From contig JBFMAX010000003.1 in assembly GCA_040755395.1 (NCBI GenBank), forward strand, positions 186,001 to 250,000: a stretch of 64,000 nucleotides of DNA. Reading direction: 5' to 3'. The notes below the pieces were generated by a model, which saw nothing but the letters and a program-made list of their open reading frames with translations, was not told the DNA's origin and did no database searches. This DNA is from Nitrospirota bacterium. Lineage in GTDB: Bacteria > Nitrospirota > Nitrospiria > Nitrospirales > Nitrospiraceae. Below, one piece after another: positions 1-64,000 of the stretch (its first letter is position 1; every line of letters starts with the position of its first letter). The translations under genes were made by a program, and so were the position numbers.

Positions 1-573
1 TTCCAGCAATCCGTTGATGTACATGAACGTGAGTTCATTGACCGGCAGAAAATATGTCGCTGCGGCGTCATACAGCGACCACTGATTGACATTCAAGTTG
101 AACGGCGGGGCCGCCGGAGGCTTGGCACTTCCGTCGCGTATCCTCACCCTGCTGCATCGGTACAGGTCGACGTAGGCTTCCTGCTTGACCAACTGAACGA
201 GCGCATCGTATTCCTCTACGGCAAAATCTTGAGGGCGTTTCATGTAATACGTCGCGTGCGCGTTCATGACGATCAGCGCCACCGTATGGAGAGCGTCACC
301 GCTCGGAATCGTCCGTCCCAGAAAGCTGGCCATCATCGTGCCTCCCTGGCCTCGCTCGTATGCCAGGTCGGCAAGCGCGTAGCCGGTGATACCGCAAGCG
401 GCAAACGCCAGCAAGGCTTCCTCTTCTTCGCTCAAGGGCAGGCCCGGCTTCCCACTGGTGTACGCCAGCGGACCGGCCTGCATGGTCATGCCCAATCCGA
501 AGCGTCGGGACCGTCGTCCGCTGAGAATTTCGAGCAACGCGTACACTAGATCCCGGCCACGTGACGATTCCAT
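1..573 (-). CDS. Hypothetical protein, C-terminus outside window (partial)
   Basis: A reading frame of 191 codons opens at the ATG at 573 and runs without a stop to the left edge of the window, so the gene is truncated by the window boundary. The predicted product has no signal peptide. It begins with a basic segment and contains an acidic/hydrophobic stretch LSEEEEALLAFAACG near residue 50. I do not recognise a domain. The frame has the codon bias of the neighbours and a plausible start context, and no competing frame is better. It is divergent from the heme-binding-type gene at 791, with about 217 bp between them. Confidence 0.7.
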   Translation of the reverse strand, partial: MESSRGRDLVYALLEILSGRRSRRFGLGMTMQAGPLAYTSGKPGLPLSEEEEALLAFAACGITGYALADLAYERGQGGTMMASFLGRTIPSGDALHTVALIVMNAHATYYMKRPQDFAVEEYDALVQLVKQEAYVDLYRCSRVRIRDGSAKPPAAPPFNLNVNQWSLYDAAATYFLPVNELTFMYINGLLE

Positions 574-790
574 CGTGTCACTCTTCAGCCAGTTATTTTC
601 GGATGAGGGTCGGTTGACGCCATTGTAGCACTCCTTTTGAGGCTGTTGGGCAAGCGGATGCGATGCCGGCACGTCCCGGCGACCGTTGCGTCACGTCAGT
701 GGTCTCAGTACTATACAGCGGTTCACGCCAACCATCCGTGAGATTCCGCCGGCTGGTTCGCCTATCGAAGAGGACAACAGGGAGGAGCCG

Positions 791-1300
791 ATGAAAACAT
801 TCGCGTTTGTCGTGGGCCTCATGCTCGGATTCGTCCAGGCCGCGGGGGCGGACGAGCCGCCGCGAGAGGCGGTGTTGCCGGTCGCGCAGGCGGACAAGGC
901 CGTTCATGCGGCCTTGGAGAAATGCACGAAGGACGGGTACAAGGTCAGCGTCGCGGTGGTGGACCGGGCCGGGGTGCTGCGCGCGCTCATGCGTGGGGAT
1001 GGCGCGGGGCCGCATACCGTCAGCAGCAGCTCGAAGAAGGCCTTCACAGCGGCGAGCCTGCGGCGGCCGACCAGCGAGTTGGCCGACCTGGCGGCCAAGA
1101 TGCCGGCGCTGCAAGGCCTGCGCGAGATGGATGACAGGATATTAATTCTAGGCGGCGGTTTGCCGATCGAGATCGGCGGTGAAGTGGTCGGCGGGATCGG
1201 GGTCGGCGGCGCCCCCGGGGCCCACCTGGACGACGCCTGCGCGCAGGCCGGATTGGACGCGATCGGCGCGGCGCCAAAAGCGCCGTCGCCCAAGCCGTGA
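791..1300 (+). CDS. Exported GlcG/HbpS-family (DUF336) heme-binding-type protein
   Basis: The product has 169 residues. The ATG at 791 is preceded by GGAGGAG, and the N-terminus (MKTFAFVVGLMLGFVQAAGA) is a signal peptide. An upstream in-frame ATG at 686 would add a non-signal extension with no ribosome site, so 791 was chosen. The mature part carries the GlcG/HbpS pattern: alternating ALEKCTKDGYKVSVAVVD, a strand with the GPHTVSSSSKKAFTA segment, and the C-terminal glycine-rich EVVGGIGVGGAPG loop. Members bind heme or small ligands in the periplasm, and function here is inferred only from the fold. The stop overlaps a possible GTG start of the next gene, suggesting coupling. Confidence 0.82.
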   Translation: MKTFAFVVGLMLGFVQAAGADEPPREAVLPVAQADKAVHAALEKCTKDGYKVSVAVVDRAGVLRALMRGDGAGPHTVSSSSKKAFTAASLRRPTSELADLAAKMPALQGLREMDDRILILGGGLPIEIGGEVVGGIGVGGAPGAHLDDACAQAGLDAIGAAPKAPSPKP

Positions 1301-1317
1301 TCCCGTCGACTCATGAA

Positions 1318-1818
1318 ATGGATGGGAAGAAGGGCGGGAAACAGTTCTTGAAGGTTCTGTTGCTGGCGGCGGCCGGAGGGATCGTCGGAATTCTCGCGTT
1401 GTCCATCGCCTACCGAGTGTCGAAGGCCAAACCGATCCTGAGGCCGGACTTTCCGGACGTGCGGTTTCTCGAGACCTGGCGTTCAGGGCGATCCAATCGA
1501 GCGGTGTTCGCCTGGTTGGGAGAGGTAAGATGTTGTCTTTGGGTCGCTGTCACGCACGATCATCTCTGGGTGAGCCCGCATTTCCCGATGAGCCTGCTGT
1601 TCATACCCGAGGGACTCCATTTGGATTATCGCATCCCGGGTCACGCGATCCTGGAGATGGAAGAGGTATTACCCAGACATCGAGTGCGCGTCAGGTTCCG
1701 GCACGCAACCGGCGAGGAGGACATGGTCGAAGTGGAGCTGAAGGATCCCGAAGCCTTCAAGCAGGCTGTCCGGACGATTCAGAGCGAGGTCCGGTCTTTA
1801 TCGCCGATCAGCACATGA
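1318..1818 (+). CDS. Hypothetical membrane-anchored protein
   Basis: The product has 166 residues from the ATG at 1318. An in-frame GTG at 1297 would overlap the upstream stop (GTGA) and add seven residues, so the start is uncertain. One transmembrane segment lies near residues 15-30 (VLLLAAAGGIVGILALSIAY), followed by a soluble beta-rich domain of about 120 residues ending in an Asp/Glu-Val-Glu rich strand. The pattern (hydrophobic anchor, then a PH-like beta domain with HDHLWVSP and PEGLHLDY) resembles small bacterial PH-like domain proteins, but I cannot assign it firmly. It probably forms an operon with the GlcG-like gene. Confidence 0.65.
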   Translation: MDGKKGGKQFLKVLLLAAAGGIVGILALSIAYRVSKAKPILRPDFPDVRFLETWRSGRSNRAVFAWLGEVRCCLWVAVTHDHLWVSPHFPMSLLFIPEGLHLDYRIPGHAILEMEEVLPRHRVRVRFRHATGEEDMVEVELKDPEAFKQAVRTIQSEVRSLSPIST

Positions 1819-1884
1819 GGCGTGTCGGACGGCTGTCCTCTCGCTGGGGCGACTACGGCGGGCATCCGCGGATGAACCCTCGCC

Positions 1885-2121
1885 TCAGTCGCTTTCGATC
1901 CACAGGCGCTGAAGGTTGGGAATCAGCCCTTCCGGCTCGTCCAGCAGGCTGTCGAGGAGCGTGAGATCGGGTTTCCCGATCTCGCCGTCAGTGAGGCGGC
2001 CGGCTTCGGCGAATGCATTCATCAGGACCAGTCGCTTCTCCAGCCGGCCTGGCGCATGCCCGACGTTGACCGCGGCCCACACGGCCAGTTCTTCCAGCGC
2101 GGCCCGTATTTCGTCGTCCAT
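1885..2121 (-). CDS. Small hypothetical protein (78 aa)
   Basis: This short acidic helical protein (MDDEIRAALEELAVWAAVNV...) lies 15 bp downstream of the secreted protein gene on the same strand, so the two probably form an operon. It has no signal peptide, cysteines or recognised motif. The reading is supported by the start placement just after the upstream stop and by codon bias. It could be a cytosolic accessory protein, and its function is unknown. Confidence 0.6.
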   Translation of the reverse strand: MDDEIRAALEELAVWAAVNVGHAPGRLEKRLVLMNAFAEAGRLTDGEIGKPDLTLLDSLLDEPEGLIPNLQRLWIESD

Positions 2122-2136
2122 GTCGCGGGCGCCTGT

Positions 2137-3108
2137 TTACATGATCAATTCGGCCAGGCCATAGAGAGGCCACGTGCGGCCATCATACACCAACTCGCCC
2201 TGCACGACGCCCATCGAAAACCCGCCGATGACCCAGTTGGCGATCTTTTTCTGGTCGGACAGACGCAGCGTCATCGAGGCCGGGCCGCGAGTCCCATTCC
2301 AGGTGATTCCCCAGGCGGTCGGCCATCGATAGAAGCCGAGCGCCCAGTCGCGGGCCAACACCTCGACGCGCAACTGGTTCATCGGATCGGTCTGTTCGTT
2401 GAGAACCGCAAACCCGACGAGCCGGCCGGCCAACGCCGCGAGACGTTCGCTCCGCTGGCTGTGCAGGTAGAGATCGCCGTCCTTGCCGGCCAGCAAATAC
2501 AAGCCTTGAAAATCGTTCCACAGGCGGAAGTAGGTTCGCGTCAACCGATTGAAGTCCGGCATGACGAGAGACTCATAGATCACGCGGCCGGGAATTGTCC
2601 GCCCTTGCCAGGTCAACACGGCCGGCGCCGACCCCATCCAGATCACCGACCGCTCATGCGTGCGGCGGGTCCGTTGCGGAATCGGATCGATCTTGAGCAT
2701 GAGGTCGTTCGTGGGGCTGGTCACTGTGAGTCCCGTTTCGGGCGTGCCGTCGAACTGAAAGAACGGCGAGTTCGGGATGCGGCCCAGCTCTTTCTGGGCA
2801 TTGTGGTATCGCCCGTTGCCGGCGACATTCATCCAGCCTTTCCGTTCGTCGTGCAACACGACAAAGTGCTCCGCCTGATAGGCCTCGCCATCCCGCCCTC
2901 GATTGTTATCCAACGCAAACGCCACGCGACCCCGCTGATCGGCGCCGACGAAGGAGAAGTAGTCTGACACGTAGATGAGAGCAGTCGCGGGTAGCTCATA
3001 GGGTGAAACCGGTTCGGAGCCGAGCTGGGCAGACAATTCCGCCCCGGACAAGACCAAGCAGAGCGACGCCAGGCCGAACAGAAAGATCACGGCGGTTCGG
3101 TAAGCCAT
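2137..3108 (-). CDS. Secreted hypothetical protein
   Basis: The product has 323 residues from the ATG at 3108. An upstream in-frame ATG at 3186 would add 26 residues ahead of an obvious signal peptide (MAYRTAVIFLFGLASLCLVLSG), so 3108 is preferred. The mature protein is beta-rich, with many Trp/Tyr residues and repeated WNG/WQG turns. It looks like a periplasmic lipocalin or CrtC-like beta barrel, but I cannot confirm a family. The small gene at 1885-2121 follows directly. Confidence 0.65.
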   Translation of the reverse strand: MAYRTAVIFLFGLASLCLVLSGAELSAQLGSEPVSPYELPATALIYVSDYFSFVGADQRGRVAFALDNNRGRDGEAYQAEHFVVLHDERKGWMNVAGNGRYHNAQKELGRIPNSPFFQFDGTPETGLTVTSPTNDLMLKIDPIPQRTRRTHERSVIWMGSAPAVLTWQGRTIPGRVIYESLVMPDFNRLTRTYFRLWNDFQGLYLLAGKDGDLYLHSQRSERLAALAGRLVGFAVLNEQTDPMNQLRVEVLARDWALGFYRWPTAWGITWNGTRGPASMTLRLSDQKKIANWVIGGFSMGVVQGELVYDGRTWPLYGLAELIM

Positions 3109-3247
3109 CGTCCTCTCCGTGCAAGCGACCGAAGATCCAGGAGCCACCAGGAGTGTTGAACAAGTCTGCGGGCTGGCGGACTCCATGAAGAGTGACAGGA
3201 CATCGAGGAATCAGTAGCCTGACTTGGCGCAAAAGACGGTTCGTGAC

Positions 3248-3643
3248 ATGAAGGATCAGGCGCTCGTTGACTATATCAAAAAGGCCGTTCCTGGTCTCAT
3301 CGCCCTGTACCGCTTCGGCTCCCGGGGCAAGGACGGCGCGCGCCCGGACAGCGACGTCGATCTCGCCGTGCTGGATCGCGAGCCGCTTCCGGACGTCCGC
3401 CGGTTCGAGCTCGCACAGGAGTTGGCTGCGCAACTGCATCGAGACGTCGACCTCGTGGATCTGTGCAAGGCCTCGACAGTGATGCGGATGCAGGTGCTGT
3501 CGACCGGTTCCTGTCTGGAGGCGCCGGATGATTTGGCGCGCCGGCAATTTGAAATGTATGCCTATGCGGACTATGCGCGCCTCAATGAAGAACGGCGGGA
3601 GATCGTCAAAGGGATCGCCGAGCGGGGATTGGTCTATGGCTGA
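3248..3643 (+). CDS. mntA: MntA-type nucleotidyltransferase antitoxin
   Basis: The product has 131 residues. It carries the minimal nucleotidyltransferase signature GSX10DXD (Gly24-Ser25, Asp36, Asp38) in the order G-S-R-G-K...S-D-V-D-L. In characterised HepT/MntA modules the enzyme adds AMP to a tyrosine of the HEPN toxin and neutralises it. The next gene overlaps it by 8 bp and encodes the matching HEPN protein. A TTG at 3224 would extend the N-terminus by eight residues, but the ATG at 3248 fits the family length better. Confidence 0.88.
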   Translation: MKDQALVDYIKKAVPGLIALYRFGSRGKDGARPDSDVDLAVLDREPLPDVRRFELAQELAAQLHRDVDLVDLCKASTVMRMQVLSTGSCLEAPDDLARRQFEMYAYADYARLNEERREIVKGIAERGLVYG

Positions 3644-4049
3644 CGACGTCGTCTTGAACAAAGCGGCCGGCATCGAGCGCTGTCTTCGGCGCGTCCTGGA
3701 GGAATACGCTGGAGACAAGAGTAACCTTTTCGCCAATCAGACCAAACAAGACGCCATCATCCTGAACCTGCAACGGGCATGTGAGACGGCCATCGATCTG
3801 GCTATGTATGTGATCAGTCAACGGCGGCTTGGAGTGCCGCAAGAAAGCCGTGATGCTTTCAGCCTTTTGCAAAAGGCGGGAATCCCGCCGGCCGATCTCG
3901 CGGCCCGGATGCAACGAATGGTCGGGTTTCGCAACATCGCCGTTCACGAATATGCCAGCCTGAACTTGGATGTGGTCCACGCCATCATCACCAAGCAGTT
4001 GGACGATTTCCGTAAGTTCTCCTCGACGGTTGTGAAATTGTTCGCCTAA
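3636..4049 (+). CDS. hepT: HepT-type HEPN ribonuclease toxin
   Basis: The product has 137 residues. The all-alpha HEPN protein ends with the RX4HXY motif: Arg99, His104 and Tyr106 in RNIAVHEY. In the family, Arg and His form the RNase site and Tyr is the residue AMPylated by the partner. The ATG at 3636 lies inside the end of the mntA frame (8-bp overlap), the standard arrangement of this toxin-antitoxin type. Long upstream in-frame starts overlap mntA extensively and were rejected. Confidence 0.9.
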   Translation: MADDVVLNKAAGIERCLRRVLEEYAGDKSNLFANQTKQDAIILNLQRACETAIDLAMYVISQRRLGVPQESRDAFSLLQKAGIPPADLAARMQRMVGFRNIAVHEYASLNLDVVHAIITKQLDDFRKFSSTVVKLFA

Positions 4050-4077
4050 GCGCATCCCTTGCATGGGCTGGAAAAAC

Positions 4078-4113
4078 AACGGGCTGGGACCCTTCGCGGT
4101 CTCCCAGCCCGTT
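4078..4113 (-). terminator. Intrinsic terminator-like hairpin
   Basis: Perfect 12-bp arms (AACGGGCTGGGA and TCCCAGCCCGTT) enclose a 12-nt loop. Read on the minus strand it is followed by GTTTTTCC, so it fits best as the terminator of the DUF3365 gene. It also separates that gene from the convergent hepT. Confidence 0.7.
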
Positions 4114-4145
4114 CCCTGTGGCCCACCGTACGTGCCTGGCTTCCT

Positions 4146-4691
4146 CTATTTGTTGAACCTCACGACGATAGCGCCCATCAGGTCGCCCTTCTTGAAGTCA
4201 CGCTTCGGGCTACTGGGGTGCGCGTTGTGACAGGCAACGCAGGAATCCACGATCGCGAAATCTGCGGCCAGGCCCTTGAATTGGTTCCCGTCTTCAAAGG
4301 TCAGGACCGTCACCTTGGGGTCGGCCAGCATCTTCTTCAGCGCGTCTTCCTCGGCTTTGGTCTTCGGCAGATTGGACTTGTAGATCGGCGTCAATCCGAT
4401 CAGCCCCAGCTCGAAGTCTTTCAATTCGGCGCCTGCGGCCTTGACGAATTGGGCCGGCAACATGATCGCGTGGTCGTCTTTGGTCCAATTCTCATTCGGC
4501 TTGACGCCGGATTTGGAGGCCTGCCCGATGACTTGTTGCACATAGACCGTGCGGAAGGCCTTGACCGTCGCCAAAATGTACCGCGCCGCCGCGTCCCGTG
4601 AAAACTCGGCGGCCAACGCCATCGGAATCGCCACTCCCACTGCCAAGAGAAGAGCAAGGACACCCGTCTTGACCCCGATCCTCCGCCTCAT
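4146..4691 (-). CDS. Exported c-type heme protein with DUF3365 (Tll0287-like) domain
   Basis: The product has 181 residues. The ATG at 4691 has a strong upstream GGGAGGTGG. The N-terminus MRRRIGVKTGVLALLLAVGV is a signal peptide. The mature protein matches the DUF3365/Tll0287-like sensor layout: an N-terminal helical region, GVKPNENWTKDDHA, a central TPIYKSNLPKTKAEEDALKKM segment, and a single heme-binding CxxCH motif (CVACHNAH) near the C-terminus. It is probably periplasmic and heme-bound, with a sensing or redox role by analogy. Longer in-frame starts upstream lack a signal peptide. Confidence 0.85.
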   Translation of the reverse strand: MRRRIGVKTGVLALLLAVGVAIPMALAAEFSRDAAARYILATVKAFRTVYVQQVIGQASKSGVKPNENWTKDDHAIMLPAQFVKAAGAELKDFELGLIGLTPIYKSNLPKTKAEEDALKKMLADPKVTVLTFEDGNQFKGLAADFAIVDSCVACHNAHPSSPKRDFKKGDLMGAIVVRFNK

Positions 4692-4799
4692 AACCCACCT
4701 CCCGGGTAAGAGAAATATTGATCGGAACCGGCTATGAACGGACGCTACCGTGCGCCTCCTCGGCGGCCTTGTCAAGCGGGTTTTTTAGTGTAGAAAATG

Positions 4800-4841
4800 G
4801 GCGCGGGGCCAGAGGCGCGGGGCCAGAGGCGCGGGGCCAGA
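4800..4841. repeat. Tandem repeat, 3 x 14 bp
   Basis: The unit GGCGCGGGGCCAGA is repeated three times without interruption. It is followed by more low-complexity GCCCCTCGCCTCTCGCC sequence to about 4897. The region is noncoding. Confidence 0.85.
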
Positions 4842-4948
4842 GCCCAGGAGTTGACCCCCTTGCCCCTCGCCTCTCGCCGCCCCTCGCCTCTCGCCCAGTC
4901 GCAATTTTCATGATGCGTGGGTGAGCCAAGGGTTCATGAATTACTGGT

Positions 4949-5109
4949 ATGAAAATGCGGGGCCTGTCACCGACCAGCCGGGTACCCGTTGCTCCTCTCC
5001 GATTGCAACGGGTGCAAGCTCACACCCCGCCCACACCCGCCAGGCGGGTACCCGAGGGACCCCGCTGCGCGCGGACAGGCGCCCAGGTCGGTGCCACCCG
5101 CATTTTCAT
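4949..5109. repeat. Palindromic MITE-like element, family A copy 1
   Basis: The 13-bp perfect terminal inverted repeats are ATGAAAATGCGGG (4949-4961) and CCCGCATTTTCAT (5097-5109). Inside is a smaller hairpin with arms ACCCGTTGC/GCAACGGGT and a GC-rich core that includes CCCGCTGCGCGC. The same arrangement recurs at 43764-43907, and the core recurs at 28500-28600. The element fills most of the 500-bp gap between the DUF3365 and DUF1566 genes; I see no gene in that gap. Confidence 0.85.
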
Positions 5110-5191
5110 GCTCCAGGGTGGCCACTTGGTGGCCATGCATTACTGCTTGGGAATGGAGAGACGAAGGGAGACCAGCCTGATGTTTAGGCGG

Positions 5192-5785
5192 TTATCCGAG
5201 GTCGGGGCCGGACGACACGGTTTCCGGACGGGGACCGGCTGGGTTTCGGACCGGAGAACCGGCGATCCCGCCACGCACACACCAGGGGAGGTGCGATTGA
5301 TTTTTGCGATGCGGGGCCAAATCGCCGGCCCGGAAATCCACGGCATAGGCCCGTTGAGGGTCGTCGGGGAGTGGGGTGCTCGTCCAGTAGGCTGAGGCTT
5401 TCACCCCATGGAACGGATGATCTGCGGGCAAGGTGGGCATAGCGGCAACGCCGTGCGCCGAGGGTTGCACCAGCGTCATCAGCTCTAAGAACGATGGCAG
5501 CCGCCAGCCCCGGCGACCGCCGGTTGATGTGAGCGCGCAGTGCGTCGGCGCGGTGGCCCACGCCGTGCCGGTGGAACTCGGGGTACGCTCCCAGATCAAT
5601 TGGGTTTCCTGATCGAGCACGGCTTCGTCCTGGAATTCAGCCAAGATCCGGAATCTGGCGGACTGCATGTCCTCGGCCGATCGCGGCGCCGGCGGCACGG
5701 TGGCATCAATCATGCCCAGGGCGACAAGCGCTCCCAGTGCGATCACCGCTCTGCGCCGAAAGGCGATCAGGTCTTGCGTTCTCAT
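5192..5785 (-). CDS. Exported DUF1566-domain protein
   Basis: The product has 197 residues from the ATG at 5785 (preceded by GAGAGG). A twin-arginine-like or basic N-terminus (RTQDLIAFRRRAVIALGALVAL) suggests export. The mature part shows DUF1566 hallmarks: FVQDEAVLDQETQLIWERT-like opening, WRLPSFLELMTLV, and AYWTSTPLPDDPQRAYAVDFRAGD followed by CVRGG. Such domains have a C-type-lectin/FGE-like fold, and their function is generally unknown. The C-terminal tail (PAGPRPETVSSGPDLG) runs close to the flanking repeat element. Confidence 0.78.
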   Translation of the reverse strand: MRTQDLIAFRRRAVIALGALVALGMIDATVPPAPRSAEDMQSARFRILAEFQDEAVLDQETQLIWERTPSSTGTAWATAPTHCALTSTGGRRGWRLPSFLELMTLVQPSAHGVAAMPTLPADHPFHGVKASAYWTSTPLPDDPQRAYAVDFRAGDLAPHRKNQSHLPWCVRGGIAGSPVRNPAGPRPETVSSGPDLG

Positions 5786-6086
5786 GGAACCTCTCATCGC
5801 GAAAGCAGGCTGTTGACGGAGCGTCAGCAAGACCTGGGCCTTTCCGCGCCGGGACAACGACCGGTACGGCAGGAGTCCGGCTGTCGAGAGAAAGACGCGG
5901 GCTTAAGTACATGAGATCAATGGGTTTTGCTCCCGTTGCGGGCCGCGCAGTTCGGACCGAAGCGGTCAGGAGATCTTGCGGAGAAGACGGAGGCTTGTTC
6001 TAATTTGTGCCGATCGTGACGGTTTTGGTCCGATGCAGACAGGTCGATCGACCGAAGGAGATGCCCGACAGGTCAGGTGAAGCGCC

Positions 6087-6410
6087 ATGAATCTCATACG
6101 GTGGAATTCCGAGACGGATGGAACGCTCTCCGAATCGGCGCTGCGGCGGAAGCTTGAACGCTTGGGCTACTCGGTGACGAGGTATGTCTATCCCCCGGGA
6201 ACGTACTTTCCGGATCACACGCACAGTGTGGATAAGATGGATGCGGTGATTTCCGGACGGTTTCGCCTGATCGTCGAAGGGGAAGAGGCGATCCTGGGAG
6301 CAGGCGATACCCTTGAGGTTCCGCGCGGCGCCGTCCACTCCGCGGAAGTCGTCGGCGATGAGCCGGTGGTCAGCCTCGACGCGGTGAGGTCGTCGGCATC
6401 CTGTCCTTGA
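6087..6410 (+). CDS. Small cupin-domain protein
   Basis: The 107-residue single-domain cupin has the metal-binding pattern PPGTYFPDHTHSVDKMDAV (His-X-His then a distal acidic residue) and a second motif GDTLEVPRGAVHSAEV. The family binds a metal or a small ligand, and no substrate can be assigned. The roughly 300 bp upstream (5786-6086) contains no recognisable gene. Confidence 0.82.
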   Translation: MNLIRWNSETDGTLSESALRRKLERLGYSVTRYVYPPGTYFPDHTHSVDKMDAVISGRFRLIVEGEEAILGAGDTLEVPRGAVHSAEVVGDEPVVSLDAVRSSASCP

Positions 6411-6494
6411 AACTCCATCCGGCACTCATGAAGGTGATCGCCGTCGCCGCGTGACGCCGGGTGCCGATGGCAATGGCCGCCCCGATACGTGGTT

Positions 6495-6707
6495 ATGGAA
6501 CGAACGATCCTCGGATTTCATCAGGATGAGCATGGTGACTGGGTCGCAGATCTGGCCTGCGGCCACGGACAGCACGTGCGCCATCAGCCGCCGTTCGTGA
6601 ACCGGCCGTGGGTCCTGACGGAAGAAAGCCGCACGCGACAGCTTGGACAGACGCTGGTTTGCAAGACATGCGATGGCGAGAAATCGCGAGCGGGTATTAC
6701 TCGATGA
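6495..6707 (+). CDS. DUF3565-family small protein
   Basis: The 70-residue product opens MERTILGFHQDEHGDWVADL and continues CGHGQHVRHQPPF...RPWV, ending in a CxxC pair (CKTCDG). This is the pattern of DUF3565 (sometimes annotated pressure-regulated protein). The cysteine/histidine set suggests a small zinc-binding fold. The 3' end overlaps the convergent epimerase gene by 11 bp. Confidence 0.8.
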   Translation: MERTILGFHQDEHGDWVADLACGHGQHVRHQPPFVNRPWVLTEESRTRQLGQTLVCKTCDGEKSRAGITR

Positions 6708-7812
6708 TCGTCACGTCGAGACCGGCGTCGGTCGTCACCCCCAGGCCGGATTCCTGCCAGGGCTGCAGGCGCGGACCGTCGTAGCGATACCCGCCTTTGA
6801 CCGGGTCGTCGGTGAGCAGGAGCGGTGTGTCGAGGTCGAGCACATCGAACCCGCCTAAGCCCAACACGATTCCGAACGAGCAGCCCATCGCGATCCGCGT
6901 CTCCACCATCCCGCCAATCATCAGTCGTAACCCGGCCCCGCGGGCAAAGGCGGCGATGTCCAGCGCCTGGATGACGCCGGTCTTCATGATCTTGATGTTG
7001 ATGTAATCGGCCGCTTGCTGCTCCAGGACGCTCCGCGCGTCCTCCAGCGAACGGACCGATTCATCGGCGGCCACCGGGATGCCCGTCAGATGGCGCAGCG
7101 CCAGCAGACCGTCGAGGTCGTCCCGCGCGACCGGCTGTTCCAACAGGACCAGGCGCCCGCCGAACCGCTTCACGCCGTTCACAAACGCGATGCACTCGTC
7201 GCGGCTGAAGCCTTGATTGGCGTCCCCGATGAACGCGATGTCGGGAAGCGCCCGGTGCACGGCCTCCAGTCGGCGAACGTCGCCGTCCACGTCCCTCCCG
7301 ACCTTCATCTTGAACAGCCGGAATCCTCGGGCATGCCATCCGCGCGCCAGCTCGACCGTGCGGTCGAGATCGGCGATCGGAATGGTGATGTCCGTCTCGC
7401 GTGCGCGCACGTCGGCGCCGCCCCACAGGGCCCAGAACGGGATCCCCGCGGCCCGACTGAAGGCATCGAGCGCCGCCGTCTCCAACCCGCAGCGCGCGGC
7501 CGGGTGCGAGGGCGCCAGGTCCTGCAGCATGCCGGCCCAGCGTCTATACTGCGCCGCGGACTGCCCCAGCAGCGTCTTCCCGAGTTGGATGGCCACGGAG
7601 AGGCAAGTCGCACGATCCTCCCCGCCGACTTCCGGGAACGGCGCCATCTCGCCGTACCCCTGCGCGCCGCCCTGCAAGGTGATCCGCACGAACACGTTCT
7701 GCGCGACGACACGGCTGCCGGTCGCGACGACGAACGGGTCGGTGATGGGCACATCCACCGGCCAGAGTTCGACTTTGGTGATCGCGTCGGGATGTGTGCA
7801 GATGAGCGTCAC
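6697..7812 (-). CDS. Enolase-superfamily dipeptide epimerase (mandelate racemase/MLE type)
   Basis: The 371-residue protein has the capping domain first and then the TIM barrel. Catalytic motifs are visible: FKMKVG (K-x-K base), GDANQG (Asp metal ligand), LLEQPV (Glu ligand), ADESV (Asp/Glu ligand) and INIKIMKTG (second Lys base). Two basic residues on opposite faces fit the L-Ala-D/L-Glu or related dipeptide epimerase subgroup, which recycles cell-wall peptides. The exact substrate cannot be read from the sequence. It is co-directional with the sulfite-oxidase-like gene upstream. Confidence 0.85.
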   Translation of the reverse strand: MTLICTHPDAITKVELWPVDVPITDPFVVATGSRVVAQNVFVRITLQGGAQGYGEMAPFPEVGGEDRATCLSVAIQLGKTLLGQSAAQYRRWAGMLQDLAPSHPAARCGLETAALDAFSRAAGIPFWALWGGADVRARETDITIPIADLDRTVELARGWHARGFRLFKMKVGRDVDGDVRRLEAVHRALPDIAFIGDANQGFSRDECIAFVNGVKRFGGRLVLLEQPVARDDLDGLLALRHLTGIPVAADESVRSLEDARSVLEQQAADYINIKIMKTGVIQALDIAAFARGAGLRLMIGGMVETRIAMGCSFGIVLGLGGFDVLDLDTPLLLTDDPVKGGYRYDGPRLQPWQESGLGVTTDAGLDVTIIE

Positions 7813-7873
7813 GCGTCGTGAGGTGCAGAGAAAGGTGGTGCTTCCGGCGATCGAGAGCGCTGGAGGACCATGC

Positions 7874-8518
7874 TCATCCGTACCGGTCGTTCTGCCACGG
7901 CAGGGCGGTGTTCGAATAGCCGCGCACTTCCCAGAAGCCCTTCCGGTCGCGATCGGAGAACGTGATCTCCTTGATCCACTTCGCGCCCTTCCAGGCGTAG
8001 CGCTTGGGCACGATCATCCGGACCGGCCCGCCGTGTTCCTTCGTGAGCGGTCGGCCGTTCCAGGTGTAGGCCAGCAGCACGTCGTCATCGTCGCAGGCGT
8101 CGAGCGGCAGGTTGGTGGTATAGTCGTCGTACGATTTGAACAGCACGAACTTGGCCAGGGACAGGGGCCTCACCACTTCGATGAGCCGCTTGAAGTTCAC
8201 GCCCTCCCACTCGTTGTCGAACCGGCTCCAGGAAGTGACACAGTGAAAGTCCGAGACCGACTTGAAGGTCGCTTCTGCGAGAAACTGCTCCCAGGTCCAG
8301 ATGATCGGGTTGGCGACAAAGCCGTTGACCGTGAGTGTCCATTCTGAGAGCGCGATCTCGGGCTTGTAACCCAAGTCGAGCACGGGCCAGGTCTCGACGA
8401 GGTGCTGGCCCGGCGGCAGGCGATCGTTACCCGTCTCGAAGACCTCCCGCTCCTCGCCGCCGCGGCGCGCCCGCGCCCAGTTCTCTTTGGCTTTGATCAG
8501 CCGCTCGTTCGTGTCCAT
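7874..8518 (-). CDS. Sulfite-oxidase-like molybdopterin oxidoreductase
   Basis: The 214-residue protein has the oxidoreductase molybdopterin-binding core. The molybdenum-ligating cysteine is in FHCVTSWSRFDNEWEGV, followed by GPVRMIVPKRYAWKGAKW, the usual cofactor-contact strand, and WEVRGYSN at the end. There is no signal peptide and no dimerisation domain, so it is the short cytoplasmic YuiH-like type. It lies divergent from the ferritin-like gene at 8675. Confidence 0.85.
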   Translation of the reverse strand: MDTNERLIKAKENWARARRGGEEREVFETGNDRLPPGQHLVETWPVLDLGYKPEIALSEWTLTVNGFVANPIIWTWEQFLAEATFKSVSDFHCVTSWSRFDNEWEGVNFKRLIEVVRPLSLAKFVLFKSYDDYTTNLPLDACDDDDVLLAYTWNGRPLTKEHGGPVRMIVPKRYAWKGAKWIKEITFSDRDRKGFWEVRGYSNTALPWQNDRYG

Positions 8519-8674
8519 CGGAAAAGCCTCTTATCCCAAGAGTAGAGCAAAGCCCGGTGGGCTTACAAGGTCTTTCGCACCGGGCTCCGCCAGCGCGGGG
8601 ACGTCGATCGGTGGGCACCGAGATGTAAGGCCTTCCGCGTGGGTGCGACTAAGGAGCGGAAGGAGGCCGTCGCC

Positions 8675-9043
8675 ATGCAGAGCACCCGGCAGAGGTTAAG
8701 CCCGGAGCAATTGCGAAAAGAAGAGGCGGCGACGCTGACCAGCCCGCCGGCGCCGTACGGCCTCTTAGCGAGGATCCTGTTCGGCGTGATGGGCCTTTTG
8801 TACGGCCGCGGCCGCAGTTGGAGCAAATTCAAGGTGCTGGAGCTGATCGCGCGGGTGCCTTACCAAGCCTGGGAGCATGTGGCCTACATCGCCATCACGC
8901 ACACGTACGAGCACGAGGACTTCGCCCGCCGCATCTTCGACCGCTTCGATGCGATGGCCGACGTCATCCGGCAGATCGGCATCGACGAGCGGAGACATAA
9001 GGAAGACAGCATGGGGCGGATGGCGATGGCGCGATTCGAATGA
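8675..9043 (+). CDS. Small alpha-helical ferritin-like (possible diiron) protein
   Basis: The product has 122 residues. The ATG at 8675 follows GGAAGGAGG, while an in-frame ATG at 8639 lacks a ribosome site. A hydrophobic segment ([17 protein letters not shown]) is followed by two helices with [17 protein letters not shown] and DERRHKED, the second with an ExxH pair. This spacing resembles the helical half of diiron carboxylate proteins such as alternative-oxidase-like folds, but the chain is too short for a full four-helix site unless it dimerises. It probably shares a transcript with the dehydrogenase at 9099. Confidence 0.6.
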
Positions 9044-9098
9044 GCAGGATCCATCCCCTCCAAAGGAACCACGATCAGGAAAGCGAGGAGCAGGTGCT

Positions 9099-10202
9099 AT
9101 GAAAGCTGTAGCCGTGTTTCCCGGTAAGCCCGACTCGATTCATCTCGCCGAACTGCCCAAGCCTTCGGTCGGCGACATCCCGAACGGGCGAGGCGTGCTC
9201 GTGCAAGTGTTGCGGATCGGTGTGGACGGGACGGATAAGGAGATCAACGCGGCGGAATATGGCCAGGCGCCTCCCGGCTGCGACTTTCTCGTGATCGGTC
9301 ACGAGTGTTTCGGGCGGGTGGTGGAGATCGGACCGAACGTGGCGGAGCTGGCGCCGGGCGATTACGTCGTGCCGACGGTCCGGCGGCCGGGCGGCAGCTT
9401 CTACGACACAATCGGCCAATACGACATGACAACCGAGGATACGTACTACGAGCGGGGGATCAACCTCCGCCACGGATATTTGACCGAGCTGTTCGTGGAA
9501 GATCCGGAGTATCTCGTAAAGGTCCCTCAAGGCCTGAAGCACGTCGGCGTGCTGCTCGAGCCGACGTCGGTGATCGAAAAGGGAATCATGCAAGCCTATG
9601 AGGCTCAGCGGCGCCTGAAGATTTGGCGACCCCGGCGCGCGGCGGTGTTCGGGGCCGGCACGATCGGGCTGCTGGCGGCCATGTCGCTCCGGATGCGGGG
9701 CCTGGAGGTGACAAGTTTTGGCCGGAGCCCCGCGCCATATCTCAACTCCGATCTGCTGCAAGAGATCGGCGTGCGGTATGTCTCGACGGAACAGATGTCA
9801 GTCAAGGACGCGGCCGTGAAGTACGGGCCCTTCGATCTGATGTTTGAAGCCACGGGCTATTCGCCGCTGGTGTTCGAAGCGATGGCGTGCCTGGGGAAAA
9901 ACGGCGTATTAATTCTCTCCAGCGTCACGGGAGGCAACCGGTCGATTCCGGTGCCGGCCGACATGATCAACCTGGGATTCGTGCTCGGGAACAAGGTGGT
10001 CGTCGGGACGGTCAACGCGAATCGGGAATACTTCGAGGCGGGCGTCTATGACCTGTGCCGGGCGGAGCTGGAATTTCCCGGCTGGTTGTCGAAGTTCCTG
10101 ACGCACCCGGTGGACGGGCTCGACAATTACCGGGAGATGATGCGGCTGCTCATGCAGGCCAAGGGTGCGATCAAGGTCTTCGTGAACGTGGCGCCGGAGT
10201 AA
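9099..10202 (+). CDS. Zinc-type alcohol/glucose 1-dehydrogenase (MDR family)
   Basis: The 367-residue protein follows a GAGGAG ribosome site. The catalytic domain comes first (VGIDGTD-like loop, [14 protein letters not shown] zinc-associated motif) and is followed by a Rossmann domain with [14 protein letters not shown]. The absence of the four structural cysteines and the ECFG-type loop fit the archaeal-type glucose dehydrogenase branch of medium-chain dehydrogenases. The true substrate is uncertain. The frame extends far upstream into the ferritin-like gene, and the ATG at 9099 was chosen by ribosome site and homology length. Confidence 0.8.
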
Positions 10203-10294
10203 AACCGTCAACCGTCAACTGTAAAGAGAGACAGATCGTCTGTCCTCCCGATTGACGATTGACGCATGACGGACAGCCAGTTTGTGGAGGCATC

Positions 10295-10753
10295 ATGAAG
10301 GTACCGGTGACCATCGCAACTTTGACGGCCGCGCTGTGCCTCGTCTGCTCAGCGGCCATAGCCGGCGAGTTCTACGAGAGAGACGGCGCGGCGATCGGAG
10401 GCTACGACCCGGTCAGGTACTTCACCGAACGGAAGCCGATCAAAGGTTCCGAGCGTTACACGGCGGAATACAAAGGCTCGACGTTCCGCTTCGCTTCAGC
10501 CGCCAACCGCGAAGCATTCGTCGCTCATCCCGACAAGTACGCGCCCCAATACGGCGGTTTCTGCGCCTTCGGCATGGCCAAGGGCTATAAGGCGGCCACT
10601 GACCCGGCTGCATTCACGGTCGTCGGCGACAAGCTGTATCTGAACTACAATGAGGACGTACGAACCAGGTGGCAAAAAGACATCCCTGGCTATGTGAACA
10701 AGGCCGACCGACACTGGCCGGAGGTGCGAAAGACCACGAGGGTCATTGAATAA
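10295..10753 (+). CDS. Exported YHS-domain protein
   Basis: The 152-residue protein has GTGGAGG upstream and a signal peptide MKVPVTIATLTAALCLVCSA. The mature domain shows the YHS arrangement: AIGGYDPVRYFTE, YKGSTFRFASAANREAF, HPDKYAPQYGGFCAFGMAKG, then LYLNYNEDVRTRW. YHS domains are small, often metal-associated periplasmic modules. It lies just after the dehydrogenase and has its own start signal. Confidence 0.85.
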   Translation: MKVPVTIATLTAALCLVCSAAIAGEFYERDGAAIGGYDPVRYFTERKPIKGSERYTAEYKGSTFRFASAANREAFVAHPDKYAPQYGGFCAFGMAKGYKAATDPAAFTVVGDKLYLNYNEDVRTRWQKDIPGYVNKADRHWPEVRKTTRVIE

Positions 10754-10820
10754 AAACGATCCTGTCGTTCTACCCGTGCGTCTTCGTGCCGCTGCTTGGC
10801 GAACAGGCTTAGTTGGGTCT

Positions 10821-12203
10821 TTACTGCATTCCTGCTGGTCGATCTGAGGCGGCTGGCTTGCCAAGCTGTAAGACGCTCCCTGCTCGCGCAATCTTCCCCG
10901 ATTTGGTCACAAGAAAGGCTTCCGAGTCTTCACCGTAACTCGCCGCCATCAGCACATGATCCACCGGTTCGCCGTCGATCGGCGGGAACAGACCGGCGAG
11001 TTGCGGAAGAGTGAAGGTCCCGAAGGCATTCAACAGACTCACTTGGCCGGTAGGAAGCGTCACGTTGGCCGTGTAGGTCGCGCTGGCAAACGTCCCGCCG
11101 GGCACGGCCGACGCTGTCACGGTGCTGGGTGAGCCGGACCGGGGAACAACCTTCACGGTAAAGCTGGACGGAAACGGCGTGTTGGTCACGGCCAGCGTCA
11201 CCTGCACAGGGTTGGCTGTGCCACCCGGGAGGACGACATCTGCGGTGCTGTAAGATCCTGTGGGGGTGGCGGGGGTGGTGAGACCGCCCACCTGGGTGAT
11301 CCGCAGCGTTGGGAGATTGATTAATCCCGGATTGCCGGCTGGCGTGACCGGGCCCGGTGCGGTCGAGAACGACGTCGAAGGAATCACATCCAGCGGCAAA
11401 GCGGGCCCGGTGAACCCGACGGTGAAGGATTCAATTCTGATGCGGCCGGTCCCAGCGGCAGCTCCCGTCCCCGAACCAAACCCGCCGTTGGCGCTGAGCG
11501 TCCCCGTGCCGGTAACCATGGGCGCCACTAATCGGATGGCCCCGCCGCTGCCGCCGCCTGCGTTGAAGGCTGTCCCGCCGACCCCGAACCCGCCGCTCCC
11601 ACCGTTGGCAGTGACACTGCCGGTGCCGGCGATGGTAATACGCGTGGAAGAGGCGATCACAATGGCTCCGCCTCCACCCCCACCGCCTGCAGACGAAATC
11701 GCGTTCACGAGCCCTCCGCCACCGCCGGAGCCGCCGAACAGAGGGAGCAACGAGACAAACGACGCCGGTGCGCCATAGTCGGCATTTCCGCTGGCCGCGC
11801 CCCCGCCTGGTCCTGAGCCGGCGGTCGGCGTGCTGCCCGGCAGCCCGCCGGTAAATCCGCCAGGGCCGCCCAGCGCTGGGGTACTTGCCGGATTCGCACC
11901 ATTGCTGCCGTTGACGCTGATGGTCCCGGCAATCGTGACATCACCGGTGGCAAGCAGAATGACCGGCGTATTGGCGGCATTTCGCTGAAACGTCACGGTG
12001 ACCCCCGCTGGAATGTTGACTGTCGTGTAGTTCAGCACACCGTCAGGCGGGAGCGTCACGGTCGTGTTCGTCGTGGGGTTGAAGGCTCCAAGGGTGCCGG
12101 TGCTGCCGCTGCTGTACGTTTGGGCCGGAAGCGGTTCGATTCCGCCTAAGAGCAGCGTCAACGTCAGACTGATGATCCATCCAGAAACGTACGACCTGTT
12201 CAT
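10821..12203 (-). CDS. Secreted glycine-rich repeat protein, paralogue 1
   Basis: The 460-residue protein has a signal peptide and then a block QTYSSGSTGTLGAFNP. Next comes a beta-solenoid-like region rich in GGSGG and GGGGG runs (residues about 100-240), and finally an Ig-like beta domain. It shares its order and most motifs with the adjacent paralogue at 12252 (for example ATGDVTIAGT and GGGGGGAIVIASST). Such proteins are usually surface-exposed or matrix components, and no enzyme motif is visible. It is the last gene of the minus-strand RHS-type locus. Confidence 0.75.
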   Translation of the reverse strand: MNRSYVSGWIISLTLTLLLGGIEPLPAQTYSSGSTGTLGAFNPTTNTTVTLPPDGVLNYTTVNIPAGVTVTFQRNAANTPVILLATGDVTIAGTISVNGSNGANPASTPALGGPGGFTGGLPGSTPTAGSGPGGGAASGNADYGAPASFVSLLPLFGGSGGGGGLVNAISSAGGGGGGGAIVIASSTRITIAGTGSVTANGGSGGFGVGGTAFNAGGGSGGAIRLVAPMVTGTGTLSANGGFGSGTGAAAGTGRIRIESFTVGFTGPALPLDVIPSTSFSTAPGPVTPAGNPGLINLPTLRITQVGGLTTPATPTGSYSTADVVLPGGTANPVQVTLAVTNTPFPSSFTVKVVPRSGSPSTVTASAVPGGTFASATYTANVTLPTGQVSLLNAFGTFTLPQLAGLFPPIDGEPVDHVLMAASYGEDSEAFLVTKSGKIARAGSVLQLGKPAASDRPAGMQ

Positions 12204-12251
12204 GTCGGCTCAGTAGTGATACGTCCCCCGCGCGGAGAAGGTGCGTCTTCG

Positions 12252-13598
12252 CTACCTCCCCTGCACCCACGTCTCTGTGGCCTGGGCGGTCTTACCTGAT
12301 CGAGTGCGAAATGTGACAGTCGCCGGCTCGCCGAACGCTGCGGCGATGAGCACCTGCTCGACCGGCTCGCCGTCGATGAGCGGCCAGAGCGCCGCGCTTT
12401 GCGTCGGCACGGTGAAACTCGCAAAGGCTACCAACTGGGTGACCTCGCCTATCGGCAAGGTCACCAGCGCCGTGGCCGTCGAACCAGTCAAGGTTCCGGT
12501 GACGGTCGTCGGCCCGGAGAGTTGCGGAATGACTTTGATGGTAAACGGGGTCGGGAAGGGGAGCCCGCTGGCAGTCAGCAGGACGGGCACGGGATTTGTG
12601 GTGCCCTGCGGCAGTGACATATCAGCCACTGTATAGGCACCGGTGGGCGTCACCGGCGCGGCGATGCTGCCGACCGAGGTGATCGTCAGCGTCGGCAGGT
12701 TCACCAGTGGTGGTGTACTGGCCGGGGTCACCGGACCAAGCGTTGTGGAGACCGAAGCCGTCGGGTTACTGATACCCGTAAAGGTGCCGGTCGCGGATTC
12801 GATGCGGATGCGACCGGATCCGGCGGGCACGCCGGTTGGGGTGCCTGGGCCACCAGTAGCCTGCAACTGTCCCGCTCCCGTCACCTGCGGCGCAACCAAT
12901 CGGATCGCGCCTCCACTACCTCCCCCTGCATTAAAACTCGTGCCAGCGGCACTGGTCGCCCCGCCGCCGCCGTTCGCGGTAATCATCCCGGTGACAGTGA
13001 TCTTCGTAGATGAGGCGATCACGATCGCGCCGCCTCCGCCCCCGCCCCCGGCGGCGCTGAGGGTCGAGGCAACACCCCCGCCTCCTCCCGAGCCGCCAAC
13101 CAACGGCACGAGCGAGGCGAAGGAGATCGGAGCCCCATAGGTCGCATTGCTACTTGCCGTCGAGTCGCCAGGCGCGCCGCCGCCCGGCCCGGCTCCGCCG
13201 ACCGGCGCGTACCCCGTAATGGTGACTGCGCCTCCGACTCCACCGGGGAAGCCACCTGGACCGCCTGGCGCGGCTATACCTCCCTGCGACGGCCCATTCG
13301 TGCCATCAACTCTGACCGCGCCGGCGATCGTCACGTCGCCGGTGGCCAGGAGCGTCACCGGCGTATTGGCCGTATTCCGCTGAAAGGTCACGGTCACCCC
13401 GGACGGAATGGTCACGGTGGTGTAGTTGAGAATGCCGTCGGGCGGCAGGATGACCGTCGTGTTGGCCGTGGGATTGAAAGCTCCGAGCGCGCCGGTGCTC
13501 CCGCTGTTGAACGTCTGAGCCCATCCAAGGCTCGAAGCGCTCAGCACGACCGTGAATCCCAGGACTCTAGGAAGAGCTGCTCGTTTACCCTTGCTCAC
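12252..13598 (-). CDS. Secreted glycine-rich repeat protein, paralogue 2
   Basis: The 448-residue protein has the same architecture as the gene immediately downstream: a signal peptide (MSKGKRAALPRVLGFTVVL) ending before QTFNSGSTGALGAFNP, a glycine-rich central region, then a C-terminal Ig-like domain ending in LIAAAFGEPATVTF. The two genes are 48 bp apart and are best explained by tandem duplication. It is probably surface-exposed, with no known function. Confidence 0.75.
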   Translation of the reverse strand: MSKGKRAALPRVLGFTVVLSASSLGWAQTFNSGSTGALGAFNPTANTTVILPPDGILNYTTVTIPSGVTVTFQRNTANTPVTLLATGDVTIAGAVRVDGTNGPSQGGIAAPGGPGGFPGGVGGAVTITGYAPVGGAGPGGGAPGDSTASSNATYGAPISFASLVPLVGGSGGGGGVASTLSAAGGGGGGGAIVIASSTKITVTGMITANGGGGATSAAGTSFNAGGGSGGAIRLVAPQVTGAGQLQATGGPGTPTGVPAGSGRIRIESATGTFTGISNPTASVSTTLGPVTPASTPPLVNLPTLTITSVGSIAAPVTPTGAYTVADMSLPQGTTNPVPVLLTASGLPFPTPFTIKVIPQLSGPTTVTGTLTGSTATALVTLPIGEVTQLVAFASFTVPTQSAALWPLIDGEPVEQVLIAAAFGEPATVTFRTRSGKTAQATETWVQGR

Positions 13599-13620
13599 GG
13601 ACCACCTCTCTCACACACCA

Positions 13621-13654
13621 TGACGCGTCACGCATCACGCATCACGCGTCACGG
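13621..13654. repeat. Short direct/inverted repeat (CACGCATCACGCGTCACG type)
   Basis: A 34-bp run of overlapping CGCGTCACG and CGCATCACG units sits between the glycine-rich gene start and the IPT gene stop. It is low-complexity and noncoding. Confidence 0.6.
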
Positions 13655-13658
13655 CCTC

Positions 13659-14516
13659 TTACGGCATCGACACACTCACTGGCGGCGCCACGCTCATGCT
13701 GCTCCCCGTCGGCGGCGTCTGCGCCGGAAAGGGGAAGAACACGCTGCCTTTGTTGAGGCTGAAGGACGGGACCGGCGGGGTGACCATCACGGTCACCGTG
13801 CCGCTCTGGGCCGTACCCGCCGGGCTGACGACGGAAAACGGATAGGATCCCGGCGGCACCGCCGCGCCGACCGCCAAGGTGATCGGCAAGCTATTCGCAG
13901 TGGCCCCACCCAACACCGTGGCGGAGAGCCCCGCCTGGGTGAACGTCACGGCGGTGGCATCCGCCAGATTGAAGCCACCGATGACGAGTTGGCTCGTGGT
14001 CCCTTGTGCCGCTCGATGGGGGGTGATCCCGGTCACGATTGGCGGCACCAGCACGGTAAACGGATGCGGGCTCGTCGCGGTCCCGTTCACGTTCGTCACG
14101 GTCACTGGACCCGACGTGGCCCCGCTGGGGACGGATGCGATGATCGTGGTCGGCGTGGAAGACACGACGGTCGCCGTCGTCCCATTGAATGCCACCTGAT
14201 TGTTCCCGGGCGTCGGGTCGAAGCCGAACCCCTGAATCTGGACGTTGGCGCCGGCGAGCGCGCGGGTCGGGGCAAGCAGAAAGATGCCGACGCCGGTGCC
14301 GGCCGGCGTGAACCGCTCGATCGAGAGCAAGTTGCCCACGGGGTCGTAGTGATACACCGCCACGTTACCGGTACCATCGACGACCCCACTGAGCCGGCCG
14401 AGTTCGTCGTAGAAGTATTGGGCTTGGTCGGCAGACGGAGTGGCCGGCCAGGCCAGGAACCCGGCCATCACGATGACGATCACCGAACAGACGAGGTTTC
14501 GGAACAACGCGTTCAC
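13659..14516 (-). CDS. Secreted protein with RHS-type segment and IPT/TIG domains
   Basis: The 285-residue protein has a probable GTG start at 14516 preceded by AAGGGTGA. The frame continues upstream to an ATG at 14651 without a signal peptide, so the GTG was preferred. After the signal peptide comes one short RHS-like unit (QYFYDELGRLSGVVDGTGN, YHYDPVGNLLS). Two IPT/TIG-like immunoglobulin domains follow (VQIQGFGFDPTPGNNQVAFNG and TSQLVIGGFNLADATAVTFT). It looks like a fragment or a small relative of the large RHS proteins upstream and is probably secreted. Confidence 0.7.
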   Translation of the reverse strand: MNALFRNLVCSVIVIVMAGFLAWPATPSADQAQYFYDELGRLSGVVDGTGNVAVYHYDPVGNLLSIERFTPAGTGVGIFLLAPTRALAGANVQIQGFGFDPTPGNNQVAFNGTTATVVSSTPTTIIASVPSGATSGPVTVTNVNGTATSPHPFTVLVPPIVTGITPHRAAQGTTSQLVIGGFNLADATAVTFTQAGLSATVLGGATANSLPITLAVGAAVPPGSYPFSVVSPAGTAQSGTVTVMVTPPVPSFSLNKGSVFFPFPAQTPPTGSSMSVAPPVSVSMP

Positions 14517-14712
14517 GTTCACCCTTACTCTGTCTTCACCACATACTTCACGTGATCTCTTAACGCGCCTGCGGCAAGCCACTTGCCCAACCCGATGAGA
14601 AACGTCTTCACGGTTCAGTGCCGCACCACGGCGGACAGCCGGACGGGACATTCACATGAATCTGCTTCGAGTGTTCAGCAATCAACATCGAAAATCCTGT
14701 TGGGTCATTTCT

Positions 14713-14754
14713 CCGTCCGCAGCTCAGGCCCCCCTTTGCCCGACATGCGGACGG
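14713..14754. repeat. CCGTCCGC-arm palindrome, copy 1
   Basis: The 9-bp perfect arms are CCGTCCGCA (14713) and TGCGGACGG (14746), with a 24-nt loop. A related motif, CGGACGGGACA, occurs at 14640 and again at 17734. It lies in a 258-bp gap with no gene. It could be a terminator-like or REP-like structure around the RHS genes. Confidence 0.6.
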
Positions 14755-14773
14755 GACACCTTACTCTGCGAGA

Positions 14774-15145
14774 TCATTCGTACCGGATGACGGCCAGAAT
14801 GTTCCCGGTTTCCTTGTCAACGAAGATGGTCAGTCCACCGCCTCGAATCATTGGATCCTTAGGGCCATAGGTAATGGCCCAATACATTCGACCTCTGATC
14901 CTCGCAGCCGCGTTCGGATAGTGCTCAAGCAATCGAGGATTTCGATTGCGAAAGAGCTCCCATGTTCTATCAACATCCATCTCAAGACGATCAAGAGCTC
15001 TACCTAATCTCTTTACCTCTTGATTGGCAATCATGATGGCCTGCTGCTCTGTAATCGTCTCCCTTTCTGCTCCTGATAACCAGGTGGAGAAAATGATGTT
15101 CCCGGTAATGGATATCAAGATCATGAACTCTGTCAGCGTCTTCAT
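14774..15145 (-). CDS. Small exported hypothetical protein downstream of RHS gene
   Basis: The 123-residue product from the ATG at 15145 has a signal-like N-terminus (MKTLTEFMILISITGNIIF). A longer start at 15172 adds nine residues. The C-terminus (GLTIFVDKETGNILAVIRYE) resembles a PepSY-like beta hairpin. It begins 34 bp after the RHS stop, in the position of an RHS-associated immunity gene, but this role is an inference. Confidence 0.6.
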   Translation of the reverse strand: MKTLTEFMILISITGNIIFSTWLSGAERETITEQQAIMIANQEVKRLGRALDRLEMDVDRTWELFRNRNPRLLEHYPNAAARIRGRMYWAITYGPKDPMIRGGGLTIFVDKETGNILAVIRYE

Positions 15146-15179
15146 GGGCAGCCGTCGCATTTCCCGCTCCACTTTCGCG

Positions 15180-17669
15180 TTACTTCCGACACGGCTTTTC
15201 CATTCGTGCAGACGGTTGTGTCACGTCGACGACTTCATTCGTTTTGGGATTGTATTCCAGAATCCTCTCAGCAGCGATACCGGCAACTGGGATACCGACA
15301 TAATCGCACAGCTTATGCGCTGCAGCACCAGCCTTGTCGAAGTCAGACATATCTTCCAGAGTTACATGTGTGTGGTATCCCGCTACAGCATTAGGTGAAA
15401 TTTGTTGACCCGGTTCGACGAGACCAACCCTATCGGGGAGCATGTCGGTTCTCGCTTCAGTGTATGAATACAGCCCATCCGGCCTTTGATAAATAATCCC
15501 GCCGTACTCCCATCGGTTAACACTGGTCTGCCCGCGCACATCCGCAATAGCATCCCTGGCCGCCGCAGCACGGGTAGGATAAGAATCGCCCGGTCTCAAT
15601 CCTAGAGGATCTCTTAACCTCAGGGGATTATTTTTGACATAAGCATAGCGGTTCATCCCTCCCGCCAACCCAATCGGATCTTGGGATATGAATCGCTGAA
15701 GAGTGGCAATGTAGTATCTCGCTCTGTAGTAGTACAGCGTACCTCCAGGCTCTCTCTCACGCCCTGTATAGGCAAAAGGGCTTGCGCTGCCAGCCCCTTC
15801 GACTGTTGTGCGGCCGAATGGTTCATACGCATAGGAAGTTGTTTCGGCACCTGCCATGTCCGTTAGGGCAAGGACAGATCCCAGCGCATCCAGATGGTAA
15901 TACTCCTGTGCACCGCTGGATTGCCGAACGAACGGTTCATCAATGGCCAGGCTACGAATATAGATGGCGCGCACAGCTTGGGCGAGGAGTTCGGCGACAA
16001 GATCAGGCCCGTCATACAGGTACTGCAGGGTCACGCCATCGATCGTTTTAGCCACGCGCCGGTTCTGGGCGTCGTAGGCGAACCCAATGCTCATACCGCC
16101 GATCTGATTGATTGTCACCAATCGATTTCTAGCATCCCACGTGTAGGTATTCGTGCCGTCGTTGGTGAGGTTGCCGTTTTGATCGTAGGTCAGCGTGGCC
16201 CCACCGAACTGGGTCTGTTGATTGGTGGCGTCGTACGTTGCCAAGGTGACCGCGCTCGGCAAGAGTGAGGCGGCGCCGTTCGCCCGTATGAGGCTCGTCC
16301 GATTCCCGGCTGTGTCGTAGATATAGGTGAGCCCTTCAAGGAGTCCACTTGGTCCGATGTGGGTGATGTCTGTCAGTCTCGAAGCAGCATCATAGGCGTA
16401 GCTCGCACTGGTGCCGTTGGGATAGGTCAGCGAGGTCCGCCGGTTCGCGTTGTCATAGCCCAAACCCACCGCGAGTGCGCCTTGCGCGATCTGAATCAAG
16501 CGGGACGCGGCATCGTACTGGTAACTCACCGGCGCCTGGCCTGCCACGGTCATTTTCGTCCGGCGGCTGATGGCGTCGTATTGATAGGTCAGGGCGCCTA
16601 AGCTCGTTAGCTCTAACGTCAACCGATCCAAGGTGTCGTAGGCAAAGTCGATGGAACCTGAAAGCGAGTCCGTCGTCCGACTTAATCTGCCCACGGCATC
16701 GTAGATAAACGACACCGTGCTCCCGTCTTGATAGCTCGCGCTCGTCCGCCGATTCAAGGCGTCGTAGGTAAACTGGCTCACTTGGCTCTTCCTGTCCGTG
16801 AACTCCGTCAGATTCCCCATCGAGTCGTACTGATAGCTTTCGCTCCGATTCAACGCGTCTTTTCTCGTCGCCAGCCGATCCATGGTGTCGTACGTGTAGG
16901 TGGTCGTCTGGTTCTTCGCATCCGTGACCGTGAGCAAGTTGCCGTTGCCATCGTAGGTGAACTTGGTCACGCCGTGCGCGGCATCGGCGATCTCGGTGAC
17001 GCGATTCAGCGGGTCGTAGCGAAATTGGGTGGCGAAGCCGCGGGGATCGGTGAGTCTGGTCAGACGACTGACGAGATCAGAGGCTCGGGTGGTTGTGTTG
17101 CCGAGCGGATCGGTCGTGGTGATCAGATTGCCGTTCGGGTCATAGCTGAACGTGGTCGGGGGCTCCGTCGGAATCGGGCCTTGCACGGAAGTCGGCTGGC
17201 CAAAGGCGTTGTAGCCGATGGTCGTCGTGTGGGTGAGCGGATCGGTGACGGTCACGCGGTTGCCGTTCGCGGGATCGTAGGCAAAGGTTGTCGTCAAGGT
17301 GGTGGTCGGGGTGCGGATCTGATCGATCCGCGTCACTCGGTTGAAGGTGGGGTCATACTCAAATGCCGTGACCTGTGACGCGTGATCCGTGATGCGAGTG
17401 ACGTTGCCCGCCGTATCGTACTCGAATGTGGTGGTCAGGCCTGCAGGATGGATGGGGGCGGTATAAATAAGAAACACCCATCGGATCTCGATGTGAGTTG
17501 CTCGACATGTCCCGTTGGCATCGGCAGTCTCGTTCACGACACGATCAGGCAAGCGATCGAATGAGTCATGATCAAACGGAGGTGGGTCGGCATGAGTCGG
17601 GGCGGGCAACGCCAGGAGAGCTACGAGCAGCAGCGAGAGCCGCCAACTTCTGAATTGAATCGTTGTCAT
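15180..17669 (-). CDS. RHS-repeat protein with DUF4329-like C-terminal tip
   Basis: The 829-residue product from the ATG at 17669 has a signal peptide MTTIQFRSWRLSLLLVALLA. YD repeats (for example YDTAGNVTRITD, YDPLNRVTEIAD) span about residues 85-580. Then comes the RHS hallmark YYHLDALGSVLALTD...YTGREREPGGTLYYYRARYY...DPIGLAGGMNRYAYVKNNP. The C-terminal tip starts with DPLGLRPGDSYPTRAAAARDAI and contains GYHTHVTLEDMSD, matching DUF4329-type (JAB-like) tips. RHS proteins carry toxins or adhesion modules, and the activity of this tip is unproven. Its central 1.2 kb is nearly identical to the larger RHS gene at 17991. Confidence 0.85.
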   Translation of the reverse strand: MTTIQFRSWRLSLLLVALLALPAPTHADPPPFDHDSFDRLPDRVVNETADANGTCRATHIEIRWVFLIYTAPIHPAGLTTTFEYDTAGNVTRITDHASQVTAFEYDPTFNRVTRIDQIRTPTTTLTTTFAYDPANGNRVTVTDPLTHTTTIGYNAFGQPTSVQGPIPTEPPTTFSYDPNGNLITTTDPLGNTTTRASDLVSRLTRLTDPRGFATQFRYDPLNRVTEIADAAHGVTKFTYDGNGNLLTVTDAKNQTTTYTYDTMDRLATRKDALNRSESYQYDSMGNLTEFTDRKSQVSQFTYDALNRRTSASYQDGSTVSFIYDAVGRLSRTTDSLSGSIDFAYDTLDRLTLELTSLGALTYQYDAISRRTKMTVAGQAPVSYQYDAASRLIQIAQGALAVGLGYDNANRRTSLTYPNGTSASYAYDAASRLTDITHIGPSGLLEGLTYIYDTAGNRTSLIRANGAASLLPSAVTLATYDATNQQTQFGGATLTYDQNGNLTNDGTNTYTWDARNRLVTINQIGGMSIGFAYDAQNRRVAKTIDGVTLQYLYDGPDLVAELLAQAVRAIYIRSLAIDEPFVRQSSGAQEYYHLDALGSVLALTDMAGAETTSYAYEPFGRTTVEGAGSASPFAYTGREREPGGTLYYYRARYYIATLQRFISQDPIGLAGGMNRYAYVKNNPLRLRDPLGLRPGDSYPTRAAAARDAIADVRGQTSVNRWEYGGIIYQRPDGLYSYTEARTDMLPDRVGLVEPGQQISPNAVAGYHTHVTLEDMSDFDKAGAAAHKLCDYVGIPVAGIAAERILEYNPKTNEVVDVTQPSARMEKPCRK
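16132..17348. repeat. Nearly identical 1217-bp direct repeat, copy A (RHS core)
   Basis: It matches 18943-20159 in the same orientation with only two mismatches that I can find (16226 T versus 19037 C, and 17314 C versus 20125 A). Both copies code for the RHS core of the two adjacent RHS genes. Confidence 0.9.
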
Positions 17670-17697
17670 CTTGCCTGTCCGCGCATGACAACCAACT

Positions 17698-17741
17698 TCC
17701 CGTCCGGCCCATCCAGCCATCTGCCGGACACGCGGACGGGA
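17698..17741. repeat. CCGTCC-arm palindrome, copy 2
   Basis: The arms TCCCGTCC (17698) and GGACGGGA (17734) flank a 28-nt loop. The right arm shares CGCGGACGGGACA with the motif near 14746. It sits between the RHS start and the preceding small membrane gene, in a 84-bp gap. Confidence 0.55.
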
Positions 17742-17753
17742 CAATCTCGTGAA

Positions 17754-17966
17754 TCACAGGTCGCTTTTCTGTTTAAGACGTTTGAAAAATGCATACCCAT
17801 AAAGAATTGAGCCCAGAAGACCAATAGTCCAACCAACCATCCCAAGCCAGTAATCGAGCCGGTAAAAGCCTGAAGAAATCAAAAATGCGTCGACAGCTGC
17901 GCTAACGAGCAGCGTTATGCCGATTCCCATCAGGAGATAGCTGGCTTTTAGGATCCGGTTGGTCAT
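17754..17966 (-). CDS. Small two-TM membrane protein (possible RHS immunity)
   Basis: The 70-residue protein consists almost wholly of two hydrophobic segments (ASYLLMGIGITLLVSAAVDAF and WLGMVGWTIGLLGSILYGYAF) and ends in a basic tail. It lies 24 bp downstream of the stop of the large RHS gene on the same strand, in the position where RHS immunity genes usually occur. Function is an inference from position. Confidence 0.6.
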   Translation of the reverse strand: MTNRILKASYLLMGIGITLLVSAAVDAFLISSGFYRLDYWLGMVGWTIGLLGSILYGYAFFKRLKQKSDL

Positions 17967-17990
17967 GCTCTCCGAACAGCTTTACCAGGG

Positions 17991-20900
17991 TCAACATCTC
18001 TCGCATTTCTTCGGCGAATTGACGCATCTATTTACTTTCGCGTAGCAGACGTCTACTCCGGCCGAAATTCCGGCTCCCCAATTCGGTCCCCACGAATAAC
18101 CGCCGCCTATGGCACCATCGAGACCGATTCCGATGCTCCCCCCGATTCCGCCTGGGGCAGGAGGCGGCTCTGGCACTATGATGTCCCCAGCTAGCGAGAA
18201 ACTAAATCCGCCCAGGTTCCTTCCACAATGTGCTCCTCCCAACGTTGCCTGGAACTTTCCGCCAACACCGAGGATGAGGCTAAGTCCAGGTCTGAGGCAT
18301 CCGATGGTGTAAGTGCACATCTCGCCGGTTGCCGTGTTAATTGCTAGAATCCCTTGCGCTAAATTGAATGCGAATGGGCCGGCACCTATGATCCCGCCCG
18401 TCTCATATGCCGTCCAAGCATCCATGCCGTTCGGGTCAAAGAAGTTCGTTGGCTTATTGAATACATACGAGTACAAGTTCACGCCACCTCGAAGACCGAT
18501 TGGATCGCGCCGCACAAACCTAGAGAATTGTGGCTGATAGTACCTTGCTCGGTAGTAATGCAGCCCAGTCCCGTCGCTCTCTCTTCCTGTGTACTGAAAG
18601 GGATTAGATGAAGCCCCTGTACTCGTCGTTTTGCCGAACGGTTCATAGTTATAGGTGACCGCTGATACTCCGGTGACATTGCTCAACACTAGCGTGCTGC
18701 CCAGGGCATCAGCGTGATAGTACTCGTTGCTGGTTACCTGTCGCACAAACGGTTCATCAATGTTCAGGCTCCTGATATAGGTCGCACCGAGCGTACTCCC
18801 GCTGGTCTCCTGCACGATATCTTGGCCGTCATAGACGAACTGCGTCGTCGAGCCACTGATCGTCTTGCTGATCCGCCGGCCAAGAGAGTCATAGCTAAAG
18901 CTCGCGGTTACGCCGCCGCTGATCCCCACGAGTCGGTTCCGGGCATCCCACGTGTAGGTATTCGTGCCGTCGTTGGTGAGGTTGCCGTTTTGATCGTAGG
19001 TCAGCGTGGCCCCACCGAACTGGGTCTGTTGATTGGCGGCGTCGTACGTTGCCAAGGTGACCGCGCTCGGCAAGAGTGAGGCGGCGCCGTTCGCCCGTAT
19101 GAGGCTCGTCCGATTCCCGGCTGTGTCGTAGATATAGGTGAGCCCTTCAAGGAGTCCACTTGGTCCGATGTGGGTGATGTCTGTCAGTCTCGAAGCAGCA
19201 TCATAGGCGTAGCTCGCACTGGTGCCGTTGGGATAGGTCAGCGAGGTCCGCCGGTTCGCGTTGTCATAGCCCAAACCCACCGCGAGTGCGCCTTGCGCGA
19301 TCTGAATCAAGCGGGACGCGGCATCGTACTGGTAACTCACCGGCGCCTGGCCTGCCACGGTCATTTTCGTCCGGCGGCTGATGGCGTCGTATTGATAGGT
19401 CAGGGCGCCTAAGCTCGTTAGCTCTAACGTCAACCGATCCAAGGTGTCGTAGGCAAAGTCGATGGAACCTGAAAGCGAGTCCGTCGTCCGACTTAATCTG
19501 CCCACGGCATCGTAGATAAACGACACCGTGCTCCCGTCTTGATAGCTCGCGCTCGTCCGCCGATTCAAGGCGTCGTAGGTAAACTGGCTCACTTGGCTCT
19601 TCCTGTCCGTGAACTCCGTCAGATTCCCCATCGAGTCGTACTGATAGCTTTCGCTCCGATTCAACGCGTCTTTTCTCGTCGCCAGCCGATCCATGGTGTC
19701 GTACGTGTAGGTGGTCGTCTGGTTCTTCGCATCCGTGACCGTGAGCAAGTTGCCGTTGCCATCGTAGGTGAACTTGGTCACGCCGTGCGCGGCATCGGCG
19801 ATCTCGGTGACGCGATTCAGCGGGTCGTAGCGAAATTGGGTGGCGAAGCCGCGGGGATCGGTGAGTCTGGTCAGACGACTGACGAGATCAGAGGCTCGGG
19901 TGGTTGTGTTGCCGAGCGGATCGGTCGTGGTGATCAGATTGCCGTTCGGGTCATAGCTGAACGTGGTCGGGGGCTCCGTCGGAATCGGGCCTTGCACGGA
20001 AGTCGGCTGGCCAAAGGCGTTGTAGCCGATGGTCGTCGTGTGGGTGAGCGGATCGGTGACGGTCACGCGGTTGCCGTTCGCGGGATCGTAGGCAAAGGTT
20101 GTCGTCAAGGTGGTGGTCGGGGTGAGGATCTGATCGATCCGCGTCACTCGGTTGAAGGTCGGCTCATACTCGAAGCGAGTCACCTGGCTGTTCGGATCCG
20201 TGATCTTCGTCACGTTGCCCACGGCGTCGTACTCAAACCTGGTGGTGCGTCCCAATGGGTCGATGGTGGCGATGACTCGATTGCGGGTATCGCGGGTGAA
20301 GGCGGTCATCTGTCCAAACCCATCGGTCTGACTGAGGAGGTAGCCGCGCCCATTGAAGCGATAGGCCGTCGTGTTGCCCCGCGGGTCAATGACCGTGGTC
20401 TGTGTGATCACGCTCCCCGCCGTCGTATAGGCAAACTCCCAAACGCCGCCGTCAGCCTGGGTCTGGCGGCTCACGCGCCCGGCACTGTCATACTGGTTGG
20501 TGAGAAACACGATACCGCGCGGGTCGGTGATGGTCAGCATCCGGCCAGCCGCGTCGTAGGTGTAGCGGGTCACGCCGCCGGTGGGATCGGTGACGGTGGC
20601 GAGCCGGCCGGCGTTATCGTAGGCATAGCGAATAATGCGGCCTAGCGGGTCCTGGATGGCCGTGATCCGGTTGTTGGCATCGTAAGTCAAGTTAAGCTGC
20701 CGCCCCGACGGGGCGGTGATCGTCGTGAGGTTCTGCGCCGTCCCGCTGCGCGTGAGCGTGATCGTGTTGTCGTTGCGATCGCGTTGGCTCGTCAGGAACA
20801 AGGCCCCGGGCACCGGGGCTCCGAACGTCCACCTTCGGCCGTCCTTGAAGCGTAGGATCGGGCCGCTGGGGATGTCCGTGAAGACGGCCCCTTGCATCGA

Positions 20901-23177
20901 GGGATCGTTGCTATTGCGATAAGTGCCGTCCGGTTGCTTCGGAAACAGGGCGCGTGCTCCGTTGGGCAGCACTAGCGTCCAGAGGTTGGCCTGTACGAGC
21001 AGCCGCGTCTCGAACGAATGGCCGGTTCCCGGTCCGAAGGGACCGGGCACGGAGCTGTTGGTCTGGTAGGTCCTGGTGAAGGTCACGGGAAGCCGATCCG
21101 GCAAGACGAGGTCCGTCTTCTCCAGGGTAAAGAGGCCGGTGGCGAGATCAACCGGCTCCCCGCTTGTAGTCCCGCTCATCGAGGGGCTTGGTGGGACTAC
21201 GGCGTTCCTCTGGGGATTCAGCATGGCCAGATACACGGCTCCGCAGCAGAAGCGTGGCTGGCCGAACGGCTGCCCCGTGCTGGGATCGGTATCGGGCACG
21301 ACCTGGCTCCCATCGGCCGTGACCGTCCCGGTCCCGTATTGGACCCATTGATTGGGGCGCGTCCCATCGGGCGCCTCGTCGAAGTACCACAGCTCCACTT
21401 GCGTCCCCGGGGGCACATCCAGGTCGTTGGGGAACGTGATTGGAATCGGGGCCGAGGGTGTGCCGCCACCCTGCTTGCCGAAATAATCCATGTAAAGTGC
21501 AGGGACGTACCGGTCTGCCGGGAAGGGCGGCAGCGGCACTCGGTCGATCGGGACGCGGCGGATGGAAATCTGCGTGTTCGGCTGCCCGTCCCAGCCGGTG
21601 ATCGTCACGCCGGCTGGAATCGTCATTTGGAATCCCGGCAGGTCCGGATCGGTGACGACGCGCTGGACCGCGCTGTCAGAAATGTCCACCAAGCCGGTCG
21701 TCTTCTGGAAGTGCAGATGGGGCGTGAAGCCGAGCGTATTGGCCTGGCCGGCGACAATGGTGACTTTATACGGGACAATGGGCAGGCTGTGCTGCGGGGT
21801 GGAGGCCGGGCCGCCGTCGATGAGCAGTAGTTGATCGGCGCCGGCTGGCGGATTGAGCAGCAGGAAGTTCCCGCCGTCGTCCGTTGAAACCTGCAACGCG
21901 CCCAGCTTGACCAGCACGCCCTTCACGGGCCTGGCGTCTTCATCCAGCACCTGCCCGGTGAGACTGGTCACGCCGGGAGCTTGGACTTCGATGGTGACGG
22001 GCACGGAGCGCACGGTTGAGACACCGTCCACGGGGCCGACGGCCGTCACCGTCAGCGGATAGGTCCCGGCCGGTGTCGTCCCACTGGTGGTGAGCGTCAA
22101 CAAGGTCAACTGGCCGGCGGTGAGCGTGGCACGCCTGAAGGCTGCGGTCGTCCCGGTGGGGAGCCCGGTGACAGCCAGCGTCGCCAGGTTCGTGAACCCG
22201 CCGCTGCCGGTGAGGCTCACGGCATACGACGCCTGGCCGCTCGCGGGGATCACCAGCGTAGACGGGGCGGCGCCTATCTGGAAATCCGGCGTGGGCAGCA
22301 CGACGAAATGGCCGGTCGAGGTGGCGGTACCGCCGGGCGTGGTCACCGCGAGGGGACCTGTCGTCGCGCCCGCCGGCACCACGGCGGTGAGCGTCGTGGC
22401 GTTCGGCACGGTGACGGTGGTCGCAGCGGTGCCGTTGAAGGTCACCGACGACACGTTGACGAAATTGGTCCCGATGACGGCGACCGTGGTGCCGACTCTG
22501 GCGTTCGTCGGCGTGAAGCTCGTGATGGTGGGCGGTTGCACCGTCACGATCGTCGCGTCGAATCGGGCATTCCGTGTCGTCGCGTCGAAGTACAGGCGCA
22601 GCCCGACCGCGTTGTTGTGGCCCGGGCATTTCGTGTCGTCGGGATTCGTGCCGATGCGGGTGAGGATCTTCAGCGAGAGGGTGTCGGTGGAGCCGTTGAA
22701 TTCGGTCGGGGAGACGGTCCCGAAGGAGACCGTGGCCTCTTTCGCATTGGCCGGGTTGCGCGTGATCCCGGTGATGCAGCGGGTCAAGCCGGACGCGAGC
22801 ACCGTGCTGTTCTTGTAGATCTCGGCGCGCAGATCGAATTGCGTACCCTGATCGTCGCTGTTCTTCAGGCCCAGCCAGACATGCAGATCGCTCAGCGCGT
22901 TGAGCGTGCCGCCCGTGAGCGCCGAGGCGGCCGGCCAGGTGCCGATCTCCTTCCACGGATTGCCGCCGCTGAAGTTGACGCTGGTTGAGTCCCGGAACTT
23001 CGCGGTGCCGGCCGTGGGCGCGGTCGTGTCGAGGAACAGGGTGGGCGGATTGTTGTCCGGGCCGATGCCGTGCAGGAAGAAGTCCGTGGGGCTTTGCGCG
23101 TGCGACAGCCCGGCCCCGGCCAGGGTTAGAAGACCGAAGACCATCGTCAACAGAACTGGTCGCCGACGGGCCGCCAT
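17991..23177 (-). CDS. Giant secreted RHS protein (DUF6531, IPT/TIG, YD repeats)
   Basis: The 1728-residue protein starts with a signal peptide (MAARRRPVLLTMVFGLLTLA). An N-terminal carbohydrate-binding-like region and an IPT/TIG domain (PTITSFTPTNARVGTTVAVI) are followed by Ig-like and carboxypeptidase-like repeats. A DUF6531 segment (SGEPVDLATGLFTLEKTDLV) comes next, then about 30 YD repeats to residue 1480. The RHS hallmark RYYQPQFSRFVRRDPIGLRGGVNLYSYV follows. The tip after DPNGMDAWTAYETGG is glycine-rich and ends in a cysteine pattern (CYAKVNRCVNSPKKCERC). It may carry a pore-forming or binding tip, but I recognise no toxin family. It is the first gene of a minus-strand RHS locus. Confidence 0.85.
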   Translation of the reverse strand: MAARRRPVLLTMVFGLLTLAGAGLSHAQSPTDFFLHGIGPDNNPPTLFLDTTAPTAGTAKFRDSTSVNFSGGNPWKEIGTWPAASALTGGTLNALSDLHVWLGLKNSDDQGTQFDLRAEIYKNSTVLASGLTRCITGITRNPANAKEATVSFGTVSPTEFNGSTDTLSLKILTRIGTNPDDTKCPGHNNAVGLRLYFDATTRNARFDATIVTVQPPTITSFTPTNARVGTTVAVIGTNFVNVSSVTFNGTAATTVTVPNATTLTAVVPAGATTGPLAVTTPGGTATSTGHFVVLPTPDFQIGAAPSTLVIPASGQASYAVSLTGSGGFTNLATLAVTGLPTGTTAAFRRATLTAGQLTLLTLTTSGTTPAGTYPLTVTAVGPVDGVSTVRSVPVTIEVQAPGVTSLTGQVLDEDARPVKGVLVKLGALQVSTDDGGNFLLLNPPAGADQLLLIDGGPASTPQHSLPIVPYKVTIVAGQANTLGFTPHLHFQKTTGLVDISDSAVQRVVTDPDLPGFQMTIPAGVTITGWDGQPNTQISIRRVPIDRVPLPPFPADRYVPALYMDYFGKQGGGTPSAPIPITFPNDLDVPPGTQVELWYFDEAPDGTRPNQWVQYGTGTVTADGSQVVPDTDPSTGQPFGQPRFCCGAVYLAMLNPQRNAVVPPSPSMSGTTSGEPVDLATGLFTLEKTDLVLPDRLPVTFTRTYQTNSSVPGPFGPGTGHSFETRLLVQANLWTLVLPNGARALFPKQPDGTYRNSNDPSMQGAVFTDIPSGPILRFKDGRRWTFGAPVPGALFLTSQRDRNDNTITLTRSGTAQNLTTITAPSGRQLNLTYDANNRITAIQDPLGRIIRYAYDNAGRLATVTDPTGGVTRYTYDAAGRMLTITDPRGIVFLTNQYDSAGRVSRQTQADGGVWEFAYTTAGSVITQTTVIDPRGNTTAYRFNGRGYLLSQTDGFGQMTAFTRDTRNRVIATIDPLGRTTRFEYDAVGNVTKITDPNSQVTRFEYEPTFNRVTRIDQILTPTTTLTTTFAYDPANGNRVTVTDPLTHTTTIGYNAFGQPTSVQGPIPTEPPTTFSYDPNGNLITTTDPLGNTTTRASDLVSRLTRLTDPRGFATQFRYDPLNRVTEIADAAHGVTKFTYDGNGNLLTVTDAKNQTTTYTYDTMDRLATRKDALNRSESYQYDSMGNLTEFTDRKSQVSQFTYDALNRRTSASYQDGSTVSFIYDAVGRLSRTTDSLSGSIDFAYDTLDRLTLELTSLGALTYQYDAISRRTKMTVAGQAPVSYQYDAASRLIQIAQGALAVGLGYDNANRRTSLTYPNGTSASYAYDAASRLTDITHIGPSGLLEGLTYIYDTAGNRTSLIRANGAASLLPSAVTLATYDAANQQTQFGGATLTYDQNGNLTNDGTNTYTWDARNRLVGISGGVTASFSYDSLGRRISKTISGSTTQFVYDGQDIVQETSGSTLGATYIRSLNIDEPFVRQVTSNEYYHADALGSTLVLSNVTGVSAVTYNYEPFGKTTSTGASSNPFQYTGRESDGTGLHYYRARYYQPQFSRFVRRDPIGLRGGVNLYSYVFNKPTNFFDPNGMDAWTAYETGGIIGAGPFAFNLAQGILAINTATGEMCTYTIGCLRPGLSLILGVGGKFQATLGGAHCGRNLGGFSFSLAGDIIVPEPPPAPGGIGGSIGIGLDGAIGGGYSWGPNWGAGISAGVDVCYAKVNRCVNSPKKCERC
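18943..20159. repeat. Nearly identical 1217-bp direct repeat, copy B (RHS core)
   Basis: This copy lies inside the giant RHS gene and matches 16132-17348 with an offset of 2811 bp and two mismatches. Confidence 0.9.
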
Positions 23178-23241
23178 GCGCGCGTTCTCGGTGCCGTATG
23201 AGGTTGCGATGAGGCCGAGTGTAGAGAATTACCTCTGCCCG

Positions 23242-23267
23242 GTCACCTGGCGACTCTGCCAGGTGAC
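23242..23267. promoter_or_regulatory. Perfect hairpin in the RHS leader
   Basis: The 10-bp perfect arms GTCACCTGGC (23242) and GCCAGGTGAC (23258) have a 6-nt loop. It lies 65-90 bp upstream of the giant RHS start on its minus-strand leader and might be a regulatory or mRNA-stability hairpin or a protein-binding site. There is no T-run beside it. Confidence 0.5.
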
Positions 23268-23419
23268 ATCGCCAGTGAGGATCTCGGACAATGCCTGAAA
23301 AATACTTCCATTTTTCTTTCCTCTTGGCATTCTCCTCCGCTGCGAACCAACTACAAAAAATTTCGTCACACGCATGCGATGGCTTGAAGTGGGCGGATCT
23401 TTGGGCAAGGATGGTGGCC

Positions 23420-24027
23420 ATGGGCCAAACCTGGGATCCCGAACGGTACGCCGCGCATGCCTGGTTCGTCTCGGACCTGGGTGCGCCGGTGATGGAGTTG
23501 CTGGCGCCGAACCCGGACGAGGCTATTCTGGCCCACATTGTTCACGAGGGTTCGTGACGGAACCGCGCAGACGCGTCGTGAGACGGGCAAGCGCAGCCGC
23601 GAAGGAGGAAGGCATACTTGCAACAGTATGTCGCCCGACTGAGCGTCGAGCACGCCCGTCGGAACAGCGTATCCGCGGTTGGAGTAGAAGCCTTCGTGAA
23701 CAATGCTGGCCAAATCTCGGTTGCGGCGACGGAGCGCTGAAAGAAACTCGTCTAGGCCGGCTGCCGCGCGGTTGATGTAGACGGCAACCATCAGCAGCTC
23801 GAAGCGGTGTGACGTTCGCTGCACCGTTTCCCCGTCCGACGCCGCTGCCTGGCGACTTTGCCGGCAGCTTGACCGCCCCGATGCCGGTCGTCGAACGGGC
23901 CGGCTTTCTCACCGAGATGTGCGAACCGGTGAAGTCGCGGCTCTGTGCTGCAGAAGGCCGCTGGATCGTCGGCTATGTGCGCTTGTGGTTCGCAGCGACA
24001 AAACGACGGGAACATCGTCAGTCATAG
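23420..24027 (+). pseudogene. Degenerate SAM-dependent methyltransferase (trans-aconitate-type)
   Basis: The start region codes for MGQTWDPERYAAHAWFVSDL...APNPDEAIL, the usual N-terminus of small SAM methyltransferases. The SAM motif continues in another frame as LGCGDGALKE (about 23717-23746) only after a 184-bp insertion. A stop follows at 23775, most of the central domain is missing, and the C-terminus reappears (PRPTPLPGDF, GRWIVGYVRLWFAATKRR, ending at 24027). The gene is therefore broken by an insertion, a large deletion and a stop. Confidence 0.8.
23529..23712. mobile_element. MITE-like element inserted in the methyltransferase pseudogene
   Basis: The 184-bp element has imperfect 22-bp terminal inverted repeats: TGGCCCACATTGTTCACGAGGG on the left and CCTTCGTGAACAATGCTGGCCA on the right, with two differences. 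It splits the SAM motif of the methyltransferase. It shares the internal string CTGTTGCAAGTA(T/C)GCCT with the element at 39171. No transposase is encoded. Confidence 0.8.
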
Positions 24028-24036
24028 GGGGAAGCG

Positions 24037-24291
24037 ATGAGGCTCAAAAGCAGGCATGGGAACCGGCTCGTGGCCGGGATGCTGTTGCTGTTGAATCTGT
24101 TGGTCGTCTTGTGGGCGGTTTATACGACATCTGCCCAGGAGCCCAAGCGGTTCCAGTACAAAGTCGTCGATTCAACCGCGGATACGCAGACTCTGCAGGC
24201 GATCTTGAACGACTACGGCAATGCCGGCTGGGAGCTGGTGGCCGTGGCGATCGGCGACATTCAGATGCCGCGGTTGATCTTCAAGAAGTGA
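24037..24291 (+). CDS. Small exported DUF4177-like protein
   Basis: The 84-residue protein has a hydrophobic N-terminal anchor or signal (GMLLLLNLLVVLWAVYTTSAQ) and then the DUF4177 pattern FQYKVVDSTADTQTLQAILNDYGNAGWELVAV. It overlaps the convergent TVP38 gene by 11 bp. Members of this family are small proteins of unknown role, often stress-associated. Confidence 0.75.
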   Translation: MRLKSRHGNRLVAGMLLLLNLLVVLWAVYTTSAQEPKRFQYKVVDSTADTQTLQAILNDYGNAGWELVAVAIGDIQMPRLIFKK

Positions 24292-25087
24292 GCGGTCCGC
24301 CGCAGCCGGAGCAGTTCGGTCGAAGAGACTCGGCGGCGGTCGTTTGTGTCCGCTGTGAAGCGGTTGCCTCGGGCGATCCCGGCGCCGCAGCGAGGAACAG
24401 GCGCGCCCACCAGGCGTGGGGATGGCGCAGGACCAGTTTGGGAGCGAGCAGGAGGGCTGCCACGACTAAGCCGCCGGTGAGGATCAGCGTCCACCGGGCG
24501 GACACGACCGAGCTGCCGAAGTAGGTGAAGGCGAAGGTCGGCGGGGCCATGCCGATCAAGGTCGCCAAGGCGAACGTCATGACCGACATGTTGGTCAAGC
24601 CGGCGCCGTAGCTGACCACGTCGAAAGAGACGATGGGGAGCAACCTCGCCAAGACGAGCACCGTGACCAAGTGCCGGTCCGAGCATTTCTCGCAGAAGCG
24701 GATGTCCAGTCGCAGCAATTGATAGAGCCACGCCCGCCCCAGCGCCCGCGAGATCAAGAAACTCACCACCGCGCCGATTTCGGCCCCGATCACGGCATAG
24801 GTCGCGCCCCACGCCGGTCCATATGCCGCGCCTGCGGCCAGGTCGATTGGTAGACTGGGAATAGGGCTGACCACAACCGCGGTCGCCATGCTGAACATCA
24901 AGATGAGAGGGCCGAAGGGGCCGGCGGACTGGAAGAGGCCAACGAGCCGTTCAGTGGTCAGCAGGTCGCTCAGATCGAAGCCTTGCCAAAGCCACACGAA
25001 CCCAACGACACCGAGGACGATCATCCCCAAGCCGGCAAGTCGACGGTGAGTTCGGCCAGGAATCCAACCGGCCTCGACTGGTTGCAT
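24281..25087 (-). CDS. TVP38/TMEM64-family membrane protein
   Basis: The 268-residue protein has about five to six transmembrane segments. The SNARE-associated/TVP38 signature appears as ILMFSMATAVVVSPIPSLPIDLAAG and LVLARLLPIVSFDVVSYGAGLTNMS. The family (DedA-related) is linked to membrane lipid transport or homeostasis. A second, more canonical member is encoded at 26124. Confidence 0.85.
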   Translation of the reverse strand: MQPVEAGWIPGRTHRRLAGLGMIVLGVVGFVWLWQGFDLSDLLTTERLVGLFQSAGPFGPLILMFSMATAVVVSPIPSLPIDLAAGAAYGPAWGATYAVIGAEIGAVVSFLISRALGRAWLYQLLRLDIRFCEKCSDRHLVTVLVLARLLPIVSFDVVSYGAGLTNMSVMTFALATLIGMAPPTFAFTYFGSSVVSARWTLILTGGLVVAALLLAPKLVLRHPHAWWARLFLAAAPGSPEATASQRTQTTAAESLRPNCSGCGGPLTS

Positions 25088-25370
25088 GACTCTTCCTCCA
25101 GATGGTCGTGAGTCGCGCGACCTCGTCCGACATTACACGGCGGGTCGGATCACCGTCGTTCAGGAGCGGCCTTTCGCGGCTCGCTGTATGCCTGCTACAC
25201 TTGATGTCTGAGATCCGGCATTGTACAGAAGTCATTCATGGCCGCAAGACGGCCCATTCTGGGGCATGAGAAAGAAGAGCCACCAGGCAGCAGCGAATCG
25301 CCAATAGCGAATAACTCAGAGCTGTTTGCTGCTCGCTGCCGTCTACGCGCTATTTTTAGACCGGCTTTCA

Positions 25371-25904
25371 ATGACCCCTTTCAAATGGCGGACATGGGGA
25401 GCGATCGTTGCAGCGGCGGCCCTTGGGCTTGTCGTTTCAGGCTCCTGTGATTGGGGTCTGGCGAAGGAGCGGCAATCCCGGTCCAGTGCTTCCAAGCTGA
25501 AGAAGAAAGAGAAGGCAGTCCGTGGGAAGACCTCCGTCTCATCCGTTCAGCGGATTGTCGAGCCCCCGGAACGCTTCAGCCGCCGCGTGGATTGGAACCG
25601 GGATGGGCAGATCGATCCTCTTGAGAAAGCCGTGGCCTTCGACCACTTCCGCCAATTGGATCGGAACCATGACGGGATGGTGGATCCAATGGAGCGCGCC
25701 CTCGCGCGCCTCGATATCGAGTATGACGGGCCGGTCGCGCCTAGAGAGGCCGAGTGGGTACAGGCTCAACTTCAGCGCGCCGCTTCACGTGACGGCTATG
25801 CACGCGAACGAGGCGGATCGCTCAAGGCCACCAAACGGCCCAGCCATCCCAAGCCGGTGAAACGGAAAGGCAGTCGATCGGCAACCTCGCCTCCCACCCG
25901 CTGA
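25371..25904 (+). CDS. Exported or membrane-anchored EF-hand protein
   Basis: The 177-residue product from the ATG at 25371 begins with a hydrophobic leader (WGAIVAAAALGLVVSGS). An upstream in-frame start at 25326 adds fifteen residues. Two consecutive EF-hand calcium loops are visible: DWNRDGQIDPLE and DRNHDGMVDPME. The C-terminus is strongly basic. It probably binds calcium at the envelope. Confidence 0.78.
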   Translation: MTPFKWRTWGAIVAAAALGLVVSGSCDWGLAKERQSRSSASKLKKKEKAVRGKTSVSSVQRIVEPPERFSRRVDWNRDGQIDPLEKAVAFDHFRQLDRNHDGMVDPMERALARLDIEYDGPVAPREAEWVQAQLQRAASRDGYARERGGSLKATKRPSHPKPVKRKGSRSATSPPTR

Positions 25905-26123
25905 CGACTCGTTACCATATCCCGGCCAACATCGCCCCTGATCGTTCCTGTAAGATTTCTCAGCGAGCCGTGACCAAAAAGCGATTGCGGAGTTCTGCGG
26001 CTGGGGCAGCAACCGGGTCTTCACCGCCGGATTGGTCGCACCGAGCGTTTGCGGGAGAAAGAAGGATAAAGTAGAGAAAATGTGAGCCGGCTGACAGCAT
26101 TGACAGCCCGAAGAGGAGATACC

Positions 26124-26861
26124 ATGATACGCAAACAGGTCACGATGACGACGAACGTCCAGGCACCTTCGCGGGCAAACGGGTTTAATACCGGCAAGTT
26201 CGTCGTTGCGGTGTTCTTCGGATTGGCCATCGGCGCGTTTTTCTACTTCGATCTCGGCCATTACCTGACGCTGGAGGCGCTGAAAGCCAACCGCGATCGG
26301 CTGCTCGCCTTCACCGACGCCAACTTCGCCGCGGCCGTCGGCATTTTCATCGCGACCTACTGCGTGGTGACCGGGCTGTCCTTGCCTGGCGCGGCGATTC
26401 TGACATTGGCCGGCGGATTTCTCTTCGGCAGCGTGCTAGGGACGGTGTTGGTGAATATCGCCGCCACGACCGGCGCCACCCTGGCGTTCCTGGCGGCGCG
26501 GTATCTCCTGCGGGACTGGGTCGAACAGAAATTCGGCGACCGGCTGGGGCCGATCCAAGAGGGCTTCTCGAAGAACGCGTTCAGCTATCTCATGACGTTG
26601 CGGCTCATCCCGTTGTTTCCGTTCTTCTTGGTCAACATGGTGTCCGGCCTCACGCGCATGAGCGTCTCGACCTATGTCGCGGCCACGGCCATCGGGATCA
26701 TTCCCGGCAGCTTCGTGTACGCCTATGCCGGGCGCCAACTGGGCACGATCAATTCGCTCAAGGAAATCGCCTCGCCTAACGTGCTTCTGGCTTTTACTCT
26801 GCTCGGGCTGCTGGCCTTGGCGCCGATCCTTTATCGGAAATTTGCCGGCAGGAAGGCATGA
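26124..26861 (+). CDS. TVP38/TMEM64-family membrane protein
   Basis: The 245-residue product from the ATG at 26124 follows GAAGAGGAG. It shows the canonical family motifs: SLPGAAILTLAGGFLFGSVLG, then LRLIPLFPFFLVNMVSGLTRMS and YAYAGRQLG. The gene is followed by the disulfide reductase at 26943, a common pairing in which the two may share a transcript. Confidence 0.9.
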   Translation: MIRKQVTMTTNVQAPSRANGFNTGKFVVAVFFGLAIGAFFYFDLGHYLTLEALKANRDRLLAFTDANFAAAVGIFIATYCVVTGLSLPGAAILTLAGGFLFGSVLGTVLVNIAATTGATLAFLAARYLLRDWVEQKFGDRLGPIQEGFSKNAFSYLMTLRLIPLFPFFLVNMVSGLTRMSVSTYVAATAIGIIPGSFVYAYAGRQLGTINSLKEIASPNVLLAFTLLGLLALAPILYRKFAGRKA

Positions 26862-26942
26862 GCAGGACGCCGCGACCAGAGAGCGTCCCCAACCACGGAA
26901 GCGCAAACCATGGTGACTCAACCGACAGTGAGGGTTCAGCCG

Positions 26943-28493
26943 ATGAACACGCATGAGGGCGTCCTGGTGCTCCCGAACGACGAGCATAATCAACGGCTGG
27001 TCGAGAACGTACATCCGAGTCAATGGGTCAACCCCGAACCCTCCGGCCGGTACAACATGGTCGTGATCGGCGCGGGAACCGCGGGCCTGGTGACCGCGGC
27101 CATTGCGGCCGGGATCGGCGCGAAGGTGGCGTTGATCGAGAAGCATCTCATGGGAGGCGACTGCCTGAACGTCGGGTGCGTGCCGTCGAAAGGCATCATC
27201 CGAGCTTCGCGGGCCTGGGCGGACCTTCGGCGGGCGGAGGAATTCGGTCTCCATATCCCGCCCGGCGTCAAATACGATTTCGGCGCGGCGATGGCGCGCA
27301 TGAGACGATTGCGGGCTCGGATCAGCCATACGGATTCGGCGCACCGGTATAAGGGGTTGGGCGTGGATGTGTACATCGGCAGCGGCCGGTTCACGGGACC
27401 GGGCACGATTCAGGTGGAAGGGCCGGCCGGGAACCGGACATTGCGCTTCGCGAAGGCGGCCCTCTGCACCGGGGCCCGGGCGGCTGCGCCGCCCACGCCC
27501 GGATTGGAAGAGGCGGGGTATCTGACCAACGAGACCGTCTTCTGGCTGACCGAACTGCCCCAACGACTGGCCGTGATCGGCGCCGGCCCGATCGGATGTG
27601 AACTGGCTCAGAGCTTCGCCCGCTTCGGCAGCCGGGTGTACCTCATCGAAGCCCTGCACGGCATCATGCCGAACGAAGACCGCGACGCGGCGGACATCGT
27701 CCTGGCGTCCATGCTCCGCGACGGTATCACGCTTCTGTGTTGCGGCAAGGATCTGAAGGTGGAGAAAACGGACGGCGGCAAGCGCCTGACGGTCGATTCG
27801 CATGGTCAGCGCTACGACATCACGGTCGATGAAATCCTGGTCGGCGTCGGCCGCGCCCCGAACGTGGAAGGGCTCGGCCTGGAAGCGGTCGGCGTCGAGT
27901 ACGACAAGACCGGCGTCAAGGTGAACAGCCGGCTCCAGACCACCAATCCCCGGATCTACGCCGCCGGAGATGTCTGTTCGCGATTCAAATTCACGCACGC
28001 CGCCGACGCGATGGCGCAGATTGTGATTCAGAACGCGCTGTTCCCGCATCCGTTCGGCCTCGCCTACGCGAGCACCGACTCGCTCATGATTCCGTGGTGC
28101 ACGTACACGGAGCCGGAGATCGCGCACGTCGGGATGTATGAGGCGGAGGCGAAAGCGAAGGGACTCCAGGTCGAAACCTACACCTACCGGCTGGATGAGG
28201 TGGATCGCGCGATCCTCGACGGCGAGGATGAGGGCTTCGCCCGCGTCCATATTCAGAAGGGCGCCGACAAGATCCTGGGCGCCACGATCGTGGCGGCTCA
28301 TGCCGGCGATCTGATCAGCGAATTCACCGCGCTGATGAAAGCGGGCGCCGGCGCCAAGACCTTGGCCGGGACGATTCATCCCTACCCGACGCAAGCCGAG
28401 GTGAACAAGAAGGTCGTGAACTTGTGGCGGAAGGCGCATTTTACGGAGGGGCAGAAGCGGATGTTGAGGAAGTGGTTTGAATGGACGAGATGA
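26943..28493 (+). CDS. Class I pyridine nucleotide-disulfide oxidoreductase (mercuric-reductase-like)
   Basis: The 516-residue product from the ATG at 26943 has GAGGG upstream; the ATG at 26910 adds eleven residues. FAD-binding VVIGAGTAGLVTAA, the redox-active pair GGDCLNVGCVPSK, NAD-binding AVIGAGPIGCELAQ, FAD strand YAAGDVCSRFKFTHAAD and the dimerisation domain with HPYPTQAE are all present. The C-terminal vicinal cysteines of true mercuric reductases are missing, so the mercury-specific name is not supported. It sits between a TVP38 gene and a DUF3047 gene. Confidence 0.85.
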   Translation: MNTHEGVLVLPNDEHNQRLVENVHPSQWVNPEPSGRYNMVVIGAGTAGLVTAAIAAGIGAKVALIEKHLMGGDCLNVGCVPSKGIIRASRAWADLRRAEEFGLHIPPGVKYDFGAAMARMRRLRARISHTDSAHRYKGLGVDVYIGSGRFTGPGTIQVEGPAGNRTLRFAKAALCTGARAAAPPTPGLEEAGYLTNETVFWLTELPQRLAVIGAGPIGCELAQSFARFGSRVYLIEALHGIMPNEDRDAADIVLASMLRDGITLLCCGKDLKVEKTDGGKRLTVDSHGQRYDITVDEILVGVGRAPNVEGLGLEAVGVEYDKTGVKVNSRLQTTNPRIYAAGDVCSRFKFTHAADAMAQIVIQNALFPHPFGLAYASTDSLMIPWCTYTEPEIAHVGMYEAEAKAKGLQVETYTYRLDEVDRAILDGEDEGFARVHIQKGADKILGATIVAAHAGDLISEFTALMKAGAGAKTLAGTIHPYPTQAEVNKKVVNLWRKAHFTEGQKRMLRKWFEWTR

Positions 28494-29353
28494 TTGGTAG
28501 AGGCGGGTCCTGTCGTCGAACAGCCCAGCCGTGCTCGCACCCCGCCCGGTGTGGGGCCCCGCTGCGCGCGCCTGGGCGTCCGTTCGACGCCACCCGCCTC
28601 GGGATTGAAACTCTAGGTGTATGTTTTTTGGTGCTAGTGGGTCTGACGCTAACCCCTTCCAATGGGAATGGTGAAGAGGTCTCCAGAATTTTGGAGGTCG
28701 GGAAGTTTTCGGCGGCGAAGGAGGGGCAGGCGCTCCCGGACGGGTGGAAGCCGCTGACGTTCAAAAAGATCGAACGGCACACGAAGTATGAATTGGTCAG
28801 AGACGAGGATCGGGTGGTGGTGAAGGCGACAAGCGAGGCGGGGTCGGCCGGATTGACGAAAGAGATCAGGATCGATCCGAAAGAATATCCGATCGTCTCG
28901 TGGCGGTGGAAAGTGACCAATGTGTACAAAAAGGGCGATGTGACCAAGAAAGAAGGCGATGATTATCCGGCCCGGCTCTATATCACCTTTGAGTACGACT
29001 CCTCGCGTGTCGGCTTGCTCGAAAAGGCCCAGTATGAAGCCGTCAGGCTGCTCTACGGGCAGTATCCGCCGCTCGGCGCGCTGAACTACATCTGGGAAAG
29101 CAAGGCGCTGAAAGGCACGATTGTCCCCAATCCCTACACCGACAAAGTCAAGATGATCGTCGTGGAAAGCGGCACGGAGCGGCTGAATCAATGGATCGAC
29201 GAGGAACGCAACGTGTACGAAGACTACAAGAAGGCCTTCGGCGAGGAACCGCCGATGATCTCCGGGGTGGCCATCATGACCGATACGGACAATACGCTCG
29301 AATCGGCCACGGCGTACTACGGCGACATTGCGTTCAAGAAAGCCGCGCCGTGA
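28490..29353 (+). CDS. DUF3047-domain exported protein, N-terminus altered by repeat
   Basis: The ATG at 28490 overlaps the upstream stop (ATGA); an in-frame ATG three codons earlier is also possible. Residues 4 to about 37 are encoded by a palindromic element (28500-28600), and the leader-like hydrophobic stretch GVCFLVLVGLTLTPS follows. The mature part has the DUF3047 signature YPIVSWRWKVTNVYKKGDV and DDYPARLYITFEYD. Later segments contain GALNYIWESKA and SGVAIMTDTDNT. The family is exported and of unknown function. The natural N-terminus may originally have been shorter. Confidence 0.8.
   Translation: MIGRGGSCRRTAQPCSHPARCGAPLRAPGRPFDATRLGIETLGVCFLVLVGLTLTPSNGNGEEVSRILEVGKFSAAKEGQALPDGWKPLTFKKIERHTKYELVRDEDRVVVKATSEAGSAGLTKEIRIDPKEYPIVSWRWKVTNVYKKGDVTKKEGDDYPARLYITFEYDSSRVGLLEKAQYEAVRLLYGQYPPLGALNYIWESKALKGTIVPNPYTDKVKMIVVESGTERLNQWIDEERNVYEDYKKAFGEEPPMISGVAIMTDTDNTLESATAYYGDIAFKKAAP
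28500..28600. repeat. Palindromic element, family A copy 2 (inside coding region)
   Basis: The outer arms GAGGCGGGT (28500) and ACCCGCCTC (28592) and the inner arms GTCGAAC/GTTCGAC form a cruciform. The core GCTCGCACCCCGCCCGGTGT and CCCCGCTGCGC match the copy at 43764-43907. It lies in the first codons of the DUF3047 gene. Confidence 0.75.
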
Positions 29354-30561
29354 AGCCGACACTCCTCTCAACCTTGGCCTTAGCCTCAACCTTGCTTCTC
29401 TCCGGCTGCCTCTCTCCGATCGCCATGCACCGCGCGGTCATCGAATACGACCGTACCGTCAGCTACGTCGAAGCGGATCTGCTCCTGTTGAACATCGCCC
29501 GCGCGCGGCATCACCGGCCCGTTCATTTCACCGCGGTCTCCAGCGTCGCCGCCACGTTCGATTTCCGCGTCAACGCCGGCATCACCGGGGGCCTCGGCCG
29601 GGCGACGGACGCCGCCGAGCGTCCCGTGTCATTGGAATATTCCACCAGCGTCTCGGAGAATCCGACGATCACGATCGTGCCGATCACGGGCGAGGAATTC
29701 ACCAAACGCGTCTTGCGGCCGCTGGATGAGGATAAGTTCGAGTTTCTCGTCCGGCAGGGTTACGACATCGACATGGTGTTGCGCCTCATGGCGCGGGGCA
29801 TTGCGCTCGACGGGGAGGACGGGCCGAGCATCTTGTTCAATACGCCGTCTCAAGGGGAAGGGTATAGGGAGTTTCGCCGGCGGCTCTTACACCTGGCGTG
29901 GCTGGATACGGAACGGAAATTGTTCATCGGGCCGATTCTGTTCGAGGAGAGTCAGACGGTGCGGACGAACCGCCCTCCCAATCCCGACGAAGTCGTAGCG
30001 GCGCTCGAAAAGGGGTTTCGGTGGGAAGGCGACGGCGAGGGTAAGGTCCATACGGTGCGGCGCAAGGCCGTCGGGCGGTTGCTGGTCTCGAACTACGACC
30101 CGAGCCGTCTGCCGAACGACGAGCGCCGCCGTTTGCACGAGGAAGCGCAACGCTTTCCTCCGGACTATGTGCTCGTCGATATCCGGGCCGGCTTTCCCGG
30201 CGGGGACTATCCCTTGCACGGCTCGATCCTCCTCCGCAGCATGAACGCCATTATCGGGTTTGTGGCGCGCAGCATCGGCGAAGAGGCGGAGTTTCACGTG
30301 GACCCCGATCCTCGGACGAAGGCCGTCGCGCGCAACCCGGTCCGGACGCTGGAAATCGAGGAATCCGCGAGCAAGCCGTCTGATTCTGAATTCTCCGTGG
30401 AATTCGACAAGCGGTATTACTCGATCAGGAAATTCCCCGTGAGCGAAGGCATGTCGCCGAGTTGGAACCAGGAAGCCTTCGCCGTGCTGTCGAACCTTTT
30501 CCAGATGACGGTCACCGACCTGACCCGCTTCCCGACGCCGGCCATCGCGATCGCCAAGTGA
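29350..30561 (+). CDS. Lipoprotein of unknown function
   Basis: The 403-residue product starts at a GTG overlapping the DUF3047 stop (GTGA). The N-terminus STLALASTLLLSGCLSP carries a lipobox (LSGC). The body has NIARARHHRPVHFTAVSSVA and a beta-rich central domain with FTKRVLRPLDEDKFEFLV and ILLRSMNAIIGFVARSIG. I do not recognise a family. Coupling to DUF3047 suggests a joint envelope role. Confidence 0.75.
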   Translation: MKPTLLSTLALASTLLLSGCLSPIAMHRAVIEYDRTVSYVEADLLLLNIARARHHRPVHFTAVSSVAATFDFRVNAGITGGLGRATDAAERPVSLEYSTSVSENPTITIVPITGEEFTKRVLRPLDEDKFEFLVRQGYDIDMVLRLMARGIALDGEDGPSILFNTPSQGEGYREFRRRLLHLAWLDTERKLFIGPILFEESQTVRTNRPPNPDEVVAALEKGFRWEGDGEGKVHTVRRKAVGRLLVSNYDPSRLPNDERRRLHEEAQRFPPDYVLVDIRAGFPGGDYPLHGSILLRSMNAIIGFVARSIGEEAEFHVDPDPRTKAVARNPVRTLEIEESASKPSDSEFSVEFDKRYYSIRKFPVSEGMSPSWNQEAFAVLSNLFQMTVTDLTRFPTPAIAIAK

Positions 30562-30609
30562 AAGATTTTTCCGGGCCCCATTGACAGCGGAAAACTTGTC
30601 GGATAGGAT

Positions 30610-30625
30610 TTGACCGTTCGGTCAA
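30610..30625. promoter_or_regulatory. TetR-type operator ahead of tetR
   Basis: The 16-bp palindrome TTGACCGTTCGGTCAA has 7-bp arms TTGACCG/CGGTCAA and a 2-bp centre. It lies 15 bp before the tetR start and matches a second site at 31294. Confidence 0.85.
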
Positions 30626-30640
30626 GTCAGAGGATTTGTC

Positions 30641-31276
30641 ATGAATGCCGCTGCCGACACCAGGGAAAAGCTCATCAACAGCGCTCTCGATCTCATTTAT
30701 GCCCGCAGCTATGCGGGGGTCGGTGTGCAGGAGCTCTGCGAGCGCGCCGGGGTGAACAAGGGCAGCTTCTACCACTTCTTCCCGTCGAAACTGGACCTGA
30801 TATTGGCCGCGCTTGATCGCCAATGGGACATGGCGCGGGCGAAGATCTTCGAGCCGGCTTTTGCTCGAGATGTGCCGCCGTTGAAGCGGATCGAGCGCTG
30901 CTTCGATCTGTTCTACGAGAGTCAATGCGATGTGAAGGAGAAAACGGGAAAGGTCTTCGGCTGTCCATTCGGAAACCTGGCGCTCGAACTGAGCACACAG
31001 GAAACGGCGATTCGACGGCGGGTGGAGAAGATTTTTGCCGAGATGACCGGGTATTTCGAACGGGCGCTGCAGGAGGCTGTCACCGAGGGCGAGATTGCCG
31101 AGCAGGATGCGACGAAGACTGCGCAGGCGGTCGTGGCGTTTAAGCAAGGTGTCTTGCTGATGGCGAAAACGAGGAATGAGCCGGAACTCATCAGCCGGCT
31201 CGGCAGGGAGTTCCTCGGGCGCTTGGCGGCGAATGTGGGCGAACAAGCCAGTGCGAACCCGAGATCGAGGGCGTAG
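30641..31276 (+). CDS. TetR/AcrR-family transcriptional regulator
   Basis: The 211-residue protein has the N-terminal TetR DNA-binding helices (REKLINSALDLIYARSYAGV...ELCERAGVNKGSFYHFFPSK). A ligand-binding C-terminal domain contains a conserved CPFGNLALELS segment. Operators with TTGACCG-N2-CGGTCAA flank the gene on both sides, so it probably represses itself and the following gene set (31326-34917). The ligand is unknown. Confidence 0.93.
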   Translation: MNAAADTREKLINSALDLIYARSYAGVGVQELCERAGVNKGSFYHFFPSKLDLILAALDRQWDMARAKIFEPAFARDVPPLKRIERCFDLFYESQCDVKEKTGKVFGCPFGNLALELSTQETAIRRRVEKIFAEMTGYFERALQEAVTEGEIAEQDATKTAQAVVAFKQGVLLMAKTRNEPELISRLGREFLGRLAANVGEQASANPRSRA

Positions 31277-31293
31277 TTTTTTTGACCTGAAAA

Positions 31294-31309
31294 TTGACCG
31301 ACCGGTCAA
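31294..31309. promoter_or_regulatory. Second TetR-type operator
   Basis: The sequence TTGACCGACCGGTCAA has the same half-sites as the operator at 30610 with a different 2-bp centre. It lies 16 bp upstream of the ATG of the Zn-ribbon gene at 31326, the first gene of the likely regulon. Confidence 0.85.
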
Positions 31310-31325
31310 CTCCTCGGGGGTGCAT

Positions 31326-31577
31326 ATGACCTGCGCGCCGTGCATGGGGCTCATGGTTCTGGATCAGTTTTATGACTTTCGTGACGACCAACACGAGTTC
31401 GAGTTCACCGGGTGGCATTGCCCGAATTGCGGAGAGATTCTCGATCCCGTTCTTGTTGAGAACCGGCGGACCTCAGGGACCTCGGATGAGGCCCCTCACA
31501 TCCAATCGTTGGACAGGGGGCTCGAAAATCTTGTCGCGGAAGACAGGTTGATCGAAGTGTCCCTGAAGCACGGTTGA
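31326..31577 (+). CDS. Small zinc-ribbon-like protein
   Basis: The 83-residue product from the ATG at 31326 follows GGGGGTG. It contains two cysteine pairs: MTCAPCMG at the N-terminus and HCPNCGE in the middle. This suggests a zinc ribbon. It lies directly downstream of a TetR operator and may be the first gene of the regulon. A longer in-frame start at 31176 lies inside tetR and was rejected. Confidence 0.7.
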   Translation: MTCAPCMGLMVLDQFYDFRDDQHEFEFTGWHCPNCGEILDPVLVENRRTSGTSDEAPHIQSLDRGLENLVAEDRLIEVSLKHG

Positions 31578-31624
31578 AGGAAGAAGAGTTGGTGTTCACT
31601 CACATCATCACGGAGGAAACGATC

Positions 31625-32185
31625 ATGCAACGAATCACCGCGATCGATCCTGAAGCCGCGACCGGAAAGGCCAAGGACCTTATGGAGAAGGTCCGGACCA
31701 GCCTTAGAGCCATACCCAACCTTGTTCGAACCATGGCCGCCTCGCCGGCTGTGCTGGAAGCCTATCTCGGCTTCGGCCAGGCGCTGAGCAAGGGGATGCT
31801 AAGCGCAAGACTTCGCGAACAGATCGCCCTGGTGGTCGCGGAAACCAACGGATGCGCCTATTGCCTGGCGGCGCATACCGCCATCGGCAAGAAAATCGGA
31901 CTCAGTGAGGACACCTTGATCGGAAGTCGCCGCGCCGACTCGGAAAACAGCAAGGACAGAGCGGCGCTTCAGTTTGCGCGGACCGTCGTCCGGACGCGCG
32001 GCGAGGTGCGGGATCAGGATATCGATCATTTGCGGACGCTGGGGTTCACCGACGGCGAGATCGCCGAAGTTGTCGCGAATGTTGCGCTCAATCTGTTCAC
32101 CAACTATTTCAACCATGTGGCCCGGACCGAGGTGGATTTCCCTGCGGCGCCGGCGCTGTCGAACGAGCCTGCTTGTTCCTGCTGA
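31625..32185 (+). CDS. Carboxymuconolactone decarboxylase/AhpD-like protein
   Basis: The 186-residue product follows GGAGGAAACG. The alkylhydroperoxidase-type motif ETNGCAYCLAAHTAIGKK holds the CxxC pair and the histidine that form the AhpD-type redox site. A second motif, GFTDGEIAEVVANVALNLFTNYFNH, is typical of the family. It may have peroxidase or decarboxylase activity, with the substrate unknown. It is part of the TetR-linked gene set. Confidence 0.88.
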   Translation: MQRITAIDPEAATGKAKDLMEKVRTSLRAIPNLVRTMAASPAVLEAYLGFGQALSKGMLSARLREQIALVVAETNGCAYCLAAHTAIGKKIGLSEDTLIGSRRADSENSKDRAALQFARTVVRTRGEVRDQDIDHLRTLGFTDGEIAEVVANVALNLFTNYFNHVARTEVDFPAAPALSNEPACSC

Positions 32186-32272
32186 ACAAGGAGAGGGCGA
32201 ACGCATTCTTTCAGCCCGATCCTGCTCTTGTCCAAGCATTGAACGAAGCGAGCACGGGGAAAGAGACAAGTT

Positions 32273-32713
32273 ATGAATTCCAGGATTGCGGTCATCGTGT
32301 TGCCGGTTCCTCGGGAGCAGGTATTTCGATATCTGGCGTCCATTCGGAATTTGCCCCGCTGGGCGACCGAGTTTTGCAGCGAACTCAAACAGGTCGACGG
32401 CAAGCACAAGGTCGTGACCTGCGCGGCGCTCGGCAAGCAGGAGCTGCTTTTTGAGATACGCGCGGATGAGAAGACGGGGGTGATCGATATGATTACGGGG
32501 CCGAGTGAAGACCAAATGGCCCTGTTTTCATGCCGAGTTGTCGAATTGCGGGGCGGCTCGACCGCGTTCCTGTTCACCATGTTTCAATTCCCGGAAACCG
32601 ACGATGAGCACTTTGAGAGGCAATACCAGAGTCTTGAGAGAGAGTTTGAAAACGTCAAAAAAGCGCTGCTGGGAAGCGAGAAACCTCCCACACAGGTGGT
32701 GGCCGACTTGTAA
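32273..32713 (+). CDS. SRPBCC (START-like) family protein
   Basis: The 146-residue polyketide-cyclase/START-like domain opens VIVLPVPREQVFRYLASIRNLPRWATEF, with the PRW pair usual in the family, and continues with alternating beta strands and a C-terminal long helix (FERQYQSLEREFENVKKALL). It binds a hydrophobic ligand, judged by fold only. It belongs to the TetR-linked set. Confidence 0.75.
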   Translation: MNSRIAVIVLPVPREQVFRYLASIRNLPRWATEFCSELKQVDGKHKVVTCAALGKQELLFEIRADEKTGVIDMITGPSEDQMALFSCRVVELRGGSTAFLFTMFQFPETDDEHFERQYQSLEREFENVKKALLGSEKPPTQVVADL

Positions 32714-32753
32714 GAACTCACTCGACCGGACGACCAGCTATGGAGGGATTATC

Positions 32754-33284
32754 ATGAAAAGCCTGATTGTTGCTATCGTGCTAGCGCTCACGCTCCTTGG
32801 CTTGACGGGGGTGCCCGCTTGCGTAGGACGGATGGAAAGCGGAAAAGAAATGATGGTCGAAAAAGATGTCATGAGCACAGGGCGGTCCATGACGGAGCCG
32901 AGTCTGGCTGACTCCAAGGACACCTCGGTTGCGGTGATGGAGAAAGGGCAACGCGGGAATATGATAAGGATAGCGAAGCTACAGGGTTCTGAGAGCCACC
33001 ATGCAACCGGCACGGTCGTGCTCACAACCGACCGGAACGGGATCGCCACATTGCAATTCAAAGACATGACGGTGGACAAGGTGCCCGATGGACGAGTGTA
33101 TCTGGCGAGGAACGGGGACTACCGCAACGGGGTGGAACTCGGCAAGCTCACGCAATTTTCCGGAACGGTCACCCTTCCCATTCCGGCCGGGATCAACGGC
33201 GAGGACTTCGACAGCGTCGTGATCTGGTGCAAGAAATTCAATGTCGTGATCGGCCGAGGATCCTTTGAGAAGAGAACGATGTAG
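32754..33284 (+). CDS. Exported DM13-domain protein
   Basis: The 176-residue protein has a signal peptide (MKSLIVAIVLALTLLGLTG) and a disordered linker to about residue 60. The DM13 domain follows: HHATGTVVL, RVYLARNGDYRNGVELGKL, FSGTVTLPIPAGIN and FDSVVIWCKKFNVVIGRGSF. DM13 domains contain a conserved cysteine and have a proposed redox role. It sits in the TetR-linked set before a thioredoxin-like gene. Confidence 0.85.
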   Translation: MKSLIVAIVLALTLLGLTGVPACVGRMESGKEMMVEKDVMSTGRSMTEPSLADSKDTSVAVMEKGQRGNMIRIAKLQGSESHHATGTVVLTTDRNGIATLQFKDMTVDKVPDGRVYLARNGDYRNGVELGKLTQFSGTVTLPIPAGINGEDFDSVVIWCKKFNVVIGRGSFEKRTM

Positions 33285-33329
33285 TCGATTCTCAAAAGTT
33301 AAAGTCACCGTCATACGGAGAGGATCTGC

Positions 33330-33848
33330 ATGGCACAACGAATCTTTACGGCGGTGGGAGCCGTTGTACTGGGTCTTTTCATGACTCCAGTCGTTGCCAT
33401 TGCCGGGATAGGCCTGCCGGCGCCGGAGATCGCGAACGAGACATGGCTGAACGCTTCACCGACCCGCATGGCGGATCTCAGGGGCAAGGTTGTCATGGTG
33501 GAGTTTTGGACGTTCGGCTGCTACAACTGTCGCAACGTCGAACCCTATGTGAAGGCGTGGCACAGGAAGTATCGGGACCAAGGCTTCGTCGTGATCGGAG
33601 TCCATTCTCCGGAATTCAACTACGAGCGCGACGTTGAGAAGGTGCGGCGCTACTTGCAAGATCACGGAATCGACTACCCGGTTCCCATCGACAACGACTT
33701 CACGACTTGGAGCCGGTACGGCAATCGCTATTGGCCGGCCATGTATCTGATCGATAAGCGAGGCATCGTCCGCTACGTGCGAATCGGCGAAGGTGGGTAC
33801 CGGGAGACCGAGCGGCTGATCCAGCGGTTGTTGGCGGAGGGCGAATAA
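33330..33848 (+). CDS. Exported thioredoxin-like (TlpA/redoxin) protein
   Basis: The 172-residue protein follows GGAGAGG. The signal peptide is MAQRIFTAVGAVVLGLF. The domain shows VVMVEFWTFGCYNCRNVEPYVKAW, whose CxxC pair is Cys-Tyr-Asn-Cys, and NRYWPAMYLIDKRGIVRY with the cis-Pro loop. The DipZ-type linkage (YNCR) fits a periplasmic thiol reductase or peroxidase. It is between DM13 and sulfite-oxidase genes. Confidence 0.88.
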   Translation: MAQRIFTAVGAVVLGLFMTPVVAIAGIGLPAPEIANETWLNASPTRMADLRGKVVMVEFWTFGCYNCRNVEPYVKAWHRKYRDQGFVVIGVHSPEFNYERDVEKVRRYLQDHGIDYPVPIDNDFTTWSRYGNRYWPAMYLIDKRGIVRYVRIGEGGYRETERLIQRLLAEGE

Positions 33849-33903
33849 GCCCGGCGGCGAGTGGCGATAGGCCAGGGGCGATGGGGCAGAGAGGGAAGGA
33901 AGA

Positions 33904-34917
33904 ATGCTAAGCATTCGACCGTTGTCGCGGCGGGAGGTGCTCAGGGTCGCGGGCGTCGCCGCGATGGCGTCGCTCGTTCAACCGCTTCCGGCGGTCTCCG
34001 GGGTGTTGGACCGTCTTCTCGGCTCGGCGCTGGAAGCCAAACCGACGCCGCCTATCACGCCGAACGAGGAGTTCTACATCACGTCCTATCGCAGCCCCCC
34101 GTCGGTCCGATTGGAGAACTGGCAATTGTTCGTGAAAGGGTTGGTCGAGCGCCCGATGACGCTGACGTACGCCGACCTGCTGGCTCGACCGAGGGTCGCG
34201 GAGATCGTCACCCTGGAATGCGTCGGCAACACGGTGGGCGGGGAGTTTATCAGCACGGCCGCGTGGGAGGGGGTACCGCTGAGGCAGCTTCTTGAGGACG
34301 TTCGGGTCTCCCCGAGCGCCTTCGACGTGGTCTTTCGAGCGGCCGACGGCTACTCGGACAGCATCCGGATCGAACGGGCGATGGCGGGAGACGTGCTTGT
34401 CGCTTATCGGATGAACGGAGTGCCCTTGCCCCAGGCACATGGATTCCCGGCGCGAATCATCGTGCCGGGGATCTACGGCATGAAGAGCGTCCAGTGGTTG
34501 ACCGACATCGAGGTTGTGGACTTCGATTATCAAGGATACTACCAGAAAAAAGGCTGGTCGGACGACGCGACCGTCAAGACCATGTCGCGCATCGATGTGC
34601 CGGGTCACGGCGCCGTCCTGCAGGGACGTCGGCAGATCGTGCAAGGGTTGGCGTTCGCCGGCACTCGCGGGATTAGGCAAGTGGAGGTCAGCACGGACGG
34701 CGGCGGCACCTGGGCGCCCGCGAAGCTGGATGTCCCGCTATCTCCCTATGCCTGGGTGTTCTGGTCGTATGAGTGGGCTGTGGCGACTATCGGGCGTCAT
34801 TCGTTGGCGGTTCGGGCCACCGATGGACTGGGGAAACTGCAGACATCGTTTGAGCAGGACCCGGCCCCCGATGGGGCCAGCGGTCTGCACCAGATCACCG
34901 TAACCGTGGAAACATAA
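33904..34917 (+). CDS. Tat-exported sulfite-oxidase-family molybdoenzyme
   Basis: The 337-residue protein opens with the twin-arginine segment LSRREVLRVAG and a hydrophobic stretch. The molybdenum-ligating cysteine is in TLECVGNTVGGEF, followed by IDRERA-like strands and PARIIVPGIYGMKSVQWL. A C-terminal Mo-co dimerisation domain (RQVEVSTDGGGTW) is present. It should act in the periplasm with the thioredoxin-like and DM13 proteins encoded just upstream. It is the last gene of the TetR-linked set. Confidence 0.9.
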   Translation: MLSIRPLSRREVLRVAGVAAMASLVQPLPAVSGVLDRLLGSALEAKPTPPITPNEEFYITSYRSPPSVRLENWQLFVKGLVERPMTLTYADLLARPRVAEIVTLECVGNTVGGEFISTAAWEGVPLRQLLEDVRVSPSAFDVVFRAADGYSDSIRIERAMAGDVLVAYRMNGVPLPQAHGFPARIIVPGIYGMKSVQWLTDIEVVDFDYQGYYQKKGWSDDATVKTMSRIDVPGHGAVLQGRRQIVQGLAFAGTRGIRQVEVSTDGGGTWAPAKLDVPLSPYAWVFWSYEWAVATIGRHSLAVRATDGLGKLQTSFEQDPAPDGASGLHQITVTVET

Positions 34918-34954
34918 GGGGGAAAGTTGGGCGAAACCGGTCTCCACAAACGAA

Positions 34955-34983
34955 ATGGGCCGACCGCCGACCGGTCAGCCCAT
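34955..34983. terminator. Hairpin after the molybdoenzyme gene
   Basis: The 12-bp arms ATGGGCCGACCG and CGGTCAGCCCAT have one mismatch and a 5-nt loop. No T-run follows on the plus strand, so terminator function is likely but not certain. It lies between convergent genes. Confidence 0.5.
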
Positions 34984-35025
34984 CGTGGGACACAGTCCTA
35001 TCCGCGCGGGTTCGCGGGGTCTGTC

Positions 35026-35388
35026 CTATTGAATGGAGTTCGCGAAGCCGCCGCGGGTGATTTCCGCGCGGACTGTGTCCCCCACCTTCTTGTTCCCGCG
35101 AAGCTTTTTGGTGTCTTTTCCTACGTACAACCGGACTTCGTTCCCGTTGTAGTCTTCGACCACGTAAATGTCCCCGTCGATCTTGTTCAGCTTGCCCTCG
35201 ACCATCTGGAAGGCCGGCCCGGGCTTGGTGTCCATCTTCATCGGAGCCGGCTTGGATGCAACCTTCGGGGGCGGGGTGGACTTCGAAGATTTTTTCGAAC
35301 CGGCGGCGTCGGCCAAGCCGGCGATCAGGCATCCCGCGACCACGACCAGGGCGACGATGCCGATGGTCTTCTTCTTTTTCTTCTTCAT
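35026..35388 (-). CDS. Small exported hypothetical protein with Lys-rich N-terminus
   Basis: The 120-residue product from the ATG at 35388 starts MKKKKKKTIGIVALVVVAGC, a signal sequence whose cysteine might be lipidated. A Ser/Lys/Pro-rich linker follows and then a small beta domain (VEGKLNKIDGDIYVVEDYNGNEVRLYVGKDTKKL). The domain resembles small OB-like regulatory beta folds, function unknown. A longer start at 35451 adds 21 non-signal residues and was not chosen. Confidence 0.7.
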   Translation of the reverse strand: MKKKKKKTIGIVALVVVAGCLIAGLADAAGSKKSSKSTPPPKVASKPAPMKMDTKPGPAFQMVEGKLNKIDGDIYVVEDYNGNEVRLYVGKDTKKLRGNKKVGDTVRAEITRGGFANSIQ

Positions 35389-35761
35389 GATGGTAGCCCT
35401 CCCTCGTCTCTGGTTAAAAGGCCGATGACGTGGGCCTCGGCCCTCGTTCATTTCGTTCGTCGGAACAGACCGGAGGGCTCAGCAAACGTTATGCCGTACA
35501 CTTCACAGCGTGAATCGCGCGATTTCTCAGGAAGTTAGGCGGCACATTGCAGGAGGAGCTGAGTGTGCTGATGGGGAACGGGAGAAAAATCGTCCGTGAG
35601 TGTGCAATTCTGTTCTGAAAACAGCGAGCAGAAACAGCTCCGAGCTATTCGCGATTGGTTCTTCGCTCCCGGCTGAAACCTATTTCATCCTGCCGAATGG
35701 TCGAAGGGTCGGGATGACCGCTCAGAAAAAGCATAATTGAGCGTGAAACGAGGATGGTGAC
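35389..35761. other. Intergenic stretch without gene
   Basis: This 373-bp stretch between a divergent gene pair has no convincing open frame or strong hairpin. It presumably contains the promoters of the hypothetical gene (minus) and of the radical-SAM operon (plus). An AGGATGG ribosome site ends it just before the GTG at 35762. Confidence 0.5.
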
Positions 35762-36745
35762 GTGACCCTGCGCCCTCTCGGCAATCTCCTGTGCGGGCGG
35801 CCGATCCTGGCCGTCTTCGAAGTCTGCTTGCGCTGCAATTCCGCCTGCGGCTATTGCAATCTCCCGCTCAATGTCGGCCGGTACGAGATGACGCGTGAGG
35901 AAATCCGGCGGGTCTTTTCCAGCCTGTACCGGGATGGCCTTCGCTTTCTGTTCATCCAGGGAGGCGAGCCGCTGCTGCGACGTGATCTGCCGGAGGTTCT
36001 TGACGACCTGGCGGCAATCGGGTTCGCCCTGACGCTGATCACGAACGGCACCCGGTTGACTCCGAACCTGGTCGCCGCGTTGGCTCGCCTCAAGATCAGC
36101 GTCTCGGTGAGTCTGGACACGCTGGATCGCGAGCGCTATCGACAAATCAGAGGGGCGGATCAGTTGGACCAAGTGCTGAAGGGGATCGAATTGCTCGCCG
36201 ATTTTCCCCGCGCCAAGTACCTGACGTGCATCGTGAGCGAGGTCAACCGAGGCGATGTCCTCGATGTCGTCCGGTTCGCGCGGGCGCGCGGATTTGTGCC
36301 GGTCGTGGGCGCCTATCACTGGGGCATCGAGCGGTATGGGAAGGTGGAGCCGGCGCTCCTCTACGAACGGCAGGTCGCGCGGGCCGTCTTCTCGCAGGTG
36401 CTCGAATTGGGGTTGGTGCCGCCGGGGTATTTCCGGCGGTATCTGCGCGACAACGTCCGCTGGCTGGGTGGAGAGTCGTTGGAGCCGTGCGACGCCGGCC
36501 GCTACAGCATCGCGATCGATGCGTCGGGCAATGTCGCGCCCTGCTTGGCGTTGAAGCCGGCCGGCAATCTGCTGGAATCGTCGCTCGACGACATCCTGAC
36601 GCGCTTCGACGGAGAAGCGATCCAGGCCTGCTCCGACCGGTCGTCCTGCAACATGCTCTGCAGCCGTGTGGTCGGGTCGGCGCTCCGGCATCCGGTCTCG
36701 GCGCTGTTGACGCCCCGATCGATCAAGCCAACGGTGACCCGATGA
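35762..36745 (+). CDS. Radical SAM protein with SPASM-like C-terminus
   Basis: The 327-residue protein begins at a GTG. The CX3CX2C iron-sulfur motif is CNSACGYC (Cys25, Cys29, Cys32), followed by the glycine motif FIQGGEPLLRRDLP. The C-terminal part has cysteines in LEPCDAGRYS, VAPCLALKPAGN and QACSDRSSCNMLC, consistent with an auxiliary cluster (SPASM type). Such enzymes often modify peptides or proteins. Its last codon overlaps the DUF547 gene by 4 bp (ATGA). Confidence 0.9.
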   Translation: MTLRPLGNLLCGRPILAVFEVCLRCNSACGYCNLPLNVGRYEMTREEIRRVFSSLYRDGLRFLFIQGGEPLLRRDLPEVLDDLAAIGFALTLITNGTRLTPNLVAALARLKISVSVSLDTLDRERYRQIRGADQLDQVLKGIELLADFPRAKYLTCIVSEVNRGDVLDVVRFARARGFVPVVGAYHWGIERYGKVEPALLYERQVARAVFSQVLELGLVPPGYFRRYLRDNVRWLGGESLEPCDAGRYSIAIDASGNVAPCLALKPAGNLLESSLDDILTRFDGEAIQACSDRSSCNMLCSRVVGSALRHPVSALLTPRSIKPTVTR

Positions 36746-37545
36746 AGCGATTCGGTATCCTGGCCGTTGCAGTCGCATTCCTGGCCGGCTGCTCCGCGGT
36801 TCCCAAGTCCTTCAGCCCGCCCGACCCCATCGCTCCGCGCGACTTTTCCCACCGAGTCTTCGACGAACTCCTGCGGGCGCATGTGAGGGACGGTCAGGTG
36901 AATTACCCCGGCATTCAGTCGGATGAGCGGTTGACGACCTATTTGAGGCAGCTCGATCGCGTCGATCCGAACGCCTTGCCGACGCGCGAAGATCGCCTGG
37001 CCTTCTGGATCAACGCCTACAACGCCTTCGCGATCAAAGGCATTCTGGACCGCCTGTCGCCGGCGACGCTCTGGGGGCGCTACCGCTACTTTATCGCGCG
37101 CGACTACCGGGTCGGCGGAAGAACGATCAATCTCTACGATCTGGAACGCAAGCTTCTGATTCCGGATTTTCGCGAGCCGCGCGTGCACTTCGCGATCGTG
37201 TGCGCGTCGGCTTCGTGCCCCAAGCTGCAATCCTGGGCGTACAGCGGCGAACGTCTGAACGAGCAACTGGACCGGGCCGCAGCGGAATTTATCAACGATC
37301 CGACGCGGAATCGGTTCGACCGCCGGCGCCGGGTCGCCTCTCTGTCCATGATCTTCAAGTGGTTCCGCGAGGACTTTGAGACCCAGGCCGGGTCCCTCCT
37401 GGCATATGTGGCGCGTTATGCGGCCGCCGCCGACCTGGCGAAAGATCTGACCGACGCCCCCTACACCGTCGAGTTTCTGGAGTACGACTGGAGTTTGAAC
37501 GGCCCCGAGCCGACCATGGAGGAACGCCATGCTGGTTCGCCCTGA
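36742..37545 (+). CDS. DUF547-domain lipoprotein
   Basis: The 267-residue protein has a lipobox (FLAGCSAV). The DUF547 signature appears as RLAFWINAYNAFAIKG, NLYDLERKLLI, VHFAIVCASASCPKLQ and SLSMIFKWFREDF. It starts by 4-bp overlap with the radical SAM gene and ends overlapping the ferritin-like gene by 17 bp, so the three are translationally linked. Function is unknown, and cysteines in the CASASC motif are characteristic. Confidence 0.9.
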   Translation: MKRFGILAVAVAFLAGCSAVPKSFSPPDPIAPRDFSHRVFDELLRAHVRDGQVNYPGIQSDERLTTYLRQLDRVDPNALPTREDRLAFWINAYNAFAIKGILDRLSPATLWGRYRYFIARDYRVGGRTINLYDLERKLLIPDFREPRVHFAIVCASASCPKLQSWAYSGERLNEQLDRAAAEFINDPTRNRFDRRRRVASLSMIFKWFREDFETQAGSLLAYVARYAAAADLAKDLTDAPYTVEFLEYDWSLNGPEPTMEERHAGSP

Positions 37546-38170
37546 CGAACGGACACCGATAGCCCGGTTGCTCACCTTCCTCGAGCGTGGGGAACGTCTG
37601 GCGCAGGAGTGCGCCGGCCGGCAGGCTCTGCTGGCGGCGGATTCCGGATCACAACGGTTTCTCACCAGCCAGGCTCGGCAGGAGGCCGGACATGCGCTGG
37701 TCTTTCAGGGCGCCATCGCCTGGCTCGGGCCCAAGCATCTGGGCGACGCGCCTTTTCTGCCGCCGCTCGAAGCCTATCGGAAGATGCTCGACACCGCGCT
37801 GGATCGGCAGGATCTGCTCGAAACCGTGTTGGCCGAACAGGTGATTTTGGAAGGGCTGGGCGAAGCGATCCTGACGCGCATTGAAGAGGGGTTGGCCAAA
37901 CGCGCGGCTCCGTTCGGACGGCTCAGGCGCATCCTCTTGCGCCAGGAGGAAGCCCATCACGGATTCGGCTGCCGCCTGCTCGAACGGGCCATGGCGGAGG
38001 GCCGGATCGATGCGGCGACACTCCGGCTTCGGGCGCAGGAATATCTGCTGCTCGCCGATCGGATGGTGTTGACGCTCGGCGACTTGTTCGAGTCGATCGC
38101 CGAAGATCCAGCCGCCTGGGCGAACGATACGAGAAAGTTTCTGCCGGAATGGCTGACCGGGGAAGGCTAG
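37529..38170 (+). CDS. Ferritin-like diiron protein
   Basis: The 213-residue helical protein shows carboxylate/histidine pairs of a diiron site: SQARQEAGHALVF (ExxH), AEQVILEGLGEAI (Glu), and RQEEAHHGFG (ExxH). The three motifs fit a ferritin-like four-helix bundle. It is the third gene of the linked radical-SAM cluster and probably an oxidase or oxygenase partner, by context only. Confidence 0.8.
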   Translation: MLVRPDERTPIARLLTFLERGERLAQECAGRQALLAADSGSQRFLTSQARQEAGHALVFQGAIAWLGPKHLGDAPFLPPLEAYRKMLDTALDRQDLLETVLAEQVILEGLGEAILTRIEEGLAKRAAPFGRLRRILLRQEEAHHGFGCRLLERAMAEGRIDAATLRLRAQEYLLLADRMVLTLGDLFESIAEDPAAWANDTRKFLPEWLTGEG

Positions 38171-38252
38171 GGGCATGAGGCTAAGGGCGAGTCGGTGACG
38201 GAATATACATGCTCGGCTTCATAGCCTCTCGCCGCTCGCCATCGTACGCGAT

Positions 38253-38999
38253 ATGGTTTCCGTCGTCATTCCCACTTACAACGAAGAAACCGCGCTACCG
38301 GCGACCCTCCGGCACCTGCTCGACCAGCCGGGCGACTACGAAGTCATCGTCGTCGACGGCGGCAGCACGGATCGCACGCTCGACATCGTGGCTTCGCACG
38401 TGGGCAAAGGGCAAGAGGCGAGAGGCAAGAGGCCCGAAATCCCTGCCCATTGCCAGGCGCCTCGTGCCCCGCGCCTGATCTCGATCGTCGCTCCTAAGGG
38501 CCGCGCCTCCCAAATGAACGCCGGCGCAAGGTACGCGATCGGCGAATGGCTGCTTTTTCTGCACGCCGATACCGTCTTGCCGGCCGGCGCCATTCAACGG
38601 CTCAATGCGCTGGAAGCGGATCGCGCCGTCCAGGCCGGAGGATTCCTGCACCGGTTCTCCGGTGACGATTGGCGGCTCAAACTGATTTCGGGTCTCGACA
38701 ACTTCCGCTGCTCGCGCAGCCGCATCATTTACGGCGACCAGGCCCTGTTCGTCCGCCGCTCGCTGTTCGATCGTCTCGGAGGCTTCCCCGATCGGCCGAT
38801 GCTCGAAGACGTGGCGTTCGGCGAGCGGTTGCTGGCCTACACCAGGCCCATCCTGCTCTCACCGCCGGTCGTGACCGATTCCCGAAAGTTCGTGAAGATG
38901 GGGGTGTGGCGCAGCTTCGTCCGCGTCCTCCTTATCATCCTCCATGCGCAGTTCCGCCTGCCGACCCTCCCCCGCGCGTTCTTTCAGGATATCCGCTGA
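38253..38999 (+). CDS. Family 2 glycosyltransferase (rSAM-associated, TIGR04283-like)
   Basis: The 248-residue protein has the GT2 start VSVVIPTYNEE, DGGSTDRTLD and FLHADTVLP (DXD-type), followed by QMNAGARYAIG and GDQALFVRRSLF. This layout is the transferase found beside radical-SAM/selenodomain genes. Residues 51-74 (GKGQEARGKRPEIPAHC...) look like low-complexity repeat DNA read in frame, an insertion compared with the family's usual short loop. It follows the ferritin-like gene by 82 bp. Confidence 0.83.
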   Translation: MVSVVIPTYNEETALPATLRHLLDQPGDYEVIVVDGGSTDRTLDIVASHVGKGQEARGKRPEIPAHCQAPRAPRLISIVAPKGRASQMNAGARYAIGEWLLFLHADTVLPAGAIQRLNALEADRAVQAGGFLHRFSGDDWRLKLISGLDNFRCSRSRIIYGDQALFVRRSLFDRLGGFPDRPMLEDVAFGERLLAYTRPILLSPPVVTDSRKFVKMGVWRSFVRVLLIILHAQFRLPTLPRAFFQDIR

Positions 39000-39170
39000 G
39001 CATTGCTAACTTTCGGTGGTTCAAGCCAAAACTCTCCGTTTACAAACTCCGTCACGCTTCGTCTAATTTCATGACGGTCGTCATGAGCCTTCGGCTCACG
39101 CTGCAGGAGGAAAATGACGGTTTGGTGAGAGGCACGGGGCTCGGGGCGAGGGGGGAACAGTCTCCGACCT

Positions 39171-39417
39171 CTAGCGCGCATAATTCATGAACGCTTCTGC
39201 TGCAATGGCGGATTCGCCGCTGCGACAAGCCGGCATGCACCTGAACGGCATGCCGGCGGGCAGGCTCGCCCCGCGCGGCCTCAACGTACTGTTGCAAGTA
39301 CGCCTCAGCCTCGTGGGGCTCCGCGTGCCAGTCTCGCTTGGCGACTGCCGGGTACCCGTTGCTCTTCTCGATGCAACGGGTGTAACGCGACGAACCGTCA
39401 TGAATTATGCGCGCTAG
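39171..39417. mobile_element. MITE-like element with perfect 20-bp TIRs
   Basis: The ends CTAGCGCGCATAATTCATGA (39171-39190) and TCATGAATTATGCGCGCTAG (39398-39417) are exact inverted repeats. The 247-bp element carries no transposase. Internal strings are shared with other elements: CTGTTGCAAGTACGCCT (23529 element) and ACCCGTTGCTCTTCTCG...GCAACGGGT (family A). It occupies the gap before the envelope locus. Confidence 0.88.
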
Positions 39418-39477
39418 CCTCGGGCCGCTAGCCTCGCGCCTATTTTCAAAACAGGCCAGTTCGAGAGGAGGATCCAT

Positions 39478-39924
39478 ATGGAGCGGCCATCTCGCGCCTT
39501 GCGGTGGTTGTCGCTCGGCGTTGCGTGTGCGTTCTTTCTGTCCGGGTGTTCGACGACGCTGGTGCGGGACGATGTCAAACGGGCGACGATCGCGGAGGCG
39601 CATTGCTCCGGAGGAGAGTGGGTGGACGATTCGTCGATCGCCGTCCTGCCTGTGCCGGTGGTCGCCTTTTTCGTGCCGCACGTGGACCTGAACGAGATCA
39701 AGGGCGCGGAGTATCTGAAACGGTGCGGCGAGGCGGCCCGGGTGATCAATCGGGACGTCAGGGTCAACCGAACTGCCTGCATCCCGGCCGGGCTGACCCG
39801 CATCATCACGTTGGGCGTCTGGCAGTGGTGTCCGGCCTATGTGTCGTGGACGGCGGACGTCAAGGCGGCGGGCGAGGCATCGGGTGACAGGCATTCGGCG
39901 GTGAAGGAGGGAGTGAACTTATGA
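39478..39924 (+). CDS. Lipoprotein, hypothetical
   Basis: The 148-residue protein has a lipobox (FLSGCSTT) after a hydrophobic leader. The body contains EAHCSGGEWVDDSSIAVLP and RTACIPAGLTRIITLGVWQW with two extra cysteines. It ends by ATGA overlap with the next gene, so both are likely co-translated. No family is recognised. Confidence 0.7.
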   Translation: MERPSRALRWLSLGVACAFFLSGCSTTLVRDDVKRATIAEAHCSGGEWVDDSSIAVLPVPVVAFFVPHVDLNEIKGAEYLKRCGEAARVINRDVRVNRTACIPAGLTRIITLGVWQWCPAYVSWTADVKAAGEASGDRHSAVKEGVNL

Positions 39925-40790
39925 AGACATCGACGGCGACACGAGCGGTGTGGTCGGCGGCGGTTCTGCTGTCGTTAGGGGGAATGGCGTCCGAGCCGAT
40001 CTTCGCGCAATCATCGGATGAGGCGACGCTCCGCGGCGCGTTCCCGCGAACGCCGAGCGGCACGGTGGACCTGGCGCAAGTGCGCGAGGCCGTCGCCGGT
40101 CAACTCGCGCAGGGAATCAAAGACGTCCAGTTCCGTGACTTCACGCTCGACGTTGAGGAAAGCCGGAGTCTGCTCCTCAGCGTCGAGCGCAACCAGAACC
40201 TGCTGGCTCACATCGGCGACTCGTTGCCGGCCGACGGCGTCGAGCGGACCGTGACGTTCCGCGGCGTGGTCGACGGCCGGCAGGTGGAAGCTCGGGTGCA
40301 GCGCCAGGAAGACGGAACGTTGCGCGCGCGGATCGAAGGCATCAACATCGGGACCCTGAACGAGGTCGACCGTGAGCAACTGGTTCGGCGTCTGAGTCAA
40401 CAAACGGGATTCGAGCGCGTTCGTCTGGAAGGTGTTGACGCCGGCGGCAACCGTGTCCGGACGGAATTCCGCGTGGATAAAGGTCTCGTGAGAAACGAAG
40501 TGAAGGGTGAAGGCCGCGGCCGGCCCGATGCCGGGCCGGCGCGAGGGGATGTGCGCCAAGAGGACAGACGGGACGATCGCCGGCTGGATCGGCGGCTTGA
40601 CCGGCGCGACGAACGAATCGTTGACCGGCGCGAGGACCGACGAATCGATCGGCGAGGCGATGGACGAGTCGAGCGCATCGAGCGGAACCAGCGGGTCGAA
40701 CGGGTTGAGCGGATCGAACGGATCGAGCGACCGGATCGGTCGGGGCGACCCGAACGGCCGGAACGGCCGGACCGATCCGGGCGCCGATAA
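39921..40790 (+). CDS. Exported protein with Arg/Asp-rich RPERPDR tail
   Basis: The 289-residue protein has a signal peptide (SAAVLLSLGGMASEPIFAQ) and a folded domain to about residue 190 (PSGTVDLAQVREAVAGQLA, VERTVTFRGVVDGRQVEARV). The tail from residue 195 alternates acidic and basic residues (RRDDRRLDRRLDRRDER) and ends RPERPERPDRSGRR. The same tail type ends three nearby exported proteins. It is coupled to the lipoprotein gene by ATGA. Tail function is unknown. Confidence 0.75.
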   Translation: MKTSTATRAVWSAAVLLSLGGMASEPIFAQSSDEATLRGAFPRTPSGTVDLAQVREAVAGQLAQGIKDVQFRDFTLDVEESRSLLLSVERNQNLLAHIGDSLPADGVERTVTFRGVVDGRQVEARVQRQEDGTLRARIEGINIGTLNEVDREQLVRRLSQQTGFERVRLEGVDAGGNRVRTEFRVDKGLVRNEVKGEGRGRPDAGPARGDVRQEDRRDDRRLDRRLDRRDERIVDRREDRRIDRRGDGRVERIERNQRVERVERIERIERPDRSGRPERPERPDRSGRR

Positions 40791-40905
40791 CGAGCCATTG
40801 GTACAGGACCGGTCACCGTGTATCCTTGAAGGCAGCTTCGCGGATCAACATGTTGGGCGCGTAGGCGCGTGAAAATGGCCATGACAGAGACAGAGGAGGT
40901 GCGGA

Positions 40906-41517
40906 ATGACGATGAAGCGGGTATCGATTCTATTCGGATTGGCCCTGGCGATCCTCTGCGCCGGCGGGCCGGTCTTCGCTCAGTCCGACGCCGACGAGGC
41001 GCGGATGCAGGCGATGCAACGGGAAGCGGAGGAGGATGCGGCCAAACGGGGACAAAAGACGCAGGCTGAACTTCTGGCCAGGCAGTTCCAACTGCCCGTC
41101 GGCGAGGTCGAGAAGTTACGGAACGCGGGGCAAGGATGGGGAGAGATCACGATCCGGCTGGCGCTGGCCGATCAGCTCGTCAAGACCTCCACGACGGAGC
41201 CTAAACTCACGTTCGCGGAGGCGTTGGAACGAGTCGCAGCGTTGCGCAGCGACGGGAAGGGCTGGGGTCAAATCGCCAAAGAACTGGGCTTCAAGCTCGG
41301 GCCGGTCGTCAGCGACATCAGGCGGTCGTTGAACGATCTGCGGCGGGACCTGCGCACCGGCCAGGCCGGACCGGACCGGATCGACAAGGCCGACAATCGT
41401 GGCGACGTGAAACGCGAGGCGAGGGCCGAACGGGTCGAGCGAATGCAACGGCCGGAACGGCCGGAGCGGCCTCAGCGGCCGGAGCGACCGGAAAAGCCGG
41501 AACGTGGCAATCGGTAG
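40906..41517 (+). CDS. Exported protein with RPERPER tail
   Basis: The 203-residue protein follows GGAGG. A signal peptide (ILFGLALAILCAGGPVFAQ) is followed by a helical region (residues 25-145). Repeated short helices ending GQGWGEITIRLAL and GKGWGQIAKELGFKLG suggest an internally duplicated DNA/protein-binding-like fold. The tail RVERMQRPERPERPQRPERP ends the protein. The tail matches the neighbours at 39921, 41612 and 45056. Confidence 0.75.
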   Translation: MTMKRVSILFGLALAILCAGGPVFAQSDADEARMQAMQREAEEDAAKRGQKTQAELLARQFQLPVGEVEKLRNAGQGWGEITIRLALADQLVKTSTTEPKLTFAEALERVAALRSDGKGWGQIAKELGFKLGPVVSDIRRSLNDLRRDLRTGQAGPDRIDKADNRGDVKREARAERVERMQRPERPERPQRPERPEKPERGNR

Positions 41518-41611
41518 CACAAGGCGCGAACAGTGCTATGCTCAATGGGGAGGAAGCGAGCGCAACAGAGGCGAGGTGGAACGTGGCAATCGATAACAAC
41601 AAGGAGGCACT

Positions 41612-41935
41612 ATGAGACCGAGGAACCTGTTCATCATCTTGTGTCTGATCGTGGCGCTGTCGTTCTCGGGCGGGATCAGCGTTGCCCAGGCCCAGGAGGA
41701 GCCGACCATTCCGCCGGGCGATTCGGAACGGAGCAATCGAAGCGGGCTACGCGGGCTCGACCGCGCGGACCAGGCGGCAGGTGAGGCGGGCCAGCACGGC
41801 CGCGACATCGCGCGGGAGAACGTGCTCAAAGGAGGAGACAGACCGGAACGGTTCAATCGGCCGGAGCGTCCTCAACGGCCGGAGCGGCCCCAGCTTCCCG
41901 ACCGGGCGGATCGACCGGAACGGCTTGGCCGGTAG
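41612..41935 (+). CDS. Small exported protein with RPERPQRPER tail
   Basis: The 107-residue protein has a signal peptide (MRPRNLFIILCLIVALSFSG), a short acidic linker, and a tail with RFNRPERPQRPERPQLPDRA. The folded part is very small, so the tail makes up a third of the mature protein. It is co-directional with the tail-bearing neighbours. Confidence 0.7.
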   Translation: MRPRNLFIILCLIVALSFSGGISVAQAQEEPTIPPGDSERSNRSGLRGLDRADQAAGEAGQHGRDIARENVLKGGDRPERFNRPERPQRPERPQLPDRADRPERLGR

Positions 41936-42074
41936 GCTGAGGGCACTTCGAACCGGATGATGATCGATTCGTAGGTGGATGGAGCATGACAGTCGAGGCG
42001 GCGTCGGGTGAAGTCCCGGCGCCGCCTTGCTGCGTCCTGAGACAAGAGTCAAAGTTTGCCGGAGGAGAGGAACG

Positions 42075-42998
42075 ATGTCGGGCAGAGGATTCAGATTCAT
42101 GGCCGCCATTGCGGGAGTGCTCGTTGCGCTGGTCGATTCGGTCGCGGGCGTCGCAGCCGAACAGAAGAACGGCCAGGAGGCGCCGAATTGGCAGGTCAGT
42201 TTCTCGCCGACCTATTCGAGCGGCAAGTATGGCACGGATACGACGACCGATATCGCCTATCTGCCGCTGTCGATTCGCCGCCTCTTTGACGACGGCGATG
42301 TCACCTTTACGATCCCCTACATCTGCATCAGCAGCACCGGCGCGGTGACGCTGCTCAGCGGGGTGCCCAACCGGGTGAGCAGCAGCGGCAGCAGCGGGTC
42401 AGGCAGCAGCGGGTCGGGGGGCGGGCCTCCGGGCGGCATTCCCGGCGGCAGCAGCGGGCCGGGGAGCGGAAGAGGCAAAAGTCCCGGCAGTGTCGAACCG
42501 ACCGCATCCACCGATTGCGGGATCGGCGACCTGATTCTTCGGGGCCGCTATTACCTGGTGGACGAGCGGGATTGGATTCCCACGATCGCGGTGACGGGGC
42601 GGATCAAGTTTCCCACCGCGGACGAGAATCGAGGCCTGGGCACCGGCGAGTTCGATGAAGGCTTCGGCGTCGAGGTGAGCAAGACGCTGGTCGGCAACTG
42701 GTTGGGGTTCGTGGATTTCGGCTACATCTTCATCGGCGATCCGCCGGGGGTGGACCTGCGGAACCAGTGGTACTACGATTTCGGCGTCGGATACAACGCC
42801 ACCAAGAATCTCTTACTCAGCGCGTACTACGAGGAGTATCGGGCGCTGATTCCGAACCTCTCCAACCCTCGCGACTTCCTCTTCGCCTTGAATTACAAAG
42901 CCACTTCCGCGCTCCGGTTCAACGCCTCGCTCCTGGTCGGGCTCTCCGACGGCGCGCCGGCCTACGGCCTGACCGGCGGGATCAGTTGGCGATTTTAG
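42075..42998 (+). CDS. Outer-membrane beta-barrel (transporter-like) protein
   Basis: The 307-residue product from the ATG at 42075 follows GGAGGAGAGG. A signal peptide is followed by alternating amphipathic strands and a C-terminal aromatic (ISWRF) typical of outer-membrane barrels. It has a Ser/Gly-rich loop (SSSGSSGSGSSGSGGG) near residue 100 that is probably extracellular and repeat-like. The pattern fits the generic outer-membrane transporter family. It sits between the tail-bearing proteins and the ECF sigma gene. Confidence 0.75.
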   Translation: MSGRGFRFMAAIAGVLVALVDSVAGVAAEQKNGQEAPNWQVSFSPTYSSGKYGTDTTTDIAYLPLSIRRLFDDGDVTFTIPYICISSTGAVTLLSGVPNRVSSSGSSGSGSSGSGGGPPGGIPGGSSGPGSGRGKSPGSVEPTASTDCGIGDLILRGRYYLVDERDWIPTIAVTGRIKFPTADENRGLGTGEFDEGFGVEVSKTLVGNWLGFVDFGYIFIGDPPGVDLRNQWYYDFGVGYNATKNLLLSAYYEEYRALIPNLSNPRDFLFALNYKATSALRFNASLLVGLSDGAPAYGLTGGISWRF

Positions 42999-43152
42999 CC
43001 CCCCGCGGTGCTGTCCATGGGGCGCGCGAAGCGGCGCCGCGTTACCACGCTCAGGAGATTCCTGTACAATCCGTTTACCGCGGCGGCCGGGAACCGTCTA
43101 ATGTCATTAGGGAAGACTCGGGCTACGCGGGGGCGCAGGCACGCAGCCGGAT

Positions 43153-43743
43153 GTGGATGGACCGATGGGAGCAGGCAGAACGGCCCCCGATGAACACGAA
43201 CTGCTGGCCCGCAGCCTCCGCCGGGACTCGGACGCGTTCGGGCAACTGGTCGAGCGGTACGCGTCCTCCATCGTGAGCCTGGCCTATCGGATGGTGGGGG
43301 AGCGGGCCGACGCCGAGGACGTGGCGCAAGAAACCTTTCTCGCCGCCTTCAAGGCCTTGCCCACGTTCCGGGCGGATGCCGGATTCTCGACCTGGCTGTA
43401 TCGGATCGCGATGAACAAGTGCAAAGACTGGCTCCGCGCGCGCCGAGCGCGGCAGGATTCCATCGAGGAGGAGGCCCAAGAAGCCTGGGCAGAACTGGCG
43501 GTGGACCGGGTCACCCCGGAACGGGCGCTCACGCAGAAGCAGGTCGCCGATCATCTGGAGCGCGCCATTCAGAAGCTGCCGCCCCTGTACCGCGAGGCGT
43601 TCGTGCTCAAGCATGTCGAGGGGCTCGACTACGAAGAGATGGAACAGATCGTCGGCGTGAATCGCGATACCCTGAAGATGCGGGTCTACAAGGCGCGGAC
43701 TCGACTCTGCCGGGCGCTGGGCGCGTTGCAGGGGACCGGATGA
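43153..43743 (+). CDS. ECF-type RNA polymerase sigma factor
   Basis: The 196-residue protein shows sigma region 2 (SIVSLAYRMVGERADAEDVAQ and FSTWLYRIAMNKCKDWLR) and region 4 (LPPLYREAFVLKHVEGLDYEE and VNRDTLKMRVYKARTRLC). It resembles RpoE-like ECF sigma factors. The anti-sigma-like gene begins 214 bp later, interrupted by a palindromic element. Start could also be the ATG at 43165. Confidence 0.92.
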   Translation: MDGPMGAGRTAPDEHELLARSLRRDSDAFGQLVERYASSIVSLAYRMVGERADAEDVAQETFLAAFKALPTFRADAGFSTWLYRIAMNKCKDWLRARRARQDSIEEEAQEAWAELAVDRVTPERALTQKQVADHLERAIQKLPPLYREAFVLKHVEGLDYEEMEQIVGVNRDTLKMRVYKARTRLCRALGALQGTG

Positions 43744-43763
43744 TGTGCGGAAGGAACAGTGGT

Positions 43764-43907
43764 ATGAAAATGCGGGTCCCATCACCGCCCAGCCGGGTAC
43801 CCGTTGCTCTTTTCCGATTGCAACGGGTGCAAGCTCGCACCCCGCCCGGTGTAGGGACCCCGCTGCGCACGGCCGGGCGCCCAGGTCGGCGCCACCCGCA
43901 TTTTCAT
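43764..43907. repeat. Palindromic MITE-like element, family A copy 3
   Basis: The 13-bp perfect arms ATGAAAATGCGGG (43764) and CCCGCATTTTCAT (43895) match the copy at 4949-5109. The element lies between the sigma factor stop (43743) and the anti-sigma gene (43957). Confidence 0.88.
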
Positions 43908-43956
43908 GCTCCAGGGTGAGCCCACGGCTCATGAATTACTGTGGGAGGGAACGGTG

Positions 43957-44616
43957 ATGGATGAATTCGAACTGCTGCTCCAACGGTTCGTGGACAACGA
44001 CCTGACGCCGGACGAGCGCGTCCGCGTGTTGACCGCGCTCGACCAGGACGCGGTCTTGCGGCGGCGGTTGTTGGAGATCGAGCTGCTCGTCGCGGAGGCC
44101 GGACGGCTGCCGAGATTGGCGCCGTCGAGCCGATTTCTCGCACAGGTCCGAGCCCGCGTGCGTGAGTCCAACGCGACGAGATGGAGCCGAATCGCGGACT
44201 GGCTGCTCACGCCGCGCGCGCTGCACTGGAGGCCGGCCGGGGCGCTGGCTGCCGCGGTCTTTGCGCTGGCGGTGGTGATCGGGGTCGCCCGTGTCGCGAT
44301 CGATCGGTCCGCGCCGCCCGCGATGCTCCAGGCCTCAACCGAACCGACCGTGCTGGTGCGGCTGGTGTTGCTGGAGCCGCAGGCGCGCTCGGTCGCGGTG
44401 GCCGGCGATTTCAACGGCTGGAATCCGGAGCGGACGCCGCTCTCCCGCGTCGATGGCGGCGTCTGGACCGCGACGATCCCGCTCAAGCCCGGTCGCTACC
44501 ATTATATGTACGTGGTGGACGGCACGCAGTGGGTCGCGGATCCCTTCGCGCGCGAGGAAAGTCTGGACGGATTCGGCTCGCGCAATGCGGTGCTGGACAT
44601 CGAACCGCCGTTGTAA
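43957..44616 (+). CDS. Membrane anti-sigma-like protein with extracytoplasmic CBM48 domain
   Basis: The 219-residue protein starts with a cytosolic N-terminus of anti-sigma type (MDEFELLLQRFVDNDLTPDE). A transmembrane segment (ALAAAVFALAVVIGVARVAI) follows near residue 95. The C-terminal domain is a CBM48/isoamylase early-set fold: RSVAVAGDFNGWNPERTPL and GRYHYMYVVDGTQWVADPF. Such domains bind glycogen-like glucans. By position it would hold the ECF sigma factor and release it on an external signal, an inference. Confidence 0.8.
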   Translation: MDEFELLLQRFVDNDLTPDERVRVLTALDQDAVLRRRLLEIELLVAEAGRLPRLAPSSRFLAQVRARVRESNATRWSRIADWLLTPRALHWRPAGALAAAVFALAVVIGVARVAIDRSAPPAMLQASTEPTVLVRLVLLEPQARSVAVAGDFNGWNPERTPLSRVDGGVWTATIPLKPGRYHYMYVVDGTQWVADPFAREESLDGFGSRNAVLDIEPPL

Positions 44617-44659
44617 GCCGGCGCCGCCCATGCTTGCGCCGCTCTGAGAGGCTGCGGTA

Positions 44660-44691
44660 CCCTCTCGCCGAGCATGTGCTCGGGGAGAGGG
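44660..44691. repeat. REP-like hairpin just before CBM48 gene
   Basis: The 15-bp arms CCCTCTCGCCGAGCA and TGCTCGGGGAGAGGG have one mismatch and a 2-nt loop. The right arm contains the GGGGAGAGGG that serves as ribosome site for the ATG at 44692. Confidence 0.8.
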
Positions 44692-45051
44692 ATGGCGGAT
44701 CGGCTTCGAAAAATCGGCCCGGCCTTCGCACTGGGACTGGTCCTGGCGACCTGCGCCGCGCCGGTGTCGCAAATGCCGCGGGCCGGAGCCGACGGTGTCC
44801 GGTTCACGGTCGTGGCGCCGTCGGCGCGCTCGGTCGCGGTGGCGGGCGACTTCAACGGATGGTCGCCGACGGCCCATCCGCTGAAGCCCGCCGGGCGCGA
44901 TGGAGTGTGGAGCGGGGTCGTGGCGATTCCGGAGGGCGAGTATCGGTTCATGTACGTCATCGACGGCAAGCGGTGGCTCACGCCGCCGGCGGCGGACGAC
45001 TTCGTGCGGGATGGATTCGGGAATCTCAATGGCGTGGTGGTAGTGCCGTAA
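44692..45051 (+). CDS. Exported small CBM48 (isoamylase N-terminal-like) protein
   Basis: The 119-residue protein has a signal peptide ending near ATCAAP (possible lipidation). The single domain repeats the anti-sigma CBM48: RSVAVAGDFNGWSPTAHPL and GEYRFMYVIDGKRWLTPPA. It is probably a secreted glucan-binding partner or paralogue of the upstream protein. The start is fixed by the ribosome site provided by the hairpin. Confidence 0.8.
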   Translation: MADRLRKIGPAFALGLVLATCAAPVSQMPRAGADGVRFTVVAPSARSVAVAGDFNGWSPTAHPLKPAGRDGVWSGVVAIPEGEYRFMYVIDGKRWLTPPAADDFVRDGFGNLNGVVVVP

Positions 45052-45055
45052 GACC

Positions 45056-46000
45056 ATGGAAGGAAGCCGGCTCATACTGTCGTCCTCGCCGCGATCGACG
45101 CTCGTGCGTCTGGTTGCGGTGGCCGGACTGTGGCTGGGCGGCGCCGGGACGGCTTTCGGGCAATCCGTTCTGCCGCAAGACTTGGAGGACATCGCCCGTT
45201 TGAGCGCGGCGCAGGGCCGTTCCGCCGAAGAGGTCAAGCCGCTGGTCGAGCTGGCGAACAAAGCCGGCGAGCGAGGTCTCCCGCCCGGACCGCTCGTCAA
45301 CAAGATCAAGGAGGGACTGGCCAAGGGTGTCGAGCCCGCGCGCATCGAACCGGTGCTTCGCGAGATGGCCGGCCGTTTGGAGACGGCGCAGGAGACATTG
45401 AAAGATCTGAGCGGGCGAGGCCTGGTCGATGCCGGGAGCAGCGGACGCCAGCGGGCGGTCGAGGTGCTGGCCGAGGCGTTGGCGCGCGGCGCATCGCCTG
45501 ACGAGGTGAGGGAGATCGGGCGGCTCGCGCAGCAAGGCAAGCCGCGTCTCACGCAAGACGCGCTCGCCTCCGGCGCGAAGAGCCTGGCGGTCATGAAGGA
45601 AGGCGGGGTCCCCTCGGGCGAAGGACTGTCACTCGTCACCGAGGCGCTGCGGCAAGGGTTTCGCCCCTCGGAGCTGGCCGATCTGGGCCGCGAGCTCAAG
45701 CGACGCGGGCGCGAAGGGGGCCTCCCGCTGCAGGCCGTGCAAGACGCGGTCAAACGCGGCAACCGGCCGGATCAGATCTTCCGCGATCGTGGTGACCGGC
45801 GCGGCCAGGGCGGCGGCGGAGGCGACCGGCTGGACCGCAGCGGTCGCGGAGAACGACTCAGAGAAGATCGCGGCTCTCGCGGCGAAGGCCGACCGGAGCG
45901 GCTCGAACACGTTGAACGGCCCGAGCGGGTCGACCGTTCCGGCCCCTCCGAACGACCCGAGCGGCCTGAACGGCCCGACCGATCCGGCAGCGGGCGGTAG
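45056..46000 (+). CDS. Exported protein with RPERPERPDR tail
   Basis: The 314-residue protein has a signal peptide (STLVRLVAVAGLWLGGAGTA). A helical domain of repeated short units (SAAQGRSAEEVKPLVELAN and EGLAKGVEPARIEPVLREM) spans to about residue 225. A Gly/Arg-rich linker leads to the tail VERPERVDRSGPSERPERPE and DRSGSGR. The tail is the same type as in the genes at 39921, 40906 and 41612. Its start lies 5 bp after the CBM48 stop. Confidence 0.75.
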   Translation: MEGSRLILSSSPRSTLVRLVAVAGLWLGGAGTAFGQSVLPQDLEDIARLSAAQGRSAEEVKPLVELANKAGERGLPPGPLVNKIKEGLAKGVEPARIEPVLREMAGRLETAQETLKDLSGRGLVDAGSSGRQRAVEVLAEALARGASPDEVREIGRLAQQGKPRLTQDALASGAKSLAVMKEGGVPSGEGLSLVTEALRQGFRPSELADLGRELKRRGREGGLPLQAVQDAVKRGNRPDQIFRDRGDRRGQGGGGGDRLDRSGRGERLREDRGSRGEGRPERLEHVERPERVDRSGPSERPERPERPDRSGSGR

Positions 46001-46018
46001 ATTGGCTACGGGCGAAGT

Positions 46019-49000
46019 TTAACGGAATTGATAGCACTGCCAAATCTGCGCTTCGCAAGCACGAGGGTCCCGCAAGATTTGTCGTCCCCAGAACACCAAC
46101 ACCTTCCAACCCATCGCCTGCAAGAGATTCCGTTTATGCGCGTCACTTTCCAGGGTGTCTCGGTTACCGTGATAAGCGAACCCGTCACAATAAATCGCGA
46201 TGCGACGATCCGGGTAGGCAAAGTCTGGCACGGTAATGGGCTTCTGGCTGTGATCACAGACCGGGTATTGAGGCACTGGCTCCGGAAGCCGATCACCTGC
46301 ACGGATCGCGTGAAGCAACGCCTGTTCGATGGCCGTTTCGGATGTGGGCTGCGCTGGCCGATCCGTCTTCAGATGTTCCAACCATTCGAGTGATGAAGCT
46401 CGGCCTCCATGCGCCCGCCCGACGTGCGGTGCCGCTCTTGGCTCAACCATGCTCAGTTGGAAGAGAAAGCTTCGCACCAGCTCTTTATTCAGCAAGGCAT
46501 GGTCGAACTGGTTGCGAGCGGTTTTAAGGCAGCGGTAACACGCTCGCTCGCAGTCATGGTTGTACAGGCGGTCGTAAGACGCTTTTGCCCAGCCGCGAAG
46601 GTCCTGAGCAAGCTGTTCCAGGTACCCAGCGCCGCCGGGTGCAGTCTCGTAGAACACTAAAGTCCAGCCTCCTGCCCCATCTGGATGCTGGAAATAGGCG
46701 ATTTCGTCCTGCTCAATCTCGAGCCGCTCTTGTGCCCCGACCACCAGCGCCTTACCGAGCGTCCGGCAGAATGCAATGGCTTCATCGTTGTCCGCGGGGG
46801 CAATCCCTGGAATAAGAGGAAAGAGCAGCACGTCAGCGAAGAATTCATAGCCGAGGATGAATGGTCGCGGATCTCCGCTGCAGATGCCTCGATGGTTCTC
46901 ATCCCACCGAGCCAGTCGTCTCCCTGTCAGCCCGTGCGGCCGGTGGCGACCACAGATCGGACACAAATCGAATTGCTCGCCTCGATCAGTCTCACGGCTC
47001 TGCCTCCCCCAATTCGTGACCAGGAGGTTGGCATGGTTACGGAACTCGAGCGTCACGAATTCATACGGATAAAGCCGTGCCTCTCGATGCGCAGCGTCCA
47101 GCAAGTGTTCTTGACGCTTGAAGGTCAGGCGCTGCCGACTGTCCTCCGCCGAGGTAATCTGGGTATGTTCCTCCGCTTCAAATGCATCGATCAATGCGAC
47201 TTCGGCCTGGTCGGTCATCCGGTGGCCGCACTGCGGGCAGTTGTTCACGACCTCTTTAGCGGCAAAGCCGCACTGATTGCAGAAGCAAAACCGCTCGACG
47301 CGGCCGGTCTGGTCGGCACCGTGATCGCCAGGACCGGAGCGCCGGCCACCTTCGAAAAAGGCCCGGATGCTTTTGAGCTTGTGCCCGTTGGCATAGACCA
47401 TGTTGCCCGGCGCAAATTCGAAGAGGGCGATCCAGGCGGGTCTCCGCAGCGTCGGTGTGTCGCCCACGCCGGGATCCAGCGAGAACGTATCGGTCGGAAA
47501 TTGGTACGAGGGAAGGACGCCTTCTTCCGCAAAATACGAGAGCACGAAGGCTTTTTCTCGGTCCGTCGTCAATTCCCGATAGGCGCGTTCGCGCGCTCTT
47601 CGCTTCTGCTCCGATTCACGGGTCGAGACGATGCGTGCGTACGCGTGGAATTCGCGGTGTAGACGTATCACCCGCTCGTGCCATCTCGCTACTGTGCGTT
47701 CGAACTCGTCCGGAAAGTCGTTCACGACGTTCGCGACATGGACCTTGTGTCCGAACACGTCGATTGCCTTGGCACTGACCTCTGCGCTGTGCGCCCGCAA
47801 TGCCTCGAGAAGGTGGGCATAACGATCGCGCTTGAGCACGGCCGGATTCTGGATGTCTTCAAGCAATTCGCCCATGAGCCAGGAAAAGTCTTCGTTCAAC
47901 TCTTCCAGTGCAAAAGAACGCGCATGCCGCGCGAGGATTTTCTCATTCGCCAGGCGAACGACGGGCGGTTTGAATTCACCACGGACCAACCAGGCCGGAT
48001 CTTCAAAGCAATGGCGATCATGTGGACCAGCGCCACAGAAGGTAGTCACGAATCCGATACGAAGTCGTCGGCCTGCACGGCCCGCGCGCTGGACATAGTT
48101 GGCCGGCGTATGCGGTGCGTTGCGAAGAAGCACGCTGTAGAGGGAGCCGATATCCACACCGAGTTCCAGTGTTGGGCTGCATACCAGAGCTTCGATCTTG
48201 CCGTCCTTGAATTCCTGCTCGCGCTTGGCCCGGGTGTCCTGATCGATCTGTGCGGTGTGCTCAAGCGCGCGCAGCCGCCGCGGACGGTCGGCGGTGTAGA
48301 GCTGCACGTAATAGTTGCCCGGGTCGGCACTGCTCAGTTGGAGGTCCTCATTGACCCCAGAACATCCGGTTGAGGCCAGGCAGACATCGATCCGGTAGGG
48401 TCGCCAGATCGAGCATTTGCGACATCGCCACCCCTGTTCGGCTTTCACGAGGCGCACGATCCGTTTGGCAAGTTGCAGGGGCCGCTGCCCGTGCAAATGT
48501 CGTCTCACTGGCTCGGGCACAACCGGCGGAGGCTCGAGCATCTCGTACTCACTCAGTAGAGCGATCACTCGCCGGACCCATTCGTCGGCGATCGTGTTGT
48601 CGAGTCCTGCCTTGTCGCACACGAGCTTGGCGATGCCTCCCGCAGCGCCGCGATCCGTGTCTTTGACCAGCGGCTCGAGCTTGATGCCGGAGACCGATCG
48701 GCTGCGCAGCGCTTCAGGCCGGTCGAGCATGAAGAACACAGCACCGCGCTCATGCTCGGGGATGGCCAGTCCATAGGGGTCATCTGTCAGCCAACTCCAT
48801 GGTGTTTTCTTCGGATCGAGAAACGATTGGTAGAAATCGAACGAGACGGCGCGCTTGCGGCGCATGAAATCGAGCATCGCGCGGAGAAGCACCGCGCCCT
48901 TTTCCACCTCGAGATTTGCGCGCCGGCAACAATCGAGAAAACGAGGATCGGTGACGAGCCGGTCCAGAAATTCATACTGCACCTCGACCAGCGCGAGATT

Positions 49001-51184
49001 CTCCAGCGTGATGCGCTGGTGGGAGGCACGGCAAAACTCGCCGGCGATCTCATATTCCAGCGTGCGGCGCCAGGACGCTTCCTCATCTCGGGTGAGGATC
49101 CGTTTTACCAGCCCAATGTTCTGGAAAATTTCTCGCACGCGGTTCGGCAAATCCTGCAGCGCGATGCCGGACGGTCCAGCTTCTCGGACCGCCGCCTCAA
49201 CCGCGTGCCGCAGTGCGAACTGGCGGTGCCGGTCGCTCATATAACCCGCCTGGTGCGCCGCATCCTGCCGGTTATCGGCGAAGATGAGCAGCTTCCGTTC
49301 GTCTTCCGGTACACGGTCGAGGTGATGGGTGCCCAGCACCGACACGCTGGAGGCCACGCCGGTTCGTAACAACGTCAACACATCACCGCGAGTATAGCGG
49401 CTGTTACAAACCGGACAGGTCGAGCCCCGTCCACGCAGCACATGCTGAATGCTCAGATTTTCCTTGGGCACACCGTCAGGTTCGACGGGGAAGACGATCC
49501 CGCGAACATGATCCACATAGAACTGTTTGAGCCGCTTCTCGGCCGCGGTTTGACGGCGACGGCGCGGTCGGGGCTCCTCGTCCTCCGGCTCACCCCCATT
49601 GGTGTCGTCGTCCGAATCGGCGCGTTCGCCGATGAGGAAGGGCGTGATGAAGGCGGTCTCTTCGTCACTGAGGAACTCCTCGTTGGGGATCGTCTGTTCC
49701 TGGTGATCGGGATCGAAGCGAACCTTCACGAAATCCTGCCCGCAGGTGCGGCACAGCACCGCCGGACGGACAGCACCGCCACAAGAACGACAACGATCGG
49801 ACCCATCGGTAGCCAGCGTCCGGCACGCCGGGTTCATGCAGAGCCCGACGTCGTACACGCCGTGGAAAAAGGTGTGTAATTTGGGGCGGAGCAAGGGTGG
49901 GTGCTCGTCGTCACCGTAACTTCCGAGCAAGAGATACGCTTCGATGAGCCGGACCACTGCCTCCCGCGACAGTTGACCGTACGAGGGGACCGTCTTGCGG
50001 AGGACGTCGGCCAGCTCATCGAACGTCTGCGGCAAAGCAGCCGCTAACTGGAGGGTCGAGACCGCACGATTGCCGGCCAAGAGTGCGAGGAGTTTCCGGT
50101 GTGTCGAGCCAGAGGCCGGAGCCTGACGCCCGCAGAGGTATTCCGCGAGCCTTACCAGTTTGTTCTGGTCCGCCTGAGACAACGTTCGCAGGTCTTCTTC
50201 GGACAATTGGACGGCCGGCGGGTCGTAGGGTGGTCCAGAAGCAGGGGTGTCGCGGTAGCGCTCTCCGATGATGTCCGCAGGCTCGAACAATTCGTCGAAC
50301 AGCTCTGTCGCAAAGCGAGCCAGTGCGGCATCGCCGCCCGCATCCTGCGAAACTGTGGCCGACGTGCCGATTGCGTGCAGATCGCCTCGCTTGAGACCAC
50401 ATCGCGCCTTCAACCGGCGCAGGAGGCAGGCAATCTCCGTGGCCAACGCCCCCCGGTAGCTATGGAGTTCGTCGAGCACGACATACCGGAGCGACGGCGT
50501 GAACAGCGAACGGTCAGCCTTTCGGACCAATAGGAACTCGAGCTGCTTGTAGTTGGTCAGCAGGATGTCGGGTGGGTTGTGCCGGATGTCCTCCCGCCGA
50601 GTGAGCTCATGGCGGGCCAGCGGTTCGCCCAGCGCCGACGTCACGGTCTCGCTGTCGCCGGTATAGAGGGCAAACGTGATGCCCGTGTTCGAGTCGCGCA
50701 GGAGGTTCCGCAGGCGCAGCAACTGGTCGTTGGCCAGCGCGTTCATCGGATACAGCAGGATGGCCTTTGTTCCCCGGATTCCTTGCTCCTTCAGCCGCAG
50801 CACCCCGGAGAGCACAGGCAGGAGAAACGCTTCGGTCTTCCCACTGCCGGTCCCCGTCTTGACGATGACATTTCGGCCGCCCTCGACCGCGCGCAGCGCG
50901 TCCTCCTGGTGGGCATACAGGGCCATCGCGCCGAACGGCCAGTGGAGACATGCGAGTGCTGGGTGGCCGCAGCCCGAGGCGAGAAGCTGATCGAGCCGTT
51001 CCCCCTCGGCGAAGTCACGCGCGAGGGTTACGTACGGTCCCTTGACGAGTACCTCGGCACGGTTCACGTGTTTCTCGAACTGGGCACGCAGGTGTGGATC
51101 GGCAAGCCTGTACGAGCTCTTGATGAAGCTGCGGTACTGCTCGATCAGGTGCCGGACGCTTTCGATGACAGAAAAACGCGTCAT
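46019..51184 (-). CDS. Giant DUF1998 helicase with C-terminal Vsr/DUF559-like nuclease
   Basis: The 1721-residue product starts at the ATG at 51184, which overlaps the PIN gene stop by 4 bp (ATGA); an ATG twelve codons upstream is less likely. Helicase motifs: KTGTGSGKTEAF (I, residues 109-120), VLDELHSYRG (II), GTSATVSQ (III), then VCSPTLELGVDIGS and YVQRAGRAGRR. Cysteine clusters occur near CRSCGGAVRPAVLCRTCG and CRKCSIWR. The DUF1998-type segment APGGAGYLEQLAQDLRGWAK with CERACYRCL is near residue 1560. The last 60 residues (VPDFAYPDRRIAIYCDG, then WKVLVFWGRQI) resemble a PD-(D/E)XK Vsr/DUF559 nuclease. Size and layout recall DruE of Druantia and DrmA/DrmB of DISARM. Confidence 0.85.
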   Translation of the reverse strand: MTRFSVIESVRHLIEQYRSFIKSSYRLADPHLRAQFEKHVNRAEVLVKGPYVTLARDFAEGERLDQLLASGCGHPALACLHWPFGAMALYAHQEDALRAVEGGRNVIVKTGTGSGKTEAFLLPVLSGVLRLKEQGIRGTKAILLYPMNALANDQLLRLRNLLRDSNTGITFALYTGDSETVTSALGEPLARHELTRREDIRHNPPDILLTNYKQLEFLLVRKADRSLFTPSLRYVVLDELHSYRGALATEIACLLRRLKARCGLKRGDLHAIGTSATVSQDAGGDAALARFATELFDELFEPADIIGERYRDTPASGPPYDPPAVQLSEEDLRTLSQADQNKLVRLAEYLCGRQAPASGSTHRKLLALLAGNRAVSTLQLAAALPQTFDELADVLRKTVPSYGQLSREAVVRLIEAYLLLGSYGDDEHPPLLRPKLHTFFHGVYDVGLCMNPACRTLATDGSDRCRSCGGAVRPAVLCRTCGQDFVKVRFDPDHQEQTIPNEEFLSDEETAFITPFLIGERADSDDDTNGGEPEDEEPRPRRRRQTAAEKRLKQFYVDHVRGIVFPVEPDGVPKENLSIQHVLRGRGSTCPVCNSRYTRGDVLTLLRTGVASSVSVLGTHHLDRVPEDERKLLIFADNRQDAAHQAGYMSDRHRQFALRHAVEAAVREAGPSGIALQDLPNRVREIFQNIGLVKRILTRDEEASWRRTLEYEIAGEFCRASHQRITLENLALVEVQYEFLDRLVTDPRFLDCCRRANLEVEKGAVLLRAMLDFMRRKRAVSFDFYQSFLDPKKTPWSWLTDDPYGLAIPEHERGAVFFMLDRPEALRSRSVSGIKLEPLVKDTDRGAAGGIAKLVCDKAGLDNTIADEWVRRVIALLSEYEMLEPPPVVPEPVRRHLHGQRPLQLAKRIVRLVKAEQGWRCRKCSIWRPYRIDVCLASTGCSGVNEDLQLSSADPGNYYVQLYTADRPRRLRALEHTAQIDQDTRAKREQEFKDGKIEALVCSPTLELGVDIGSLYSVLLRNAPHTPANYVQRAGRAGRRLRIGFVTTFCGAGPHDRHCFEDPAWLVRGEFKPPVVRLANEKILARHARSFALEELNEDFSWLMGELLEDIQNPAVLKRDRYAHLLEALRAHSAEVSAKAIDVFGHKVHVANVVNDFPDEFERTVARWHERVIRLHREFHAYARIVSTRESEQKRRARERAYRELTTDREKAFVLSYFAEEGVLPSYQFPTDTFSLDPGVGDTPTLRRPAWIALFEFAPGNMVYANGHKLKSIRAFFEGGRRSGPGDHGADQTGRVERFCFCNQCGFAAKEVVNNCPQCGHRMTDQAEVALIDAFEAEEHTQITSAEDSRQRLTFKRQEHLLDAAHREARLYPYEFVTLEFRNHANLLVTNWGRQSRETDRGEQFDLCPICGRHRPHGLTGRRLARWDENHRGICSGDPRPFILGYEFFADVLLFPLIPGIAPADNDEAIAFCRTLGKALVVGAQERLEIEQDEIAYFQHPDGAGGWTLVFYETAPGGAGYLEQLAQDLRGWAKASYDRLYNHDCERACYRCLKTARNQFDHALLNKELVRSFLFQLSMVEPRAAPHVGRAHGGRASSLEWLEHLKTDRPAQPTSETAIEQALLHAIRAGDRLPEPVPQYPVCDHSQKPITVPDFAYPDRRIAIYCDGFAYHGNRDTLESDAHKRNLLQAMGWKVLVFWGRQILRDPRACEAQIWQCYQFR

Positions 51185-51690
51185 GTGAGTCCCCGTTCCA
51201 GCAACGCAGCCGTACGCCATTCGGACAGGCGCTGGCTCCTGAACTGCGACTTCAAATGCTTGAGCGCCGGTTTTGCCCCCGCATGGTTGGCCAATTCCTC
51301 AAGCGCCACGAGGCGATCTGCCCATCCGAGCCGGACAGCGGCGTTGACGGCCGCGCGATCGCAGCAACAGCCGTGCCAGTCGTCATGACGTCCGAGAGCA
51401 TGGGCCCACAAGTGGCGCTCTCCGTCATCCAGCCGGAAACTGTCGGGATCGCGCAAGACAAGGTTCGCCAGTTCGGTGTCGGAGACCGCGTGCACGGTTA
51501 GCCTGGCCTGCAGATCTCCTTCGCTCACCTGAACATAACCCGGTCGGTGCAGATCTCCAGTGCGGGCCTCTTCGCAGCATTTCGGCACCGTCTCAACGCG
51601 AAAGTGGTTTGTCAGAGCGGTCCAGCAGCCGACCCGGACAGCTTCGATGATGATGTTTGTATCCACGAGGATGACTTGTCCGGGCTTCAC
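51181..51690 (-). CDS. PIN-domain protein
   Basis: The 169-residue protein opens with the PIN motif VILVDTNIIIEAV (first catalytic Asp). It continues with an acidic DDGERHLWAHAL segment and CCCDRAAVNAAVRLG, giving the other acidic residues of a PIN site. It may be an RNase. The ATGA overlap with the giant helicase means the two are probably made together. It follows the regulator gene by 15 bp. Confidence 0.78.
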   Translation of the reverse strand: MKPGQVILVDTNIIIEAVRVGCWTALTNHFRVETVPKCCEEARTGDLHRPGYVQVSEGDLQARLTVHAVSDTELANLVLRDPDSFRLDDGERHLWAHALGRHDDWHGCCCDRAAVNAAVRLGWADRLVALEELANHAGAKPALKHLKSQFRSQRLSEWRTAALLERGLT

Positions 51691-51705
51691 ACCAACTTTC
51701 TCGCC

Positions 51706-52812
51706 TCATAAGTCAAATGGAACGGGAAGCCCGTAGTCTTTGAAGAGGCCGGCGAGGTCTTCGATGGTCATTTCCAAAAGAGATGCGGCACGCCGGACCG
51801 AAAGCGCGCCCTTGGCCAACGCTTCTTGCAGACGATGCACAAATTCTTCGCTGAACAACTTTGGTGTCGGCAACGGCTTCCGCGGGCGGCCGTTAGCCGT
51901 CAGGCGCGTATCACGAATCTCCAAGAGGTCCGCCTTGGTCAGCCAGCCGAGTTGCACCAGCCGCCATTTGAGGGCCACCGCTGTGACCATGAGTTCGGTC
52001 GCTACGGTATTGAGCCAAGCATGAATATCGGACTGACCACGGGCTTGCCAGCGAGGGGCCAGCGTACGTTCCGGCATGAGGAGAGCGGAGGCGAAGGTAT
52101 CCGCCAACTGTTCCACACGGCCTCCCTTGCCGCCTCGCGGAATGTCGCCCTCGCGGTGTTCGGGAGGCATCTGCTCCCAGGTGAGCAAGTGAAAGACTTC
52201 GTGCGCCAGATCGTAATGTCGCCGGCCTTCGGGTTCTTTGCGATTGATCAAGATCGCATTAAGGCCAGGCACCTGGCAGGCCGCGCCGGAAATGCTCTTA
52301 GGCGCATCGACATACAGCACCAGTGCCCCAAGCTTTTCCCGCACACGATCCGCGAGGCGCAGAGCGGGGATTTGTCCCAAATCCCACTCGCGACCCAGGG
52401 CCTCGGCAGCCGTGCGCGCCTCTTCATACGTGCTGCTTGCTCTGAGCGGCAGGCGCGGCTGCAGCGGGCCTCCCGCAACGGCTTTGCCCTGCCCCAGTTG
52501 CCGATAGAGGGCAATCCAGCGCCCAGCCTTCTCCTCGAAAGAATCGAGAAGGCCTGCCGTGGCCTCTTTGGACGTGCGCCAGGAGAACGAGCCCTCCCCG
52601 ACCAAGCGAAAACGATCGGTGAAGAAGTCCACGTCCACGTGCAAAACCTGCATCGCGCGAACGAGTTCTTCGGCGCTGAGTTTCCGCTGACCCGCCTCGA
52701 TCGCCGCGACGGTCTGGCGGTCCTTGAAGCCGAGCATCTGGGAGAGTCGGGTTTGGGTGAGACCAGCTCGCTCGCGCGCCAACCGAAAGCGCCGGGATAT
52801 CAAGTCATTCAT
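51706..52812 (-). CDS. XRE-family regulator fused to ImmA/IrrE metallopeptidase
   Basis: The 368-residue product from the ATG at 52812 overlaps the AlbA-type gene by 8 bp; a start at 52836 is possible. Residues 5-60 form an XRE helix-turn-helix (RERAGLTQTRLSQMLGFKDR). The ImmA/IrrE domain includes the zinc motif HEVFH (residues 204-208) in YDLAHEVFHLL. This fusion usually cleaves or senses a repressor and regulates a mobile or defence locus. It may bind the inverted repeat at 56892. Confidence 0.88.
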   Translation of the reverse strand: MNDLISRRFRLARERAGLTQTRLSQMLGFKDRQTVAAIEAGQRKLSAEELVRAMQVLHVDVDFFTDRFRLVGEGSFSWRTSKEATAGLLDSFEEKAGRWIALYRQLGQGKAVAGGPLQPRLPLRASSTYEEARTAAEALGREWDLGQIPALRLADRVREKLGALVLYVDAPKSISGAACQVPGLNAILINRKEPEGRRHYDLAHEVFHLLTWEQMPPEHREGDIPRGGKGGRVEQLADTFASALLMPERTLAPRWQARGQSDIHAWLNTVATELMVTAVALKWRLVQLGWLTKADLLEIRDTRLTANGRPRKPLPTPKLFSEEFVHRLQEALAKGALSVRRAASLLEMTIEDLAGLFKDYGLPVPFDL

Positions 52813-54055
52813 TGTGGGTTCCAGTGTGAGCCGCATAAATCGTCAGCCTCAGCTCGCTTTCGTCGAGGAGGGTGTATTCCGGCAACTTGCCTGACAACTT
52901 TCGGCTTTCTTCGAGTATGATCGGCACCCCTTCGCCGCGTTTGTCCATCAACCGTCCCCGTCCGACGTCGAGATCCACGGCAACCGGGCACTTCGCTAAC
53001 AAGCTCGCGATCAGTTCGTTGCGTGTAGCCTGACGCAACGGGAGACTATCCACAGTCAGCGTATTCGCGAGTGCCCCCGGCGAGTACAGTTCGAGCCGAT
53101 CAGGAAACATGAAAAGCCGAATCTTGGAGCCGTGCATCGAATAATCCCGGTGAGCCACAGCATTGACGACCGCCTCGAAGACGGCGCGCAGGCTGTACTG
53201 CGGAATCTCCACGCGGCCTGGCGATTTGACAGCGGCGATGCGCATGTTACGCTGCACGAACGCCAGGGCTTCCCGGATTTGGGCATCGAGCGGCCCGGTG
53301 ATCGTACGGGCATCCTCCTGATAATTGCTGTCAGGTCGCTCGCTTCGATAATGAACCGCCTCGATACACGCACCCGGGAGCCATTGCTCGGGCTGGTCCG
53401 AGCACAGCAACACGCCACCTACCGTTGCTCGCCAAGCCCCACGCTCGTCTTTGGTGATCAGCTTGAGCTTGCTGAGAAGAACCAAGGGATCGTCCCGCAG
53501 TTCTGCAGCAAAGCGCTCCCAAAGCTCCTTCACAAGCGTGTCCGGCGTCGTCTGAGGAACCGCTTGTTCGTCGAAGCGAATGATGCGGGCCTGGCTGCGC
53601 TGCTGGAATAGGCGTGCCAGTTTTTCAGGCGACATCTCGCGTTTCGAACTCCCGATCCGCTCGAAGTACCCTCCGGGGCTCTTGTGGACGAACAAGCTGT
53701 GGGGGACCTCCACCTTAATGACCGCACGCTCTGTTCCAACCGAATCGGGCAAGGTCATGCGCACGATCTGCGCGGTCAGGGGAGGTTTGAGCGAGTCGTT
53801 GCAGATCTCCCGCAAAACCGCCTCGACTGCATCGAGGCGCTCGATCGGAATTCCCTCCACGTCACGTGTCTTGGCGTCGACGCCAAGCAGAAGCACTCCG
53901 CCGGCCGTATTGGAAAAGGCGGCCAACTCGTCCGCAAGGTCGTCGCGCTTGGGCTCCGCCAACTTCTGACCACGGAACCGAACGGACTTCAGTTCGAACA
54001 CCGAATCCTCGCCAAGTCGGATCTTCTCGATCAGTTCCTCCTTCGTATCAAGCAT
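52805..54055 (-). CDS. AlbA_2/Schlafen-like putative DNA-binding ATP-binding protein
   Basis: The 416-residue product from the ATG at 54055 overlaps the trlF-type gene by 8 bp; longer starts inside that gene were rejected. The N-terminal AlbA-type domain shows VFELKSVRF and DDLADELAAFSNTAGGVLLLG. The C-terminal half carries a HATPase_c_4-like segment AVFEAVVNAVAHRDYSMHGS and LFMFPDRLELYSPGAL. Such proteins are thought to regulate transcription or act on nucleic acid. Its position inside the defence operon suggests a joint role. Confidence 0.85.
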   Translation of the reverse strand: MLDTKEELIEKIRLGEDSVFELKSVRFRGQKLAEPKRDDLADELAAFSNTAGGVLLLGVDAKTRDVEGIPIERLDAVEAVLREICNDSLKPPLTAQIVRMTLPDSVGTERAVIKVEVPHSLFVHKSPGGYFERIGSSKREMSPEKLARLFQQRSQARIIRFDEQAVPQTTPDTLVKELWERFAAELRDDPLVLLSKLKLITKDERGAWRATVGGVLLCSDQPEQWLPGACIEAVHYRSERPDSNYQEDARTITGPLDAQIREALAFVQRNMRIAAVKSPGRVEIPQYSLRAVFEAVVNAVAHRDYSMHGSKIRLFMFPDRLELYSPGALANTLTVDSLPLRQATRNELIASLLAKCPVAVDLDVGRGRLMDKRGEGVPIILEESRKLSGKLPEYTLLDESELRLTIYAAHTGTHNE

Positions 54056-56834
54056 GGCCGCCCCCTTCCACGAGGCGGCGGTACCGCTGCCGGAAGGCCT
54101 GCTCCCCGCCCTCCATGACCCGGCAGATCTCGGCGCGCACCTCTTGCTCCTGCAGGCAACCGCTTTGAACCGCACGGCATTGGCCGTGACGAAAGTCCAT
54201 CACTGTCACCAACTCCGCATCGCCGTTGACCACGATGTTCGGGTTATGCGTCACCACGACGAGTTGCCTGCGCAGCTTGTTTTCGCGAATCTGCCGCACG
54301 ATGAGGTCGTAGATGAGATGGTTATCCAGATCATCTTCCGGCTGGTCGAGCACCATGGGCTCTTCGCCGTACGCAAGCAAAAAGGCGAGCATGGCCGCTG
54401 TGCGCTGGCCTGGCGAACCCTGTTGAATCGGCGTGAAGTCTTGTCCGTCTCCTCGAACGCTGTAGGCAGCGGAGAGTCCATCTTCCGGGAACCAGATCTC
54501 GAGGCGGTCGAGGGTCTCAGGCTTGAGACCACGCAGGTACTTGATAAACCATCCGCCGAAACTCGAGGAATCCTCCCCGCGCGCAACTGCGATCAACTTC
54601 CGCTTCAGCATTGCCAGTCGCTTCTCGATTTCCCTTGCTGCTTCCGCTCGGTCTTGAGGCAGATTGCGATAGAGATCGGCGATTACGCCTTTCGAGCCGT
54701 CTTGGCTCAGAATGTCGTCTTCGAGCCGCTCGTCGGTGCGACCGATCAATTCCCGAAAGCTCCTCTCGGCCTCCTCCGGCGTACACTGATAGGGCCGCAC
54801 GTCGATGCGCACAAAGGGGTTGTCGCGCAGCGCCGTGGCCAAGAAGGCGCCTCGGTCCTCCGTCAGCTTGCCCCGGAGCGAGAGCATCTCATCGCGAACC
54901 TGTGCGGCCTCGATCTGTACTTGCTGGATGGTCTCTTTGAGCCGTTCCAACGCTTTGATCTCCTGTTCCACCACCTGCCGGCGCTGCACGAGCTGGCCGA
55001 ATTGCGCGGGGTCGGCTACGCCCTGGCTGCGCAGCTTCTCCACCCATTGGTGATAGCGTGCTTCGACGGCGGCCAGCTCTTTTTTCCACTTCGATTGTGC
55101 GAGGGCTTCGCGCCAGGTCCTGCCTGCCGACGTGACCCTGTTCTTCAATGTCGCGATCTCGCGTTGTACGCTCGCGATGGCGTCTTTGACTCTGTCCAGC
55201 TCGGCAAGCACCTCCCGATCGCTCGGGTCCTTCTCATCGAAAAGGGAGATATCCAGTGCGCTCAGCGCGGCCTCCTCCCGGGCACGATCCAATGTCTCCA
55301 CGATTCGTGCGACATCTTCCACGACATGGGCCAGCTCGCGGTTTTGACGTTGCCGGCGTTGATAGGCCTTGAGCGTCGCGGCATGGTCGGCACTTGCGAA
55401 GACAGCGAGCTTGCGCGTGAGATCGGCCAGTTCCCCCTGCAGCCTGGAAACGGCCTTACGCCTCTCGGTCAGCTCCCGTTCCTTGGCGCGCAGGGCGAGA
55501 AACCGCACCTCGAACTCGCGCCAGCGACGGTCCCACTCGGAGCGATTCACCTCGCGCGCTTCGTCCACGATGCGTCGCAGCCCCGCCTCGTTCTCGGAGA
55601 GAGAGAACACCTGCTTTTGGCTGAAGATGCGTACCGGAAAGCGCTGAATGATATCGCCGGCTTCGGCCTGCCAGCCGCCATTCGGCTGCTCGCTCTCGAT
55701 CGGGGCCAGCGTCCCCGCCTGATTCCACTGCAGCCGAAAGCGCGTGCCGTCTTTCAAATAAAAAACGCGAACCTCGGTCTGATCGGTCAAGGCGCCGCGG
55801 TCGTCACGGCTGCGCGGCACGCGGTAGAAATCTTCAAAATCTTTGGCCACATTGCCTGTGAGTTCCTTGTCCCGACGCAATCCGATTCGCAGGAACTCGA
55901 CGATTGTGGATTTCCCGGTTCCACGTCCGCCAATCAGTGTGTTCAGCCAGGGATTAAAGCGAAGAATGAGCGGCGCTCCGCGTCCGCAGACTCGTGCATT
56001 GGAAATCTCGACTCCTTCGATGAGCTGCTCGGCGTGCCGGTCGGGATCGGCCGGCTGCCGATCGCTGCGCCGAATGGACAGCGGGGCTCCATCGAGCAAG
56101 GCGAGCCGAAGTCCTTCGAACGAAGGGGTCCCCATCTTGATCCAAGTGAAATGTGAGCCCGGAAACCGTGCGCCGGCTTGGCCGTTCGGATGATGGGAGT
56201 CCGAACCAAGGACTTCGGACAAATGGAGACTATTCCGAAGACCGCCAGGCTTTGGAGCCATCGGATCGCAGATTTCAACTCCGATCAGCTCGGAGGAACA
56301 GAGCAGTTGATCGAGCGAGAGGCCTTGCAGAACACTGAACGCACCTTTCGGCCCGTCCGCATGAGCGAGGATCGGTAAGCCACCTTCAGCCGCGATGGCC
56401 TTGATCACCTCGAGTGATGACAGTGGAGAAACCGCGTTGGACGTGCCCTCTGTCCCTTGCGGAAATTTGATCGCCCCGAGCAGATGGGTGACAGTGTTGC
56501 TGCTGGCATTTAAATCGAAGATCGCAAGGATGTGCACGCCGCCGTTGGCGGCCACTTCCACTCCTGGGAACAGAAACAGGGGGCGGTACTCTGGATGGTG
56601 GTGCTGTTGAAGCTCCTCAAGCGCCTGCTTGAGGCGATCGATCCAGGCGCCGCTGTTGTGATCGGTCACAGCGACGCAATCAATTCCTGCCCGCATAAAG
56701 CCAAGGAGCCAGTCCTCCGGCGTGAGGTTTCGCAAGGCGGCCTGGTTGTTCCCCCTGCCGTAATCATCGGAGGCAGGGGTGTGGGTATGAAAATCAAACT
56801 TCCACCAGCGGGCGCCTGGAAAGTTCCATGTCAT
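54048..56834 (-). CDS. TrlF-type PHP-domain ATPase
   Basis: The 928-residue protein begins with a PHP metal-dependent phosphoesterase domain: FDFHTHTPASDD (His16, His18), VTDHN (Asp58, His59), PGVEVA (Glu93), ILAHAD (His158) and GSDSHH (Asp212, His214). The ATPase follows: IGGRGTGKST (Walker A, about residue 301-310), a long coiled-coil of about 400 residues, MVLDQPEDDLDN (Walker B-type) and VVVTHNPNIV. This is the TrlF-like, Rad50/SMC-like layout. It lies after the promoter at 56885 and overlaps the AlbA-type gene by 8 bp. Confidence 0.9.
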   Translation of the reverse strand: MTWNFPGARWWKFDFHTHTPASDDYGRGNNQAALRNLTPEDWLLGFMRAGIDCVAVTDHNSGAWIDRLKQALEELQQHHHPEYRPLFLFPGVEVAANGGVHILAIFDLNASSNTVTHLLGAIKFPQGTEGTSNAVSPLSSLEVIKAIAAEGGLPILAHADGPKGAFSVLQGLSLDQLLCSSELIGVEICDPMAPKPGGLRNSLHLSEVLGSDSHHPNGQAGARFPGSHFTWIKMGTPSFEGLRLALLDGAPLSIRRSDRQPADPDRHAEQLIEGVEISNARVCGRGAPLILRFNPWLNTLIGGRGTGKSTIVEFLRIGLRRDKELTGNVAKDFEDFYRVPRSRDDRGALTDQTEVRVFYLKDGTRFRLQWNQAGTLAPIESEQPNGGWQAEAGDIIQRFPVRIFSQKQVFSLSENEAGLRRIVDEAREVNRSEWDRRWREFEVRFLALRAKERELTERRKAVSRLQGELADLTRKLAVFASADHAATLKAYQRRQRQNRELAHVVEDVARIVETLDRAREEAALSALDISLFDEKDPSDREVLAELDRVKDAIASVQREIATLKNRVTSAGRTWREALAQSKWKKELAAVEARYHQWVEKLRSQGVADPAQFGQLVQRRQVVEQEIKALERLKETIQQVQIEAAQVRDEMLSLRGKLTEDRGAFLATALRDNPFVRIDVRPYQCTPEEAERSFRELIGRTDERLEDDILSQDGSKGVIADLYRNLPQDRAEAAREIEKRLAMLKRKLIAVARGEDSSSFGGWFIKYLRGLKPETLDRLEIWFPEDGLSAAYSVRGDGQDFTPIQQGSPGQRTAAMLAFLLAYGEEPMVLDQPEDDLDNHLIYDLIVRQIRENKLRRQLVVVTHNPNIVVNGDAELVTVMDFRHGQCRAVQSGCLQEQEVRAEICRVMEGGEQAFRQRYRRLVEGGGHA

Positions 56835-56884
56835 CGCGGAGCCTCATGGGGTAAATGGTGAACCGCTTTGGTTATTGTTCTCGC

Positions 56885-56913
56885 ATTATCCTCTTGCATA
56901 TGATGAAATGCAA
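56885..56913 (-). promoter_or_regulatory. Sigma70-like promoter ahead of trlF-type gene
   Basis: On the minus strand, TTGCAT (-35-like) and GATAAT (-10-like) are separated by 17 bp. The -10 lies about 50 bp upstream of the ATG at 56834, which is preceded by a weak GAGG site. The 182-bp gap from 56835 to 57016 contains no gene. Confidence 0.65.
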
Positions 56914-56915
56914 GA
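56892..56915. promoter_or_regulatory. Candidate operator, 8-8-8 inverted repeat
   Basis: The arms TCTTGCAT (56892) and ATGCAAGA (56908) are perfect, with an 8-bp spacer. The repeat overlaps the -35 box and spacer of the promoter ahead of the trlF-type gene. The XRE-ImmA/IrrE protein encoded downstream in the same island is a reasonable ligand, inferred only. Confidence 0.6.
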
Positions 56916-57016
56916 TTTAATTGCTGCGTGGTCAGGCAGGGACGGTCGACTCGAAAACCAGTTCAGAAATGGCCGAACTCGGTTCACTGACCCAACGCGG
57001 CATCCCCGCACCTACG

Positions 57017-61108
<4,092 letters not shown>

Positions 61109-61110
61109 CG

Positions 61111-64000
61111 TCAGACCCGGGGAAATACAAGCAGCACGCCAAGCGCCTGCGGCTCGGCCGGCTCGGGCACAGTGGCGAAGCGGGTGATTTCTTCGAGTCG
61201 TTGCCGATAATGCGTTTCCACCGCTGCGCGCCTGGCCTGCCAGTTCGTCGCTGCGTGGCGGAACAGCTCCGTCTGCGCTCGCGCACCAGCTCGCTCCTCC
61301 TGTTCCTGCTCGAGAATTTCGGCCAACCGGTCCGTTCGATACTTCTCGGCTTCTTCCCGGAGCACTTGTGCGAGGTGGGCTCGCTTAGTCTGTTCCCGAG
61401 CCACCACCTGGCGGATATAGCGGCGCGCCTCCTCCGTGGCTTGTCCTTGCAAGGCCGCAAAGTTGTGCGCGAAGACTTGCTCGCAGTCGTTCCAGGGTAC
61501 TTCGCCGGCCGGCGTGTCCTCCCGATCGTCAAGCAATGTTCGCGCAATGGTCTGGTCGAGCACCTCGCCTGCTGCCGTGATCGCGATGCCGAAGACCGCT
61601 CCCTTCGGATGGCTCTGGCGTTCGTGAAAGGTGAACAGGGCCAGCGGCGTGGTGGCGATGGGATGGCGGCGGACCGCGATCCGCGCGGCGAAGTGGTTAC
61701 GCGTGGGTTCGAGGGTCAGCTCCTGCCAAGCGTGCTCAGCGATAGCCTGCGCCAGCGGATGCAACCGATGGACGAACTCGACTTGATCGGCGGGATATCG
61801 CACGGCGACGGAACGCCGGAAGGTGGCGCAGTCGTAGCGGGGCGCCACACCCGGTCCTTGCAAGTGGCGCGGGACGTCAATCCTCCAGGTGTCAGGGATC
61901 GTGCTGGGCCGGAGATGGGGGCGAAGCACCTCGCGTATCACCCGTTCGAAGGCGAGGTCGTCTTCGATCAAGGGATCGGCCGACACCGTATCGGCACAGG
62001 GCAGCGTGGGCTCGTCCGGCGCCTGTCCCAGCAGGAGCGGTGCGAGCTGGGTGCTGAATTCGTGCTGCTTGGTTTCGAAGAGGCGCATCAGGGTATCCCC
62101 CTTGCGTGCGCCGTCTTCGGCCGAGGCGATGCTCCCGAGCAGCTCCTCGAGACGGCTGCCTTCGAGAATGCCCAGAATGTCGGGCGTGGAGACGCGATCG
62201 TCGTGCATGGCCGCGATGCGCTGGACCAGCCGGTCGAGCACTCGGTCTTCGGGCGAGTCGGGGTAGAAGAGATAGCGAATGATCGGCGCTCTGGTCTGGC
62301 CGTGGCGATCGATGCGACCATTCCTCTGCTCCAGGCGGTTGGGATTCCACGGAAGCTCGACATGGTAGAGACGGCAGCAGCGCTCCTGCAGATTCAGGCC
62401 TTCGCTTGCGGCATCAGTGGCCAGCAAGACCCGACAGCCCGGTTCACGAAAGCGGGCGATGCGTTGCCTGCGCTGACGAGCACTGAGATCGCCGACCAGG
62501 ACTGCGTAGGCATTTTGCAGCAGAGGATGAGCGTCGAACGCCTCCTGCAATGCGGCAAGTGTGTCACGGTACTCGGTAAACACGATGGCCTTTTCGCCTG
62601 GAACAGGGAGCACGTCGCGTTCGAGGTCGGCGATGAGCGCCACGATCTTGGGATCCGGTCGGCTAGCGACACGATCGAGCAGGTTCTCAATAGTCTTGAG
62701 TTGCCGTTTCTCCGCGTTGCGCCGACGCGCATCGCGCGAGAGCGCTGTCCGCAGAACACGCAGGGCCGTGCGCTCGGCCTGGCTCTCCGCCAGGGGTAGA
62801 TCGCTCTGGAGTTCGCGCAGCTCCGAAGGCTTGGGCGGGTCTTCGTGTTGTCTTGCTGCAAGGGCCTTCAGCCGGTTTGCCACCGTCTGTTTCAGCGCGG
62901 CACGACTTGACAGCATGCGTTTCTTCACAATCTGCATCGCGAACGATACAAGGTCGGCTTCCTCTGAGCCCTCGGCGGATTTGATCGTTTTCGCACAGTA
63001 CTCCGTCACGAGGCGGAACATGTCGCGTTCCTCGTCAGTGAGATTTCTCACCTCGATTCGGCCCACAGGGTGGCGCACCGGGAAGGCGGGCACGACCCTG
63101 CCATCCGAGGTCGTTTTGACGATTTGCGGCTTGAGACGACGGATCATCGTGCGTGCGATACGCCGCTGCACGTCCTCGGTGCGACCGTGGAGGGTGGCTT
63201 CGGCGGGCTCGACGAGTTCCAAGAGCGAGCGGAAGCTGTGTCGATACCCGTTGTGGGGAGTGGCCGTGAGCAGGAGCAGCGTGCGCGAGGCGTTTCGCAG
63301 GTTGGGACCCAGACGGGTGCGCGCCGTCGAATAGGGATTCGCGGGGGTGCCGGATTCCGCAAGGTAATGTGCCTCGTCCACTACAATGACATCCCACGGA
63401 TGGGCCAGCGCCGCTGCATGCACATCGCGGCGCTTCAGATATTCGGTCGAGGTGATGACACGGTCGAAATAGGCCCAAGGCTGCACGCCCTCCGACACTG
63501 CGGTTTGGGCACGGTCGAGCGCCGCCGAGTTCTCGATGGGTTGGAACTCCAACCCGAATTTGTCCCACATTTCGTCCAGCCACTGGGGAATCAGCCCGGG
63601 AGGGACCACGAGGAGAATCCGTTTGCCGATCCCACGGGCGATCAGTTCCAGCAGGCAAATCCCCGCTTCGACGGTCTTGCCGAGGCCGACATCGTCAGCG
63701 ATCAGCAAACCGCGCCGTGGTCCGGCGAGCAGCCGCGCAAGCGGCGCGAACTGATAGGGCTCCGGTGAAATCCGTGCGGCAACAAACGCCGCATACTGCC
63801 CTGGGGGTGGAGATTGGAGGGTGAGCGCGTGATGAAGCGTCAGCCAGTGACTGAACGGGGTGAGGGAGCGGCGATCGAGCGTCGGCTCTGGCTCAATAAG
63901 TGGTTCAAACTCGTCCGGTGGGCACAGTGCTTCGATGGTCTCTCCGCTCGCAGGATCTTCTAATCGGAGCAAGATACGGTCACCAAGAACGGCATTGCTG
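61111..64000 (-). CDS. SNF2-type helicase (DrmD-like), 5' end outside window
   Basis: The frame stays open to the right edge (at least 962 residues visible), with no convincing start; a TTG at 63972 is not a reliable start because codons NAVLGDRILL continue upstream. Motifs: IADDVGLGKTVEAG (I), VVDEAHYLA (II), LLLTATPHNG (III), VLLATDAASEGLNLQ (V) and QRNGRIDRHGQ (VI). The order and style fit SNF2/RapA-like helicases found with DISARM class 1 (DrmD). The methylase gene begins 2 bp after its stop, so the two are a likely translationally coupled pair. Confidence 0.88.
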   Translation of the reverse strand, partial: SNAVLGDRILLRLEDPASGETIEALCPPDEFEPLIEPEPTLDRRSLTPFSHWLTLHHALTLQSPPPGQYAAFVAARISPEPYQFAPLARLLAGPRRGLLIADDVGLGKTVEAGICLLELIARGIGKRILLVVPPGLIPQWLDEMWDKFGLEFQPIENSAALDRAQTAVSEGVQPWAYFDRVITSTEYLKRRDVHAAALAHPWDVIVVDEAHYLAESGTPANPYSTARTRLGPNLRNASRTLLLLTATPHNGYRHSFRSLLELVEPAEATLHGRTEDVQRRIARTMIRRLKPQIVKTTSDGRVVPAFPVRHPVGRIEVRNLTDEERDMFRLVTEYCAKTIKSAEGSEEADLVSFAMQIVKKRMLSSRAALKQTVANRLKALAARQHEDPPKPSELRELQSDLPLAESQAERTALRVLRTALSRDARRRNAEKRQLKTIENLLDRVASRPDPKIVALIADLERDVLPVPGEKAIVFTEYRDTLAALQEAFDAHPLLQNAYAVLVGDLSARQRRQRIARFREPGCRVLLATDAASEGLNLQERCCRLYHVELPWNPNRLEQRNGRIDRHGQTRAPIIRYLFYPDSPEDRVLDRLVQRIAAMHDDRVSTPDILGILEGSRLEELLGSIASAEDGARKGDTLMRLFETKQHEFSTQLAPLLLGQAPDEPTLPCADTVSADPLIEDDLAFERVIREVLRPHLRPSTIPDTWRIDVPRHLQGPGVAPRYDCATFRRSVAVRYPADQVEFVHRLHPLAQAIAEHAWQELTLEPTRNHFAARIAVRRHPIATTPLALFTFHERQSHPKGAVFGIAITAAGEVLDQTIARTLLDDREDTPAGEVPWNDCEQVFAHNFAALQGQATEEARRYIRQVVAREQTKRAHLAQVLREEAEKYRTDRLAEILEQEQEERAGARAQTELFRHAATNWQARRAAVETHYRQRLEEITRFATVPEPAEPQALGVLLVFPRV

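What the first reader, a model, noticed from the sequence alone, without database searches (positions are those of the whole stretch)
46019..64000. Composite defence island: DISARM-like helicase-methylase pair joined to TrlF, AlbA/Schlafen, ImmA/IrrE, PIN and a giant DUF1998 nuclease-helicase
Seven minus-strand genes lie in tight order. The first two match the DrmD/DrmMI-type pair of class 1 DISARM, and the last resembles DruE (Druantia) or a DrmA-DrmB fusion with an added nuclease. In between are a PHP-ATPase, an ATP-binding AlbA-type protein, a regulator with peptidase and a PIN protein. Canonical DISARM (drmD, drmMI, drmA, drmB, drmC) and Druantia lack this middle set as I know them, so the operon may be a distinct or hybrid system.
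Basis: partly seen in the sequence, partly recalled or inferred. Interest (0 to 1): 0.87.

Follow-up and report, generated by a model that had tools for sequence, protein, structure and literature searches.

The report
ARMADA defence operon with embedded switch
This is a bacterial anti-phage operon of the recently described ARMADA type, with a regulator-plus-ribonuclease pair and an optional second defence cassette inserted between its DNA-methylating half and its DNA-destroying half; the pattern suggests a plug-in on/off switch that is also found at the same place in some DISARM systems and in prophages.

Summary
The seven minus-strand genes are real and complete; the first starts 41 bp beyond the window. 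Three are the core of ARMADA (Bell et al. 2025, PMC12458937), not DISARM or Druantia: BrxHII-like helicase, PglX-like methylase, and a one-piece YprA/DUF1998 helicase with Vsr-type nuclease. The middle genes are two separable cassettes. (1) XRE-ImmA/IrrE plus PIN is fixed between armB and armC in 6/6 members of this ArmC clade; the same pair sits between methylase and drmA in three DISARM loci, and in 33 viral contigs. (2) TrlF-AlbA is optional (2/6); elsewhere it sits inside type III and type I restriction operons or stands alone. A palindromic operator, ATCTTGCA-N10-TGCAAGAT, overlaps a core promoter after armB; its TTGC-N12-GCAA core precedes XRE-ImmA in ARMADA, DISARM and prophages, and a strict form occurs once in this 4.1-Mb genome. 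TrlF-AlbA lies exactly between operator and immA. Best model (inferred): a CapH/CapP-like, ssDNA-sensitive repressor-protease keeps the nuclease half and toxins off until infection. In A-B-C-ordered loci the armB-armC junction is a recurrent cargo site (13/19 against 8/104 other junctions). Verdict: new variant of a known kind.

The parts
61111..64000 (-). ArmA-like BrxHII/RapA-type SNF2 helicase; CDS continues to ATG at 64041, 41 bp beyond the window
   Evidence: Walker A and DEAH intact
57017..61108 (-). ArmB-like PglX/Eco57I-type adenine methylase with NPPW
56885..56915 (-). Putative operator/promoter: TCTTGCAT-N8-ATGCAAGA (56892-56915) with -35 TTGCAT (56908-56913) and -10 GATAAT (56885-56890)
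   Evidence: position-conserved upstream of XRE-ImmA modules in ARMADA, DISARM and prophages
54048..56834 (-). TrlF/Ppl-family PHP + SMC-like ATPase; optional cassette with AlbA
   Evidence: absent in G044, L064, L065, L066
52805..54055 (-). Schlafen AlbA_2 + HATPase_c_4 (RecG C-terminal-like) protein; partner of TrlF
   Evidence: pair also on plasmids and inside R-M operons
51706..52812 (-). XRE repressor fused to ImmA/IrrE metallopeptidase (RmrA/CapP-like), HExxH intact
51181..51690 (-). PIN-fold ribonuclease-like protein, 4-nt overlap with armC
46019..51184 (-). ArmC-like YprA helicase: DEAD/Helicase_C, MZB/DUF1998, C-terminal MTES_1575/Vsr-type nuclease

Best explanation
A direct-restriction defence operon of the ARMADA kind (ArmA helicase, ArmB methylase, ArmC helicase-nuclease) split into two transcription units by an inserted control cassette. 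The downstream unit, [TrlF-AlbA]-XRE/ImmA-PIN-ArmC, is read from a promoter whose core is covered by a palindromic operator for the XRE-ImmA protein. The methylase half (armA-armB) is made without this control. In an uninfected cell the XRE domain keeps PIN, ArmC and TrlF-AlbA low. DNA damage or ssDNA made during infection activates the ImmA/IrrE peptidase, the repressor is cleaved, and the nuclease helicase plus the backup RNase and exonuclease modules are produced. PIN and TrlF-AlbA then act as backup growth-arrest or nuclease effectors if direct restriction fails. Shown: gene content, homology, conserved linkage, operator/promoter position, catalytic motifs, modular distribution. Inferred: repression, ssDNA trigger, toxicity, backup role, anti-phage activity.
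For: Core: and PMC12458937 (ARMADA definition; an E. coli type II system protects non-abortively). Clade linkage of XRE-ImmA + PIN: window, G358, G044, L064, L065, L066. Same pair between methylase and drmA in DISARM, two of the three with the same 4-nt PIN/drmA overlap, at 42-50% identity although core genes are only about 27-32% identical. Operator/promoter: core motif in 28 of 30 viral loci, 10 of 11 other XRE-ImmA loci, 0 of 17 junction stretches from loci without this pair, one strict site in the genome with 0 in the control. The HTH model superposes on restriction-modification controller proteins C.AhdI (TM up to 0.84) and C.Esp1396I, and the peptidase on IrrE, PprI-ssDNA and CapP. Precedents: CapH+CapP, where ssDNA-activated cleavage derepresses immune operons (PMC13373217), and PprI sensing ssDNA (PMC10904395). 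TrlF-AlbA recurs inside type III (mod-trlF-albA-res) and type I R-M operons. Ppl is reported as an ssDNA exonuclease gated by nucleotide pools (PMC12904381).
Against: No expression, toxicity or phage data exist for this locus. The motif alone is not diagnostic in a very large collection: only 4 of 72 exact 16-base matches in viral contigs precede an XRE-ImmA gene. A terminator between armB and the operator on the operon strand was not found and the consensus sigma-70 scan did not call the promoter at its threshold, so read-through from armA could also express the second half. HTH and peptidase are in one chain, unlike CapH/CapP, so cleavage in cis or trans is unknown.
Confidence: 0.58

Rival explanations
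1. XRE-ImmA + PIN is only an addiction-type toxin-antitoxin pair that stabilises the operon and regulates itself; it has no functional tie to ARMADA restriction.
For: ImmA antitoxin-PIN pairs are a known TA kind (PMC10440598); the pair occurs orphaned on two plasmids and in prophages.
Against: Its position between methylase and YprA helicase is the same in 6/6 ARMADA-clade loci and in three DISARM loci, with PIN overlapping the helicase gene, and the operator precedes the whole downstream unit.
Confidence: 0.22
2. All seven proteins form one integrated defence complex, a new seven-gene system.
For: Tight coupling of genes 3-7; all seven conserved in G358.
Against: G044, L064, L065 and L066 lack TrlF-AlbA; L070 has A-B-C alone; TrlF-AlbA and XRE-ImmA-PIN live in other contexts.
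Confidence: 0.08
3. A DISARM or Druantia variant.
For: Best PADLOC 2023 models are DrmD, DrmMI and DruE; that library predates ARMADA.
Against: DISARM equivalog cut-off not reached, drmA/drmB fused, no drmC, no Druantia partners; the trio fits ARMADA.
Confidence: 0.05
4. The middle genes are passengers: the armB-armC junction tolerates insertions and the cargo is a random sample of defence-island genes with no selected link to ARMADA.
For: Varied cargo at the same junction in other loci (Hachiman-like, AbiE, RES, RT, Abi_2).
Against: XRE-ImmA-PIN has stayed in 6/6 loci of a clade spanning several phyla, and all cargo seen is defence- or toxin-like where it could be annotated.
Confidence: 0.07

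Closest known systems
ARMADA (Bell et al. 2025, PMC12458937)
   Same: BrxHII-like helicase, PglX-like methylase, one-piece YprA helicase with C-terminal Vsr-type nuclease; gene order A-B-C as in type II and in the reversed type I loci of archaea and cyanobacteria
   Different: No ArmD (GajB/RelE); four genes inserted between armB and armC; ArmC forms its own clade, apart from the C-A-B type I loci sampled here
DISARM class 1
   Same: SNF2 helicase and methylase order; three DISARM loci carry the same XRE-ImmA + PIN pair and operator in the same slot
   Different: drmA and drmB counterparts fused into one protein with an added nuclease; no drmC in the operon
RosmerTA and ImmA-PIN toxin-antitoxin pairs (PMC10440598)
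   Same: XRE-ImmA antitoxin-type protein beside a PIN-like protein
   Different: Embedded in ARMADA, PIN gene overlaps armC, operator lies ahead of a whole defence unit
CapH+CapP controllers (PMC13373217) and IrrE/PprI-DdrO (PMC10904395)
   Same: HTH repressor plus ImmA/IrrE peptidase next to an immune operon; peptidase domain superposes on CapP and PprI
   Different: One fused polypeptide; sits in the middle of the operon
C-protein-controlled R-M systems; PrrC inside hsd (PMC12707154)
   Same: XRE controller between modification and restriction functions; accessory growth-arrest gene embedded in a restriction operon
   Different: Peptidase-linked controller; effectors are PIN and TrlF-AlbA
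Ppl/TrlF (NCBIfam NF042955/NF045780)
   Same: PHP + SMC-like ATPase along the full length
   Different: Below the Ppl equivalog cut-off, above the TrlF cut-off; paired with an AlbA/Schlafen protein

Membership tests
ARMADA | BrxHII/RapA-like SNF2 helicase (ArmA) | tested here: met
ARMADA | PglX-like methylase with NPPW (ArmB) | tested here: met
ARMADA | YprA helicase with DUF1998/MZB in one chain and C-terminal Vsr-type nuclease (ArmC) | tested here: met
   MZB 7e-12, MTES_1575 1e-9, vsr 8e-4
ARMADA | ArmC falls inside the published type I or type II clade | tested here: inconclusive
   Own clade with support 1.0, separate from C-A-B loci; no reference ArmC sequence could be obtained
ARMADA | BrxA-like insert and zinc-binding modules in ArmC | not tested
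   protein longer than the structure-prediction limit; only CxxC motifs noted
ARMADA type II | GajB/RelE ArmD after ArmC | tested here: not met
   next gene is on the other strand
ARMADA type I | YprA gene first (general arrangement) | tested here: not met
   order A-B-...-C; the paper allows this order in archaea and cyanobacteria
DISARM class 1 | DrmD equivalog score | tested here: not met
   459 bits against cut-off 610
DISARM class 1 | separate drmA, drmB and drmC genes | tested here: not met
Druantia | DruE plus DruH or type I/II partners | tested here: not met
   only DruE-like similarity; no other Druantia component among the operon proteins
RosmerTA / ImmA-type TA | XRE + ImmA protein beside a toxin-like gene | tested here: met
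RosmerTA / ImmA-type TA | toxicity of PIN and neutralisation by XRE-ImmA | not testable with these tools
   needs expression assay
CapH/CapP-type controller | HTH + HExxH peptidase with operator-like palindrome over the promoter of its own unit | tested here: met
   (sequence evidence only; binding not shown)
CapH/CapP-type controller | two separate proteins | tested here: not met
   fused in one chain
CapH/CapP-type controller | ssDNA-activated cleavage | not testable with these tools
   needs biochemistry
TrlF family | NCBIfam NF045780 cut-off | tested here: met
   614.6 against 350
Ppl | NCBIfam NF042955 equivalog cut-off | tested here: not met
   621.6 against 1000

The most novel reading that the evidence does not exclude
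XRE-ImmA + PIN with its TTGC-N12-GCAA operator is a general plug-in damage switch that inserts between the modification and destruction genes of methylation-based defence systems (ARMADA, DISARM). It makes only the destructive half inducible and lets further cassettes (TrlF-AlbA and others) be placed under the same control. Prophages carry the same switch with the same operator half-site, so prophage-encoded repressors could silence, or be induced together with, the host's ARMADA or DISARM.
Probability: 0.3. Interest if true: 0.78.

Novelty: new variant of a known kind. Interest (0 to 1): 0.62.

Why it matters
How multi-gene methylation-based defences avoid killing their own host when they arrive or are over-expressed is an open question. 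A conserved repressor-protease and operator placed exactly between methylase and helicase-nuclease, shared by two different system families and by prophages, makes a specific answer testable: constitutive modification, damage-inducible destruction. It also shows that the armB-armC junction is a recurrent place where other defence and toxin genes enter an existing operon, which can guide searches for new systems.

Tried and rejected
DISARM or Druantia membership: rejected on cut-offs and gene structure. One indivisible seven-gene system: rejected because TrlF-AlbA is optional. Reference ArmC from E. coli ATCC 8739: two stretches of about 50 kb near leuX/ahr held no ARMADA, and a plasmid search with a type II-like ArmC found only Synechocystis, so type assignment stays open. 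Reverse motif search over viral contigs: only 4 of 72 sites precede XRE-ImmA, so the motif alone is not diagnostic. ArmC search in viral contigs found nothing. First ArmC tree run timed out and was redone on 47 sequences. The PDB sequence search with the PIN protein gave nothing; a model and Foldseek resolved it. Common insertion site: no shared flanking genes among window, G358 and G044, so no empty-site test was made.

Full report
OBSERVATION. The seven minus-strand genes exist at the stated place and are intact. The first, an SNF2 helicase, most likely starts at an ATG at 64041, 41 bp past the window. Upstream, beyond an unassigned ORF, lies a DHH/CBS/poly(A)-polymerase-head housekeeping gene on the other strand, so the operon is complete. 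Downstream, the next gene is convergent. Genes 1-2 are 2 nt apart. Then comes a 182-bp gap, and genes 3-7 are coupled by 8-, 8- and 4-nt overlaps and one 15-nt gap.

CORE IDENTITY. PADLOC (2023) names the outer genes DrmD, DrmMI and DruE, but the DISARM equivalog cut-off is not reached (459 against 610 bits) and the last gene is a single chain with DEAD helicase, MZB/DUF1998 and a C-terminal MTES_1575/Vsr-type nuclease. That trio (BrxHII-like helicase, PglX-like methylase, YprA helicase with Vsr nuclease) is what Bell et al. 2025 call ARMADA (PMC12458937); they show direct non-abortive protection by an E. coli type II system. The window lacks ArmD. Its order A-B-C matches type II and the reversed type I loci that the paper reports for archaea and cyanobacteria. 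In a tree of 47 ArmC proteins the window falls in its own clade (support 1.0), apart from the C-A-B type I loci. Assignment to a published type was not possible without reference sequences.

THE MIDDLE GENES ARE TWO CASSETTES. In the same family, G358 has all seven genes (61-88% identity) and G044 has A-B-XRE/ImmA-PIN-C without TrlF-AlbA. A scan of genome contigs gave three more members of this ArmC clade, in Rhodocyclales, Gammaproteobacteria and Gemmatimonadetes MAGs (L064-L066). All three have XRE/ImmA-PIN and none has TrlF-AlbA. So XRE/ImmA-PIN is in 6/6 and TrlF-AlbA in 2/6. A slightly more distant locus (L070) has A-B-C only. The operon sits in different neighbourhoods in the three family members; in G358 it is next to type III-B CRISPR genes.

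XRE/ImmA-PIN ELSEWHERE. Plasmid searches with the PIN protein found five relatives. Three are in DISARM class 1 operons, in the order methylase-...-XRE-PIN-drmA-DUF1998. In two of them (L147, L149) PIN and drmA overlap by the same 4 nt as PIN and armC here. The pair is 42-50% identical to that of the window, whereas the core genes are only about 27-32% identical, which suggests exchange of the pair between system types. ARMADA copies form one clade in the XRE-ImmA tree, the three DISARM copies group with one plasmid orphan, and the prophage copies group together. In viral contigs the PIN has 33 relatives, 32 of them directly beside XRE-ImmA, and in the one upstream gene that was tested (L162) with a serine recombinase nearby. 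Only a small minority of the 53 plasmid DrmA records carry the pair.

OPERATOR AND PROMOTER. The gap after armB contains TCTTGCAT-N8-ATGCAAGA. Its left arm holds a -35-like TTGCAT and a -10-like GATAAT follows 17 nt later. The core TTGC-N12-GCAA lies upstream of XRE-ImmA in 28 of 30 viral loci, against 0.02 expected per 150 bp from the same contigs, and in 10 of 11 other loci. It is absent from 17 junction stretches of loci that lack the pair. The strict form occurs once in the 4.1-Mb genome even with one mismatch allowed, with none in the reversed control. In G044, L066 and the DISARM loci the operator is immediately before XRE-ImmA. In the window and G358 it is before trlF, so TrlF-AlbA lies exactly between operator and immA and would be under its control. 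In L064 and L065 a conserved 95-aa ORF occupies that position. The recognition-helix region is conserved across ARMADA, DISARM and prophage copies. Caveats: scanned blindly over viral contigs the 16-base form mostly hits unrelated places (4 of 72), and the plain consensus scan did not call this promoter.

XRE-ImmA AND PIN. XRE-ImmA matches RmrA, CapP and spr1629-type repressor models and has HExxH at residue 204. Its AF2 model (pLDDT 88) matches IrrE, PprI-ssDNA and CapP in the peptidase, and the R-M controller proteins C.AhdI (TM up to 0.84) and C.Esp1396I in the HTH. PIN keeps the acidic catalytic residues and the fold (pLDDT 93; VapC4 among the best matches). Literature: ImmA antitoxins pair with PIN-like proteins (PMC10440598); CapP is activated by ssDNA and cleaves CapH to derepress immune operons, and such damage-responsive regulators are reported next to BREX, Pycsar, CBASS and DISARM (PMC13373217); PprI senses ssDNA (PMC10904395).

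TrlF-AlbA ELSEWHERE. In G084 and G075 the pair lies between a type III-like methylase and Res. On IncC and IncA plasmids it lies between hsdR and hsdS. In G091 TrlF-AlbA follows a SNF2/ATPase/PglZ-like cluster with a PIN. On Pseudomonas plasmids it stands alone. Related Ppl is described as an ssDNA exonuclease released by nucleotide depletion (PMC12904381). The setting resembles PrrC embedded in hsd as a guard (PMC12707154).

THE JUNCTION AS A CARGO SITE. In 19 A-B-C-ordered loci the B-C junction is opened by 300 bp or more in 13, against 8 of 104 other junctions (Fisher p 3e-8). One of the 13, L073, may be a frameshifted methylase, and the loci are neither independent nor a random sample: they were chosen for similarity to this ArmC. 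Cargo includes HamA-helicase (L102), PLD + AbiEi-AbiEii (L105), HEPN-RES (L098), Abi_2 (L076), AlbA (L113); L089 (PIN), L068 (AAA-DUF4143) and L136 (reverse transcriptase) show the same in loci outside the 19. In G358 the junction also holds a duplicated tail of armB, a recombination scar.

MECHANISM. Shown: composition, conserved linkage, operator position, intact motifs, modular distribution. Inferred: the methylase half is made independently; XRE-ImmA represses the downstream unit; ssDNA from infection triggers the peptidase; ArmC, PIN and TrlF-AlbA are then produced. Not shown: any activity. No terminator between the halves was found and read-through is possible.

VERDICT. ARMADA-like core with an embedded, cross-system control cassette and an optional guard cassette: a new variant of a known kind, with a testable regulatory hypothesis.

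Noticed in passing
L048:2208-8233 (genome G358): Type III-B CRISPR genes (Cmr2/Cas10, a RAMP protein, Cas_NE0113) lie directly beside the ARMADA operon.
   Followed up: partly
L049:4118-5438 (G358, armB-trlF gap): Between full-length armB and the operator lie small ORFs and a second copy of the 3' end of armB (86 aa, 55% identity), a recombination scar.
   Followed up: partly
L102:5625-9960: HamA plus a DEAD helicase (Hachiman-like pair) sits inside an ARMADA-like operon between methylase and helicase-nuclease.
   Followed up: partly
L161-L193 (viral contigs): XRE-ImmA + PIN pairs in prophage-like contigs, many with two tandem operator copies upstream; their role in the phage is unknown.
   Followed up: partly
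L064:8048-8335 and L065:8075-8362: Conserved 95-aa ORF of no Pfam family between operator and immA.
   Followed up: partly
window 39921-46000: Run of plus-strand genes for secreted-looking proteins with low-complexity RPER/RSGR tails, plus a sigma-factor-like protein and a protein with a CBM48/AMPK1-CBM domain.
   Followed up: no
window 15180-23177: Two large RHS-repeat proteins on the minus strand, partly in a stretch of lower GC (14-20 kb).
   Followed up: no
L147:701-2489: Two further small DNA-binding-protein + PIN/VapC-type pairs directly upstream of drmD in a plasmid DISARM locus.
   Followed up: no
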